Shown one piece after another: positions 1-64,000 of a stretch of 64,000 nt of DNA (positions are counted from its first letter, which is position 1; each line of letters begins with the position of its first letter). The notes beneath the pieces are model-generated. The model made no database searches and was not told the origin of the DNA. It saw nothing but the letters and a program-made list of their open reading frames with translations. Source of the stretch: Rugalucina vietnamica (lineage: Eukaryota; Mollusca; Bivalvia; Lucinida; Lucinidae). The DNA lies in assembly GCA_964017185.1 (NCBI GenBank), contig OZ024878.1, positions 3,844,151-3,908,150 on the forward strand, in the 5' to 3' direction. The position numbers and the translations under genes were made by a program.

Positions 1-177
1 TGGCAGCCATCTTGGTCATGTGACCAAGATATCGCGAACAATATTTCAATGCCACTACCCAAGGAGGCTCCACATAAAATTTCAACTTGATTGGCAAAGC
101 GGTTTCAGAGAAGAAGATCTTTGAAATTGTGTACGACGGACGACGGACGGACGGACGCCGGATCATGGCCATCCTAT
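1..177 (-). repeat. TAGCTCACC-family long repeat, interrupted copy (part 1)
   Basis: This segment is the reverse complement of the sequence that follows the hairpin at 63121 and at 20678: the GGTCATGTGACC E-box block, the GAGAAGAAGATCTTTG stretch and the GACGGACG run all recur there. The rest of the copy resumes at 4278 after a large insertion, so both parts were once continuous. It is non-coding. Confidence 0.85.
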
Positions 178-3100
178 CAGTGTGTGGATGGGGTATAATG
201 ATTAATGAATAATGGCCTAAAATTTTTAATGAGAGTGAATAAAGAGCAAAAAATTTAATGATTAGTGAATAATGAGGTCCTAAAGAATAATGAATAAATG
301 TAAATGCTTGTCCACATATGATTTTTCTACTCTGTATACAACATTACCACATAATCTAATTAAAGAAAAACTTCTGGATTTGATAGAGTGGACCTTCAAA
401 AGGGCATTAAAAAACTATGGTTCACTTTATTTGGCATGTACGTAGTAATGACAGAAAGGCTTTTTTCACTTCCTCTGACCAAAGTCGGTATACACTTTGG
501 TCATTTCTGAATGTGTGCGACGCCTTATCCTATCTCCTTGATAATATTTATATTAGATTTGGGACCAAGTTATACAGACAAATTGTTGGAATACCGATGG
601 GTACGAATTGCGCACCTCTCGTAGCTGATTTATTTTTATACTGCTACGAAAGAGATTTCATGGATTCTCTTAACCATGATAATCAAGCTGATGTTATCGA
701 GGCTTTTAATTCCACATCTAGGTACCTCGATGACCTTCTGAACATTGACAACCCTTATTTTGAAGGTATGGTCAATCAAATTTATCCACCTGAACTTCAG
801 TTAAACAAAGCCAATATCTCAGATACTGAAGCCCCCTTTTTAGATCTACATCTTTCTGTTTCAAATGGATTTGTTTCTTCTAAAATTTATGATAAGCGCG
901 ATGACTTTGATTTTGATATAGTAAATTTTCCTTTTTTGGATGGTGACGTTCCTCGTCGTGCTTCTTATGGTGTATACATTTCGCAACTTATTAGGTTTGC
1001 TAGAGTCTGCAATCATGTTACAGACTTCAACGCTCGAAATAAATGTTTAACGGCAAAACTTCTTCAACAGGGCTATCGGTATCATAAACTTCGTAGACAC
1101 TATGAATTGATTTCCAAATATAATGTTGGGTTAAAGACGCTCTTACGTGAGGGCCTTGCGGAACCTGAATTTTATGGTGACTTGGTTTACAAATTTAAGA
1201 AACTTAAAGGAATTAACGATTTTTCTTTTCAGTTCAGAAAAATCACGTTACAGACGTATAGGTTATAACTTGAATGTTATGCGACAGTCTGCATGCTTAG
1301 TTTTTAACCCAATCATGGTTGATAACTATGCTGCCTTCTTTAATTGCACGCCGGTGGGTCGGGCGTCAGACTCTATGATGGCCCCGACTTAAAGCTATTC
1401 ATTTTAGTTGGTTGGGGCCGGAGCTTCTTGTCTGTTGCTTGGCCCACCGGGGTCCAACTGGTGTTTTTCTTTTGCTCCGGAGTTAGTAGGTTATTCGGCG
1501 CCCAGGGATCTCCATCGTCGGGCAGCTTACTCAATCTGTGAGTCCTGGGTTTTGATTCATCAGAATGTTTATCATGATTTATTTGTTTGTTCTTGATGAT
1601 TCATTGACTAGTTAGAGATTCACCACAAGGACCAAATAACTAAATAAATGTTATGAACCACTGCAGAAGCTGAGGGTGAGGTTAGGTACCTGTAAAACCG
1701 GTTTAAACCCGCCAGTAACTTTGTGTTACTGATCGTTCCAAGTCGATACTTCTGTAGTGGTTCTTTTTGTTTTATGTCTTGGTGTTTAATTTTTTTTTTT
1801 TTGTGCTGTTGGCGCCTTATGTATGTTTTCATATTTTTAGTTAAGTTAAGGTAACTGAGTGGCCACCTATTGGGAAAATAGCTGCTCATTCGGCTTACGA
1901 TATGTTTTATGGTATAAAGTACCTGATTGTTACTTTGGTTTTTTCCCACCTCGGTTTTTGGAGTGGGAATCTTTTTCTGATTGCGTCTTTTCCTGATCTT
2001 TGCCTACTTGTACCTTTTTAATGAATAGCGGAGTAATATAATGAATAGTGAATAATAACATTTTAAAGAATAATGAATATGCTAAAATTTGGCTATGGAA
2101 TTGTCTTAGATGGCCTCCTTGACATTCCAGAATTTCATTTTTGTTCTGGGGCCTGGACGCCCCCAGACCCGATTTAGTTCAAATGTAGTATTCATATTTC
2201 AGAAATCCTTGAATGTTTGGAAAGACATATGTCTGGAAGCCAAGCATGTAGGGACTCACCTCATGGACCAATTGAAAAAGAAATGTGCCATTTGAAGGCA
2301 GAGAAAAATGAATTAAATCATTCTGGATGTTTACTGAGCCGGATACTATTTCACACTGTTTGTTTGCTTATGTTATATGTATTTTCTTTTTGTTATATTA
2401 CCCCACTTTGTCCTTATTATGTATGTTCCAATCCTATAATGATAATCTTTTCTGTGGATGGACATCGTCTTGCTTTTTTATAGGACAGAACATAATTATA
2501 GTGTCTTTTGCAAGCAGAAACAAGGCAGCACTAAGAACGTTAATGAAATCTATCTGGCAATTTATATTGCGCTACATATATATTTTTTTCCTCGCTCGCT
2601 TCGCTCGCTTTGTATTTAAGACATTAATAAATAATAAAATGTATCGTACAATCAGGCACAGGCACAAATCCATACATCACATAGTTTACTAAATAAAAAC
2701 AACAGCATCTTACATGTATTATAACTTTTACCCCTGGAGTTACATTTTTTCTTAATTGAAGAGAAAGATTCAGGGTAAAACTTAGGGCGTATTCAGTATT
2801 TAAGGTGGAGGGGATTATACTCCCAACAGATTTAAAAGGGGATTTGCTAAAATAAATCGGTATACTATTTCGGAAAGTTTATATGAGGCTTTGTGGTCTA
2901 GCAGAGTATATATGCTTCTCTCAAGATGTTAATATCAAGGTTGCACTCCGCAGCCTACAAGGATCTCGGAAGATTTCTTTAGTGAGATTGCCCAAGAAAT
3001 CTTCAAAATCTCAAGTTCTAGGCACTTAAATGAAGTTTATTACTGTTGAAAAGTAAGTTTCTGTTGTATTTAGCCATGCAATGTTGTGTGTAAGTCAAGA

Positions 3101-4271
3101 AGTGACTACTTTTAAAATTGGACAAAATCTTTCAACTTAATATAGGATCATATAGGAAATAGGAATTTTTTTATAAGTCCATGTTCCCCCCCTTGCCCAA
3201 TCAAAATATTTTGAACACAACTGTATTTTTGTGAAGGACAGATTATGTCAAAATGTCATGTTTGGGCAAGGGGGGGAGGCTGTCAAAAAGCCCAAAAACC
3301 AATACATGGGCTCAGCTCTATTATTTGTAATGTACCAAGGCTATGGAAATATACTGTATATTATGTATGTTCTACCTGAATGAACAGACTATCTGTCCTA
3401 TTTTAACAGGTATACACATTAAGTGTACATGTTACAATGCATATAAATATACTGTGCAAAATATGTTTCTCAATTTTTGACGGTTATGTTTTATTCGAGA
3501 TGTGCGTCCGAGGACTTAAAACCTAACGTTACATTAGCACCACACAACTATTGGTTTTACCTTAATTTGATACATGCAAGGCTCTGTCAGAAGAACTTCC
3601 CTAATGTCTAGAAAACATATGGAGTCACTGTTCAAAGTAAAAGTTGCTTAATGTTTTTGCATAGTATATTTAAGGTACTGGATTTTGCAAAAGTGATGGG
3701 CAGTGTTATTTAGAATTATAAATCTGATAAACATGATGCACCAGTTATTAGTCCATAAATAGTTTCTACCCACAATTTAAGGTTGCAATAAACATATTGT
3801 AGTATTTTCTTGATAATCTATGGCAAAAAAGTTGTTTTCTGACAAAATCATTTTTCGAAAAAATCTGACCCCTTCCCCCTTTGGCATGGATTTATGCTGC
3901 AGGTATGTAACATCATAAAGTTTCCGCCATGTTGTTGCATTAATCAAACCTTTAATTTTACGGAGAATGCAACATTTTTTTCTATAAAATTAACACAGAA
4001 GCTGCCAGAAACAATCAAACTTTGGGCGGAAAACCTATATAGTCTTCCGAGATCCTTTGATATCATAGAAATAGTCCTTGTGGCTTGAGATAGGGGATGC
4101 CTTAGGTGGGGAACACCTATTAGCTGGGCGAAGAAGGTGTGACTAGTAATTATCATAGTTTAATGAATAATTGAGCTAATTTTAATGAATAAGCCAAAAT
4201 TTTAATGACAGTGAATAAATGGCTAAATTTTTAGTGATTAGTGAAAACCAGGACCCCCCATCCAGACCCTC
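178..4271. mobile_element. TIR DNA element with 6-bp target duplication, copy A
   Basis: The right end reads CCCCATCCAGACCCTC. The left end is a decayed match of its reverse complement (GAGGGTCTGGATGGGG in copy B at 59797). Both sides are flanked by TCCTAT (172-177 and 4272-4277), a 6-bp target duplication. Just inside each end are repeated TTTAATGAATAA-like motifs. The body has no recognisable transposase; the open frames at 2110-2692 look accidental. Copy A is longer than copy B because it holds a Naiad insertion (308-2018) and about 1.1 kb of interior (about 2960-4070) that copy B lacks. It is inserted into the TAGCTCACC repeat. The superfamily is unknown; several eukaryotic DNA transposon groups make 6-bp duplications. 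Confidence 0.85.
308..2018 (+). mobile_element. 5'-truncated Naiad-type Penelope-like element
   Basis: This is the 3' part of the same retroelement family as 52219-56649. It starts abruptly inside the reverse transcriptase at the YDFSTLYTTL motif, and carries GIPMGTNCAP (about 592-621), YLDDLL (724-741) and the C-terminal region ending in ASDSMMAPT at 1391. A non-coding tail follows, ending in GTACCTTTTT. The frame is open from 417 to 1268, then shifts at the C-terminus (the last part reads in the frame of 1147-1392). Copy B of the host element at 59797 shows the unoccupied site, so insertion occurred in an AT-rich GTAAATTTTTAATG stretch. 5' truncation is as expected for target-primed reverse transcription. 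It is not a functional copy. Confidence 0.9.
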
Positions 4272-4277
4272 TCCTAT

Positions 4278-4316
4278 AAGCTCACCTTGTGAGCCTTCGG
4301 CTCGGGTGAGCTAAAA
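4278..4316 (-). repeat. Terminal hairpin of TAGCTCACC repeat (part 2)
   Basis: A near-perfect palindrome built of AGCTCACC, GAGCC and GGTGAGCT. It matches the 5' hairpins at 20678 and 63121 in inverse orientation and completes the repeat begun at 1-177. Confidence 0.85.
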
Positions 4317-5149
4317 ATGCTGTCATTTCTTTATCTTTCGTTATTTCGAGATGAAATTTCATCAAATAATGCAGTGATATATATGCAGTTATTCCATTGC
4401 AATAACGCACGCATAATACGCACACGTGCGTTGCAACTGTCGTTATGGAAACACCGCCTAACGTTATGCGGCGCAACGTAACGTCGAAGTTTTATTCTTA
4501 TTTCAAAGTACTTCTTAGTTCAAGGTATTGTAACACCGTTTTGATTGCGTTCGCCCACATTTTATTTAATACTTATTCACTGCAATGTACACGGCTTATG
4601 TTTGTCAAGTTATGAGGTTGTTTATCGAATGGATTTGTCTGTAGAGTCTTGCAAGCACCGACTGTGTCAAATAGACAAAACTGTTAAGATTTTCGAAAAT
4701 GTTGCATTTTTGGCAATAGTTGGCCTCCCAAGCCCCCCAAATATTTTTCTGTTGGCATTTTTGAGTACATTTTGGCATCCATGCCCAATGTGTGCCTTAA
4801 TGTGTTACAATACACGCTAGGGTGGATGCCAAGTCTGAAAATGCCCCAGAGTCCCCAAAATAGGTCAAAGGTCAACTAAGTGCAAAATTTCAGATATTTC
4901 AACATTATAGCAGTATCTTATGAAATATTTTCATTTTTTTTTTTGTAAAACAAAAAACCCAAATTACATCTAATACATTTGTATGGTGTAATCAGTTACA
5001 ATTGTTACAACAAAGTAATGTAGACTTAGGTCAAAGGTCACTTTAGTGCAAAAAATGCTTATTTTCATGCCCTTTTACAATTGTCTGTATAAACATCAGT
5101 GTCAGTGGTATTCTGATGGGGATTAAGTTCTTTTAGGTACTTTTTGTAT
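4317..5149. other. Intergenic, repeat-derived; two DR1-type motifs
   Basis: No gene is seen. AGGTCAAAGGTCA occurs exactly at 4862-4874 and 5028-5040 inside similar contexts (each followed within a few bases by TAGTGCAAAA or AAGTGCAAAA), so this is a diverged pair of repeat units related to the monomers at 8280-8790. A short inverted repeat GGCATCCA / TGGATGCC spans 4772-4829. Confidence 0.6.
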
Positions 5150-7440
5150 CGATTGTGTATAGAATATGATCGTAGCAATCATTTGATACCAATTTCAGCT
5201 CTCTACAGCTTTTGGTTGCTGAGATATTGCCAATTTTATTGGTATACTCCCCTGCATGTGTCTGTGTTTTTTCTCTTATATCTTAAGTTTTCTTAAATTT
5301 TTGCAACGGAATAGTCAGCTTGGTCATATTTATAATTACATGGTTATATATTATTGTCATAACAATCATTTGATACCAATTTCAGATCTCTAGGACTTAT
5401 GGTTGCTGAGATATTAACGTTTCAGTTGGTATACCCCCTCTATTTTTCTGTGATTTTTATCAAATATTTTAAGTTTTCATCAATATTCAAACAACAAGAA
5501 AGTCGAACTATTCATTTATCTTTTCACATGTTCATAAAACATTATCATAACAATCATATGATATCAATTTCAGCTCTCTAGGACTTTTGGTTGCTAAGTT
5601 ATAAAACATTTTTTTTGGTATACCCCATCCACTGTTCTGTTCACTAATATCTAAAGATTTTATCATTATTCGAAAAACAAGAAAGTCAGATTGTTTGTGT
5701 GCCTTACAACATGGTTATAGAATATTATTCTAGCAATTATTTGATACCAAATTCAGTTCTGTAGAGTTTTTTGTCACCTAGATATTAGCAGTTTTTTTGT
5801 ATACCCCCTTCGTTTGCCAGTGATTTTTCTCCTATATCTTAAGTTTCCTTAGATATTTGAGAAACAAGAAAGTAAGCTTGTTTATATTTCTTATAGAATA
5901 TTGTCATAGCAATTTTTTGATACCAATTTCAGCTCTCTATGACTTTTGGTTGCTGAGATATATACGTTTCCATTGGTATACCCCCTCTATTTTTCTGAGA
6001 TTATTATCTAATATTTAAAGTTGTCATCACTATTCCAACAACCAGAAAGTCAGGTTATTTATGCATCTTATCACAGTATTATAGAACATTATTATAGCAA
6101 TCATTTGATACCTATTTCAGCTCTCTAGAGCTTTTGGTCACTGAGTTATTAACAATTTTATTGGTATACCCCCTTCGTTTGCCAGTGATTTTTCTCCTAT
6201 ATCTTAAGTTTCCTTAAATATTTGAGAAACAAGAAAGTAAGCTTGTTTATATATCTTATCACATGATTATAGAATATTGCCATAGCAATCTTTTGTTACC
6301 AATTTCAGCTATATGACTTTTGGTTGCTGAGATATATACGTTTTCATTGGTATACCCCCTCTATTATTCTGAGATTATTATCTAATATTTAAAGTTGTCA
6401 TCACTATTCCAACAACAAAAAAGTCAGATTATTTATGCGTCTTATCACAGTATTATAGAACATTATTATAGCAATCATTTGGTACCTATTTCAGCTCTCT
6501 AGAGCTTTTGGTCACTGAGATATTAACAATTTTATTGGTATACCCCCTTCATTTGCCAGTGATTTTTCTCCTATATCTTAAGTTTTCTTAAATATTTGAG
6601 AAACAAGAAAGTCAGCTTGTTTGTATACCTTATTACATGGATGTATGATATTGTCGTAGCAATCATTTGATACCAATTTCTACTCTCTATGGCTTTTGGT
6701 TGCTGAGATACAGACGTTTCTGTAGGTATACCCCTTTGATTAACTGTGATTTTTCTGTAATATCATAAGATTTCATCAATATTCGAACAACACGAAAGTC
6801 TGATTATTTATGTATCTTAATTCATGGTTTTAGAATGTTGTCATAGCAATTATTTGATACCAATTTCTGCTCTCTATGGTTGCTGATTTCTGTAGGTATA
6901 CCCCCTCCAATGTTCTGTGATTTATCTCTAATATTGAAAGTTCTCATCAAGATTTGAACCCCAAGAAAGTCGAATTCTTTCTGCATCTTATCATATTATT
7001 ATAAACCATAATCATATCAATCATTTGATATAAATTTCAGCCCTTTAGAGTTTTTGGTTGCTGAGATATAAGCAATTTTGTTGGTAGACCCCCTTCATTT
7101 ATCTGTTATTTTTCTATAATATCTGAAGTTCTCTTTAATATTGAACATTAAGATAGCCAGTTTGTTTATATATCTTATTACATGGTTATAGAACATTGTC
7201 ATGCCAATCATTTTATACCAATTTAAGCTCTTTAGGGCTTTTGGTTGACGACATATAAGCAATTATGCTGGCACACTCCATTTTTCTGTGATTTGTTTTC
7301 TAATATATAAAGTTCTCATTAATATTCGATCACCAGGAAGTCAGTTTGATATTTATGTCTTATTACATGGTTATCAAGCATTGCCAAAGCAATCATTTGA
7401 TACCTATTTCTGCTCTCTAGGTCTATCAGTAGCCAAGAAA
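5150..7440. repeat. Satellite of ~185-bp monomers, about 12-13 units
   Basis: Each unit contains a CAATCATTTGATACC-like block, then TTTCAGCTCTCTA, TTTTGGTTGCTGAGATAT, GGTATACCCCC and AACAAGAAAGT. The block recurs near 5193, 5378, 5556, 5740, 5919, 6105, 6290, 6478, 6664, 6854, 7030, 7210 and 7398. Between about 5800 and 6600, two unit types alternate (one with CTTCGTTTGCCAGTG, the other with TATTCTGAGATTATTATC), so part of the array is organised as a dimer. No coding potential. Confidence 0.9.
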
Positions 7441-8250
7441 CATGTGGTAATATAGTTGTACCACACTACTTCCTCTGCTTATTAGGGGTGGGGGTGAACA
7501 CTATGTGATTTTACATGACATGAATGTGCAATAAAGTGATCCTCTGACCAAACTGGCACCCATGGGCATTTGTTCAAAGGGTGCAATGTAAATCCTATAA
7601 ATATCCACCCTAAACCCTAAACCCTAAATGGCAATAGATTTTCCCTTTGTAAATCTTGATTTTCGTCATTTTCATTAATATTCATGAAAATGCAAGTGAG
7701 ATAATCTTTATTTAGGCCCATGACATCAACAAATTTGTCAAATAGTATTATTGCTACAATTACAATGCGCCACAATGATAGTTTAGGCATGATATTAGTT
7801 TTTATGGGATACTTGATTTTTAATTGTTTCTTTTTATTCATTTTAAAGTTTTAATGAAAATTCAGGAATATGCAAATTAGATATTTTCCATTACTTATCA
7901 TTGAAAGAAAGGGCTATGTCTAAGCTTTAAAATGAGACCAAGTTCAATGGTCTAGGATTACAAATATTTGAGATATCTTCAATTTTCTTTGTGTAACCCC
8001 ATTATAAAAACGCAAAAAAATGAATATTTAGGGTACTTTAATAGAACATAGCATAAAACGCAAACACTTCGTAACGCCATTATAAAAACGCAAAAATGAA
8101 TATTTAGGGTACTTTAATAGAACATAGCATAAAACACAAACACTTCCACTTCAAGATGGCAGAAAACAGGGTTTGATAGCTTTTTTAATGTACTTTTAGA
8201 AAATCATAGTGTTGAAAATTCCCCCTGGGGGGAGGGGGTATGGATAGCTA
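7441..8250. other. Intergenic; short telomere-like run and a local duplication
   Basis: No gene is seen. ACCCTAAACCCTAAACCCTAA sits near 7605-7627 (three units, an interstitial plant-type or degenerate motif). A roughly 50-bp segment containing AAAACGCAAAAA and TTAGGGTACTTTAATAGAAC is tandemly repeated at about 8006-8065 and 8076-8145. Confidence 0.6.
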
Positions 8251-8269
8251 GAAGACTATTAGTTGTCAT

Positions 8270-8604
8270 AACAGGTTTTGATATTTTTGCACTCATATGA
8301 CATTTGACCTAATTATGTGACCCAGAGGCAGTTATAGACTTGGAATATACCCATATGAGTTTAAGCACTTGTCAGTGAATAAAATAAGCACCTGTTGCCT
8401 TTAGTCAGTTCATGTTTGATTTTAGAAATACTTGGTTATTGTAACGGGTGTTTGTTATTTTGCACTCATTTGACTTTTGACCTAATTCTGTCACCCAGGA
8501 GCTTTTACAGTCTTGGTATTCACCTCTATGTCTTTGGACACATGTCAAGGAATGACATGAGAACAAGTTATCTATAATCAGTCCATTATTTTCCAAAACA
8601 ATAT

Positions 8605-8647
<43 letters not shown>

Positions 8648-8795
8648 CATTTTTACAGAGTTTTGCTATTTTGCACTCGTTTGACCTTTGACCTTGTTCT
8701 GTGGCCCAGGGTCATTTACAGGCTTGGCATCCATCCGTACGAGTTTGGGCACATGCCAAGGAATATTATGAGCATAGGTAGAATAATGTACTAAA
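8270..8795. repeat. Three tandem ~190-bp diverged monomers
   Basis: Units beginning with TTTTGCACTC at about 8287, 8459 and 8670 share TTTGACCT, a TCTGTSACCCAGG-like block, CTTGGNATNCAC and ACATGYCAAGGAAT. The second and third are separated by a pure T tract (8606-8647). The third carries TGACCTTTGACCT (8682-8694), the reverse of the DR1 motif at 4862. Non-coding. Confidence 0.75.
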
Positions 8796-9960
8796 AAATA
8801 CCAACAAAACCAAAACTAAGCCACTTTTTTGGATTTGGACTGCCAAGTACAAGTCATTTTTTAAAAAGTATATATCTACTGCAAGCTCGAAACATATCTA
8901 TTCTTGACATTGTCTCTTCTAGTTATAGTTTATGCCAGTCTTTTATCATTTCGTTAAATATCGGCCAGAAAATAGGGTATTGAATTTAAGTTTACAAAAT
9001 GAAATCGACGTTCTTGCACATGTATTTTACGCTAACCTGTTGAATTCAATTGCACCGTATTAGTAGATAACCCATCAGAATGCCGTATGTTTTCGAAAAA
9101 TGGTCAATTAGAAAATTATTTTCCATTAAAAATGTCGACCAACTCCCCCCCCCCCCCCCCCCCCCCCCCAAATACACTAACAAAGTCAACCCAGGGGTAC
9201 AGGTGCGCCGGGTCACGTGAAGTGACGTCATTACGCTGTCTCATGTTACAAAAGGATCAATGTTTATTCGTACAAAACTTCATATCAATCGGTTGACGCA
9301 AATTTATTTTACAGCAATTTTATACGTACTTTCCGATCCCCCCTCGTACGTACATGATTCGTACATATTGTATATCAACATGAGACTCAAATAAACTATT
9401 GATTGAATTGAATTGAATCTATGCTTGTAAATTGGGTAAGTACAAAAACCATGAACTATCTCCACTTGTTGGCATTTGGGAACGCTGCCAAATCATTTGT
9501 CTTACTTTTTACATATATACCCAATAGTACAGTTTAAAATGTTGCTTAAATTGCATGTTTTATAAATTGACCCTTCGATTATAGGCTTTAAGAGATTTTT
9601 TCATCTTAAGCATAGATCTCTTACTTCGGATAACGAAGCACTCCTACATAAATATGAGAAAAATGTACTTTGTGAGATGGTAAATGTCGCCTTTCTTGCC
9701 CCCAAGGCCTGCCACTCATGGCCTTATTATTTCCACCTCGATTTGCTAAAATGTAAAAGCATCTTTTCTATGTAAATAGTTTCAAAAGTCACTTATAAAT
9801 CGGTCAAAGATCTAAGGAAATCGTTAGAAACAAAGAATGTTGACTCGCCTGCGTTTTAGGGTTTACAAATATGACGTATAATATTTACTGCAAACCTTTA
9901 GGTACAATGTGCAACACTATCCCAAGTTTTAGAACTGCATTTATTTACCGTTATTTACCT
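8796..9960. other. Intergenic; poly-C tract and retroelement tail remnant
   Basis: No gene is seen. A C tract of about 25 occupies 9146-9170. A (TTGAA)n-type tail at about 9398-9420 resembles the 3' end of a LINE, but no coding body is attached. Confidence 0.5.
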
Positions 9961-11856
9961 GGGCCTAGAATTACAATGCTGCCTTAACTCTTAAGGTCTA
10001 CCTTAACTTAAGATTTTCCTTAAAATCGACAAAAGTGCATTACAATCGATTTTCTTACTTTAAGGTAGACCTTAACTTGAGGAAAAACTTAAATATTTAA
10101 GGTTACTCGATATTAACTTAAGATTTTACTTAGGCTAGACAAATAATGCTCGGTTAATGCATTATTCAAGGAAGTTTTAATAATATGTTTATGCACACTG
10201 TGTTACCATGCAATGCTACGTTACGTATATCACATTTTTCGCCATAATATTTTTTCACGTAACGGAGAATGCTGCGTAGAGCGTGTGCAAGAGTGGGAGA
10301 CTTTTTCAGTTTCTAATCCTCTTGTTTTAGTTTAACTTTATTTTTGGTTAAACGAAACAACTCGAGATTCGAACTTGTCTGTCCACATGTGCTTGTAGAA
10401 TTATTATAAATTGAAAAATTAACTACTCAGTCAACAATTTTCAGTCATGTCGAAACATTGCTTCCATGAAAATTTACAGGTAATGTGTTGGGTAAGTTAG
10501 TCGTTTCTTTGATGCTTTACGTCATAATCAACAGATATAGGCATGCCGATACGTTGCTTCAGTTTTATAAAGATTTTTACCAACATTTGGATGTCATGAC
10601 AGGCGAGCTGTGCTTTAAGATATAACCACCCAAGTATTTTACAACAAAAGGTTATATGTATGGCGCATGTTTGACCATTTTTTTCTGGACAGGCCCAGAG
10701 CTGGTCGGTCAGTCAATTATAAACTTTAACTGCATGTACGAACACACCATCTATTTCTCATGGCCCCAATGGGTAATGAATGTGTCGGGTTTGGGAATCA
10801 AAACAGTGGGAGAAGGCTAGTAATACATGGGCTCTCGCCATTGAATTCGGCAATCCATGCATTCGCGCTCCCCGGGATCGCGTTCTGAAGATCAGCTTTG
10901 TAAAATAAAAATTTGTGAAAAAAAAAAAAAACAATATCGTATCTTTTTGTCCTGCCTGCGCACATGCACACATGCACATGTGAGTGATGGTGTGTGAATG
11001 TTTAAAAGAAAGAAAGAACAATTCTCGTACACTCACACATCGGACATTTGGCCTTGTCTTGCTTTCTTTGTCGACTCATAAGGGGTCTCTGATCAGGGTT
11101 TAATTTTTATGAACTGATGATTGCGAAATATTAGTTACCCATACTACCTCCCTTTAAAATGTTTTCACTGCTTTTCAAAGGATCTAACATTTATATTTTA
11201 TTTGCAGTCGTCATTATATACAATTATAATAATGTTTCCTTGGATTATTTCCATCACAACGTTTGTCATCGACATGAGTCTTTACACGCGTGTAATACTA
11301 TGATGTGTAACAATGATGAATTGCAAGAAAAATAACTTTTGATAAAAAAATAACAAAGCAAAAGATGAATAACGTTCATTGGATTCTAAAATAACAAAAA
11401 TAATAAAAAGAAAAAAAAAGAAAAAAAGAAGAAAGAAAAGAAAAATAGAAAAGAAAAACAAAGAAAAAGAAAAGAAGAAAAAATTTGCCTTCATTAGGTA
11501 TCGAACTCAGAACCAAAGTTTCAAGTTGCAAGTGGTCAAATGGACGTCTTAACCACTGCACCACAGAGTCTAATACGGGTGAAGCGATAAACCAATGCTT
11601 ATAAATAAAATATTGCAACTATGCATTATGATGCTTACGCGATATAAAATTTATTAATCTTCGTGTTGTTCCGGTAAGGTTTTCGACTGTTTCCGAAGCA
11701 GTCCCGTAAGGTTTTACGAAAACTTCACCTTAGTAAAGGTCTGTCATAAAGTGTATTACAAATGCGCTTTTTAAGGAAACTCCTAGCTAAGGTAAAAACT
11801 TAAATTAAACCGCTAAGGAGACCTTAACTTAAGGAATGATTGTAATTCTGGGGCCT
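9961..11856. mobile_element. TIR element, GGGCCTAGAATTACAAT ends
   Basis: The left end (GGGCCTAGAATTACAAT) and the reverse complement of the right end (GGCCCCAGAATTACAAT) match, and both are followed by CCTTAA/TTAAGG-rich subterminal repeats (about 9980-10110 and 11740-11845). The 1.9-kb body has no recognisable transposase and contains a tRNA-like SINE piece and a purine-rich tract (11395-11480). It is probably a non-autonomous DNA transposon. Confidence 0.7.
11490..11572 (-). repeat. tRNA-derived SINE head
   Basis: Read on the minus strand, it has a box A-like GTGGTGCAGTGGTTAAGACG and a box B-like GAGTTCGATACC about 50 bases downstream. No tRNA cloverleaf with intact arms is seen, so this is a SINE remnant and not a tRNA gene. 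Confidence 0.6.
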
Positions 11857-13740
11857 GTTCGTGCGACATATGGTATCGCCTTATTACCATGCATCTTTTA
11901 ATAATCAGTAGTCATAGCATATTGTTATCAAACTTAATATCCTCTGATAACCACACAACCAGTCATGCAAGACAAGAACAGCAGTACTGTCATGGACTCT
12001 GAACATGCCCTTAACCATGGTTATATGTCGGAGGCCAAATGTGAGAAAGCAGAGACACTGTAGTATGACTGTTTGTTTAAGTCATAAACTGATGCCATAC
12101 CAAGTATAAGTAACAATGTGGCTACTGAGGTAATAAATTAAGAAAGTATAAATAAAATATATAAAAGCTTGGTCAATGGAAGCCGTGAAAACGTTCAAAG
12201 GGATGCAGTATGGGCCATATTGTATAAAGTATTTTAAAATATCATTGCCTTAATGGACCATAAATTTTAATATGGAATCAGATTTTGAGAAACTGTTAAA
12301 TAATTGCATAGTTCTTTGTATGTATACACGGATAACATGACCAGAAACACCGCTTGTAATCATTAACCATGTTGAAGAGGGACCCAAGTCCTGAAAATGG
12401 TTGCAATGTTTTAAAAAATATTAACATTTAAAACCAAACCAATGAACCCTAATGGGCCTGAAAGACGAGTGAAAGTGCTAACCTGACATCAAGTCTTATA
12501 CCGTTATTAAGGATTGCAACCGTGACTTTCATTAGGAAAACATGTCCTTGGAATGAATACCCCATAACTCCCATTTTTATATAATAAAACTGGGGTATGC
12601 AATTTTAGAATATTTATTTATTTACATACTGTGTACATCCTCTTATCTCAAAAACTTTACCCCCATTTTCCCATGTTTTGGGGGTAAAGTGCGGTGTCCA
12701 CTTATGCTGTAATATCTGCTGTGATTATATACAGCTTATCAGTGTTGAGCTGCATCTCCTGGGTAATTATGCAAGGAATGGTCAGATTTACTGTAACCTG
12801 ATACCTAGAATTCCAGGTATTTTACAGTACAAACCAAACCAAAAAAATAAACTATTGTTAATTTTTCATCAAAATACAATTTAATCAAAATAATTAAAAT
12901 AATTATAAAAAGTTAAGCGACATTTCATTTTCAATGGTCTAGATCGGTTCTGTATTAAGGATTTTGTATGGTCATTTGTACATGCTGATCAGAGCAGATG
13001 TTCCTTACCTGGAATTTTTTATCAGAGGCTGCTGAACTGAAATTATCCCTGCTAATTGGTTTTACTGCCTTTTGCACCATGGGTGTCTAATGACCAAAGT
13101 GGATTTTTGGAGTTAAGAGAATGTACACACTATGTACATATTTTTTTCTTATTTTTGATCCAAAACATGAGTTGTGGGTACTCGTTAGAACCGCCTCGTC
13201 AATGTTTTGAGCAAAAATATTGAAAATATCGATATTTTTCTTATGAAAATTTCAGTTTTTACAGCAGAAAAGATCTCTGTATTTTGCATGGGCATGTTTT
13301 CATAATGACATACAAAGAATTCTATATCCGTTCACCTTTCCCAATGTAAAGGCCCTAATTTCCGAATCTGACTTTAAATCTAATTAGATCATGGTCATCT
13401 TATTCACAAATCATTAGTGATAAGCCTCTGTTATGGATGGTAAATAACACGTTTGTCACCCCCCCCCCCCCCCACCCCCCCATTCAGGAATATTATTTCT
13501 TTTAAGTATCATAGCCCATGTGGTCAATATTTCACAAACAACCTTTCACTTTCCTCATCCAAAGAGCATAAACAATGGCTTTAATTGGCTGATCATTTCA
13601 AAAAAACATTTAACCATTATTTCGGAGAAGACCTCTAGGAAGTGTAAAGTGAAAAGTCTGTCTCAGTGTATCTTTTTTAAACTTTCTACGGGCGAGTAAT
13701 ATAAAATCATTTAAAAGTAACACAACAATGTTTTACAAAA
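11857..13740. other. Intergenic, no gene recognised
   Basis: AT-rich sequence. Only local structures are visible: a hairpin of TTTACCCCCA and TGGGGGTAAA (12655-12690), half of the TGTGGGTACTCGTTAGAACC palindrome family at 13173-13197, and a C-rich tract (13460-13480). A stretch at 12178-12230 resembles 44017-44070, so it belongs to an uncharacterised repeat. Confidence 0.5.
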
Positions 13741-13744
13741 ACAT

Positions 13745-13930
13745 GCGTCCCAGTCAACAGTCATTTCGGGACGGAGCCACCGCTTCTTGGGTATTTACCA
13801 GTACTCTGGGGGTGAAAATTAAAACAGGTCCTTTAATGTGCCTTGCCCAATGACACAACACAGAGCCGCGAATGGGGATCGAACTCAAAACGCTCTTCCA
13901 CTACGCTTCCGCGCTACGCACAGAACAGTC
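13745..13930 (-). repeat. tRNA-headed SINE, minus strand
   Basis: The minus strand gives a box A-like region (AGCGCGGAAGCGTAGTGG), a box B-like GAGTTCGATCCCC and then a body ending near 13745. It is the typical composition of a molluscan tRNA SINE. Degenerate. Confidence 0.55.
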
Positions 13931-13938
13931 TTCATTAT

Positions 13939-14211
13939 CTTTTTTTTTTTTTTTTTTTTTTTTTTTTGATTCAGTTTAACGTCCCTTTCAAGATTATTTC
14001 AGCTCATATGAGACGGGCCAATCGGTAGGTGGGGCGAAAACGGGAGGACCCCGAGAAAAACCACCTGACACACCCACAAGCAGAACTTGGTTTGTCTCAC
14101 ATGTGGCCAGAGCGGGGCTCGAACCCACACCAGACACAGCGGTGAGATGATCGAATGGTTAAGTGCGGTAATGAAATATCAGCGCTCTTAACCACTCGGC
14201 CACGGGGGCCG
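13939..14211 (-). repeat. tRNA-headed SINE with A-tail, minus strand
   Basis: The minus strand starts with GGCGGCCCCCGTGGCCGAG, continues with a box A GTGGCCGAGTGGTTAAG and a box B GGGTTCGAGCCCC, and ends in GGACGTTAAACTGAATC plus a run of about 28 A (T tract at 13940-13967). The head resembles a serine- or leucine-type tRNA by its box A, with extra bases between the boxes. Full-length by appearance. Confidence 0.75.
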
Positions 14212-14391
14212 CCAATTATCGTTTTCGAATTACGTTTTTTTGCAGTGTTCCAAAAACAATCGGCTGGTGTAGAAATGTAGTGTTATTCCTATAATCTGAT
14301 AGGGGCATTACTCAAGTGCATGTAGTAGTGTGCATGTCACCTTAGCGATTCAATTACCATTGTCCAATAGAAATTTTAACATATTCACAAA

Positions 14392-14627
14392 TGAGCCGTT
14401 TCGTGGGAAAACCAACAATGTGGTTTCCGAACAGGTCTGACACAAACCGGGCTGTACAGCCACAGAAGGCAGATAGAAGCTTGAAATTTTGGATTTAATA
14501 AGAAGAGGAAGTGTACTATCTGAGTAGCGAAAACAAAGGCGCTGATCAGCTTCGCAGTTACTGCGAAGCTGATCTGCGCCTTTGTTTTAGCATATGCAGA
14601 TTGTTGGTTTTTCCATGAGGCGGCTCA
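14392..14627. mobile_element. TGAGCC foldback MITE
   Basis: Terminal inverted repeats of TGAGCCG...GGGAAAACCAACAAT flank a body with a perfect central palindrome, CAGCTTCGCAG / CTGCGAAGCTG. The flanks are AA on both sides. Further copies lie at 19122, 19633, 19949, 24020, 27383, 44434 and 52197/56650. No coding capacity. Confidence 0.9.
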
Positions 14628-15644
14628 AATGTTTTATTATCAGTAATCACATTAACAGAATGATCTTTATATTGTTTCATCAAAACAAAGAACCTTTGAA
14701 AACAATTACTAATACAAAATACATTTTATAGACAAAGAAACAATTAAAAGACTATTTAATCAACTAATGCGCATTTCTGTTCAGCTCTTCAGATCAAATA
14801 GGAGGATTTCAAAACAACTGACCAAAAGCGAGCGACAGGTATCGTACCTTGTTTTAATGATACATTTTTCCTTTTGATTTTACAAATATCGTATTACAAA
14901 TGGACTTTTTCACAGAACACAATATAACTGACCGAATATTTTTCCGCATCGGCCAGATCATACAATTGCACGGGGTCTATTCTTCAAGCCAATATGCTCG
15001 GGAGTTGTGCTGGTTAGGGTCAATTTAGTCAGGTGTTTCATTTGTTTTCTTCATAAAATGAAAAAAAAAAATATAAGAACTTAGGTCAGCAATGTACATT
15101 TTATGAAGTGCAGTCTCTAGATACATATTAAAGCATCAAATAAACATTAAAAGATTTATGCAAAAGTTTGAGAAGCGTTCAGCGAAAATGTTCAAAGCTC
15201 ATAAAAACACGTGCCTCATTCGCGAGAAGATAAACTAGCGGTACATTTTGGTTGATTTGTCGACACACTTGTGATTTTGAGCAGACTGTTAAAGGTGAGT
15301 ACACTTGTTGGTCTTCAATGATTTATATATTCAAGAAAAAACATGCAATTTTGCTTTGGAGGAAGAACAGCATGTAAACATGTAAAGTATAAGAATAAAA
15401 TGTAGGGGTGGTGTGAATGCAAAGCACAAAATCGTGGGTTGAGATATTTTCAAAAACATGAAACTGTTAAGTTTTCGTTATTTATTGAGATTCGTTCGTG
15501 AAAAGGACTCTTTTAAAAGGGAATACCACGATTAATATGTGCAGTTGCACAAATAAAGACTTTCGTTAAATTGTTACTGTAGATCGAAAAGTAATAGGCG
15601 TTATAAGCATTGCAACTAATTTGTACGATTACAGTGAAAGTGTA
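14628..15644. other. Intergenic, no gene recognised
   Basis: AT-rich. AAAGGTGAGT at 15290-15299 would serve as a splice donor, but no coding sequence precedes it. Confidence 0.45.
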
Positions 15645-16190
15645 TTGTTTATGCCTATGTTACATTTGACCGATCATCGTACGATTTTTCAGTCTGCGAT
15701 TTCCCTAGGATTTTAGACATCGTAGGTGATCGTGAGCTACGATGTATGTGTTAACAATTCAACGATTTTTTGCTATGGCTTTCGTCGATGTTTTTGAACC
15801 GTATGGAGATCGTATGGAATCCGCACTCTTTTATTGGAAATCGTACGGAGCCTGTGCGATGTCCCCGAGGAGTCCCTATGATTTCTGACTGAGCCCTTGT
15901 GGTCTCCCTACGATCGCCGTACGATGTTTTGTCCACAAAATATCATAATAAACCTTTCGGCGATCGTACGATCATCGCGGGGTCTCCGTACGGTGCGCGC
16001 ACGGCGTGTCAACGGGCTACGCTTTTGCGATTTTTAAAAACTTGTCAAAGTGCAGACTATTACAAATTCGTAGAGGCTATGATGATCGTTGGAACATCGT
16101 AGGATCATCCTGCGGACACCGGGCGAAAATGCCAAAATTGGCATCTGCGATCATCGCAGGCTAATCGTAGGCAAAATGTGTCCTTTGCAT
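15645..16190. repeat. CGTACGATC-rich repeat
   Basis: About 540 bp strikingly rich in CGATCG, CGTACG and ATCGTA motifs, far denser in CpG than its surroundings. The edges (ACATTTGACCGATCATCG at the left, and the reverse complement of GCTAATCGTAGGCAAAATGT at the right) are loosely inverted, suggesting a DNA element with subterminal repeats. The open frames here are by-products of the motif. Confidence 0.55.
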
Positions 16191-17544
16191 TTGCCATAGT
16201 AGTCATTGATGTGAGGATGAGTTGGGCATTACGTCCAGTCCATGATTTAGGTCAAACGGAGGCAAGATCTAGGTATACGGCTTTCATTTTTATATAAACA
16301 CCAAAAAAAAAAAAAAAAAAAAATGCAACTTAATTTCAAACCACGCTAAAACAATCGCCAGTTGAATAGACTCATTCTCTACTACACACGGGCCCATTCA
16401 ATGAGAACAATCTATTTCTTAACTAACCAAATTATGCACCCTGCATACGACATTATTTGCCATAAATGTACATGGGAATATTATGTAGGATCTGAATAGA
16501 CGCGTTAGCTGATATGTGTTATACATAAACAGGGTGCGTTGCATAATGCTAGCGCTAGCAAGCACTTCGTAACTATTTCCTATGCAATGGTGTGTTACAA
16601 AACGTGTTCGCCAGCGCTACGTAACGCTGCCAGGAGCTGCCTGTCTGAAAGCAACCCGCCGTTGCTAAGGAACAAGGAAGATCAAAATGGCTTCATCAAT
16701 ATCTCAAGGGTTCGCGTTATGCAACTCGCGCCAGAATTAGGAGGGACCATTTTTAAGTTTCGGGATAGGATGAGATCCTTGTTAAGCTTTTGAGCCACTA
16801 TAAACAAGCTCAATTATTTCAAATTTGAGAATGGTTGCGATTGCAAAAACAATATGAGCACCCGGTACAGTGTCAGTCTGATTGCACGTTTACCGTACTA
16901 AAGCGTCTTAACATTCACGGCCTCCTGAAAAATGTGCTTATACTAAGATTTTTTATTTTGGACTCGCTTTCACGTAGCATTTTCGATTCCCAGGAATGTA
17001 CGTACTGGTTATATTTATTTGTGGGTCGAATCGGACAATGTCCGGTGCATAAATATTCAAAATGTAGGGCACACTTGTGAATCTGGCCGAAATTGTTATA
17101 TCAAAACAGCCACGTATCGAAACTTTGAACATCAAAAACTAGTTTCCCATTGCATCTTCGCCACTCTAGTTTTGATTTTTAGTAGCGTTTGTAAATTCTC
17201 TTGAGACTGCATATCAGGATTTTATTCAAAATCATAAGATAAAACAGTAATAATGCAACTTACCTGTTCACCTGTCTACTCCATTACTTTGTTTACATTC
17301 AATTTTTCACAACCACTACCGGAACCAGCTTATATCTGGACGACACCAGATTATAAAGGCTTAGAGAATAGACCCCGTGAATTGAATACAGAATGCATAT
17401 ACAGAAACAACAGCAAAGATCTACTCCAAAGAAAATCTAATTCTAAGAACTGTAAGACTAGCAAAATTCTAAGTACGGTATCGTCTTTTTTATTATTTTA
17501 TTTATCTATTTTTATATTTCATATATTTACTTTTTATTTGATTT
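16191..17544. other. Intergenic, no gene recognised
   Basis: It holds an A tract (16303-16323), a segment 16516-16800 with an open frame of 84 codons that I do not recognise, and AT-rich sequence. ORFs of 60-110 codons around 16835-17585 show no motif and unusual composition. Confidence 0.45.
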
Positions 17545-17766
17545 TGCTGCTTGAACGTTATGTACATTTTCATAGTTTTAGTTAAGTTCGGGTAACTGAG
17601 TGGCCGCCTATTGAGAAATAGCTGCTCTGCTCACTTGGCTAACGATATGTTTTCTAAGTATAAGTATCTAATTGTTCACTTTGGTTTGCTCACCTCGGTT
17701 TTTGGATTGGGAATTTCTTTCTGATTGCACCTTTTCCTGATCATTGCCTACTTGTACCTTTTTAGA
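17545..17766 (+). mobile_element. Naiad 3'-end fragment upstream of TRIM-like gene
   Basis: A diverged copy of the last ~220 bases of the Naiad family (compare 1805-2018 and 56440-56649). It ends in CCTACTTGTACCTTTTT, the shared 3' terminus. The next bases lead straight into the start codon of the B-box gene at 17770. The 5' truncation point is uncertain because of divergence. Confidence 0.85.
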
Positions 17767-17769
17767 AAC

Positions 17770-18913
17770 ATGGCCTCAGGCGGAGCATCACGGTCAGTGC
17801 TCGGATCTTCTGACGAAACATTTGAGTTTGAGTGCGGCCTTTGTATCGAAGGAGGAAAACACAGGGAGGCGAAGGAGTTCTGTCCTGAATGTAAAACATA
17901 TCTGTGCGGTTCTTGCATAAATTATCATTGTCGATTCCCGGCCCTGCGAAATCATAAAACGGTTTCGACCGAGGACATGAAGAAAGTCTGTGGGCTTTGC
18001 AGTGCTGATGGTAAAAACAAGGAAGCTCGGTATTTCTGTAAAAACTGTGATTCCTGGATATGTGAAGATTGCAAGAAATCACACCAAAGGTTTCGGGACC
18101 TGACAAAACATACAATTGTATCTAGAAGTGAAATGTTCCATTCTGATTCAACAGTACCGTGTGATATCTCTGTACAACTGGGCCAGTTGTCAACTAAAGT
18201 TTCAGAAGAAAATTCGTATCCCAAAACTGGAACTAAAACTAAACCACAAAGTACAAATGAAAATAAACAATCTGATTCATCAACACAAACAAGTAGCTGT
18301 AAACAACAGTAATGTTATAGTAACTATAACTGACAAGAACCAACTCCAGTTCATCCAAGTGTTACCGTCTCTCAAGCTAGGTCGTACTATTGATGTTGAC
18401 GAGGAGTGTCGGGGTGTTGCTGTAGCAGCTGGCAAGATATTTATCTCCTGTTACAACTATGATGAGAAGGTTGGTGACATACGAGTGTATGATCTAGATG
18501 GGAGGGACCTGGGGAAGAGACTCGGCATCAATCCAGACGGTTCAAACATGTTCCGTTGTCCTCAGTATGTCGCTGCTAGTAGGTCAGGTGACAAGATATT
18601 TGTATCTGACTGGTCCGCTAGCACTAACACAGTGAGCTGTCTGACCAGTGACGGTAAGCTATTGTATCAATATAGAGATGATGATCTGGAAGGGCCACGC
18701 GGTTTATTGGTAGATGACAATGACAATGTTATTGTATGTGGTTATGCCTGTAACACAGTTCAGGTGATAACATCAGCTGGCAAGAAACACAAGACACTGC
18801 TGTCGTCACAGGATGGAAAATCTTATCCCCGGTGTGTCAGTTTCAGACCCAGTGATGGAACTCTTGTTGTTGGTGGTGACATTTACAAACTAATGGTATA
18901 TCAAATGTCATGA
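17770..18913 (+). pseudogene. TRIM-like B-box/NHL gene, frame-broken and shortened
   Basis: The ATG at 17770 has a good context (AAACATGG). The first frame (to 18312) encodes two tandem B-box zinc fingers: CGLC...FCPECKTYLCGSC...H, and CGLC...FCKNCDSWICEDC...H, at about residues 18-61 and 68-112. A polar linker then runs to a TAA. The second frame (about 18313-18913) continues as an NHL/beta-propeller-like C-terminus (GRTIDVDEECRGVAV, IFVSDW, GPRGLLVDDNDNVIVCGY) and ends at TGA 18911. Bivalve B-box/NHL proteins normally have a coiled coil and a further ~100 residues between these parts, which are missing. There is no RING domain. A 1-base shift near 18312 separates the halves; it may be a real lesion or a sequence error. 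Probably a pseudogene of a large innate-immunity or E3-like family. Confidence 0.7.
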
Positions 18914-19121
18914 AAGCCTCGAGGTTTGTTTTCAAATGTTAAGAAATCAATTAATAACGTGGGTAAAACAAGTTTGATTATCGCCACTGGTCAGTCTGCG
19001 TGTAAGCGAGAGTACATCGACAGTTAATGACTATAGATAAGCCACGTCAGATGATAACCTAAATTATGCAAATCGACTCTTGACAGTCTTTCAGTTTCAG
19101 ATCGAGTAATGGAACAGGGAT
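18914..19121. other. 3' flank of TRIM-like gene
   Basis: Short AT-rich stretch with no recognised signal. Confidence 0.4.
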
Positions 19122-19346
19122 TGAGCCGCCGCATGGGAAAACCAACAATCTGCATATGTGAAAACAAAGACGCAGATCAGCTTCGCGGTTACGCGAAGCT
19201 GATCAGCGCCTTTGTTTTCGCTACTCGGATAGTACAATCCCTCTTCAATCTCAAGCTTCTAGCCTGCTTCTGTGACTGTACAGGCTGGTTTGTGTCAGGC
19301 CTGGATGGAAACCCAAATTGTTTTTTTTTTCTCATGCCCAGGCTCA
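19122..19346. mobile_element. TGAGCC foldback MITE
   Basis: Starts TGAGCCGCCGCATGGGAAAA and ends in CCAGGCTCA, with the central palindrome CAGCTTCGCGG...GCGAAGCTG at about 19178-19205. Same family as 14392. Confidence 0.85.
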
Positions 19347-19632
19347 TTTTTGTTTCTGTGAAAACAATGTCTATGACAATGCATATTGATTTAGTATTTC
19401 AACAACCAGACTAGAAGGGAAAAGTAAATGAATACGCCTTCATAGGCTTTTGAGATTACTTTTGGGGACAAAACTTTTATCATTTATTGTAATTCTTCTA
19501 TGCTAAACCAGATTTTATGAATTTTGCTGTTCTGCATCAAAAAAGACAAACAAAAAACAGAAAAAAAGACTGATGACAAGTTTAAAATCTTTTAACAGCA
19601 ATATGCATTTAACCATCGTAATATACCATATT
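19347..19632. other. AT-rich spacer between MITEs
   Basis: Nothing recognised. Confidence 0.4.
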
Positions 19633-19873
19633 TGAGCCGCCCCATGGGAAAACAAACAATTTGCATAGGCGAAAACAAAGCTGCAGATCAGCTGTGCAGT
19701 AACTGCACAGCTGATCTGATCAGCGCCTTTGTTTTCGCTTCTCAGATAGTACAGTTCCTCTTCTACTTAAATCCGAAATTTTAAGCTTCTAGCTCTTTTC
19801 TTAGACTGTACAGCCTTATTTGTGTCGGACCTGTTCGGAAATCACATTGTATGTTTTCCCACGAGGTGGCTCA
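19633..19873. mobile_element. TGAGCC foldback MITE
   Basis: Complete copy with the central palindrome CAGCTGTGCAGTAACTGCAC (a sequence variant of the 14392 copy, with both arms changed together). Flanks TT on both sides. Confidence 0.88.
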
Positions 19874-19948
19874 TTTGTTAAATACATGGTTATGTGTTAC
19901 TTTGTATATTTGAGCTCGGATCCAATATATTTTATTGGACCAGAGAAT

Positions 19949-20119
19949 TGAGTCACTGCATGGGAAAACCAACAATTTGGGTTCCAACCAGGTCAGACAC
20001 CGTGACAAACTGAGCTGTACAGTCATGGGAGAAAGAAGGGGTTAAGAAGAAGGTGGATGGTACTATCTGTGTAGAGTAAACAAAGGCAGTTACTTTTGGT
20101 TTTCTGATGCGGCGGCTCA
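19949..20119. mobile_element. TGAGCC foldback MITE, internally deleted
   Basis: Both terminal repeats are present (TGAGTCACTGCATGGG and GATGCGGCGGCTCA), but the central hairpin is lost after AAACAAAGG. Confidence 0.8.
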
Positions 20120-20677
20120 ATTATTGTCATAAAGTCCCATAAATTGGAGACAACATTCCAACATGACCATAGTTGTTGACTGTGACATAAGTTAAAGGCG
20201 TCAACTCAAACAAAACAAAAATAATTATTTTGTAATTTTTGTTTTCAAAGGGACAGAACTCAGAAAAAATGCATAACTCGGACATGAGAAAAATATAGTT
20301 CAACTATTTGTTTCATAAGCGATACATATGTGAAATTTCAAATCCCTAGCATGCACCATTCAAATGTTACAAAAAAGCATAACAGATCGACAGACCGACA
20401 AACTGAAAGCAATATGCCCTTTCAACTTTTTCAAAGTTTGGAACTTTGGGGCATAAAAATGTAGTTGAGCTTTTTTCTTTTATAGTATGCTGTCGAGATA
20501 CAAAAACTTATTATTTTATATTCATCATTATTTTGTTAAAATTTACTGAAACCCCAGAAATTGATTTCTTGAACAGTATAATTCATTATCAACAATTGGT
20601 AATTAACGATCCTGGGTATGATTACTGGTTCACAAATGGGCCAAAACGTGAGAAAATGTACCTTTGGACAATTGTTA
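20120..20677. other. Intergenic, no gene recognised
   Basis: Contains part of a common repeat with GACAGACCGACAAACTG (20390-20408). The 86-codon frame at 20446 shows no family signature. Confidence 0.4.
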
Positions 20678-21826
20678 GCTCACCTGAGCCAAAGGCTCAC
20701 AGGTGAGCTTATAGTATACCCATGATCCGGCATCCGTCCGTCCGTCGTCGTCGTCCACAATTTCAAAGATCTTCTTCTCTGAAACCGCTTGGCCGATCAA
20801 GTTGAAATTTTATGTGTAGCCTCCTTGGGTAGTGGCATTGAAATTTTGTTCGCGATATTTTGGTCACATGACCAAGATGGCCACCATGCCCATATATAGT
20901 AAAACCCTTCAAAAATCTTCTTCTCCACTACCGGCAGTCCGATTTCCACGAAACTTGGTGTGTAGCATCGGGGACTCCAGCTTATTACAGTTTGCTAAAA
21001 TGATGACCCTGGGATGACCTTGACCTATTTTACGGCAAGGTCAGTTTTGGAAACATAGGCTTTTACATTGGAAAAAATGAAAACTATGGATTTCTTGTAA
21101 ACTATTGCAGCCTGAGTCCTGAAAAGTGGTAGATGCAGACAACTAACGGAGTAGATGAAGGTATGTGATTAATATAGGTCAAGGTCATCTCTTGAACTTG
21201 GCTGATCTGTCGTTCATACACACTTTTCAAAGATCTTCTTCTCTGCAACCGCTTGGCCGATCAAAGTGAAATTTTATGTGGAACCTCCATTGGTAAGGGG
21301 TATGAAAGTTTGGTTGCGAAATTTGGGTCACATGACCAAGATGGCCGCCACACCCATATATGGTGAAAACCTTTCAAAAATTTTCTTCTCCAGAACTGAT
21401 GGGCGGATTTCCACGAAACTGGATATGTAGCATCGGGGACTCCAGCCCATCATAGTTTGCTAAAATGATGACCCTGGGATGACCCTGACCTATTTTACGG
21501 AAAGGTCAATTTTGGAAACATAGGCTTTTACATGGGAAAAGGCGAAAACAATGGATATTTTGGAAACTATTGCAGCCTGATCTGAGACTTGAAAGTTGCA
21601 TGCAGACAACTGATGGAGACAATGAAGGTATGTTATTAATTAAGGTCAAGGTCATTTCGTGACCTTGACCCAAAGCCATTGAAATATCGAAAATATAGAC
21701 TTGTTTTTCTCGGACTTGAAACTTTGCAGATGCAGACAACTTATGAAGTCAAAAAAGGTATGTAAGTATTCAAGGTCAAGGTCATTGCTTCAGGTGAGCG
21801 TTCTCAGGACCAATGGTCCTCTGGTT
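20678..21826 (+). repeat. TAGCTCACC long repeat, complete copy
   Basis: Begins with a 5' hairpin (AGCTCACCTGAGCC / GGCTCACAGGTGAGCT) and ends with the hairpin AGGACC-AAT-GGTCCT followed by CTGGT (21806-21825). Between are two tandem units of about 474 bp, each with AAGATCTTCTTCTCTG, a GGTCACATGACC E-box (20862, 21326), CAAGATGGCC and a CCATATATGG-like box. The 3' hairpin plus CTGG recalls Helitron-like ends (CTRR), but no Rep/helicase is present. Other copies: 1-177/4278-4316, 28981-30290 and 63121-64000. Confidence 0.8.
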
Positions 21827-22544
21827 TGAGTGTTAGAAGAACAATGTTACTTGGAATGTATGTTTCTAGACTCTGTAGGCCTTTATTTGACAACAATATT
21901 CAAGTTATTTTGTAAGTAATGACTAGATGAACCCTAAAAACGTCACTGTGCTGAAAAATGACGTCAAAGTTACGTAATGCATTTCTGCATGGTAGTAAAG
22001 CCTACAATACCCGATGCCTTTGCTTAAAATTGTTTAAGCATTAGTCAGTATCTATTGTTAAGATAGAATCATATCATCCTCACAGGCAATTTGTCGAAAT
22101 TATTTTGCCTATGTTTATGACGATGCCGTTGCTATGGTTACAATTTAATGATAGATATAGGAAAATTAAGAATATTTATGCTAAAACAAGGGCAGATAAC
22201 TCCACATATTGAAAATATGTTATTCAAACTCATTCGTTTGGTAGCACAGTGCTCTAAGATTACAAATACAGTGTTATTTCTAAATTTCTAAAACATATGA
22301 CAATTTTTCCGCTTTTTGATGCTTTCTACTCGTAATATCAGATTGTCCGAAGGTAGATTTTGTCGCATTGAGGTTCAAATGATGTTGGGGGTCAAGTGCC
22401 ACGATAGGGTTCTGCAGTGTTAATGTCTTTACAGCCTGTTTCCTGCTATATATATTTGTAAATATACTGTTGTTTGACCTTATATTACATGTATTGAATG
22501 CACTGAAAGTATCAATAAACGTGTAACTTTTATAAACTCGTATA
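21827..22544. other. Intergenic, no gene recognised
   Basis: AT-rich; nothing with coding or RNA character was recognised. Confidence 0.4.
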
Positions 22545-23015
22545 AATGGTAGAAATATTGCATCACAGACGAATGCTGATAAAGCATGATAATAAACTCG
22601 ATATTGACATTGTTTCTATTGTTAATACTGCCCATGAACAGGTGGAATATTTATGTACATGTACCTTAAAATGTTAAGGCCAGAGACATATTCCATAGTA
22701 GTGGAAGTATTGCCTCACAGACGAATGCTGATATAGCTTAATAATTATAGCGTAGTTGTGGGTCAGTACTATTACTATGTTATATAATGACAGTTTATTG
22801 TTAATACTGCCCATGCACAGTTGGACTATTTATGTGCATGTACCTTAAAATGTTAGAGCCAGGGACAAATTCAATAGTACTAGAAGTATTGCCCTACAGT
22901 CGTCGAATCTGATATAGCTATCATGATAATACTCTAGATATTCTAGATTCACTTTGATTCTATAGTTAACAAAGCTCCACAAACAGTTGGAATATCCATG
23001 TGTTTTATCTTATGC
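22545..23015. repeat. Three tandem ~160-180-bp monomers
   Basis: Units starting GTAGAAATATTGC, GTGGAAGTATTGCC and CTAGAAGTATTGCC share ACAGACGAATGCTGATA, AATACTGCCCATG and CCTTAAAATGTTA. Non-coding tandem repeat. Confidence 0.75.
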
Positions 23016-23340
23016 ATGTATGTGTAGTCACCTAGAGAGAGGGCATTCTAATCTTGCACACCAGATAGAGAAATCTTAACGTTTTACCCATGTGAGAAAT
23101 TCTTATCTCACCCTCGTTATCTCGCCCCGTCGCACACTGCGTTCAAGTGTTCTTTTTTAACATTGGTTGTATAGGACGTAACGAAATTTCGTCTCTAAGC
23201 ACAAACGTCACGATGACGTCAAAACGTTTTAATTCAAAATGGCGGACGCCGCCATTGTAGCATTTTTCTAGGTAAATAGTATAAAAATCAAGGTTCACCG
23301 CATTACAGCGTGCAAGAAAAAGAACCCATCATTCGTGTAA

Positions 23341-23444
23341 GGTATGGATTGACAAATCTGTCCCTCGGGTCACAGTTTGGCATCACTCGGCGAGCCTCGT
23401 GATGCCAAAATGTGACCCTCAGGACAGATTTGTCTATCCATACC
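23341..23444. repeat. Long palindrome (46-bp arms)
   Basis: GGTATGGATTGACAAATCTG... on the left (23341-23386) is matched by ...CCATACC on the right (23399-23444) with a few mismatches; the loop is about 12 bases. Foldback-type element. The sequence to 24019 holds nothing else recognised. Confidence 0.85.
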
Positions 23445-24019
23445 TGACACTCATGTAAGATTCTTATAGTCTCTGTGTATAATTTTTATAATTATTTAAG
23501 TAGTCTGATTGAAAAATTACAAACATGCTTAATCTTAAAATTGTGGTGAGAAAACTTTTTTGCATAAAATGTATTAGAATACAGGAACATATGTGATTGC
23601 ATTTGTGTAAAAATTTATGTACATTTGATTGGTGACGGGTCTTCATATATAAATTATACCAATAAAATTGTGCTGGTTTTATTCTATTACCCTACTGGAT
23701 AAACATTACTGAATTACAGCTCAGTATAGCAAATTCTTCAAATGCTGAAGCTCTACTCTTAGACTTAAACTTATAATTAAGCAATGTCATCATTTCTACA
23801 GAATTAAATAAAACAAGATCACTTTGTGTCGCCTTTCTTGCTCCTCAGTGTATGTACGTCTTGTGGTCTTAATATTTCTCAGCTCCATTTGCTTTGTAAT
23901 AGCAACTTTATATACATTACGAAAACACCCTGCAAACATTGGGTAGGCATAAAACAAAGTGAGAACATTTACATTCATATTTTGACATTTATTTATCAAT
24001 TTTTCACACCAACACTATT

Positions 24020-24252
24020 TGAGCCATGCCATGAGAAATCCAGATTTTTGCCTAGGCGAAAACAGGGGGCAGATCAGCTTGCGGTAACCGGGAAGCTGAT
24101 CAGCACCTTTGTTTTTGCGACACAGATAGTACAATCCCTCTTCTTCCTAAATCCAAAATTTCAAGCTTCTAGCTTGCTTCTGTTACTGCATAGTCAAATT
24201 TGTGTTGGGCCTGGTCGGAAGCCCCGCACTGGTTTTCTCGTGTTGTGGCTCA
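24020..24252. mobile_element. TGAGCC MITE inserted at the MRPL16 stop codon
   Basis: Full copy with a decayed left terminus (TGAGCCATGCCATGAG) and right terminus GTTGTGGCTCA. It is flanked by TT on both sides (24018-24019 and 24253-24254), consistent with a 2-bp duplication. Its last three bases, TCA, are the minus-strand TGA that ends the MRPL16 frame. Confidence 0.88.
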
Positions 24253-24708
24253 TTTATATTTTCCATGCCATTTATAGTCATAAGGACTTAACCATTTATC
24301 CATTCCTAACATATTGTTCTCAGCTGCATACTTAAATGTAAATGGGTTCTTATTCTCTTTTTCCAATCGTTCATTTGTCTCTTTTTCCTCTTTCATTGAT
24401 TCCCGCGTCACAACCCTAGCATCAAAAGGTAATGTCTGAGCTAGAGCTCTGAGTATATGCTGAACTTCTATAAATTCTAACCTTCCCCCTATCTCTAGAA
24501 TCATTCTGTCCGCGCGAATAGGAACAACATATTTATTAATATTCCCTTTCCCACCCCCCATCTTGTGACTTATGCCCTTCTTCGACACGGCTTGCCAAGG
24601 TCCTTCTATTCTCCACATGGCAAACATTCGAGATTCGTCCAGTTTGCGGGCCATTCTGATTCTCATTCCTTCAATATGGCCATACTCAAGTCTACCACCA
24701 CCCGTTGC
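24250..24708 (-). CDS. MRPL16: MRPL16 (uL16m), last coding exon
   Basis: The minus-strand exon begins after an acceptor TTGATTATAG (24709-24718) and encodes 152 residues plus a stop. It carries the uL16 core: GGGRLEYGHIEGMRIRMARK, MFAMWRIEGPW, and the hallmark KMGGGKGNINKYVVPI with GGRLEFIEV. It ends in the mitochondrial-type tail NPFTFKYAAENNMLG...LSPYDYKWHGKYK. uL16m is a large-subunit mitoribosomal protein near the central protuberance and peptidyl-transferase region; the N-terminal targeting region lies in earlier exons. The exon starts in phase 0 and joins the exon at 27994-28160. The stop codon is supplied by the terminal repeat of an inserted MITE. The intron upstream is about 3.3 kb and holds foldback elements and MITEs. 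Confidence 0.93.
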   Translation of the reverse strand, partial: ATGGGRLEYGHIEGMRIRMARKLDESRMFAMWRIEGPWQAVSKKGISHKMGGGKGNINKYVVPIRADRMILEIGGRLEFIEVQHILRALAQTLPFDARVVTRESMKEEKETNERLEKENKNPFTFKYAAENNMLGMDKWLSPYDYKWHGKYK

Positions 24709-24765
24709 CTATAATCAAAGGGAAAAAATGTGTAGGACTCATAAACTGGGCCAGTCCCACAATCT

Positions 24766-25008
24766 GGCCCTGAGGTTATAAAACTTTTTTCATGCTCAAC
24801 TCAGCTGAGCTTGAAATTTCAAATCCTCATAAATACTGAAATAACCCAAATATATTGAAATTGAAGGTTTTGAACTCCAAAGCCTGTAATTTATCCTCCT
24901 GATAAATGTTAAAATGCCAACAATTGTTGGCATTTTAACATTTATGAGCAGGATAAATTTTAGACTCAGCTGAGCTGAGCATGAAAAAAGTTTTAGAACC
25001 TCGGGGCC
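24766..25008. mobile_element. Foldback MITE with nested palindrome
   Basis: About 44-bp outer arms: GGCCCTGAGGTTATAAAAC...CTCAGCTGAG and its inverse ending CCTCGGGGCC. A second, nearly perfect inner palindrome is centred on CAATTG (24921-24926) with ~33-bp arms. No coding. Confidence 0.85.
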
Positions 25009-26589
25009 TGGTCTAGATTCAGAGCCGATTTACACAAAATGGGCCAATTTGATAAATGTAGGCAAGTCTTTTCATGGGTTACAAGATGATGCATTCTTAC
25101 AACTGACCAACAAACAGTGATTTTTTACTCGACAAAATTTATCTCGCACTAGTGCTTGCCCATTTCCATTCTAACACAAAATAAACAGAGTTCATGCGAC
25201 TCAAAAATTTGATATTGTGCAGTTTTCCAACCGCAAAATGTTTGTTTGTGTTACCAATAGCCTCCTGGTACCATTTCTCGAACGGGACCAACTCTCGACC
25301 AATAATTTGATTTACACTAAATAAAACATAAACTCTGGTCCACAAGAAAACAATTTGGACGGGTTTTTCTTCGTCAGTCAATGTGCGACGAAACAGGCAC
25401 AGTGCCAAGTGACAGCCTCGTTTTGGATTTCCCTAGCAGACGATGGAAACCGCTCAAAATCAAAGCAAAATGCATCTACTCTGATTGTCTGAAAAAAGTT
25501 TCTTTGCTAAAAAACATTCCTGAATTCCATTTTATTTTCTATCTCATGCCAGAAGCTATCTTCTATGTATTCAAATCAATTTTGGACGAATGAAACACAC
25601 CTAGCGTCTTCTAGCTTTACAAATGTTTGTTTACACCCCTGTGAAAATACAGTGTCCGTGAAAATCGCATGAGCAACAAAAACGTTTTTCTTTTGTTACT
25701 GATACTACCTCCCATTCCTAGTGGCTCTCCCTAGTGTGATCACTTGTTTAATCCCCAAAAATCAAATAGAAATTGGCTAAGTCTGCTCAGTTTTGGTGCA
25801 TACAAAATACAAGGAAACAAAGTGTAGTAAGAGACCAGTGTTTAGGTTGGACCTATTCATAATGACCTACGTGGTAACATGCCTGCATTTTACCATATAA
25901 TCTTACATTTCAATACCTCCTGGGTGACTACACACTGTTTTTCCCTGATTCGCTCTCATTATTATATATGAAAACGAGCTCAAATCGTCTGTTCGAGAGT
26001 TGGTTCCATTAACTGAAGGAAACATGATTTTTAGTGGTGATGCAACGGACCGTGCTGTGCACGCGCCATATGACGTCACACATAATTTAATAGGTCATTG
26101 ACGTTGGCAATGTTGTGTCTACAAAATCTGAGGATTAAATTAATTTTATTGCATGTTCTAAGATTATTGCATGTAACAATATTATAAAAGTGGTTCGAGA
26201 TATGGTACCAGGAGGCTACCTTACATACATTTTTACAATTGTTACGCATTAATACAACTAAGCCGTCTAATGTGAAGATTTCAATGCTTGATGGGATAGC
26301 TGACGTCACAAAAAATCAAGATGGCATCGAAAGGGTCCAAAGTAATGTCAAGCTAATTCGTCCAAGAAAAGAAAATTGGCCCAGTTTGTTGGAATTCAAG
26401 ATATTTTTCAGCCCACTTTGTGGGATTGGCTCCATTAGTGGGGCTGGCATAGTTTGTGTCTCAAACTATAAAAGCCTTCAAATGTAAAATAAAACAACAA
26501 CAAACGTAGCATTTTAAAGTACTTGTATACACTCTTGAGTGTGAATCCAGAAACACAACTTTTCATAAGATTATAAGAATCTTATATGG

Positions 26590-26715
26590 GGTTCTGTTCT
26601 AGATGGAAGTTTCCAACCCAAGGGATGACCGTGCTGAGCGGAACCGAGGCTCTGCCGAGGTTCCGCTCAGCACGGTCATCCCGAGGGTTGGAAACTTCCA
26701 TCTAGAACAGAACAC
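26590..26715. repeat. Long palindrome (56-bp arms)
   Basis: The left arm GGTTCTGTTCTAGATGGAAG... (26590-26645) pairs with the right arm 26659-26715 almost without mismatch, around a 13-base loop with CCGAGGCTCTGCC. Such a perfect fold suggests a young insertion or a source of double-stranded RNA in the MRPL16 intron. Confidence 0.88.
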
Positions 26716-26999
26716 CATATTAGATTCTTTTTCTTGCACAACAACCCCCAAAATCTGGTTTATTTCAAGGTTTTGCGTATTTTTTTAGCCTGGGTGAGAA
26801 CACCTGGGTGAGATGCAATTTTATCACCCAGGCAAAAAGTGTGGCAATTTCTGTCTGGTGTGCAAGAAAAGCATTGCTAATTGATTAACTTGACTGGGTA
26901 AGATGTGGCTCAGTCAGTAACAAGTTCAAATCCTAATGAAGAATACAAAAGAAGGATGGATACCCATGTCTAGCAAAATTCTTTTATTCATAGTTGGTC

Positions 27000-27205
27000 A
27001 TAAAACTATTTTCATGGGGAACCTCTTTATAACACTATTGCTGGGGTCCAAGCCAATTTCCGTGCTAGCTATTCAATCTGTGTTATAACGAGAGTAAAAT
27101 GTATAGACATATAGCAAAAATAGTCTCATTGGGGTCCAACAGTGATCAGTGTTATATCGAAAACCGTGTTGTAACAAACCGTGTTATAAAAAGGTCCAGG
27201 TACTT
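27000..27205. mobile_element. pogo/Tigger-like MITE remnant
   Basis: GGAACCTCTTTATAACAC at the left and, inverted, GGACCTTTTTATAACACGG at the right, with repeated GTGTTATA motifs inside. This pattern is typical of pogo-type terminal repeats. Degenerate. Confidence 0.5.
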
Positions 27206-27382
27206 TTCTTTTTTCGCTGATTCACAAAGAGCCTGTGTCATTTCTTGATGAAAAAATTTGTCTCTGGGTGGCTTACAAAGGAACAGTTCAACATTGCAGA
27301 ACTTGTGATGAACAGATCTTCCAATCATCTTCTAGACTGGGATACCAGGGCTCTGTTGTACTTAATATCTTTCATACATAAT

Positions 27383-27617
27383 TGAGCCACCTCATGGAAC
27401 AACCAACAATGTGGTTTCCAAACAGGTCTGACACAAACGGGCCTGTACAAGCACAGAAAAGAGCTAGAAGCTATAATTTCGGATTTAAGTGGAAGAGGAA
27501 TTGTACTATCCGAGTAGCGAAAGCAAAGGCGCTGATCAGCTTCGCGGTTACCGCGAAGCTGATCTGCGCCTTTGTTTTCGCCTATGCAGATTGTTGGTTT
27601 TCTCATGAGGCGGCTCA
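27383..27617. mobile_element. TGAGCC foldback MITE
   Basis: Complete copy in the MRPL16 intron with a perfect core palindrome CAGCTTCGCGG / CCGCGAAGCTG. Confidence 0.9.
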
Positions 27618-27993
27618 CATTTTTGTGCTGGCTAGACTAATCATCATCTCTTCACAGGCTGCTTCAAAAAACTTTTCTCTGACATTGTGGCAACAGATTT
27701 TTTCTGCAGTTTTCATGAAACTTTGGAAACTGATGGTTTTTATTGTGCAAATAATCCATTATTTTTTGTTATTAAGAATTTCTCAAGTAAGTTCAACTGT
27801 TCAAGAATTATAGCCTGAAAAATTACTGACCAAATGTAAAGGATTGTCACATTTTATCAACCAAAAAATAACAGTGTATTTGCTTATGTAGTCTGCATTT
27901 ACTTAACTAGTTGAGGTCTTAACGGTGACGTTAAGCTTACACAGTTTTGAATTACTGGCCCCTTAACCAAAAACCATTTATGACTTTAGTTAC

Positions 27994-28160
27994 CTGTATC
28001 CCACAATCCCCGTAGAGCAGTGTGTTATGAACCTGTTCTGGCCCCCTCATGAGATATTTCATCTTCTGCATGGATGGCATCTTCCCTGACGCGGCGTAGG
28101 GCTGTGGGACTTTGTCAAACAGCCTTAGTCTCTTCCTCTCCCCCGGGGGAAACTCAACGT
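27994..28160 (-). CDS. MRPL16: MRPL16, internal exon
   Basis: 167 nt on the minus strand between acceptor TTGACAG and donor GTAACT. It encodes VEFPPGERKRLRLFDKVPQ...MRGPEQVHNTLLYGDCGIQ, matching the mitochondrial-specific N-terminal region of uL16m (the segment before the GGG core). It enters with two bases completing a codon and leaves in phase 0, consistent with both neighbouring exons. Confidence 0.85.
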
Positions 28161-28327
28161 CTGTCAAGGTCAAACACACATTGAGAGTAAGATCAAGGGC
28201 ATTTAACCCATTTATGATGCACAGATTCACCCATCTTTATTATCTCCAGGGGTGAGTCCACTTTAATTTTAGGGGCTTCAAGTGTGATCTTAAAATTTTA
28301 TTCCATTTTTTGATGAAATTCCTCTAA

Positions 28328-28394
28328 GCAAACAGAATAGCCCTAGATGGGACGCCGCGTTGTGCGGCGTAACATCTGGGGCTATACTGTTTGC
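28328..28394. repeat. Palindrome (31-bp arms) in MRPL16 intron
   Basis: GCAAACAGAATAGCCC...GACGCCGC and its near-perfect inverse around TTGTG. Small foldback. Confidence 0.8.
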
Positions 28395-28435
28395 CTATGT
28401 CCCATAAAAAGAATACCAGGCTTAAATGAGTTAAG

Positions 28436-28545
28436 AAGGTGTGGTGGTCTAATGGTTAGTGCCTCAAATTTCATATCGATAGACGGTGATTCAAATACCA
28501 CTAGTGCCAAGTTGTGTACTCATGTTGTGCAAAAGTACTTGTTAA
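28436..28545 (+). repeat. tRNA-like SINE head
   Basis: Box A-like TGGTGGTCTAATGGTTAGTG and box B-like GGTGATTCAAATACC at proper spacing; degenerate. A truncated TGAGCC MITE follows at 28658-28797. Confidence 0.55.
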
Positions 28546-28657
28546 TGCCCTGAAATGGGCAGCTTAGTCTCAATATGACTGACAAATTGTTGACAAGGAT
28601 TAAACCATAAATCAATGCCAAGACATTTAAGTAAAGTCAAAGGTTACTTGGCCAATA

Positions 28658-28797
28658 TGAGCCACAATGCGAGTAAAGGGGTCTTCGGGGTTTCCAACCA
28701 GATCTGACACAAACCGTTCTGTACAGTCACAGAAGGCGGCTAGAAGACTTAAACTTTGAAGCAAAGGCACTGATCAGCTGTGCAGTAACTGCAATCA
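28658..28797. mobile_element. Truncated TGAGCC MITE
   Basis: Left terminus TGAGCCACAATGCGAG and body with GACACAAACCG and CACTGATCAGCTGTGCAGTA; truncated after the first hairpin arm. Confidence 0.7.
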
Positions 28798-28867
28798 GTA
28801 GATTAAAATCAGTCATTTCTTAAAATTCCTTTATCCTCAGAGGGCCTGGGTATTTAAAATCACGTAC

Positions 28868-28936
28868 CATCAAAAGTTGGTGGCATTACAAGCTTCATCA
28901 CCGTGGCAACCGGGATATATGTGGGGCCCCGGACAC
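28868..28936 (-). CDS. MRPL16: MRPL16, upstream exon
   Basis: 69 nt on the minus strand between acceptor TATGTTCCAG and donor GTACGT. It encodes VRGPTYIPVATVMKLVMPPT plus FD, with the split codon G|AC completed by the next exon. This corresponds to the segment just after the mitochondrial targeting region. It is entered in phase 1, so at least one further upstream exon with the start codon exists; none was found between here and the long repeats at 28981-30290 and beyond. Confidence 0.75.
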
Positions 28937-28980
28937 CTGGAACATAGTGAAAACATATGAGTCGCCATATTAACAAAAAA

Positions 28981-30290
28981 CCAGAGGACCAATGGTCCTG
29001 TAAACGCTCACCTGAAACCCGAGATATATACCAATAATAAAACTTGTTTGACTAGAATGGTAATATACATGTATATAACCCCAGGGCCGGGTCAGAGCAA
29101 CCCTTGGAGTAAACTTCTTTTTGAAAACATAAAACTTCAGTCCATTTGCCAATATACTGCAAGTTTTGCCCTTCAAATGACATTTTAACAATTTTCCCCA
29201 TTCAAATGCATGGGCAACCCATGCCGTAAAATAGGTCAAGGTCATCCAAGGGTCAAGATTTATATAAAACTTTGTAGAGCTCCACTGCCTGATGCTTCAT
29301 GCCAAGTTTCAAAATCATAGGCCTTCTGGTTCTGGAGAAAAAAAGATTTTTAAAGGTTTTTGCTATTTATAGCCATGAGTCCATGACGGCTATCTTGGTC
29401 ATGTGACCAGGACCATTTATATAAACTTTCGTTCCCCCTTCCTAAGGATGCTCCACATGAAGTTTGGCTTTGATTGGCCAAGCCGTTTCAGAGAAGAAGA
29501 TCTTTGAACATTATGAGAATATACATGTATATTACCCCGGGGTGGGGTAAGACCTGCCCCTGGGGTCCAAATTTTTTCAGAATCATCTTAAGTGCATTTG
29601 CCCATTTCCATAAAGTATTTCCCCTCAAATGACATTCTGACAATTTTCCCCATTCAAATGCATGGGCGACACATGTTGACCTTGCCGTAAAATAGGTCAA
29701 GGTCATCCCAGGGTCATGATTTATATAAACTTTGTAGAGCTCCTCACCCTGATGCTTCATGCCAAGTTTCAAAATCATAGGCCTTCTGGTTCTGGAGAAG
29801 AAGATTTTTAAAGGTTTTTGCTATTTATAGGCATGGCAGCCATCTTGGTTATGTGACCTTGACCATTTATATATACTTTCATGCCCACTTCCTAACAATG
29901 CTCCTCATAAAGCTTGGCTTTGATTGGCCAAGCAGTTTCAGAGAAGAAGATATCTTTGAATATCACTGTAATATACATGTATATTGCCCTGGGGTGGGGG
30001 CAGACAGACCCCTGGGTCCAAATTTTTTCAGAATCATCAATCTTAAGTGCAGCAAGTTTTTCCCTACAAATGACATTTTGACAAGTTTGCCCATTCAAAT
30101 GCATGAGCGAACTATGTTGACCTTGCCGTAAAATAGGTCAAGGTCATCCCAGGGTCATGATTTATATAAAATTTGTAGAGCTCCAGTCACTGATGCTTCA
30201 CACCAAGTTTCAAAATCATTGGCCTTCTGGTTCTGGAGAAGAATATTTTTAAAGGTTTTTTCTACTTATAGCCTTGGCAACACATCACAA
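28981..30290 (-). repeat. TAGCTCACC-related long repeat, inverse copy
   Basis: Starts with CCAG plus the AGGACCAATGGTCCT hairpin (the inverse of the 3' end at 21806-21824), followed by CGCTCACCTGA. It contains about three ~455-bp units, each with TATACATGTATAT, AAAATAGGTCAAGGTCATCC, CCTTCTGGTTCTGGAGAA and TCTTGGTCATGTGACC. Non-coding; the frames here are shared shadows. Confidence 0.8.
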
Positions 30291-30705
30291 TACGGAGAGA
30301 TACCGATTCGATACTTTGATCGATACAAGATCGTTCGGTATGGTATATCTATCAAAAGTAAATAATTGGTTTTCCGATAAACCGTATGCCAGTACACTGC
30401 ACTAGCTCGAATATAGCTGAAGTCTTTCGTTTATATTTAACTCGCGCCTGGAGTGGATAATACAATATGCAAATGACTGTCGAGATCATATGATGTGTCA
30501 TATTTGATTGGTTAATTTCAACACCCTTACGTCAAGGTCATATCTGTAAACATCCGACATGGAGATCGGCATGGAATCACCATCAAAACAATTTGTCAGC
30601 CATTCCAGTGAGGATAGGCTCAGGATCCATCATTGCCGGACACGGAGACAGCCAGGCTAGGCGTCCGCTACTGGACTTTGAGACACTTCCTACTTTTTAT
30701 CAAAT
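30291..30705. other. Intergenic, no gene recognised
   Basis: Includes a TATCGATAC-like cluster (30300-30350). No exon could be assigned. Confidence 0.4.
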
Positions 30706-30852
30706 AAGAGCTGTCGCAGGACAGCATGCTCGACTGTTTCTGACCTTTGTCAAAACATAGGGCCAAACTCGACCTGTAGCCCAAAGCATTATGCTCATAC
30801 ATCTTTTTGCCTTGATGTTATACAGAACAAAATCACTGAACCATGACAGTTA

Positions 30853-31367
30853 ACGATGGCTACGTTCGGGGTTCTCCCAATGGTAAAATCTGTAAATCTA
30901 CCAATGGTACTGTTGGTACCATTTTTACCACTGGTAACCAGAAAACTCTGAACGTTTTTCTGCTGCCAATGGTACCATTGGTACCAATGGTACCATTGGT
31001 AGGTCACATGGTAGAATTTTTAACATATGGATCAATACATCTAACTTGTTTTTGTCTTTCTTATTTACTTCATTTATATTGTGTTATTTATAACATTTAC
31101 ATTTGCATGTATGACAAAAATATTGCTTATTTACGAAATTCATGATATATTTTTAGGCTCGCTATATTGAATCACGTGACTTTTCCCGCGTTGGTAGAAT
31201 TACCCACGCTGTAGTCTGTCTGCATAATTTGCTGCCGTATGTTGGTAACATTGGTACCAATGGCATTACCAATGGTACCATTGGTAAAACCTTGAACGGA
31301 ATTTGTTTACCAATGGTACCATTTTTACCATTGGAAATAACTACGAACGCACGCTATAACTTATAAC
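30853..31367. mobile_element. ACCAATGGT-rich TIR element, copy 1
   Basis: The ends are inverted: TACGTTCGGGGTTCTCCCAA at the left, and the reverse complement of TTACCATTGG...AACTACGAACGCACG at the right. Both subterminal regions are packed with the self-complementary motif ACCAATGGT and GGTACC. Copy 2 is at 44160-44740. No coding. Confidence 0.75.
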
Positions 31368-31389
31368 TACTGAAGGTTAAACGTCTCAA

Positions 31390-33310
31390 TCATATTGTAC
31401 ATGAAGTATGTTAACACACCAACTGAGTGCTGAGATACAAGGCAAAATCACTGAACCGTGAAATAAGCTCACACTGACCTATAAGCACTCTAGGGTCAAA
31501 GGTCTTATCATACTTACTCATAATGATAAAGACGAATGAAAATATACCTACTGAGTGTGAAGATATAAGGCAAAGTCACTGAAGCATGAAATTAGGTCAC
31601 AGTGACCCAGGAATACTTTAGGGTCAAAGGTCTTGTCATACGCAAACATAATGTGAAAGAAATATGTTCCTATACCAAAAGAAAACCGAGATAAAAGGCA
31701 AAATCCCTGAACCATGTAATCAGATCACAATGACCTAGGATCAAATGACTTAGGGTCAAAGGTCATACACAAACATAGTGTGAAAGAATTATGTTCATAA
31801 ACCAATTGAGTGCAAAGGTATCAGGCTAAATCACGGAACCATGAAATTAGGTCACAGTGACCTATAAGTATATTTTGGTCAAAGGTCTGTTCATACTCAC
31901 TCATAATCTGAAGGAAGCATGAAAATATAATAATTGAGTGTCAAGATGTAAGGCAAAATCACTGAAGCATGAAATTAGGTCACACTGACCTATAAGTATA
32001 TTGGGGTCAAAGGTCTAGTCATACTGACTCATAATCTTAAAGAAGTAGGAAAATATATATTCTTGCATAGCTATCTATGCGCATAGCTGTTTGAGGCCGT
32101 TTTCGATTGGTCGAAAGCCGTGTTCAAACAGCAAAACCCATGTTCAAATCATGAAATTCACGTGCCGTTTGAACATGGGTTTTGGGCAACGTCATTGGTC
32201 AATGCGACATGACGCCATGTGTTTCGTAGAAACAATATGGCCGACGTTGAAGAAGCTCCGCTGTTTTCGGTGAGTTTTTACGTTGCTAATGTTATTTTCA
32301 AGATTAGAGTGAAAATGCAAGAATAGCGATCAACCATGGTTTGTTTCAGTGTTCAAACATTCGCTGGATCACTCGGAAGGTGTTTGAACACGCGGCCTGC
32401 GGCCTTGTGTTCAAACACCTTCCTCGTGATCCATCGAATGTTTGAACACTGAAAACCATGGTTGATCCCTATACTAATACTAATTGAGTGTCAAGATATA
32501 AGGTAAAAATCACTGAACCATGAAATTAGGTCACACTGACCTATAAGTATATTGGGGTCAAAGCTCTGGTCATACTCACTCATAAACTGAAAGAAGTATG
32601 AAAATATACTAATTGAGTGTCAAGATATACATGTAAGGCAAAATCACTGAACCGTGAAATGAGGTCACAGTGACCTATAAGTTTATTGTGGTCAAAGGTC
32701 TGTACATACTCACTCATAAACTGACGGAAGCATGAAAATATAATGATTGAGTGTCAAGATGCAAGGCAAAATCACTGAAGCATGAAATTAGGTCACACTG
32801 ACCTATAAGTATATTGGAGTCAAAGGTCTAGTCATACTGACTCATAATCTTAAAGAAGTATGAAAATATACTAACTGAGTGTCATGATATAAGGTAAAAT
32901 CACTGAACCATGAAATTAGGTCACACTGACCTATAAGTATATTGGGGTCAAAGCTCTGGTCCTACTCACTCATAAACTGAAAGAAGTATAATATACTTAT
33001 TGAGTGTCAAGATATAAGGCAAAATCACTGAACCGTGAAATAAGGTCACAGTGACCTATAAGTTTATTGTGGTCAAAGGTCTGTTCATACTCACTCATAA
33101 TCTGAAGGAAGTATAAAAATATACTAATTGAGTGTCAAGATATAAGGCAAAATCACTGAACCGTGAAATTAGGTCACAGTGACCTATAAGTTTATTGGGG
33201 TCAAAGGGCTGGTCCTACTCACTCATAATCTGAAAGAAGTATGAAAATATACTAATTGAGTGTCAAGATATAAGGCAAAATCACTGGACCATGGAAAGTA
33301 GGTCAACCAA
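31390..33310. repeat. ~125-bp satellite with IR3 and DR1 receptor-type motifs
   Basis: About 13 units: TAATTGAGTGTCAAGATATAAGG, AAAATCACTGAACC, ATGAAATTAGGTCACAGTGACC, TATAAGTATATTGGGGTCAAAGG and CATACTCACTCATAA-type blocks. Perfect IR3 half-site pairs AGGTCA-nnn-TGACCT occur at 31849, 31977, 32528, 32662, 32790, 32918, 33053 and 33171. A GGGTCAAAGGTC-like DR1 follows about 25-30 bases later in most units (for example 31493, 31621, 31753). Interrupted at 32058-32480. Confidence 0.92.
32058..32480. mobile_element. Foldback insertion in the 125-bp satellite
   Basis: Two parts: 32058-32325 with inverted ATTCTTGCAT / TGCAAGAAT ends, and a perfect long palindrome 32330-32468 (TCAACCATGG...AGTGTTCAAACATTCG, arms about 65 bp, GC-rich loop GCGGCCTGCGGCC). 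It contains TTGAACATGGGTTTTG and its inverse as well. It interrupts a satellite unit. Confidence 0.8.
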
Positions 33311-33762
33311 CAGTAACCATCATGACACCAAGTTAGTGTCACTTAGTTAAAAGATGAATGACCAAGCATCTTCCTAAGATGTTTCTATTTAGAAATAAAA
33401 ATAAAATTTCTAGATTTTGACCCCTAGCCCCACCCCCTTGACTCGGACCCACAGGTCAGAGTCTTGACACCTAAAGTGTATGAAGTATGAATGCTTAATG
33501 ATAAGTTGTTGTTAAGATATGGACTCCTTGTAAAAGTTACACAGTAGTACATCCATTCTTTACATGTTCTAGTTTTTAACCTCTTGCCCCACCCCCAGGC
33601 ATGAACCGAGGAATCCGATGCTATGAAATGAAACTCAACCCTACAGGGTACCTATGGTCTAAGTACGAAAGCTCTCAGATAAAAGATTTTTAAGATATAG
33701 ACTTCTAGAATACTATACCACAGAAAAGCAATTATTAATAATGTCTAGATTTTAACCTCCTG

Positions 33763-34469
33763 GGCCGTCGTCGGCTTTTGAAAAGTGGTCCGGCCATGAA
33801 AGGTCAAAGACGTTTACGAGTGCCAAAGGCACGAGTAGGGGGAGAGCACGAGAGGGGGCGTTCCCCCTCTCGTAAGGGGGGTTCGGGGGAAAATTTTATA
33901 TTTCCGGACGTCCGTAGAAACGATTTTAATGCACTTTGAGACAATTTTTGAGACATGAAGCCATGTACTGGTCGAAAACTATGAGGCCTGAAATCTCATA
34001 CTCACAGGATTCCCCTTGCCTAAGGAACGCTCAGGGAATTCGAAAGACGCCAGTTGATTAGGAACCGGCGGTATATGTTCCATGATATAATAATAACATG
34101 CACGTTTTAACAAATTCTGGAATATGAAGAAAAATAACATTGCCAAAATTTTATACGTAAAAGATTTTTCGGCATTCTTGATTTAATGCAATAATAAACA
34201 GTGATTGGGTTACTGATAAGTAGACATTTCAACTGTGGAATACAGCTTAACACTTTAAAAATATTCCAAGATCACAGAGAATCAGTTTTATTCACAATGA
34301 ATAATGCACCTTCTCTTCAAACGATAATCCGTCAAAATCCAATAACATGACAATAACAGTCTTTAATACAGGAGTCATTTTCGTGATTGTTTTTATAACG
34401 ACCGTCTTTCACACCCTCGGGCAGATTCACTGAGCACGCTTAATATCGATTAATTGGGCCACCGCACTT

Positions 34470-34504
<35 letters not shown>

Positions 34505-34622
34505 ACAGGCAAACACGTTTTCGGCCGAATGATCGAAAATTGTCGGGTCCGGCCAAAACCATTTTCGGCCAGAAAAGTGGTCCGGCCATAGCCGTAGACC
34601 GGCCGGACCGCCGAGGACGGCC
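33763..34622. mobile_element. GGCCGTC TIR element
   Basis: Left end GGCCGTCGTCGGC...GTGGTCCGGCCAT and, inverted at the right, GGCCGTCCTCGGCGG...GGCCGGACCACTTTTC. Contains a GC-rich CTCTCGT palindrome (33846-33875) and an A tract (34470-34500). No transposase. Confidence 0.75.
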
Positions 34623-34739
34623 TTGACCTCTAGCCCCACCCCCTGGCATGAACCCGGGGATCCGATGCAATGGAATGAAAGCCAACCCTCCAAGGTACCT
34701 ATGGTCCAAGTTTGAACTCTCTTTGATAAGTACACTTGG

Positions 34740-36103
34740 CTCGACAATGGCGAATCACTAAGAGATCAAATGCTATAATTTTAAAGACGACCATGAGAAT
34801 GTTATTCTATTTGGTACTAAGAACATCTAACATGTCTCAGCTATACCTGTATACAGGAAAATAATAATTTTAATTCTTTCAATTTCCTAATGGGAGATAA
34901 CTCTTTTAATAAGATACCTCCCGCGTTAGACAATGGCGAACCAAACTCCACAATGGCGAATCAAATAGTCTATAGCCCAAAATAAGTCATTTAGAAGGGT
35001 ACTTTTGCACACAAATGGTGCCATCATCATGCGAAACTAAATGGTGTTCGATAATATTGTGTTAATTTGCGTTGATGCTTCACATTCGCTGTCAACAGCA
35101 CATCCATATACCGGAAAGGTCAATTATACCGATTTAAGCATGTCTTATTGCTTCAACAATTCAATGTAAGCCTAAAAGCAAGACGGTTTAACCACGACTT
35201 GCACCAATATAAGTTACACCATTGCCCAATCCCAACTGTTCCTGGGCGAGCCTTCCAAAGGTAGATAATCAGTACTTTGTGCACATTTTTTTCACCACAC
35301 CAAGTATGATTCGCTATTGTCGAATTTACATGTACACATTTCCACTCTTATATCTACCTTCAATGTTGAAACTTTTATCAAAAACAGGCATACTGCATAA
35401 ATAGGGATATAAGGCATTAAAGTAGTGCAAAAATAGTCATAATCAAATGCTTAGAAACCTGGTAAGAAACACATTTTATCTGAACGTCACTTTTTGCAGA
35501 ATAATAAACTAGGCATCTTATTTAGGGGGTCAAGCGTTTCAGCAACCCTGATTTTATTGTCTGGTGGATTTTTTTACTCCATTCTTTTACCAAACCTCAA
35601 CGCATAGATAAAACGGTAAATGACTGAGTTATATAATGAATAATATTTTGTCTAAGTTTCTAGAAATTCTGCAATATCTTTCAGTGATTTTTTTCGCTAT
35701 AGAACAGACGGAGTCGTTCCCAATGGCAAAAAGTATCTTTTTTTCCCAAATGCATGGTTCAAAATTCCCAATCTGAGAAAAGTTACTAATCAGGGTCACA
35801 ACTGCAACCATAATTTGTTCATGTACTGTTAAATAGTCAATTCATATGATATTTGTGACAAGAAATCACTATTTTCATGCATCCTAGTCATTGTTGTATT
35901 AGAAAACATATCACTGTAACTTTTTCGCTGTTTTTACCATTTTTACTGGTAAATGTCACTGATTTTCCCAATTCAGGGAAAATTTTTGCTATTTTTCCCA
36001 ATTGAACCGGTACTCATGGTACTGGTACCGTTCCCAAAATGCTGAAAAAAAATCACTGTCTTTACGAGTGATTCGCCATTGTCGATGATTCTCTATTGTC
36101 GAG
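34740..36103. mobile_element. CTCGACAATGG TIR element
   Basis: CTCGACAATGGCGAATCACT at the left; the inverse of GTGATTCGCCATTGTCGATG and CTATTGTCGAG at the right. Further ACAATGGCGAAYC copies lie subterminally (34930-34965, 35310). 1.36 kb, no recognised coding. It interrupts the composite repeat. Confidence 0.75.
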
Positions 36104-36306
36104 TTCATTGTAGTTGCCATGATCTGGACTGCTAGAAAACTTTGATGCAGTACAGACAATTTTTTACAGTGTTCTAGATATTAACCCCCAGCCACACCCC
36201 AGGGCATGGACCCAGGGGTCCGATAACATGTAATGAAAGCCAACCCTCCAAGGTACCTATGGTCCAAGTTTGAACCCTCTATCATAAGTAGTTGCCAAGC
36301 TGTGCA

Positions 36307-36492
36307 TGTAGTGTTGTTACTTATAGACTAGTATATCATACCATTTACATATTCATATTAGCCAAGGTTATAGTTCAATGTATCAGATTCTTATCCAGCA
36401 TGTTCTCAAAAATACTTCAGTTGCTCTGCGGGTTTAATACAATAAAGATCTATAGTAGTAGTATACATGTGTTAATTCTTTAATACTTTACA
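36307..36492 (+). repeat. 5' LTR
   Basis: 186 bp, starting TGTAGTGTTG and ending TACTTTACA; it carries AATAAA (about 36439-36444), a polyadenylation signal. Identical to 41257-41442. Confidence 0.95.
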
Positions 36493-36511
36493 TTGGCGAC
36501 GAGTGGAAAAC
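36493..36511 (+). promoter_or_regulatory. Primer-binding region
   Basis: TTGGCGACGAG directly after the LTR. The TGG pairs with a tRNA CCA end; the primer tRNA is not identified. Confidence 0.7.
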
Positions 36512-36609
36512 TTTTAAATTTGAGGAAGAGGAGAAAGCAGCAACTCCAGCTAATGACTTTAATTAGTAGAACTGATTAAGTGGACTTATTAGCTGTAAAA
36601 CTAGGAATC

Positions 36610-39600
36610 ATGGCCTCAGCCTTACCAACATTTCCACCGTTTAACATTCATGAAACTGCTTTGGATGTACACTGGCGAAAATGGATTAAACGTTTGGACA
36701 ATTTACTTGTTGGTATGGACGTTAAAGACAAGAAACGTCAAAGGGCTTTACTGCTTCACTACGCTGGAGAAGATGTAAACGACATATTCGAGACTCTATC
36801 AGACACAGGAGATGACTATGCGACAGCAGTCAAAAAGCTCACAGATTATTTCGAACCTAGAAAGAATACAGAATATGAAGTATACAAATTCCGTCAAGCT
36901 AAACAACAGACGGATGAAGGGATTGATGCATATTTGACTAGGCTTAGACAGCTTAGCATAAACTGTGAATTTGGTGATGTTAATAAAGAAATAAAATCTC
37001 AAATAATTCAGGGCTGTAGTTCAACAAGACTTCGTAGAAGGGCGTTACGAGAGGATCAGACCCTCGATGATCTTTTAAAATTGGCAAGATCTATGGAACT
37101 ATCAGATAAGCAAGCGTGTGAGATCGAACATACGGACAAACCGGAAAGTACAAATGCCGTGCGTGCTTTCAAAAAGAAGCATAGGACTGTAGACAAAAGG
37201 AAACACTTTCCTAAGTCACCCGAGTCAAAAACACCGACCAAGAAACAAACATGTAGGAATTGTGGAGGTGAATACCCACATGTGGACAGACAGTGCCCAG
37301 CAAAAGGAAAAACATGCCATGCTTGTAAGAAACAAAATCACTTTTCTTCAGTGTGTCGATCAAAAAGAAAAGGAAATCGGAGATCTGTCAATCAAGTTGA
37401 AAAGACCAATGCTTGTGACACTAGTAGCGATTCTGAGGATTATGTATTTGGAATGCAAGAGGAAGAAAATGTAAATGCAGTGAAATCTAAGCAGCCAAGT
37501 TTGAATGTGACAGTAAATGGATTAAATGTACGTATGTTAGTGGACACTGGGTCAAGCATAAATGTTTTGGATGAAAACACCTACCAGAAATTTCAGGTAA
37601 AACCCAAATTGTTAAAAACTGACACCAAAGTATTTACTTATGGCTCCAATACTAACTTTCCGTTGTTGGGAAAATTCATTGGGACTCTTGAAACACAACA
37701 CAAAATAACAACGGCGACCATATACGTTACAAAAGGTGCAAGTGGATGTTTGTTGTGTTATGACTCAGCTGTTGAACTGCAGGTAATTCCTGAAATCGCA
37801 ATGTTTTCATCTGACAACAATAAAGCTGAACAGTTATGTCAGAAATATTCATCAGTTTTCGAAGGCATAGGGAAATTGAAAGACGTTGAAATAGACTTAC
37901 ACGTTGACCCCAATGTACAGCCAGTACAGCAGCCTCACAGACGCATACCTTTTCATGTACGGAAAGATGTTGAAAAAGAGCTCAAAATCATGATGGAGAA
38001 CGATTTAATTGAAGAAGTCGATGGCGGTGCGACGCCATGGGTATCACCGATCGTGGTAGCACCTAAACCTAAATCACCGAACGAAGTTCGAATCTGTGTC
38101 GATATGAGGGAACCAAACCGTGCTATAAAGCGTACACGATACATAATTCCAACTGTGGATGACATTATTGTGGATTTAAATGGTGCGAAAGTGTTTTCGA
38201 AGCTTGACTTGGTCAAAGGTTATAATCAATTAGTCCTCTCAGAAAGCTCGAGGAATATTACATGCTTCACTACTCATGCAGGATTGTTTCGGTATAAACG
38301 ACTTTGCTTTGGAATAAATTCTGCAGCTGAAATATTTCAAAATACATTACGAAATGTATTACATGGATTAGAGGGTGTTAAGAACATAAGTGATGACATC
38401 ATTGTGTATGGAAAAGACCAGGCAGAACATGACAAAAGACTCGAAGCGGCATTAGCGCGACTTCAAGAAAAGAACTTGACACTTAATAAAAAGAAATGTG
38501 AGTTCAATAAGGATAAAATTGAATTTTATGGACATATTTTCAGTTCTGCAGGGATTTCGGCTTCGCCCCAGAAGGTGGACGCGATCAAAAACATGGACAT
38601 ACCAAGCTGTGTGTCCGAGGTACGTTCCTTACTTGCTATGAGCAATTACTTATCAAGGTTTATACCAAATTACAGTACAATTACTGCCCCATTAAGATAC
38701 CTCACAAGACATGATGTGCAGTGGCACTGGGAAACCGAACAAGACAGTGCATTTAATGAACTGAAACGTGTACTAACAAGTGATACGGTTATGGCATATT
38801 TTGACCCCAAGGAACAGACGGAGACAGTCTTATCGGTCGACGCTAGTCCTGTAGGCCTTGGAAGTGTATTAATGCAAAATGGCAAAGTTATTGCATATGC
38901 GAGTAGATCGTTATCTGACGTTGAGAAACGGTACAGCCAAACTGAACGGGAAGCGCTCAGCATCGTGTGGGCAATTGAACATTTCAGGTTATACTTATAT
39001 GGACATTATTTCACGCTAATCAGTGATCACCAAGCCCTTGAAATCATATTCAATAATCCGAAATCAAAACCACCCGCTAGGATTCTTCGCTGGCAGCTAC
39101 GTTTACAGGATTACAATTTCAAGGTTATTTATAAAAGTGGAAAATCCAACATAAGTGATTACCTGAGCAGACACCCAAACAAAGATCAGCTGATTTCTGA
39201 TAAGAGCAGACAGCAGGAAATTGCAGAATGTTATGTTAACTACTTGATAGACAGTAGTGTTCCCAAGTCAATGACCCTGAAAGAAATCTGCCTCAGTACA
39301 AATAATGATCATGAACTTCAAACGGTCATGCAGTGTGTAAAATCAGGCAGCTGGGATAAATCATATCAAAACAAAACTGTAGATACATTTTCCAGGTTAA
39401 AGAATGAACTCACTGTGGTGAAAGTGCAGCATGGAGAAATTTTGTTGCATGAAAACAGACTTGTTATACCAAATGAATTACAGACACGAGTAATTGAATT
39501 AGCTCATCAGTCACACCTAGGGATTGTTAAAACAAAACAATTGTTACGAGAAAAGGTGTACTTCCCAGGAATTGATAGGAAAGTAGAAGAATTGTGCCAA

Positions 39601-40551
39601 AGCTGCATACCGTGCTTAGCAGCCACACCCATGAAAACATCGGAACCGTTACAAATGTCAGATTTACCAGATGCACCATGGACAGTGCTAAGTATGGACT
39701 TTTGTGGACCGTTTCCGAATGGAAGTTATTTGCTCGTTCTAATGGATGAATATAGTAGGTACCCAGTAGTTGAGATTATTAACTCTTTATGTGCAAAAAC
39801 TGTAATACCGGTCTTGGACAAAATATTCTCATTGCTAGGTTGTCCTGTTGTGCTAAAGAGTGACAATGGCGCTCCTATGAACTCAGAAGCATTCAGAAAC
39901 TTTGCGAACTATATAGGCTTTGAACATAGGAAGATCACACCTCTATGGCCAAAAGCAAATTCAGAATGTGAAAGGTTCAACAAAACAATATGCAAGGCCA
40001 TTAGAGCAGCTTGTGTTGAAAACAGAAACTGGAAACAAGAAATGTATAATTTTCTGAGGAACTATAGAGCAACTAAGCATGCTACATTGAATAAAGCACC
40101 AGCTGAAATACTGTTTGGTAGGAACATAAAAACTAGACTGCCGCAGTTTGTACCCAAATCAAATGACAAGAAACTCAGAGGTACAGATAAGCAGAAAAAG
40201 CTGAAAATGAAAGTATACGCAGATGAACGAAATAATGCGAGAAAATCTAACTTGACAGTTGGTGATAATGTCTTAGTTAAGCAGCCAAAGGAAAATAAAC
40301 TGTCAACCCCGTTTGATCCTAAACCATATCAGATTACGAACAGGAAAGGTACAATGGTAACCGCTTCAAGAGAAGACAAGTCGATCACGAGAAACTCTAC
40401 GTTTTTCAAACCTATTCATGGACATGTACAGGTACCACCAACAAATGATGACAGTGACGATTTTACGGGACCCGCTGAAGGTGAAACCCTGAGAAGGTCA
40501 AACCGTGAGAGAAGACCACCCACCTATTTGGAGGACTATGTTACGACATAG
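36610..40551 (+). CDS. Gypsy gag-pol polyprotein (1313 aa)
   Basis: The start is taken as ATG 36610 (ATCATGGCC); the frame is open further upstream but has no earlier ATG. Order: Gag region (about 1-210); two CCHC zinc knuckles (CRNCGG...HVDRQC and CHACKKQNHFSSVC, about 215-249); aspartic protease VDTGSS (about 311-316); reverse transcriptase (about 440-640) with KLDLVKGYNQ and NISDDIIVYG, where ISDD replaces the usual YIDD; RNase H (about 740-850) with SVDAS, EREALSI and SDHQAL; integrase HHCC finger (about 965-1003) and DDE core (D1030 in SMDFCG, D1085 in KSDNG, E1121 in CERF, giving D-x35-E); and a PFDPKPYQI...GTMVTA GPY/F-like module near 1235-1262. No chromodomain. Gag and Pol share one frame without shift or stop. 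It provides all proteins for particle assembly, reverse transcription and integration. No stop or frameshift is seen. Confidence 0.95.
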   Translation: MASALPTFPPFNIHETALDVHWRKWIKRLDNLLVGMDVKDKKRQRALLLHYAGEDVNDIFETLSDTGDDYATAVKKLTDYFEPRKNTEYEVYKFRQAKQQTDEGIDAYLTRLRQLSINCEFGDVNKEIKSQIIQGCSSTRLRRRALREDQTLDDLLKLARSMELSDKQACEIEHTDKPESTNAVRAFKKKHRTVDKRKHFPKSPESKTPTKKQTCRNCGGEYPHVDRQCPAKGKTCHACKKQNHFSSVCRSKRKGNRRSVNQVEKTNACDTSSDSEDYVFGMQEEENVNAVKSKQPSLNVTVNGLNVRMLVDTGSSINVLDENTYQKFQVKPKLLKTDTKVFTYGSNTNFPLLGKFIGTLETQHKITTATIYVTKGASGCLLCYDSAVELQVIPEIAMFSSDNNKAEQLCQKYSSVFEGIGKLKDVEIDLHVDPNVQPVQQPHRRIPFHVRKDVEKELKIMMENDLIEEVDGGATPWVSPIVVAPKPKSPNEVRICVDMREPNRAIKRTRYIIPTVDDIIVDLNGAKVFSKLDLVKGYNQLVLSESSRNITCFTTHAGLFRYKRLCFGINSAAEIFQNTLRNVLHGLEGVKNISDDIIVYGKDQAEHDKRLEAALARLQEKNLTLNKKKCEFNKDKIEFYGHIFSSAGISASPQKVDAIKNMDIPSCVSEVRSLLAMSNYLSRFIPNYSTITAPLRYLTRHDVQWHWETEQDSAFNELKRVLTSDTVMAYFDPKEQTETVLSVDASPVGLGSVLMQNGKVIAYASRSLSDVEKRYSQTEREALSIVWAIEHFRLYLYGHYFTLISDHQALEIIFNNPKSKPPARILRWQLRLQDYNFKVIYKSGKSNISDYLSRHPNKDQLISDKSRQQEIAECYVNYLIDSSVPKSMTLKEICLSTNNDHELQTVMQCVKSGSWDKSYQNKTVDTFSRLKNELTVVKVQHGEILLHENRLVIPNELQTRVIELAHQSHLGIVKTKQLLREKVYFPGIDRKVEELCQSCIPCLAATPMKTSEPLQMSDLPDAPWTVLSMDFCGPFPNGSYLLVLMDEYSRYPVVEIINSLCAKTVIPVLDKIFSLLGCPVVLKSDNGAPMNSEAFRNFANYIGFEHRKITPLWPKANSECERFNKTICKAIRAACVENRNWKQEMYNFLRNYRATKHATLNKAPAEILFGRNIKTRLPQFVPKSNDKKLRGTDKQKKLKMKVYADERNNARKSNLTVGDNVLVKQPKENKLSTPFDPKPYQITNRKGTMVTASREDKSITRNSTFFKPIHGHVQVPPTNDDSDDFTGPAEGETLRRSNRERRPPTYLEDYVTT

Positions 40552-41256
40552 TGTGTGTACATGTATATAGTGTATATATTATAAGGACTTCTATAAGGAA
40601 CTTTTTTTGGCTTTGCAATATTTCATGGTGACCAGTGTTAGTGGGCACAATAATCCCAGGTACACCATTCTGGACACGTAGTCTGGACAAAATTGCAATA
40701 ATTTCATTTCTTTTAATTTCATAAATATTTAGAATAGTATATACGGTAGAAAGATGCAAAATTATTTCCTGTGAATCATTTAGAATTTTAGTTTACAAAT
40801 ATGTTTCATACATTAACTCTGGAACTCTGGAAATAAACAATGTTCAAGCAAGATGACATTATCGTATATTTGATCTAAAACATACTCCGATAATCTTTAT
40901 GTTTGCTTTCTGTTTATAATTTGTATTGCTGTCTTAGTGGATTATTATCTAGATTTAGTGTGTAATTGTAGACATCATAATCGCAAGTACAAACATTCTT
41001 TGGAATAAGTGTCTAAGATAACAGTATTAATGGCTTACTAAAATAACTTTCCCATGAAACTGATAAACCGCAAACTTGATAATTTTCTGACATTACAGAA
41101 ATTCGGTCGTGAACTTATCTAGGAAAATTATGGACTAAAAGTGGAGAGTACTTTTACATGACTGCAACATCCCTATGAATTTTGATACCAATCTGTTTAA
41201 TGCATGATATTTTATAATTTTGTTAAAGTGCAGTTTAATTCCAAGGGGAAAAGGGA
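40552..41256 (+). other. Gypsy 3' non-coding region and polypurine tract
   Basis: No env-like frame. The purine run AAGGGGAAAAGGGA at 41243-41256 immediately precedes the 3' LTR and would prime plus-strand synthesis. Confidence 0.85.
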
Positions 41257-41442
41257 TGTAGTGTTGTTACTTATAGACTAGTATATCATACCATTTACAT
41301 ATTCATATTAGCCAAGGTTATAGTTCAATGTATCAGATTCTTATCCAGCATGTTCTCAAAAATACTTCAGTTGCTCTGCGGGTTTAATACAATAAAGATC
41401 TATAGTAGTAGTATACATGTGTTAATTCTTTAATACTTTACA
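41257..41442 (+). repeat. 3' LTR
   Basis: Identical to the 5' LTR; followed by the GTGCA target duplication. Confidence 0.95.
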
Positions 41443-41565
41443 GTGCACTTCTAGAAAACTTTGACGCAGTGTGACGGGAACGGGAATGTGACTAAAATAG
41501 CTCTTTGCACTTCGTGCAGTCGAGCTAAAAAAGAGTTAAAGACCAGAAGTCCTGCTGACAAAATT

Positions 41566-41634
41566 CAATATTGGAAAAATAGGTAACCAGGTACCCCCCT
41601 CAGTGGGTTCTGGTTACCTGTATTTCCAATATTG
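41566..41634. repeat. CAATATTGGAAATACAGG palindrome, copy 1
   Basis: Arms CAATATTGGAAAAATAGG plus TAACC and its inverse around about 22 bases. A second copy of the same palindrome is at 48915-49001. Both are followed by AGGAACCAG.RGATAATGC, so this is a repeat family. Confidence 0.8.
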
Positions 41635-41697
41635 ATTTTTTAAAGCAGGGAACCAGCGGATAATGCAAAACTGGTGAGAAGGCAATGGTCGAAATTA

Positions 41698-42288
41698 CAG
41701 TCGAGTCCCGTAACATTGCGCGGCCCCCAACATTGCGCACATGGCATGTCAACCAGATTTCAAACAATATTGGACTACTAATATTATTTTCTCATATGTT
41801 ACACCAACGAGAGCGTAAAAGATAAATTTAAAGATAAAAAATGATTTTCCTTCCTCTCTGATTGAATAATTTAGTAGCATTATGTGATTTTGTTTAATTT
41901 TGAAATACTGTGTGGTGACATTTTTGTGCCACCATACACAGCATGATTTTCTTTGAACTTTCATGTTCGCAATTTGTCACATAGGTGTCATATGTATTAT
42001 CAGAAATACAATTGCTGTGGATGAATTGCAGGTTGCTATAACATATACATTTGATTTAGCAGTGCGCAATGTTGGGGGACAAATTGTCTCCATTTTTTTC
42101 AAGGGGGTGCATATGTTTAAGCCACAATATTTCTAAAGCTGACAGAAATGGCTAGCATTTCACGTTATGATATTTTTATTATTGAATCACTAAAACGTCT
42201 CATGGTAAGTGATGTTAGTCAGTGTTTATATTTGATGTCAGACCTGACATTAAATACCTTAGGTGCGCAATGTTACCGGACTGCACCG
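41698..42288. mobile_element. Tc1/mariner-like MITE, TA-flanked
   Basis: CAGTCGAGTCCCGTAACATT at the left and, inverted, CGGTGCAGTCCGGTAACATT at the right (about 20 of 24 terminal bases match). TA is on each side (41696-41697 and 42289-42290). 591 bp and no transposase. Confidence 0.8.
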
Positions 42289-42534
42289 TAAGCTGAAATT
42301 AGGTTGTGTGAGGATATGGCAACTGTGACAACTAACAAAGCAATTCATGTCTTTAGCGTATTTAGCAATATATTTATAGCAATACCTACCATTTTTCAAT
42401 TTAACAGCATTTTTCAGGCAAAACATTTTGCCTTTCCTTCACGGTTGCGCTTGTTTGCATGACAAGGGGAACGAGTTCGGACTAACGCCCGGGACCAAGA
42501 TCCGGCGCAATTTTCAAAGGTATCTGGATGTTTC

Positions 42535-43880
42535 ACGACCTGGTTCGTTCGCACTTAGTCCGTTCGCTACCTCAAATTAATTCGTTCGCTACTCGGTATT
42601 TTTCGCACCTTTTCTCACCTCCTCGACCCTAGTCGGTTCGCTACCACGATGATTTTCGCGGTTTCCCGTACAATGATGACCGTCAAGTATTCACTCACTA
42701 CTGAACCTCACAGCTTCCCGCCAATTATGACCGTTAATTATTCACTCAATACCAAACTTCACTGTTGCTAAGTAACCTACCCACGAGAAATTTTAAAATT
42801 ATGGGTTTTAAATAATTCAATTTTAGAATGTTTATATATTTATGTTTTAATGTTTTATATTTTATATATATTTTAAAAACAATGGGGAAACGGAAAAAAT
42901 TTTAATTGTATCTATTGTGCAATGAAAGTTACAGGCAGACAACATGTGGTCCAGAGCGATGGGTGTGGTAAGTGGCAACACCGTAAATGCAACACAGGTA
43001 AGGAACCTTTCAATACAGAAAAAGCACACGGCCCATGCAATATGCAGATATGTTTTCATCAGTAAAAATTGAAAATTTTATAAGATTTTTTCTTTTTGAT
43101 ATTTCTACTATTTTTATTCTCAAAACATGACCGTGGATACACGTTAGAATCGCCTCGGCGAGGCGGTTCTAATGAGTACCCATAATCATATAGGTAAACC
43201 CCTGTAAATACCACATTTATTTACTTATTTATTTCGTTCTTTCGCTCGTTCATTCATTCATTTGATTCCCTATATAGTTTATAATAAAAATATATGCTAA
43301 ATTACATCTCTTACCTTTTGAGATGTTTTAATCATTGCTCATGTTTTAAGCTTTTTATTCGGAGAATCATAATGTACATTTCTTTTTAACATGTTTAATA
43401 TATTTTATGCTAAAATTATAACCTCAATCAGTAGATCTCATCTTTTAATTGTCTAAGAAAATAGTAAAAAAAAATAAATAAAATGAAATAGATAATTATA
43501 ATTGTCTACATTGTATGTAAATATGTTTGTATGTAGACAATTGTCACCTCTAATCACCCTTTTAGGCTTCACCGATTATTATTTTATGTGTATTAAACCA
43601 TATTTATGAATATAAATATATAAATATATAAAAATATAAAATTTCTGTTTTACATATTTTCATGAAGCAAAATTAAATATGATATAGATCTATATGACTT
43701 CACTATCACTTCTATTACCTATTATTTATATTTTAGAAAATTTGGTAGCGAAAATGTCAGGTAGCGAAAATGTCAGGTAGCGAACGTGTCAGGTAGCGAA
43801 CATGTACAGGTAGCGTACGTGTTGGTAGCGAACAGGTCAGGTAGCGAACAGGTATAGGGTGCGAACAGGAAGGTCGCGAA
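42535..43880. mobile_element. GGTAGCGAAC subterminal-repeat element
   Basis: The left side has GTTCGCTACC/GTTCGCAC repeats on one strand. The right side (43738-43880) has eight clustered GGTAGCGAA/GGTGCGAAC motifs in the opposite orientation. Between lie AT-rich DNA and a 43130-43190 palindrome of the TACTCGTTAGAACC family. It is probably a DNA element with binding-site clusters at both ends. Confidence 0.65.
43130..43190. repeat. GTTAGAAYCGCCTCG palindrome
   Basis: CACGTTAGAATCGCCTCG / CGAGGCGGTTCTAATGAG. Same family as 44771-44845 and as single arms at 13173 and 62395. Confidence 0.75.
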
Positions 43881-44159
43881 TCGACCATAAATCATTTTCA
43901 AAAACGTATTTTATTTATAGACGAACTAGTTTTATACTTAGATTCCTTTATTCACTGGTACCCTTGCCCGAAAACACACCTCAGCGGACGCCAAATGAAA
44001 GATAAAAAAAGATCCTTTGGAAGCAGTGAAAACATTCAAGGGGAAAAACTATGTGCCATATAGTGCAAATTCGGGTAAAGAACCATCACCAGTGACCCTA
44101 GTGAAAATCTGTCACCAAAGTATGTCTATCTATTGGTCAAGGGTCAAGGGAGTGCAACA

Positions 44160-44740
44160 GTTAATGCGTGCGTTCGTAGTTTTACCAATAGTAAAAATGG
44201 TACCATTGGTAGAAAAATTCCGTTCAAGGTTTTACCAATGGTACCATTGGTAATGCCATTGGTACCAATGGTACAAATGTTACCAACATACGGCAGCAAA
44301 TAATGCAGACAGAATACAGCGAGGGTAATTCTACCAACGCGGGAAAAGTCACGTGATTCAAAATGGCGAGCCTAAAATATATATCATGGGTTTATTAAAT
44401 AAGCAATACTTTTGTCATGCATGCAAATCTAAATAAGCCGCCTCGTGGGAAAACCAACAATGTGGTTTTCGACCAGGTCCGACACAAACAGACCTGTACA
44501 GTCACAGAATAGAGCTAGAAGCTTGAAATTTCGGATTTAAGCAGAAGAGGAACTGTACTATCCGAGTAGCGAAAAAAAGGCGCTGATCAGCTTCGCAGTT
44601 ACTGCGAAGCTGATCTGCGCCTTTGTTTTCGCCTAGGCAGATTGTTGGTTTTCCCATGTGGCGGCTCAAATGTTATAAATAACACAATATACATGAAGTA
44701 AATAAGAAAGACATTTATATAGTAAAACTGGGGTTTACAG
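44160..44740. mobile_element. ACCAATGGT element, copy 2, with MITE inside
   Basis: The reverse complement of about 31020-31367, split by the TGAGCC MITE at 44434-44668. Copy 1 provides the unoccupied site (AAATGTAAATGTTATAA). Confidence 0.8.
44434..44668. mobile_element. TGAGCC foldback MITE (nested)
   Basis: Complete copy with core palindrome CAGCTTCGCAG...CTGCGAAGCTG. Comparison with 31090 shows that only about two A residues were duplicated at insertion. Confidence 0.92.
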
Positions 44741-44770
44741 GGGTATACCTAATTTTCTTATTTTTGTTCC

Positions 44771-44845
44771 AAAACATACATTGTGGGTACTCGTTAGAAC
44801 CACCTTAACGAGGCGGTTCTAACGTTTACCCACAATGTATGTTTT
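44771..44845. repeat. ACATTGTGGGTACTCGTT palindrome
   Basis: 31-bp arms AAAACATACATTGTGGGTAC... and inverse, 13-base loop CACCTTAACGAGG. Best-preserved copy of this palindrome family. The sequence to 45350 shows nothing else recognised. Confidence 0.82.
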
Positions 44846-45353
44846 GAGGGAAAAGGTTAAAAAAATCAAATGAAATTTTCAATTTTTGCTTCTGAAAAAA
44901 AAAAAGCCTTCTGTCCCGGGCATGGGCAAGTTTTCGTAATGGAAGGTTCTCTGAAAAGTCAGCGGATATGATTTACCTGGAACAGAAAAGAATCTTTATA
45001 AATTTCATATTAATACATTTGTGTGGGTTGATTAGTTTCCGTTGTTACAGTGCAAGTTATGCATTTTTATGGCAAAGGTCACTTTAATGCGAAAGTGTTG
45101 TCCATTTGTACAATTGTCTATAAAAACATAAATTCTAATGGTATCCTAATTTGGACTAAGATATATTTTCTGAGACTCTTGTTTGATTTAAAAGATTTTT
45201 TATTATTTCAAAATTGTGTTTAATATGGCTGCCGAAAGCAAAAGATACCTTAAAGTTTGATACATGTACCAAGTGTCCTACTAAACGTTCAGTCTAATTG
45301 TTCTTTCTAATATGGTAAATCGTTCTGGTTTGACATACATAATGGTAATAGTC

Positions 45354-45424
45354 CTTTAGACGAAACGTCTTTTAGACGAAATGTCCTTTAGACGAAATGG
45401 TCAAAGTTTAGACGAAATGTCATG
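45354..45424. repeat. TTTAGACGAAATGTC tandem repeat
   Basis: Four to five units of about 15 bp, directly next to the 3' end of the LINE at 45431. Confidence 0.8.
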
Positions 45425-45430
45425 GATTCA

Positions 45431-48185
45431 CAATATACAATACAATACAAATTTATTCATCGATTCAGGCCACAGGCCCATAACAACATAAATACATACA
45501 GAGAATATATATACACTTTATGTACTGGTGCATAGTCATAATCGAAATAGCAATTAAATTAATTGGGGTTGTCATTTAAAGAGTCTATGTAACTGGTGCG
45601 TCTATCCGTGGCATGAGATAGGTACAAAGCTAATTTAGTTTGTATGTGTGCATTAGTATCACTAAACAATTTATTAAACTTGAATAGTGAAGGTGATTGA
45701 ATATACTCTCTAGGTAGGTATTTTACCCTCAAATCCTTATATAATTCACATATAAACACAAAGTGATATTCATCCTCAATAGATGACTGGCATATCTTAC
45801 ATATTCTATCTATTCTTGCGACACCACTATGCCGACCTTTTTCTATTTCGAGGCAATGAGAAGACACTCTAAATTGTGACAGGGTACGTCTAAACTTTCT
45901 AGTCTTAATATGGTCTAGGTAAGATTCGTATCCATACACAGTCTTAAAGCCAGTATACGCTCTTAGTTTAGAGTTTCTATGTATATTAAAATACCATTGT
46001 TGCAAATATTGGTCTCTAAGCCTTTCAACAAGCGTATTTACAAATTGATATTCATTTGCTACTGATTGTCTTTCCCATACATAGCCAAAGCCGTTAGAAC
46101 AAAGCAGGTGTTTTATTCTACTTGCCCAATTCACAATACCAGCTTCTGAATAACATTTCAACATTATATAACACTTTTTTACATATCTACTGTCTTGCAT
46201 TCGTAGAATTTTTAACCAGTACTTAACACAACGTTTTACGGCATTGATATACATTGGGTAACGCCCACAATCCCCTAATACAGCATCATTTGATGCATTT
46301 AGTTTTACACACATGTATCGTTTACAGGCATAGACATGAACCCTTTCTATGGCTTTCTGGCTATCGACACCCCATAGTTTCGACCCGTATAAAAGCACGG
46401 GTGAAATTTTACTATCAAACAGTTTAAAAAACACTTCTTTTGGCAACTGACCATAATGGTATAACTTAGTTAAAAGAGAGACCAATACTCGTTTACCTTT
46501 TATGGCTTGATCATCTGCCATTTGCGTTAATGACAACTGTCGAGTAAAGTTTAAACCAAGGTAAGTAAAACATGATACAGTCTCTAAGATTTCCCCTGCG
46601 TACGACCACACCTCATTTTTACTTAATATGCCACCATTTTTAAAAACTACGACTTTCGTCTTTACAGTGTTTACGACTAAGTCTCGAACAATACAAAAGT
46701 TATGAAGTAAGTTTAATAATCTCTGCAATCCAATTACAGAGTCTGATATTAAAGCCAAGTCATCGGCAAACATCAATAATAAGATTTCTGCTAAATTGGG
46801 GAAAAGTTGTACTCCACGTAGATTACTATTTTCTATTTCCGTTGCCAGTTCGTTAATGAAAATGGAAAATAATATTGGTGAAGCCAAACAACCTTGCTTT
46901 AAACCCACTGGACAGTTGAAAAATGCAGTAAGACCTTCATTAGTTCTAACACAAGCCTTCACGGAATTATACATGCTTAACAGGTTCTTATAAAGTTTAC
47001 CCTTAATTCCAGATTTACTAATAACGTTCCACAGCTTGCTCCTATTTATCGAGTCAAATGCCTTTGTTAGGTCCACAAATGCCACATATAATTTACCACG
47101 TTTCTTTGACAAATACTTGTGTATTAAGGAATAGAGGATAAAGGACTGGTCAATCGTATTATATCCCTCTCGGAACCCTGCCTGGGATTCCGAAATTTTG
47201 TTGTATATGTTTGTATAAAAGGTAACTCTCCTTGTTAATATTGCCGTATATATCTTACCGAACACGTCAAGGAGGGAAATACCACTGTAATTGTCAGGGT
47301 CGTTCGCATCCCCCTTCTTCAGTATAGAAACAATAATTGAATAACACCATGGTTCTGGATACTCTGCACGGTCAAATATTCGATTAAAGAACTTGTTAAG
47401 GAGTGGTAAAATAGTTTCAACACTATTTATGAAAAACTCTGGAATTATGTCATCAAGACCCGCACTTTTTCCACATTTCAAATCTTTCACTGACTTCAAA
47501 ATTTTTCGTTAGTAATTTCAGAGTTGAAAATATAGTCTTCGAGTTCATTCTCGGTTATGTCGTATTCAATTTCGTCGTGATCATCTTCTACATCGATGTT
47601 GACCTCGTTATCATCAACGTTTCTAGACTTAAAGAGTTTTTCAAAATGGTCTTGCCACTGTGCTTTTGAGATTGTATTACCACTTCGATATCGAGAATCT
47701 GTCAACCGTTTTAGTTTATTCCAGAAAGACTTTGGATCAACAGAATTAGAAACAAGATCGTCAAGGACTTTTCTATTATGTAGCTCTTTTTGCGTATCAC
47801 AGTGTAATTTAAAAGTACTGCGTGCTTCCTTGTAAGCTACTAAGTTTGTAGTATTTCTCTCGCACCTGAACTGGCGAAGAAGACGAAATTTTTGAGCTTT
47901 CAGTATTTTACAGGTTCGGTCAAACCAAATAGGCTGTTTCTGTATAATGTTTTTGGTTTTACGCTCGCAGCATTCGCCACACAGTTTTAACTTGTTTACA
48001 AATTCATAAGCGATAAAATTGATATCGTTTAAGGGATCCTCGATTTTTTAACTAAACTCATCTATAAATTCGTTTGTGAATGTCAATTTTATGTTCTCTT
48101 TATACTGTTCAGTAGTATTGGCGTCAAAGCGATATGAACGTTTCGGCACATGACTGTCACAGGCTTTGGTTTCAGGTGGCTGCCA
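45431..48185 (-). pseudogene. Non-LTR retrotransposon (LINE), 5'-truncated, frame-broken
   Basis: The minus strand contains the RT domain: CGKSAGLDDIIPEFF, VAFVDLTKAFDSI (motif A), GLKQGCLASPILF (motif B), FADDLALIS (motif C). The C-terminal zinc finger is CKICQSSIEDEYHF...C and the stop is at 45559. Upstream of the RT the same protein continues in another frame (47496-47850, with QWQDHFEKLF and WFDRTCKILKAQ) up to about 48185, with a frameshift near 47497 and a stop near 48048. The N-terminal endonuclease is missing. The 3' end has a TATTG-type short tandem tail. It belongs to the LINE group with a C-terminal CCHC-like finger; I do not assign the clade. It is inserted next to another LINE remnant. 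Confidence 0.88.
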
Positions 48186-48189
48186 CTCC

Positions 48190-48540
48190 TGACGACACAA
48201 TAACATGTATGTCTTCCATGAACTGAGCTTGTCTATTCAAAAGAGGGACCTGTCTGTGTTCAGTTTTGGTGAACACATCCGTGAACTGATCATTGAATTT
48301 ACCAGACTTTTCAAAATCTGATTATATCAAGACCACTTCCATTTCTCTTTTTCAAAGGGGGATACCTCGAACATCTTTTTTTCTGATTGTTTATATATCA
48401 AAAGGAATCTCTTGGAATAGCCTTAACATCACCAACCAAGTTATTTACATACGCCCATGTTTTTCTGATAGCTGCTTTAATTTCTCTTCTCGAAGTTTCA
48501 TTCTAAATTTTGTACTCCCAATTTTCTTTGCTTTGACGTA
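48190..48540 (-). pseudogene. Second LINE fragment (CR1/L2-like)
   Basis: The minus strand reads IPPLKKRNGSGL..DISDFEKSGKFNDQFTDVFT...VPLLNRQAQFM in interrupted frames, the linker region just before the RT of CR1/L2/Jockey-type LINEs. It breaks where the LINE at 45431-48185 begins. A (TTC)n run lies at 48550-48575. Confidence 0.65.
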
Positions 48541-48914
48541 AGTTTCAATTCTTCTTCTTCTTCTTCTTCTTCTGAACTCCTCGATGGACTGGGAGTCTGT
48601 GTATGCGATTTTTCCATGTTGCCAAATCTAAAGGGTCACTGACGAGACTTTAATAGTCGAAACCGCGGTATGGCCCATCCCCTCTCTCATTAGTGCCTTC
48701 GCTGCTCTGAAATGATCTCAGTTAAATTTTTATTTCCAGTCGTGGATGGTTCTGGGAAAGGTGAGTTCTTGTATACAGTGACTTTGGCGGTGGGCTTGGG
48801 TAGTCTCTGTTGATTTCTGTTGCGCCTGTCATTGTTCAAAATGAAGAACATCACTAGTGTCCATGTCTATTCACCATTTTTGCATTATCTGCTGGTTTCC
48901 ACCTGACACATAAT

Positions 48915-49001
48915 CAATATTGGAAATACAGGTAACCAAAACCCCCTGAGAGAAAAATAAATAATCCAGGGGTGGGGGGTTACCTGTTTTTCCAGTACTG
49001 A
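48915..49001. repeat. CAATATTGGAAATACAGG palindrome, copy 2
   Basis: 23-bp arms with a ~40-base loop holding CCCCCTGAG / CAGGGGTGGGGGG. See 41566. Confidence 0.78.
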
Positions 49002-49049
49002 TTTCAGTAAGCTAGGAACCAGTAGATAATGCAAAAATGATGAATAGCT

Positions 49050-49265
49050 ACATGCCGTATCTTGTTGTCAATCTGTTATTCTTTCTCTTGCTTTCAAGTG
49101 CCTCCCATCCAAAATCTTCCAGGATTTTTCTCAGAATAGTTGCCATGAACGAAACGAGCTGCCTGTCTCTGCACTTTCTCTAGCTTGATATCATCTGTAC
49201 ATAGTACTAGTGGTATCTCAAGCTGGTGATGCATAATCCAGGACTGGTCTCACAACTGCGAATCA
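49050..49265 (-). pseudogene. CR1/L2-like LINE C-terminal fragment
   Basis: The minus strand reads VVRPVLDYASPA...KLEKVQRQAARFV, the conserved C-terminal segment after the RT of CR1/L2-like LINEs, with in-frame stops. The same region exists in 58588-58888. Confidence 0.7.
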
Positions 49266-50346
49266 TTCTTCTTATTTGAGGCGTTAATAATGTGACTGAG
49301 GACTGGGGTCTTGCGGAAATTCAACAGATTCAGTTCTGTTTAGAAAAATATGCACACTTTGGATACCATTCTCATTAATATGCTTGCTGCTCTTAAAGGA
49401 TCTCAGTTTTAATTTTTTACCCATCATTATTTCATGCCTTTATCTGTGCCATATATTTGTATTTAGCTAAAACAACAATACACATACGAGGATGATCCAA
49501 TAATGATTAAGACTTTTTGAATTATTCCTAAGTAAATAAACGGCTTATTGTGAATATCTGGTTAACAATGTAATGTGCACACGATACACTGGTTAAAATC
49601 CACATGTAGACAACAACCTTCTGTTGCTTAGCAACGAGAGAATGTTAGTCAAATGTCCTTGGCCACGTGGTACTTATGCATATAAAATGGGTTGCCATGG
49701 CAACAGGTGATAAAATTTTCAATCTTGGCACACAGTTACTAGTATTTATAGCATTCATAACTAGCTTTATGCTTTGCAAATATCACTAACATACAGCTCA
49801 TAATTCAAGTAGGCTGAGCATTTTTGCGAGAAAAGTTGGGTTTTAGCTGCGAAAAAATTCAGTGATTTTGGGGGTAGGGGTGAGAAATATCTTATAACTT
49901 GAGTATACATGACACAGTAAATTGTTTTAAACCTTGAAATGATCAATTATGGGGTAAATGTATCAAAAGATTTTCAAAAGGAACACCTGTCCCTTTCTGA
50001 GTCATCATAGCAACAATAGAATTTGGAAAATGCTATAAGCAAGAATTCATAGTGGAAAATGGTTGCTAGGCAACCATCTCTCGATCACATGCGCAAGACT
50101 CGAATCGACCGAAGTAAAATATTTCATAGATGAATATTAACACAGACAATGCTCAATTATACTGCTTTTAAAATTTTTGACACAGCTAGATTTATATAGA
50201 TTATGTCTTTTCAAAGGGCAGATGGTGGCCATAGGTACTGCACGAGTAGTTCTTAAATAACCATAGCAACCAAAGTTGTTCACCAAATTTGATAAAACAC
50301 GCTCCGTAGAGAGATCAAATGTGTATCTAGTAAACGAAAGTAGTTA
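49266..50346. other. Intergenic, no gene recognised
   Basis: AT-rich with several GTTGCCATGGCAAC-like and ACCATAGCAACC motifs (49690, 50268), which resemble X-box/RFX sites. No coding sequence. Confidence 0.4.
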
Positions 50347-51153
50347 CCTAGATAGCATGACAACGTTGGCCCTACGTTGGCATTGAATCGCATCGTTGGT
50401 AAATGGTTAGCCGTTGGCAGTGAAACGTTGGGCCTACGTTGGATCTATGTTGACCCATTTGTGACACAAAATCTTATTAATTTAATTAGGCAGCCAAATA
50501 ATACTTAAGTTGGCAGAGTGATGGGAAAACGTTTTCCTTTCAATTATTGTAACGTTGGTCCAACGTTTGCCCAACGTCGTGTGTTTCCTAAAATGTTCAT
50601 ACATGTGTATAATGTTGGCCCAACGTTGGGCCAACGTTAGCACACCAAGCCCGAAAAAATGACAATTCAAACTCTTAAATGGTCAAAACAACTATAGAAA
50701 AGCCTTTATATTATCTGAACAGAGTAAGTTGTTACATAATCTGATCAGGCGTAAGTTGCAGGTAGACCAGGACATTCCAGTTTCAATCTAACGTATTTTG
50801 GCCAATCTTTGTTCTGCATACATGGTAATTAAGCCGTTTTACTTGTTGGCTTACCTCAAACCAACAGTCCATTAAAATGTGGTGTACAACCAGGAAACAC
50901 ACATTTTGCTCATGCAGAATCAAAGGTACAGAGCAGCTGCACCTTTGATTAAGTTGACCTAGACGTAATATTCCCATCGGTATTCCGTTAAACCTCTCCA
51001 TACCGACGGAAATGGGATATATTCAGCCCTTGGTCGAAAATGAAAAGTCAGCAAAACTGCAAAACTGTGTTATTCTAACTTATGTAAAATCTTTTCTTGC
51101 ATATATGGCATGGATAATATATATTCTAGTTGTTAAAGAACGCAGAATCATAA

Positions 51154-51746
51154 AAAGGTACAAGTAGGCAAAGATCAGGAAAAGGCGCAATCAGAAAAAG
51201 ATTCCCACTCCATAAACCGAGGTGGGAAAAAACCAAACTAACAATCAGGTACTTTATACCATGAAACATATCGTAAACCGAATGAGCAGCTATTTTCCCA
51301 ATAGGTGGCCACTCAGTTACTTTAACTTAACTAAAAATATGAAAACATACGTAAGGCGCCAACAGCACAAAAACATTTAAACACCAAGACATAAAACAAA
51401 AAGAACCACTACAGAAGTATCGACTTGGAACGATCAGTAACACAAAGTTACTGGCGGGCTTAAACCAGTTTTACAGGTACCTAACCTCACCCTCAGCTTC
51501 TGCAGTGGTTCATAACATTTAGTTAGTTATTTGGTCCTTGTGGTGAATCTCTAACTAGTCAATGAATCATCAAGAACAAACAAACAAATCATGATAAACA
51601 TCCTGATGAATCAAAACCCAGGACTCACAGATTGAGTAAGCTGCCCGACGATGGAGATCTCCCTGGGTGCCGAATAACCTACTAACTCCGGAGCAAAAGA
51701 AAAACACCAGTTGGACCCCGGTGGGCCAAGCAACAGACAAGAAGCT
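51154..51746 (-). mobile_element. Naiad 3'-end fragment, inverse orientation
   Basis: The reverse complement of the last ~590 bases of the family (compare 1424-2018), starting AAAAAGGTACAAG and ending at CAGACAAGAAGCT. It joins the right half of a TGAGCC MITE at 51747. Confidence 0.9.
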
Positions 51747-51842
51747 ATTCTTTCTAAATCTGAAATTTCTATCTTCTACAGTCTGGTTTGTGTCGGACAT
51801 GATCAGTGACCCAGATTGTTGGTTTTCTCATGCATAGGCTCA
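51747..51842. mobile_element. Right half of a TGAGCC MITE
   Basis: TCTGAAATTTC...GTTTGTGTCGGAC...TTGGTTTTCTCATGC...GGCTCA matches the right half of the MITE family; the left half is absent. Confidence 0.8.
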
Positions 51843-52253
51843 GGTAGTAATTGACCTGCACTGATTGACTGTGTAGATGCACACGCTAATCGCACAGGTA
51901 ATGTATTCCTGATGTGAAACCCAAATTTTGTCTTAAATAATATGTATAATTATTTTTGGTGCAATAAAGAGTAGATTTAATATTCATACATATATTATTT
52001 TGTTTGCATTGATAAAAATTATTTTTCCAATTTTCTAGCTTTTTGATACACATGCTTAGATAAGAAACAAATAAGGTATAATCAAATTATTTGTTATCAT
52101 AAAACAGACAGGTCACCCACTGCTTTCACCACAAATTAATCTGAAACATGATACCCAGAAGAACAGAATATGTGGCCACAATTATCTATGGATAATTGAG
52201 CCGCGTCATGAGATAACCGGACTTCAACACAATACTAGTACTCCCAACTATGA

Positions 52254-53371
52254 CTATCACAAAAACGATTAGGGATTACATTAACTCCTCTTAGGTTGCA
52301 TGCCGCGTCTACTGTACGGATTCCTCATTCAACTAACAATTTTCAAAATTTATTACCTACTGTTAGGGTGACACCTCTTAATTTATTTTCGGCATCTACT
52401 GTTAATCTACACGGAGCTTCTAATTCAAATATGTTTCGTAATAATCTTCAGATTAGGTTATCTCCACTCAAATCACCAATTTTACGTAAATATATTAATC
52501 CGTTCAAGAGACCTGGAATGTACCCTAGTATTTCTAAGTGCAATGCCAAGAAGTGCAACTGTTGCAATCATTTATGCTCTAAGACTACTATCACTTCATC
52601 TGTGAATGGTAGGACATTTTCAGTGGTTAATGATTCTGATTTAGACTGAAAATCAATGGATCTTGTATATGTTCTTACTTGAAATACAAATAAATGTAAG
52701 ATGCAATATGTTGGACAAACTTGTCGAACTTTGCAAAAACGATTTGGTGAGCACTATCGTAGAATCAGAAAGCCAAAAAATAATGATACCTTTCTGTACC
52801 AGCATTTTAAGCGCACTGGTCATTCTCCCAATGATGTTATAGTTCAACCAGTCGAGAAAATCTCATATGATGAAAATTCTTCAGTTAGATTCAAAAGCAT
52901 CAAACGATTTGAAACTGAACTTAAATGGATAAAATTACTGCAAACACCCTTTCCACTGGGATTTAACGACAACATTTACCATGAAGGCAATATTTCCAAA
53001 ATGCCCGATTTTGATGTACTTACACTTTCAGAGTCCCGTAAACGTAAATCTAGATCACATGGTATACGGGAAAAGGGTAATGACAAACGTAAACGGTGCG
53101 CTGCATTGAAATTGAACATTTCCCTTAATGATTTAGCTGTTAAACTAAGGATTCACGGTCGACATCCAATGCTGTCTTATCTTAGTTCTCTACCTATTTC
53201 TGCATTACGTTCCTTGGACACAGAGTCTAATAGATTTTGCGATAGAAATCATCAAATGTATGACGCTGCACTGTTAACAAGATGGTATACTCAGCATGCT
53301 CTTCGTCCATTTATCGATTCCGAATCTAATCATACTAGAGGTTTTATTAAAATTCCTTTCATTAATAAAGG
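52254..53371 (+). pseudogene. Naiad N-terminal part: CCHH-type GIY-YIG endonuclease
   Basis: One reading frame runs from 52254 to 53371 if TGA at 52647 and 52680 are read through. An N-terminal basic region contains CNAKKCNCCNHLC (about 52543-52581). The endonuclease has VYVLT (GIY-like, 52665-52679), then the TGA, NKCKMQYVGQT (YIG-like), the catalytic Arg in LQKRFGEHYR and Glu in RFETELKWI (about 52908-52934). The TGA codons replace the two cysteines that precede and follow the GIY strand in the CCHH finger of Penelope-type endonucleases. The start codon is unclear: an ATG at 52250 is in another frame. The frame continues in sense into the RT half when the inverse insertion is removed (FINKG before it and IDFIDLPSIF after). 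Confidence 0.85.
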
Positions 53372-53950
53372 AAAAAGGTACAAGTAGGCAAAGATCAGGA
53401 AAAGGCGCAATCAGAAAAAGATTCCCACTCCAAAAACCGAGGTGGGAAAAAAACCAAACTAACAATCAGGTACTTATACCATGAAACAATCGTAAGCCGA
53501 ATGGGCAGCTATTTTCCCAATAGGTGGCCACTCAGTTACCTTAACTTAACTAAAAATATGAAAACACACATAAGGCGCCAACAGCACAAAAAAAATTTAA
53601 ACACCAAGACATAAAACAAAAAGAACCACCACAGAAGTATCGACTTGGAACGATCAGTAACACAAAGTTACTGGCGGGCTTAAACCGGTTTTACATGGCC
53701 ATAACCTCACCCTCAGCTTCCGCAGTGGTTCATAACACCTAGTTAGTTATTCGGTCCTCGTGGTGAATCTCTAACTAGTCAATGAATCATCAAGAATAAA
53801 CAAATAAATCATGATAAAAATCCTGATGAATCAAAAACCAGGACTCACAGACTGAGTAAGCTGCCCGACGATGGAGATCCCTGGGCGCCGAATAACCTAC
53901 TAACTCCGGAGCAAAAGAAAAACACCAGTTGGACCCCGGTGGGCCAAGCA
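53372..53950 (-). mobile_element. Inverse Naiad 3'-end insertion inside the Naiad ORF
   Basis: The reverse complement of a 5'-truncated 3' end of the family, starting AAAAAGGTACAAG and ending at GGGCCAAGCA. It splits the single Naiad ORF without visible target duplication. It resembles the 51154-51746 fragment, but its truncation point differs by about 12 bases. Confidence 0.92.
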
Positions 53951-56033
53951 ATTGACTTTATTGATTTACCAAGCATATTTCAGGATAATTCAGTGATACA
54001 GTCTACACCTACCTACTTCCAAAATTCAGAACCTCCTATTATTTGTTACAAATATAACAAACCAATCAGAAATACTATTTTAATTTCAATAAACTTGTTT
54101 CTGATCTTGATATCCATGCTAATACTCCTAAGTCTTGAGATTGTAAAGATTCAAAATATGTTTATCAACCAGCCGGACATATAGTTACCGGAAATTTAAA
54201 AATAATTTTGGATTCTAGAATTCGCAAAATTGTTTCTAAAGGTCCGAAATATAGATTCCCTTCCTACATTAATTTCGACAAATGTAGAGAGGAGATTGCA
54301 TCTGCATTAAATGATTTCGGTAATCGATGGTGTAAACGAGAGGGTGTTGAGGATAATGCTCTTAAAGAATGGAAAAGAAGTATCTTCACTATCGTGGATA
54401 AACGTATTAAGTTTTATTCACAAAATACTAATCTTTTACCTCCTAAACCCAAATCGTCATTTAGGCATTTGAAGCAGGGTATCCAAGAATTTCATAGACA
54501 AAACCGCAAACAATGTTGTTGTCGTTTGTAGGCTTCACTACGTTAACACCTTAAAACAGGAGCTTGATGGTACCAGGGCTTATCTGGAGACAGATACTGA
54601 TGGAGTGTCTGTAGTTAATGCCCACTTAAACGATTTACCTGTTAAGTTTTCTGTTTGTGTCAATGAAGGCCAAGACAAACTTCCTACGATGTATTGGTTA
54701 CCTAAGCTTCACAAAAGACCATGCAAAGCTAGATTTATTGCAAATTCTAGCTCTTGTACTACCACTGAACTTTCTAAATTATTTACTTCCTGTCTTACTG
54801 CTATCAAATCTCATGTTATAAGATACTGTGAGACAGTGTATGAAACTTCAAATAAAAATTGCTTTTGGTCAATAAAAAATTCTGGTGAGGTGCTCAGTAA
54901 ATTGAAGTGTAGAGGGTTCCGTGCGACAAGCTTGTCCACATATGATTTTTCTACTCTGTATACAACATTACCACATAATCTAATAAAAGAAAAACTTCTG
55001 GATTTGATAGAGTGGACCTTCAAAAGGGCATTAAAAAACTATGGTTCACTTTATTTGACATGTAATGACAGAAAGGCTTTTTTCACTTCCTCTGACCAAA
55101 GTCGGTATACACTTTGGTCATGTCAGAATGTGTGCGACGCCTTGTCCTATCTCCTTGATAATATTTATATTAGATTTGGGACCAAGTTATACAGACAAAT
55201 TGTTGGAATTCCGATGGGTACAAATTGCGCACCTCTCGTAGCTGATCTATTTTTATACTGCTACGAAAAAGGTTTCATGGATTCTCTTAACCATGATAAT
55301 CAAGCTGATGTTATCGAGGCTTTTAATTCCACATCTAGGTACCTCGATGACCTTTTGAACATTGACAACCCTTATTTTGAAGGTATGGTCAATCAAATTT
55401 ATCCACCTGAACTTCAGTTGAACAAAGCCAATATCTCAGATACCGAAGCCCCTTTTTAGATCTACATATGTCTGTTGCAAATGGATTTGTTTCTTCTAAA
55501 AGTTATGATAAGCGCGATGACTTTGATTTTGATATAGTAAATTTTCCATTTTTGGATGGTGACGTTCCTCGTAGTGCTTCTTATGGTGTTTACATTTCGC
55601 AACTTATTAGGTTTGCTAGAGTCTGCAATCATGTTACAGACTTCAACGCTTGAAATAAATGTTTAACGGCAAAACTTCTCCAACAGGGCTATCGGTATCA
55701 TAAACTTCGAAAAACCTTTTCTAAATTTTATCGTAGACACTATGAACTGATTTCCAAATATAATGTTGGGTTAAAGACGCTTTTGAGGGCCTTTCGGAAC
55801 CTGAATTTTATGGTGACTTGGTTTACAAATTTAAGAAACTTATAGGAATTAATGATTTTTCTTTTCAGTTCAGAAAAATTATAACACGTTACAGACGTAT
55901 AGGCTATAACTTGAATGTTATGCGACAGTCTGCATGCTTAGTTTTTAACCCAATCATGGCTGATAACTATGCTGCCTTCTTTAATTGCACACCGGTGGGT
56001 CGAGCGTCAGACTCTATGATGGCCCCGACTTAA
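53951..56033 (+). pseudogene. Naiad C-terminal part: CxC linker and reverse transcriptase
   Basis: From IDFIDLPSIF (53951), through a 1-base loss near 54078, to the linker with TGA-GAT-TGT (54136-54144, the CxC motif as X-D-C) and YVYQPAGHIVTGNL. A ~20-base loss near 54495 removes the start of the ADKA motif. The RT follows: LPTMYWLPKLHK, YDFSTLYTTL (motif A), GIPMGTNCAP (motif B), RYLDDLLNI (motif C). Then come a 1-base loss at about 55455, a CGA-to-TGA stop at 55651 (Arg in the copy at 308-2018), a 4-base loss near 55790, and the terminal ASDSMMAPT and TAA at 56031. Penelope RTs are related to telomerase RT. Catalytic aspartates are retained but the copy cannot make a full protein. Confidence 0.88.
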
Positions 56034-56649
56034 AGCTATTCATTTTAGTTGGTTGGGGCCGGAGCTTCTTGTCTGTTGCTTGGCCCACCGGGGTCCAACT
56101 GGTGTTTTTCTTTTGCTCCGGAGTTAGTAGGTTATTCGGCGCCAAGGGATCTCCATCGTCGGGCAGCTTACTCAATCTGTGAGTCCTGGTTTTTGATTCA
56201 TCAGGATGTTTATCATGATTTGTTTGTTTGTTCTTGATGATTCATTGACTAGTTAGAGATTCACCACGAGGTCCGAAGAACTAACTAAATGTTTTGAACC
56301 ACTGCAGAAGCTGAGGGTGAAGTTATGGCCATGTAAAACCGGTTTAAGCCCGCCAGTAACTTTGTGTTACTGATCGTTCCAAGGCGATACTTCTGTGGTG
56401 GTTTTTTTTTTGTCTTGGTGTTTAAATTTTTTGTGCTGTTGGCGCCTTATGTATGTTTTCATATTTTTAGTTAAGTTAAGGTAACTGAGTGGCCACCTAT
56501 TGGGAAAATAGCTGCTCATTCGGCTTCAGATATGTTTCATGGTATAAGTGCCTGATTGATAATTTGTTTTTTTCCCACCTCGGTTTTTGGAGTGGGAATC
56601 TTTTTCTGATTGCGCCTTTTCCTGATCTTTGCCTACTTGTACCTTTTTG
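56034..56649 (+). promoter_or_regulatory. Naiad 3' UTR with conserved stem-loops
   Basis: It contains a long stem (ACCACTGCAGAAG near 56299-56311 with CTTCTGTGGTGGT near 56388-56400), an inner CAGTAAC/GTTACTG hairpin, and a TAGTTAG/CTAACTA hairpin (about 56248-56290) bracketed by ATGA and TGA motifs. If the element encodes selenocysteine, a SECIS should be here; the ATGA-bracketed hairpin is one candidate but does not clearly fit the consensus. Confidence 0.6.
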
Positions 56650-56853
56650 TTTATGCGAAAACAAAGGCGTAGATCAGCTGTGCAGTAACAGCACTGCTGA
56701 TCAGCATCTTTGTTGTCGCTACATGGATAGCACTATTCCTCTTCTGCTTATAGCCAATACTTCAAGTCTGTAGCGTTTTTTGATTGTGTACATGCCGGTT
56801 TGTGTCAGACCTGTTAGAAAATCCCCAAAACCAGTTTTCTTGTGTAGCGGCTA
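56650..56853. mobile_element. TGAGCC MITE, right part (left part 52197-52218)
   Basis: Resumes at TTTATGCGAAAACAAAGGCG with the hairpin CAGCTGTGCAGTAACAGCAC and ends near TAGCGGCTA. Together with TGAGCCGCGTCATGAGATAA at 52197 it makes one MITE split by the Naiad. Confidence 0.85.
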
Positions 56854-57453
56854 AATTAGCAACAGATACTTATTGCAGTTTGAAGACTTAGAGACAAAGA
56901 AACTGTTGCAGAAGAAAGAAATGGTAAATTATTTTCTCTCTCCATTTTATTCTATTTTTTTCTGGTACTGTTCATTTTTGCTGTTGTTAAACCATGTTTT
57001 ATTATTATCATCATTATTATCATGTTTTGAAAATTAGATAAATATGCCCATTTAATAATAAATTATGCATTTTATTTATTGATTTATTTTCAGATTTATC
57101 TAAGTTGTGCTGTGATGAAGATACTGCTACTAAAACAGTTTGCGCATCCCATACCAGATCAGCATGTACACATTCTAACAAAGAAATGGAAACCTCTAAC
57201 AACGGAGCAGATCGGTCTGCACAGTCGAACAGTCAAACAAAGGAATGAATCCTTCTGCACATCTACCCAGTCTATCAAGGAAGAATTATCCTGCACAGTC
57301 TATAGCAGGAAAATACAATCCTGCGAATTCACTAGACCAACGGAGGCCCGATGAGCAAAATGACGTTGGGCCAACGTAAGTAACCGACGTTGAGCCAACG
57401 TAGCACACTACCGAAATCCTACGTTGGGCCAACGTTGTCATGTTATCTGGGTA

Positions 57454-57812
57454 ACGTGATCCAGTCAATAGTGTTTATAAAACAAGAGAAAAGTCTCAAT
57501 CATTATTGGATCATCCTCGTGCAATTGTTTCCGTTATGCTTCTAAATAAGCATTTTGCAATTGGGCCGAGGTGTCCCGGTACATGAATCGGTTTGAACCT
57601 AGGCCGAGGTGATCCGGAACCGCCAAAACGACAAAAGATCGAAACGACCCGTTGTACACGCCCACCCCAATATTCCAAACGGCGTACATAGAAAATTTTA
57701 ATTGTACCTAGCCAATGGACATAAACCCGTAATTGTCTCATTACTTCATATTCAAACATCTCTAATATCGTCAGTATCGATCGAATGTCATGAAAAAGTC
57801 AAAGACATAATC
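57454..57812 (+). promoter_or_regulatory. DEPDC5 upstream region
   Basis: About 360 bp between a TIR element and the DEPDC5 start. It holds two GGCCGAGGTG blocks (57567, 57602), a CCAAT-like AGCCAATGG (57711-57719) and short upstream ATGs (57786 followed by a stop). Promoter activity is inferred from position only. Confidence 0.45.
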
Positions 57813-57864
57813 ATGAAAACATTTAACTTAAGAGTGCATCAAAAGCATTTTACTGACAAACAAG
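57813..57864 (+). CDS. DEPDC5: DEPDC5, first coding exon
   Basis: ATG at 57813, followed by 17 codons, MKTFNLRVHQKHFTDKQ, and one extra base before donor GTAAAG at 57865. It resembles the start of DEPDC5/Iml1 proteins (KLVIHKK-type opening). The phase-1 end matches the phase of the exon at 62530. DEPDC5 is the scaffold of GATOR1, the GTPase-activating complex for RagA/B on lysosomes that restrains mTORC1 when amino acids are low. This exon alone would be weak; the matching second exon makes the call. Confidence 0.75.
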
Positions 57865-58067
57865 GTAAAGTCCTTAATTAAAGTTTTTACAGTCGGTGAT
57901 ATACAAGTTTTGTTCTGTCTATCTATCTTCCTTTACATCTTAACCTCCGAGGAGGACTTCAGATGGTGTTCCGGTATACCAAGAGCTGAAGGGGGTTAGT
58001 TGAAATAAAAACAATGAAAAGTGGGTGACAAGACTTTGTACAGTGCGATCAAGAGTGTTAGTAGAAG

Positions 58068-58385
58068 CGAGATAGCCGAGTGGTTAGCGCACTGGCTTCT
58101 TGTGCTAGAGGTCCCGGGTTCGATCCCTGCCGGCGGCGAGGAAAATTTGTTGGTCCGAACTTGCTTCCCTTCGTATCATTTGCAGGAATGACATGATACA
58201 GTGCGCCGTCCTTCGGATCGGGACGTTAACTGGAGGCCCCCTGTGCAGGGACAGTCATCCCCTGTGCAGGTTAAAGATCCCTACACAGGTTCTATCCTCA
58301 TGCATGTAGGCTCATCCTGCAAACTCACCGGAGTGTACAATGTACACCTCCCAAGAATAATCAGAAATTGATTGATGGGAGTAAC
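58068..58385 (+). repeat. tRNA-headed SINE
   Basis: Head GCGAGATAGCCGAGTGGTTA (box A) and GGGTTCGATCCCTG (box B), then a body with CCGTCCTTCGGATCGGGACG and GTACAATGTACACC, and tail AATTGATTGATGGG. Inverted copy at 61770-62100. Confidence 0.88.
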
Positions 58386-59575
58386 AGGAAAACAAAACAG
58401 TAGTATATAGTTAAAAGATAAAAACAGATGCTGGTATTCAAGGACTTTTGTGGTTTATCTGGCAGACAGCTGTACTAAACTGAGCCAGAGTGGGTAGTAC
58501 GGATCAGTACGGGGATATGCAGTGGTAGGGCATTCCAGTGTATAATTGTCCGGGGGAAAAATGTGAACTTGTAGTAGTCTCTTAGAGCTAGGATCTGCCT
58601 GTATGCCATAGAGTGATTTCTGGATGATTGTCGGGTGTTCCAGGGATGGCTACAAGGTCGTATGTGACCTTGTATAGGAGGACCAATCTACTATCTATGC
58701 GTCGTTGGTCGAGGGTGCGCCAGTTGAGATCCTGTAGCGTCGCGGTCACACTAGATGTTTGTTGGTAATCTCTCATTACCCATCTAGCGGCCCGTCTTTG
58801 CACATCTTCAAGTTTCTTGATGTCTTGGTCGGTGTGAGGGGACCACACAGTAGAGGCATATTCTAGCTGTGGGCGGACGAGGGTTTTATATGCTCAGGAT
58901 TCGCGCTAGCGATCGCCATTTTCGCAAATTGCGACATTTGAGAAAATTTGGCGCAAAAAATTAGACATTGGCGAAAATAATTTGCGATAAAATAGGTCAC
59001 CTTTTTAAGCCAAAAATTACTTATTCAGTGAAAATTACCACTGATTTACCTGTAAAATTGAGCCTAATTAAGTTAATCCTACTGTCACTGACTGTCAAAA
59101 ACTCAGTCAACAGTTGCTAGTGATTTAGAGAATTCTATAGACAACGATCTGTCACTTCTGCTGTTGTTTAGATTGAATTATGCACACAGATAACACGCTC
59201 TGAGCACATGTTTGATAATAGACCTACACAATGTGTAGAACATATGTAGTGGCGAGTGCAAAAGATCGTCACTATGTTCATTCATACTGTCCTGTCAGGA
59301 ACCTTTATATAAGTTTTATTTTTAAAGAAGAAAGACTGTTTTTTAGCAACAGAATAACTTGTTCAGCTGCACATGATCATCACACATTTTTATTTCTAGA
59401 TGCATCTTTATTTTGCTCACTTATTTCAGTATAAAATTTGTGTTTTGTTTCATTTTTAAGGCTATTAATTATTTGGTTAGGTTTGCAAACATCATGATTT
59501 TAATTATTTAATAAGTTGCCTCCCTTGTTGATCACGAACAAGTACAAGCTTTTAAAAATGTTTTGTTTTTGTTTT

Positions 59576-59597
59576 TTTTTTATTTATTTATTTTTTT

Positions 59598-59645
<48 letters not shown>
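59576..59645. repeat. Poly-T tract
   Basis: Nearly uninterrupted T for about 70 bases; the length is likely variable and error-prone. Confidence 0.9.
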
Positions 59646-59646
<1 letters not shown>

Positions 59647-59796
59647 TTCTCCAATATTTTTTTTTTTCTCAAAAGATAAAAAAAGGGGAAAATGAATAAT
59701 TACTGATCAGTACCACTGTGTGAGGTGTTTATTTATTTTTTGTAGATCTACATTTCTGCAAAAAAACATTCTTAATCAGTTACTCAAACTAAATAT

Positions 59797-61076
59797 GAGG
59801 GTCTGGATGGGGTATAATGATTAATGAATAATGGCCTAAAACTTTTAATGAGAGTGAATAAAGAGCAAAAAAAATAATGATTAGTGAATAATGAGGTCCT
59901 AAAGAATAATGAATAAATGTAAATTTTTAATGAATAGCAGAGTAATATAATGAATAGTGAATAATAACATTTTAAAGAATAATGAATATGCTAAAATTTG
60001 GCTATGGAATTGTCTTAGATGGCCTCCCTAACATTCCAGAATTTCTTTTTTTTTCTAGGGTCTGGATGACCCCAGACCCGATTTTGTTCAAATGTTGTAT
60101 TCATATTGAATGTTTGGAAAAAAACATATGTCTGGAAGCCAAGCATGTAGGGGCTCACCTCATGGACCAATTAAAAAAGAAATGTGTCATTTGAAGGCAG
60201 AGAAAAATACATTAAATCATTCTGGATGTTTACTGAGCCAGATACTATTTCACTGTTTTGTTTGCTTATGTATATGTATTTTCTTTTTATTCAATTACCC
60301 CACTTTGTCCTTACTATGTATGTTCCAATCCTATAATAATCTTTTCTGTGGATGAACATCATCTTGCTTTTTTTTTTTTACATGACAGTACATAATTATA
60401 GTGTCTTTTGCAATCAGAAACAAGGCATCACTATAAGAACGTTCATTTATGCAAATCTATCTGGTAATTTAAATGGCGCTACATAATTTTTTTCCTAGCT
60501 CGCTTCGCTCGCTCGGTATTAAAGATATTAATAAAATGTATTGTACAATAATCCATACATCACATAGTACTCCTATGCTAACTAGTTTACTAAATAAAAA
60601 CAACAGAATTTTATTATAACTTTTACCCCTGAAGTTATTTTTTTTCTTAAATAACCTTAGGGTAAAACTTAGGGTGTATTCAGTATTTAAGGTGGAGGGG
60701 ATTATACTCCCAACAGATTTAAAAGGGGATTTGCTAAAAAAAAAATCGGTATACTATTTCGGAAAGTTTCTATGAGGCTTTGTGGTCTAGCAGAGTATAT
60801 ATGCTTCTCTCAAGATGTTAATATCAAGGTTGCACTCAGCAGTCTACAATTTAATATAGAACTAGTGCTTGTGGCTTGAGATAAGGGATGCCTTAGGTGG
60901 GGAACAGCTATTTGCTTATGCATATCAGCTGGGTGAAGAAGGCATGACTAGTAATTATCATATTTTAATGAATAATCAAGCTAATTTTAATGAATAAGCC
61001 AAAATTTTAATGACAGTGAATAAATGGCTAAATCTTTAGTGATTAGTGAATACCAGGACCCCCCATCCAGACCCTC
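59797..61076. mobile_element. TIR DNA element with 6-bp target duplication, copy B
   Basis: Perfect 16-bp inverted ends GAGGGTCTGGATGGGG and CCCCATCCAGACCCTC, with AAATAT on each side (59791-59796, 61077-61082). Collinear with copy A at 178-4271 without the Naiad insertion and about 1.1 kb of interior. Confidence 0.92.
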
Positions 61077-61769
61077 AAATATGTAAGGACCAAATCCTGT
61101 TCCTTCCCAGGAAACATTTTGAGAGTCATACCTTCTGAAATACTTTAAGCATGCATTTGGTTGGATTCTGGTGCTACAAATAAGACAAGGCTACTGCTAT
61201 TCCATGCCCATATGGAGTTCTTTTGTGTTGAAGCTATCTTTGTGGCAAAAAGAATGGCCGAAATTTGGCACAAAGTTCAAGAAAATGGCACAAAAAATAC
61301 CAGATTGGTGAAAGTGGTGGCGAAAGAAAAAAAATCCTAGCGCAAACCCTGTATGCTGTGGACTTCAGGTCCTTGTTATGGATCCGGATATTACGTTTGA
61401 TGAAACCGAGAGTCTGATTTGCCTTTTTAGTAATAGTGTTGATATGATTTGTCCAGCTGAGGTCTTCTGATAGAGTGACCCCAAGGTATTTAGCAGAGGA
61501 TACACTTGCAAGTACACAGCCATGAAGATAACATTTAGTTTGGAGTGGTGTTTGGCGTCGGGTCACATGAATGACCTGACATTTTGAAGGGTTGAACTCA
61601 TATCCCAGTGTTTTTCCCATTTCTCTAGGCTTTCAAGGTCTTTTTGTAGGATCTCTGAGTCATCTTGCTTATCAAGCAAGGTACATGGCTGTGTCGTCAG
61701 CCAATAGACGGACTCTTGATCTAACCTGATCCGGGACGTCGTTGATATAGGCTAAAAACAGAACGGGTT

Positions 61770-62100
61770 TTCTCGTTAATCCCACCAATCAATTTCTGAT
61801 TATTCTTGGGAGTTGTACATTGTACACTCCGGTGTGTTTGCAGGATGAGCCTACATACATGAGGATAGAACCTGTGTAGGGATCTTTAACCTGCACAGGG
61901 GATGACTGTCCCTGCACAGGGGGCCTCCAGTTAATGTCCCGATCCGAAGGACGGCGCACTGTATCATGTCATTCCTGCAAAAAAATGACACGAAGGGAAG
62001 CAAGTTCGGACCAACAAATTTTCCTCGCCGCCGGCAGGGATCGAACCCGGGATTTCTAGCACAAGAAGCCAGTGCGCTAACCACTCGGCTATCTTGCTTC
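61770..62100 (-). repeat. tRNA-headed SINE, inverted copy
   Basis: The minus strand matches 58068-58385 over the full length, including box A GATAGCCGAGTGGTTAGCGC and box B GGGTTCGATCCCTG. Confidence 0.88.
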
Positions 62101-62529
62101 ACAAAGAAAAGCGAGTATCAGCTTTCACAAAAAAACCGAGAGAAAAAAAAAATAAAATGAATAAACTTTGGCATAGGCTAAGAAAAAACTTTGGTCTAGG
62201 CTTACTGTATGTAGTTGAGAAGCTAGCATAGTAAATTATAAATATGAAGGGAACATTATTGAATAGTCTGGACTGAATTATAATATACTGTATACAAGAT
62301 GTTCATGTTGTGCAAGGCTAGTTTACCATGCAGTTAGTCTTGCAAGAGTACTTGGGTCTATTACAGGGTGAAAAATTTCCATCTTTATTCTATCGGCGAG
62401 GTGTTTCTAACGAGTACCCACAATCTATATTTTGGTGCAAAAATATACCACAGTTTTGCTTTATAAAGTGGGGTATAAGGGGATAAATATTACAAGGACA
62501 TGTTATCCAGATATGCTTGTATTTTGTAG

Positions 62530-62617
62530 CTGATGAGGTTCTGCTGAGTCCTAAGGAGTTCTCACAGATAACTGTTGGTGATGTTGTGGAAATTTATCAC
62601 CCTGAAGAGGAGTATAG
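62530..62617 (+). CDS. DEPDC5: DEPDC5, second coding exon
   Basis: Acceptor ATTTTGTAG at 62521-62529, donor GTATGC at 62618. It encodes DEVLLSPKEFSQITVGDVVE followed by IYHPEEEY, which matches the conserved N-terminal segment of DEPDC5 (DELVVNP.VF..I.LGDIVEI.HP..EY). It enters completing a split codon (G|CT) and leaves with two bases of the next codon. The next exon lies outside the window. Confidence 0.85.
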
Positions 62618-63120
62618 GTATGCTATGAGTCATCGTAGTAATTTACAAGTGCCATGATTGTTTGCTATAGCGTAAGGCGACCAGTGATCGATCAGGGACC
62701 AGTGATCGATCAACTTGTGGTTATCGGCTATTAATTCTCAAAGGATACCTGAAGTAAATCTTATGCTAGTCTCAACTTAAAGCACATTATATTACCTTAC
62801 AAACATTAACTTAAATTTATTTGGAAAGCTTTTCTATTTTGCATTTTTTAGCACTTTACGAAGAGGGGGTCTATGTTGTACTGATTAAAAGCGGTAATTG
62901 TTCAATAAATTCTTCAAGATGAAACGACCTGCATTTGTTCCGACTGGCTAAACTTTTTAACTTTGCTGCACACTAAACAAATCTGATCCGCATTCCAAAT
63001 CTTATAGGATAACGCTGCGATTAATGGACAATTTCTTTGATTTTTTAGCTATTTTTTCAACAGTTTTCCATTGTTTCTATGGGCGTTTATGCTTTTTTAC
63101 CACCTCATTTTGCTGCTTTA
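62618..63120 (+). other. DEPDC5 intron 2 (start)
   Basis: No further exon seen. Contains GACCAGTGATCGATCA in tandem (62680-62712). Confidence 0.55.
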
Positions 63121-64000
63121 TTAGCTCACCTGAGCCGAAGGCTCACAAGGTGAGCTAATAGGATAGCCATGATCCGGCGTCCGTCCGTCCGTCGTCCGTC
63201 GTCGTCCACAATTTCAAAGATGTTCTTCTCTGAAACCGCTTGGCCAATCTAGTTGAAATTTTATGTGGAGCCTCCTTGGGTAGTGGCATTTCAAGTTTGA
63301 TCGCGAAATCCAGGTCACATGACCAAGATGGCCGCCACGCCCATATATGGTAAAAACCACTCAAAAATCTTCTTCTCCAGAACCGGTGGGCCGATTTCCA
63401 CGAAACTTGGTATGTAGCATCGGGGATGTCAGCCCATCATAGTTTGATAAAATGATGACCCTTGGATGACCTTGACTAATTTTACGGCAAGGTCAAATTT
63501 GGAAACATAGGCTTTTACATGGGAAAAAGTAAAAACTATGGATTTTTGGAAACTATTGCAGTCTGAGGCCTGAAAAGTGGTAGATGCAAACAACTTATGG
63601 AGTAGATGAAGGTATGTGATTAATGTAGGTCAAGGTCATCTCTTGACCTTGGCCAGTCTGTCGTCCATACACACTTTTCAAAGATCTTCTTCTCTGAAAC
63701 TGCTTGGCCAATCAAAGTGAAATTTTATGTGGAGCATCCATGGGTAGGGGAGACGAAAGTTTGATCGCAAAATCCAGGTCACATGACCAAGATGGCCGCC
63801 ACGCCCATATATGGTAAAAACCACTCAAAAATCTTCTTCTCCAGAACCAGTGGGCCGATTTCCACGAAAGTTCGTATGTAGCATCAAGGACCTCAGCCCA
63901 TCATAGTTTGATAAAATGATGACCCTTGGATGACCTTGACCTATTTTACGGCAAGGTCAAATTTGGAAACATAGGCTTTTACATAGGAAAAAGTGAAAAC
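63121..64000 (+). repeat. TAGCTCACC long repeat, cut by window edge
   Basis: The 5' hairpin (AGCTCACCTGAGCC / GGCTCACAAGGTGAGCT) is followed by two ~474-bp units like those at 20678. Each has GGTCACATGACC (63313, 63778), CAAGATGGCCGCC and CCATATATGG (63341, 63805). Located in DEPDC5 intron 2. Confidence 0.85.

Follow-up and report, generated by a model that had tools for sequence, protein, structure and literature searches.

A decayed Naiad-type retroelement of Rugalucina vietnamica, probably from a multi-selenocysteine family, with a SECIS element across its stop codon

Results and Discussion

The window, i.e. the whole 64-kb stretch of Rugalucina vietnamica DNA that was analysed, contains two copies, A and B, of one retroelement. 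Copy B is very probably the decayed remains of a Penelope-like element of Naiad type, whose family encodes a single protein, a selenoprotein with three selenocysteine (Sec, U) residues; in related families there are probably as many as four. The multi-selenocysteine reading of the original prediction is supported by the presence of a SECIS in both copies and by the alternation of stop, tryptophan and cysteine in relatives. What takes the observation beyond chance is that the positions of the three in-frame TGA codons (sites 1–3) are stop or W in the listed relatives too, and that both matches to Rfam at the gathering threshold are SECIS elements.

Organization of the element

Copy B (51152–56648) is a dead element in the 64-kb window, with an inserted repeat and frame changes, and it cannot make the protein because the coding sequences of the endonuclease, of site 3 and of the reverse transcriptase (RT) are split across frames and an inverted repeat has been inserted (Table 1). 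The single long frame that had been proposed was not found: the TGA of site 3 is in another frame than those of sites 1 and 2, the endonuclease frame is ended by the inserted repeat, and the RT occupies three frames. The ATG at 52250 is out of frame with the endonuclease as well. The claim that neither TAA nor TAG interrupts the endonuclease region held, since the frame 52296–53387, with its two TGA codons read as residues, stays open up to a terminal TAG, which lies within the terminal repeat of the element that is inserted here in inverted orientation. The RT match is weak, and among ten relatives examined RVT_1 was matched in two, at E values up to 0.01. Sites 1–4 are all missing from copy A and copy B is broken, so that neither copy in the window is intact. 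A further TGA, at 55651, is CGA in copy A and was counted as decay, as it had been before.

Table 1. Features of the two Naiad copies in the window
Feature	Position	Strand	Remark
Copy A, 5′-truncated: part of RT, SECIS, terminal repeat	306–2019	+	blastn 93.5% to copy B
SECIS, copy A	1367–1434	+	RF00031, 39 bits, E 2.5e-4; 68/68 positions identical to that of copy B
Pseudo-LTR copy, inverted, 5′ side of copy B	51152–51746	−	94–98% complementary arms; blastn 93.8%
ATG with the codons following it; N-terminus as in relatives (MTIT...)	52250–52291	+	P0002, P0003 and P0008 begin MTITNRLK
N-terminal part and GIY-YIG endonuclease, open if TGA = Sec	52296–53384	+	last codons within inserted repeat
Site 1, putative Sec codon TGA	52647–52649	+	just ahead of GIY-YIG strand 1
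Site 2, putative Sec codon TGA	52680–52682	+	end of GIY-YIG strand 1
Second inverted pseudo-LTR copy, splitting the coding region	53372–53956	−	~585 bp; 53372–53951 is 94.9% identical to 51152–51733 (blastn)
Site 3, putative Sec codon TGA, CxC linker motif	54136–54138	+	U-D-C
Reverse transcriptase, over three frames	54500–56030	+	weak RVT_1 match, E 0.31, to 54605–55456
Site 4, TGT (Cys) in copy B	54527–54529	+	stop or W in other families
SECIS, copy B	56008–56075	+	RF00031, 39 bits, E 2.5e-4 for 64 kb
TAA stop of RT frame, inside SECIS	56031–56033	+	frame ...SDSMMAPT*
3′ terminal pseudo-LTR	56063–56648	+	first 13 nt shared with the SECIS 3′ end

Copy B has three repeats of ~580 bp, two of them inverted relative to the third; the arms of the 5′ copy (51152–51254, 51254–51380, 51398–51659 and 51660–51746) are 94–98% complementary to parts of 56063–56648. 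A remnant of the Naiad terminal repeat, ~80% identical, is also present at 17526–17764, where it runs directly into a B-box zinc-finger frame (17725–18312). The window further contains an uninterrupted Gypsy-type polyprotein of 1323 residues (36580–40551) that matches protease, RT, RNase H and integrase, a 646-residue reverse transcriptase frame on the minus strand (45559–47499) that we would guess to be LINE-like, and long tandem arrays at 5158–7421, 29159–30279 and 31385–33305 with units of ~188, 441 and 128 bases.

Naiads are characterized by a CxC linker motif, an insertion-in-fingers domain in the RT and a CCHH motif in the endonuclease, and we know of no canonical hammerhead ribozyme in them. 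In copy B, a GIY-YIG endonuclease lies upstream of an RT within one element, the CxC linker is present as U-D-C, and the pseudo-LTRs are in inverted arrangement; the lack of any hammerhead among the Rfam matches at gathering in the 64 kb lends weak support, copy B being decayed. Naiads with several selenocysteines were reportedly described from clams and spiders by Craig et al. in 2021; they reportedly share with copy B the N-terminal GIY-YIG domain, the CxC linker, the C-terminal RT, the inverted pseudo-LTRs, several in-frame UGA codons and a SECIS. The anatomy of copy B fits the Naiads, and with selenoprotein Naiads already known, it is the overlap of SECIS and stop codon that may be new. 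Canonical Penelope-like elements, as described in the available parts of two papers (PMC3846280, PMC11167929), consist of an RT with a C-terminal GIY-YIG domain and have pseudo-LTRs with inverted copies; copy B shares the RT, the GIY-YIG domain and the inverted pseudo-LTR copies, whereas its endonuclease is N-terminal and it has in-frame TGAs and a SECIS in addition.

A SECIS element spanning the stop codon

The Rfam scan covered the whole 64-kb window at the gathering threshold, with a cut-off of 35 bits for SECIS_1 (RF00031). Two matches to SECIS_1 were obtained, at the 3′ ends of the two Naiad copies of the window, and no other Rfam match reached gathering in the 64 kb. The check by SECIS prediction was therefore positive in both copies. 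A search restricted to the range proposed for it, 56034–56649, would have truncated the element, which begins at 56008. The segment 56004–56080 folds with a minimum free energy of −32.5 kcal/mol (z −4.63), and none of 200 shuffled sequences reached so low a value. The motifs AUGA, AAA and GA, which we take to be the SECIS core, are in register in the Rfam SECIS alignment. The identity of the SECIS between the copies is no sign of selection, because 7.8% of the 68-column windows in the alignment of copies A and B are equally without mismatch.

From the first base of the SECIS to the TAA at 56031–56033 there are 23 nt, which places the stop codon inside the SECIS, and the two A of this TAA are the first two of the AAA motif. 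The last 13 nt of the SECIS are the first 13 nt of the terminal repeat starting at 56063. Unlike that of a usual selenoprotein gene, the SECIS is not wholly in the 3′UTR and straddles the end of the coding sequence. In copy B the overlap encodes SDSMMAPT. Among the 103 listed relatives with the RT motif MGTN[CY]APL, 47 end in SDSMM[AV]PT when up to two substitutions are allowed, and 38 of these match it exactly. The other 56 include calls cut or fused elsewhere, three proteins ending ...GRISD, GRASD or GRALD, and members of a more distant group, which end some residues earlier, e.g. ...TGRT; if the SECIS keeps its place, the stop would have moved into it in the group of the window.

According to the available parts of two reviews (PMC6769590, PMC8310308), cellular SECIS elements are located in the 3′UTR, with fowlpox virus GPX4 as the exception, the SECIS of which is within the coding sequence and works in mammalian cells. 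In neither fowlpox GPX4, as far as these parts describe it, nor copy B is the SECIS confined to the 3′UTR; unlike the viral element, that of copy B straddles a stop codon and belongs to a retroelement. Beyond the fowlpox case, no report of a SECIS overlapping the stop codon was seen in the literature listings that were searched, and Craig et al. 2021 is known to us by citation.

In-frame TGA codons and the corresponding sites in relatives

All three TGA codons of the original prediction were borne out by codon reading. Those of sites 1 and 2 flank the VYVLT strand as described (DLD-U-KSMDLVYVLT-U-NTNKCKMQYVGQT), and that of site 3 gives TGA-Asp-Cys at the CxC linker (NTPKS-U-DC), where relatives in the alignment have S-C-D-C or T-C-E-C. 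A fourth position, site 4 in the RT motif VVVV-x-RLHY, had been overlooked, as had the overlap of SECIS and stop codon. Sites 1 and 2 are presumably the cysteine positions of the CCHH zinc site in the endonuclease. Counting non-gap rows of alignment A5, 48 of 49 have H153 and 47 of 50 have H170; among the relatives, site 1 is W in 18 of 18, and site 2 is W in 17 and C in one of 18. Among the listed relatives one cysteine was seen at these two endonuclease sites, that of P0194 at site 2; the residue of P0194 at site 1 is W.

The relatives were obtained in three protein searches with 456, 205 and 1002 matches, the best 120 of each giving 315 distinct listed relatives. They are products of gene callers, seen at the protein level, and TGA in their DNA is accordingly inferred: a Sec codon would be read as the end of a protein or, under what appears to be a calling code with TGA as W, as tryptophan. 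An alignment to P0003 comprised all 197 proteins P0004–P0200, P0002 and P0003 (W at sites 1–3) being excluded from the counts, and a stricter motif matching was run on all 315 listed relatives. Three of the Naiad proteins, P0116, P0243 and P0245, come from records named as Candidatus Thiodiazotropha MAGs; such bacteria live in lucinid clams, so the Naiad proteins in these MAGs probably represent clam host DNA.

At site 1, W was found in all 18 aligned relatives with a residue there and Cys in none of them (one gap, 178 of the 197 not reaching the site). At site 2, W was found in 16 and C in one of the 17 aligned relatives with a residue (one gap, 179 not reaching). Neither site has arginine in any aligned relative with a residue there. 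Site 3 was W in 28, C in 27, S in two, R in two and P in one, with three gaps and 134 proteins not reaching it. Motif matching on the 315 listed relatives showed 52 proteins ending at site 3, with W in 20, C in 13 and S in one, cysteine making up 13 of the 34 that read through; site 4 is the end of 28 and W in 24, C in 21 and F in one (C in 21 of 46 reading through). Moreover, 68 of the 315 predicted proteins start at a Met a few residues past site 2. The check for alternation, run on the proteins of the listed relatives, was in favour of the prediction: the sites are stop or W, or else Cys at sites 2, 3 and 4. At sites 1 and 2, the proteins gave no indication that most intact members have TGC/TGT or random codons.

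Cysteine homologues of an in-frame TGA are present for sites 2 and 3, and site 4 is Cys in copy B and stop or W elsewhere; stop/W and Cys interchange at three of the four positions (sites 2, 3 and 4). Copy B, with TGA at sites 1–3 and TGT at site 4, has its site 4 cysteine in common with clusters such as P0235 (2966 members). Twelve listed proteins have W at both sites 3 and 4, and 13 of the more distant group combine Cys at site 3 with an end at site 4; W at all four sites in one protein was found in none of the 315.

Stops and tryptophans as signs of TGA

Near-identical relatives that differ in how a site was called bear on the codon behind it. At site 3, P0068 (539 members) and P0056 (673 members) end, while P0143, 98.9% and 98.4% identical to them, respectively, over 186 residues in each case, continues as W-DC. 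The simple reading of this site is TGA, because TAA or TAG would end both calls and TGG neither, and TGA in relatives at site 3 is well supported. Twenty relatives have W or C at one or both of the first two sites; that not one of them terminates at site 3 fits calls made with TGA as W.

TGA in relatives at site 4 is fairly supported. The closest stop/W pair among the listed relatives is P0134, which ends, and P0164, which has W (82.7% identity over 278 residues); P0164 also reads through where P0209 (4545 members), 97.6% identical over 498 residues, begins two residues past the site. For sites 1 and 2, the relatives showed W or later starts: P0165 has W at both, and P0130, 93.8% identical to it over 145 residues, begins after site 2. 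Because gene callers choose starts, a protein beginning past site 2 or 4 tells less than one that ends there, and any protein terminating at site 1 or 2 would fall under the length limit of the searches. For these two sites, at which the codon of the window is TGA, TGA is likely in relatives as well; the W of relatives there could also be TGG, or a mixture of TGA and TGG copies may be present.

Alternative explanations

Copy B is clearly decayed, as seen from its frame changes, its inserted repeat and the TGA at 55651 against CGA in copy A, and R is found at site 3 in two relatives of the alignment, all of which would agree with TGAs arisen, e.g. from CGA, by ordinary decay of a dead copy, together with a SECIS that is a chance fold. 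Such decay is nevertheless extremely improbable, given that most of the listed relatives reaching these positions have stop or W there, with Cys next commonest at sites 3 and 4, that arginine is absent from sites 1 and 2, and that the clusters have hundreds to thousands of members; a chance fold is opposed by SECIS scores above gathering in both copies.

It is very improbable that the TGAs are real stops dividing the element into separate frames joined by ordinary readthrough or reinitiation. The separate proteins predicted among the 315 listed relatives would be expected from such stops (68 starting past site 2, 52 ending at site 3 and 28 at site 4), but site 2 closes strand 1 within a single GIY-YIG fold, relatives have Cys in place of the stop, and a SECIS is present. 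The high frequency of W in aligned relatives (site 1, 18 of 18 residues; site 2, 16 of 17) could alternatively mean that TGA is read as Trp or that relatives truly have Trp (TGG) at these sites. This we consider the least probable explanation of all: W is expected from a calling code with TGA as W, near-identical proteins end at site 3 instead, any other residue found in place of W at sites 2, 3 and 4 is mostly Cys, TGA is the codon present in the window, and a SECIS would be needless.

Proposed mechanism and significance

Under the preferred reading, that of a multi-selenocysteine protein, the 3′ SECIS of intact copies would recruit the host SECIS-binding protein and the Sec elongation factor, and the in-frame UGAs would then be decoded as Sec instead of stop. 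Sec would occupy positions where some relatives carry Cys (seen at sites 2, 3 and 4), with a metal-ligand or structural role presumably played at sites 1–3, and the activity of the element would probably depend on the selenium of its host. Sec insertion itself is deduced here from the DNA and protein sequences.

Because the SECIS spans the stop codon, a ribosome finishing the protein must open it, and this may limit the number of ribosomes that could recode one mRNA at once. We put forward, as a tentative and rather doubtful proposal, that high-copy families have the recoding signal over the stop, with TAA giving two bases of the SECIS core, and that ribosomes translating the final codons open the SECIS and so make Sec insertion self-limiting. 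If true, we would know of no earlier SECIS outside viruses that overlaps its own coding sequence.

Every Sec residue comes at a cost in expression and needs selenium. With three or four such residues retained by a retroelement in clusters that number hundreds to thousands of copies, the benefit of Sec over Cys becomes testable, natural sister families differing in which of the four positions would be Sec. The overlap of SECIS and stop codon would likewise offer a natural test of whether a SECIS works while ribosomes run into it, a situation so far described, in the parts of the literature available to us, for fowlpox virus.
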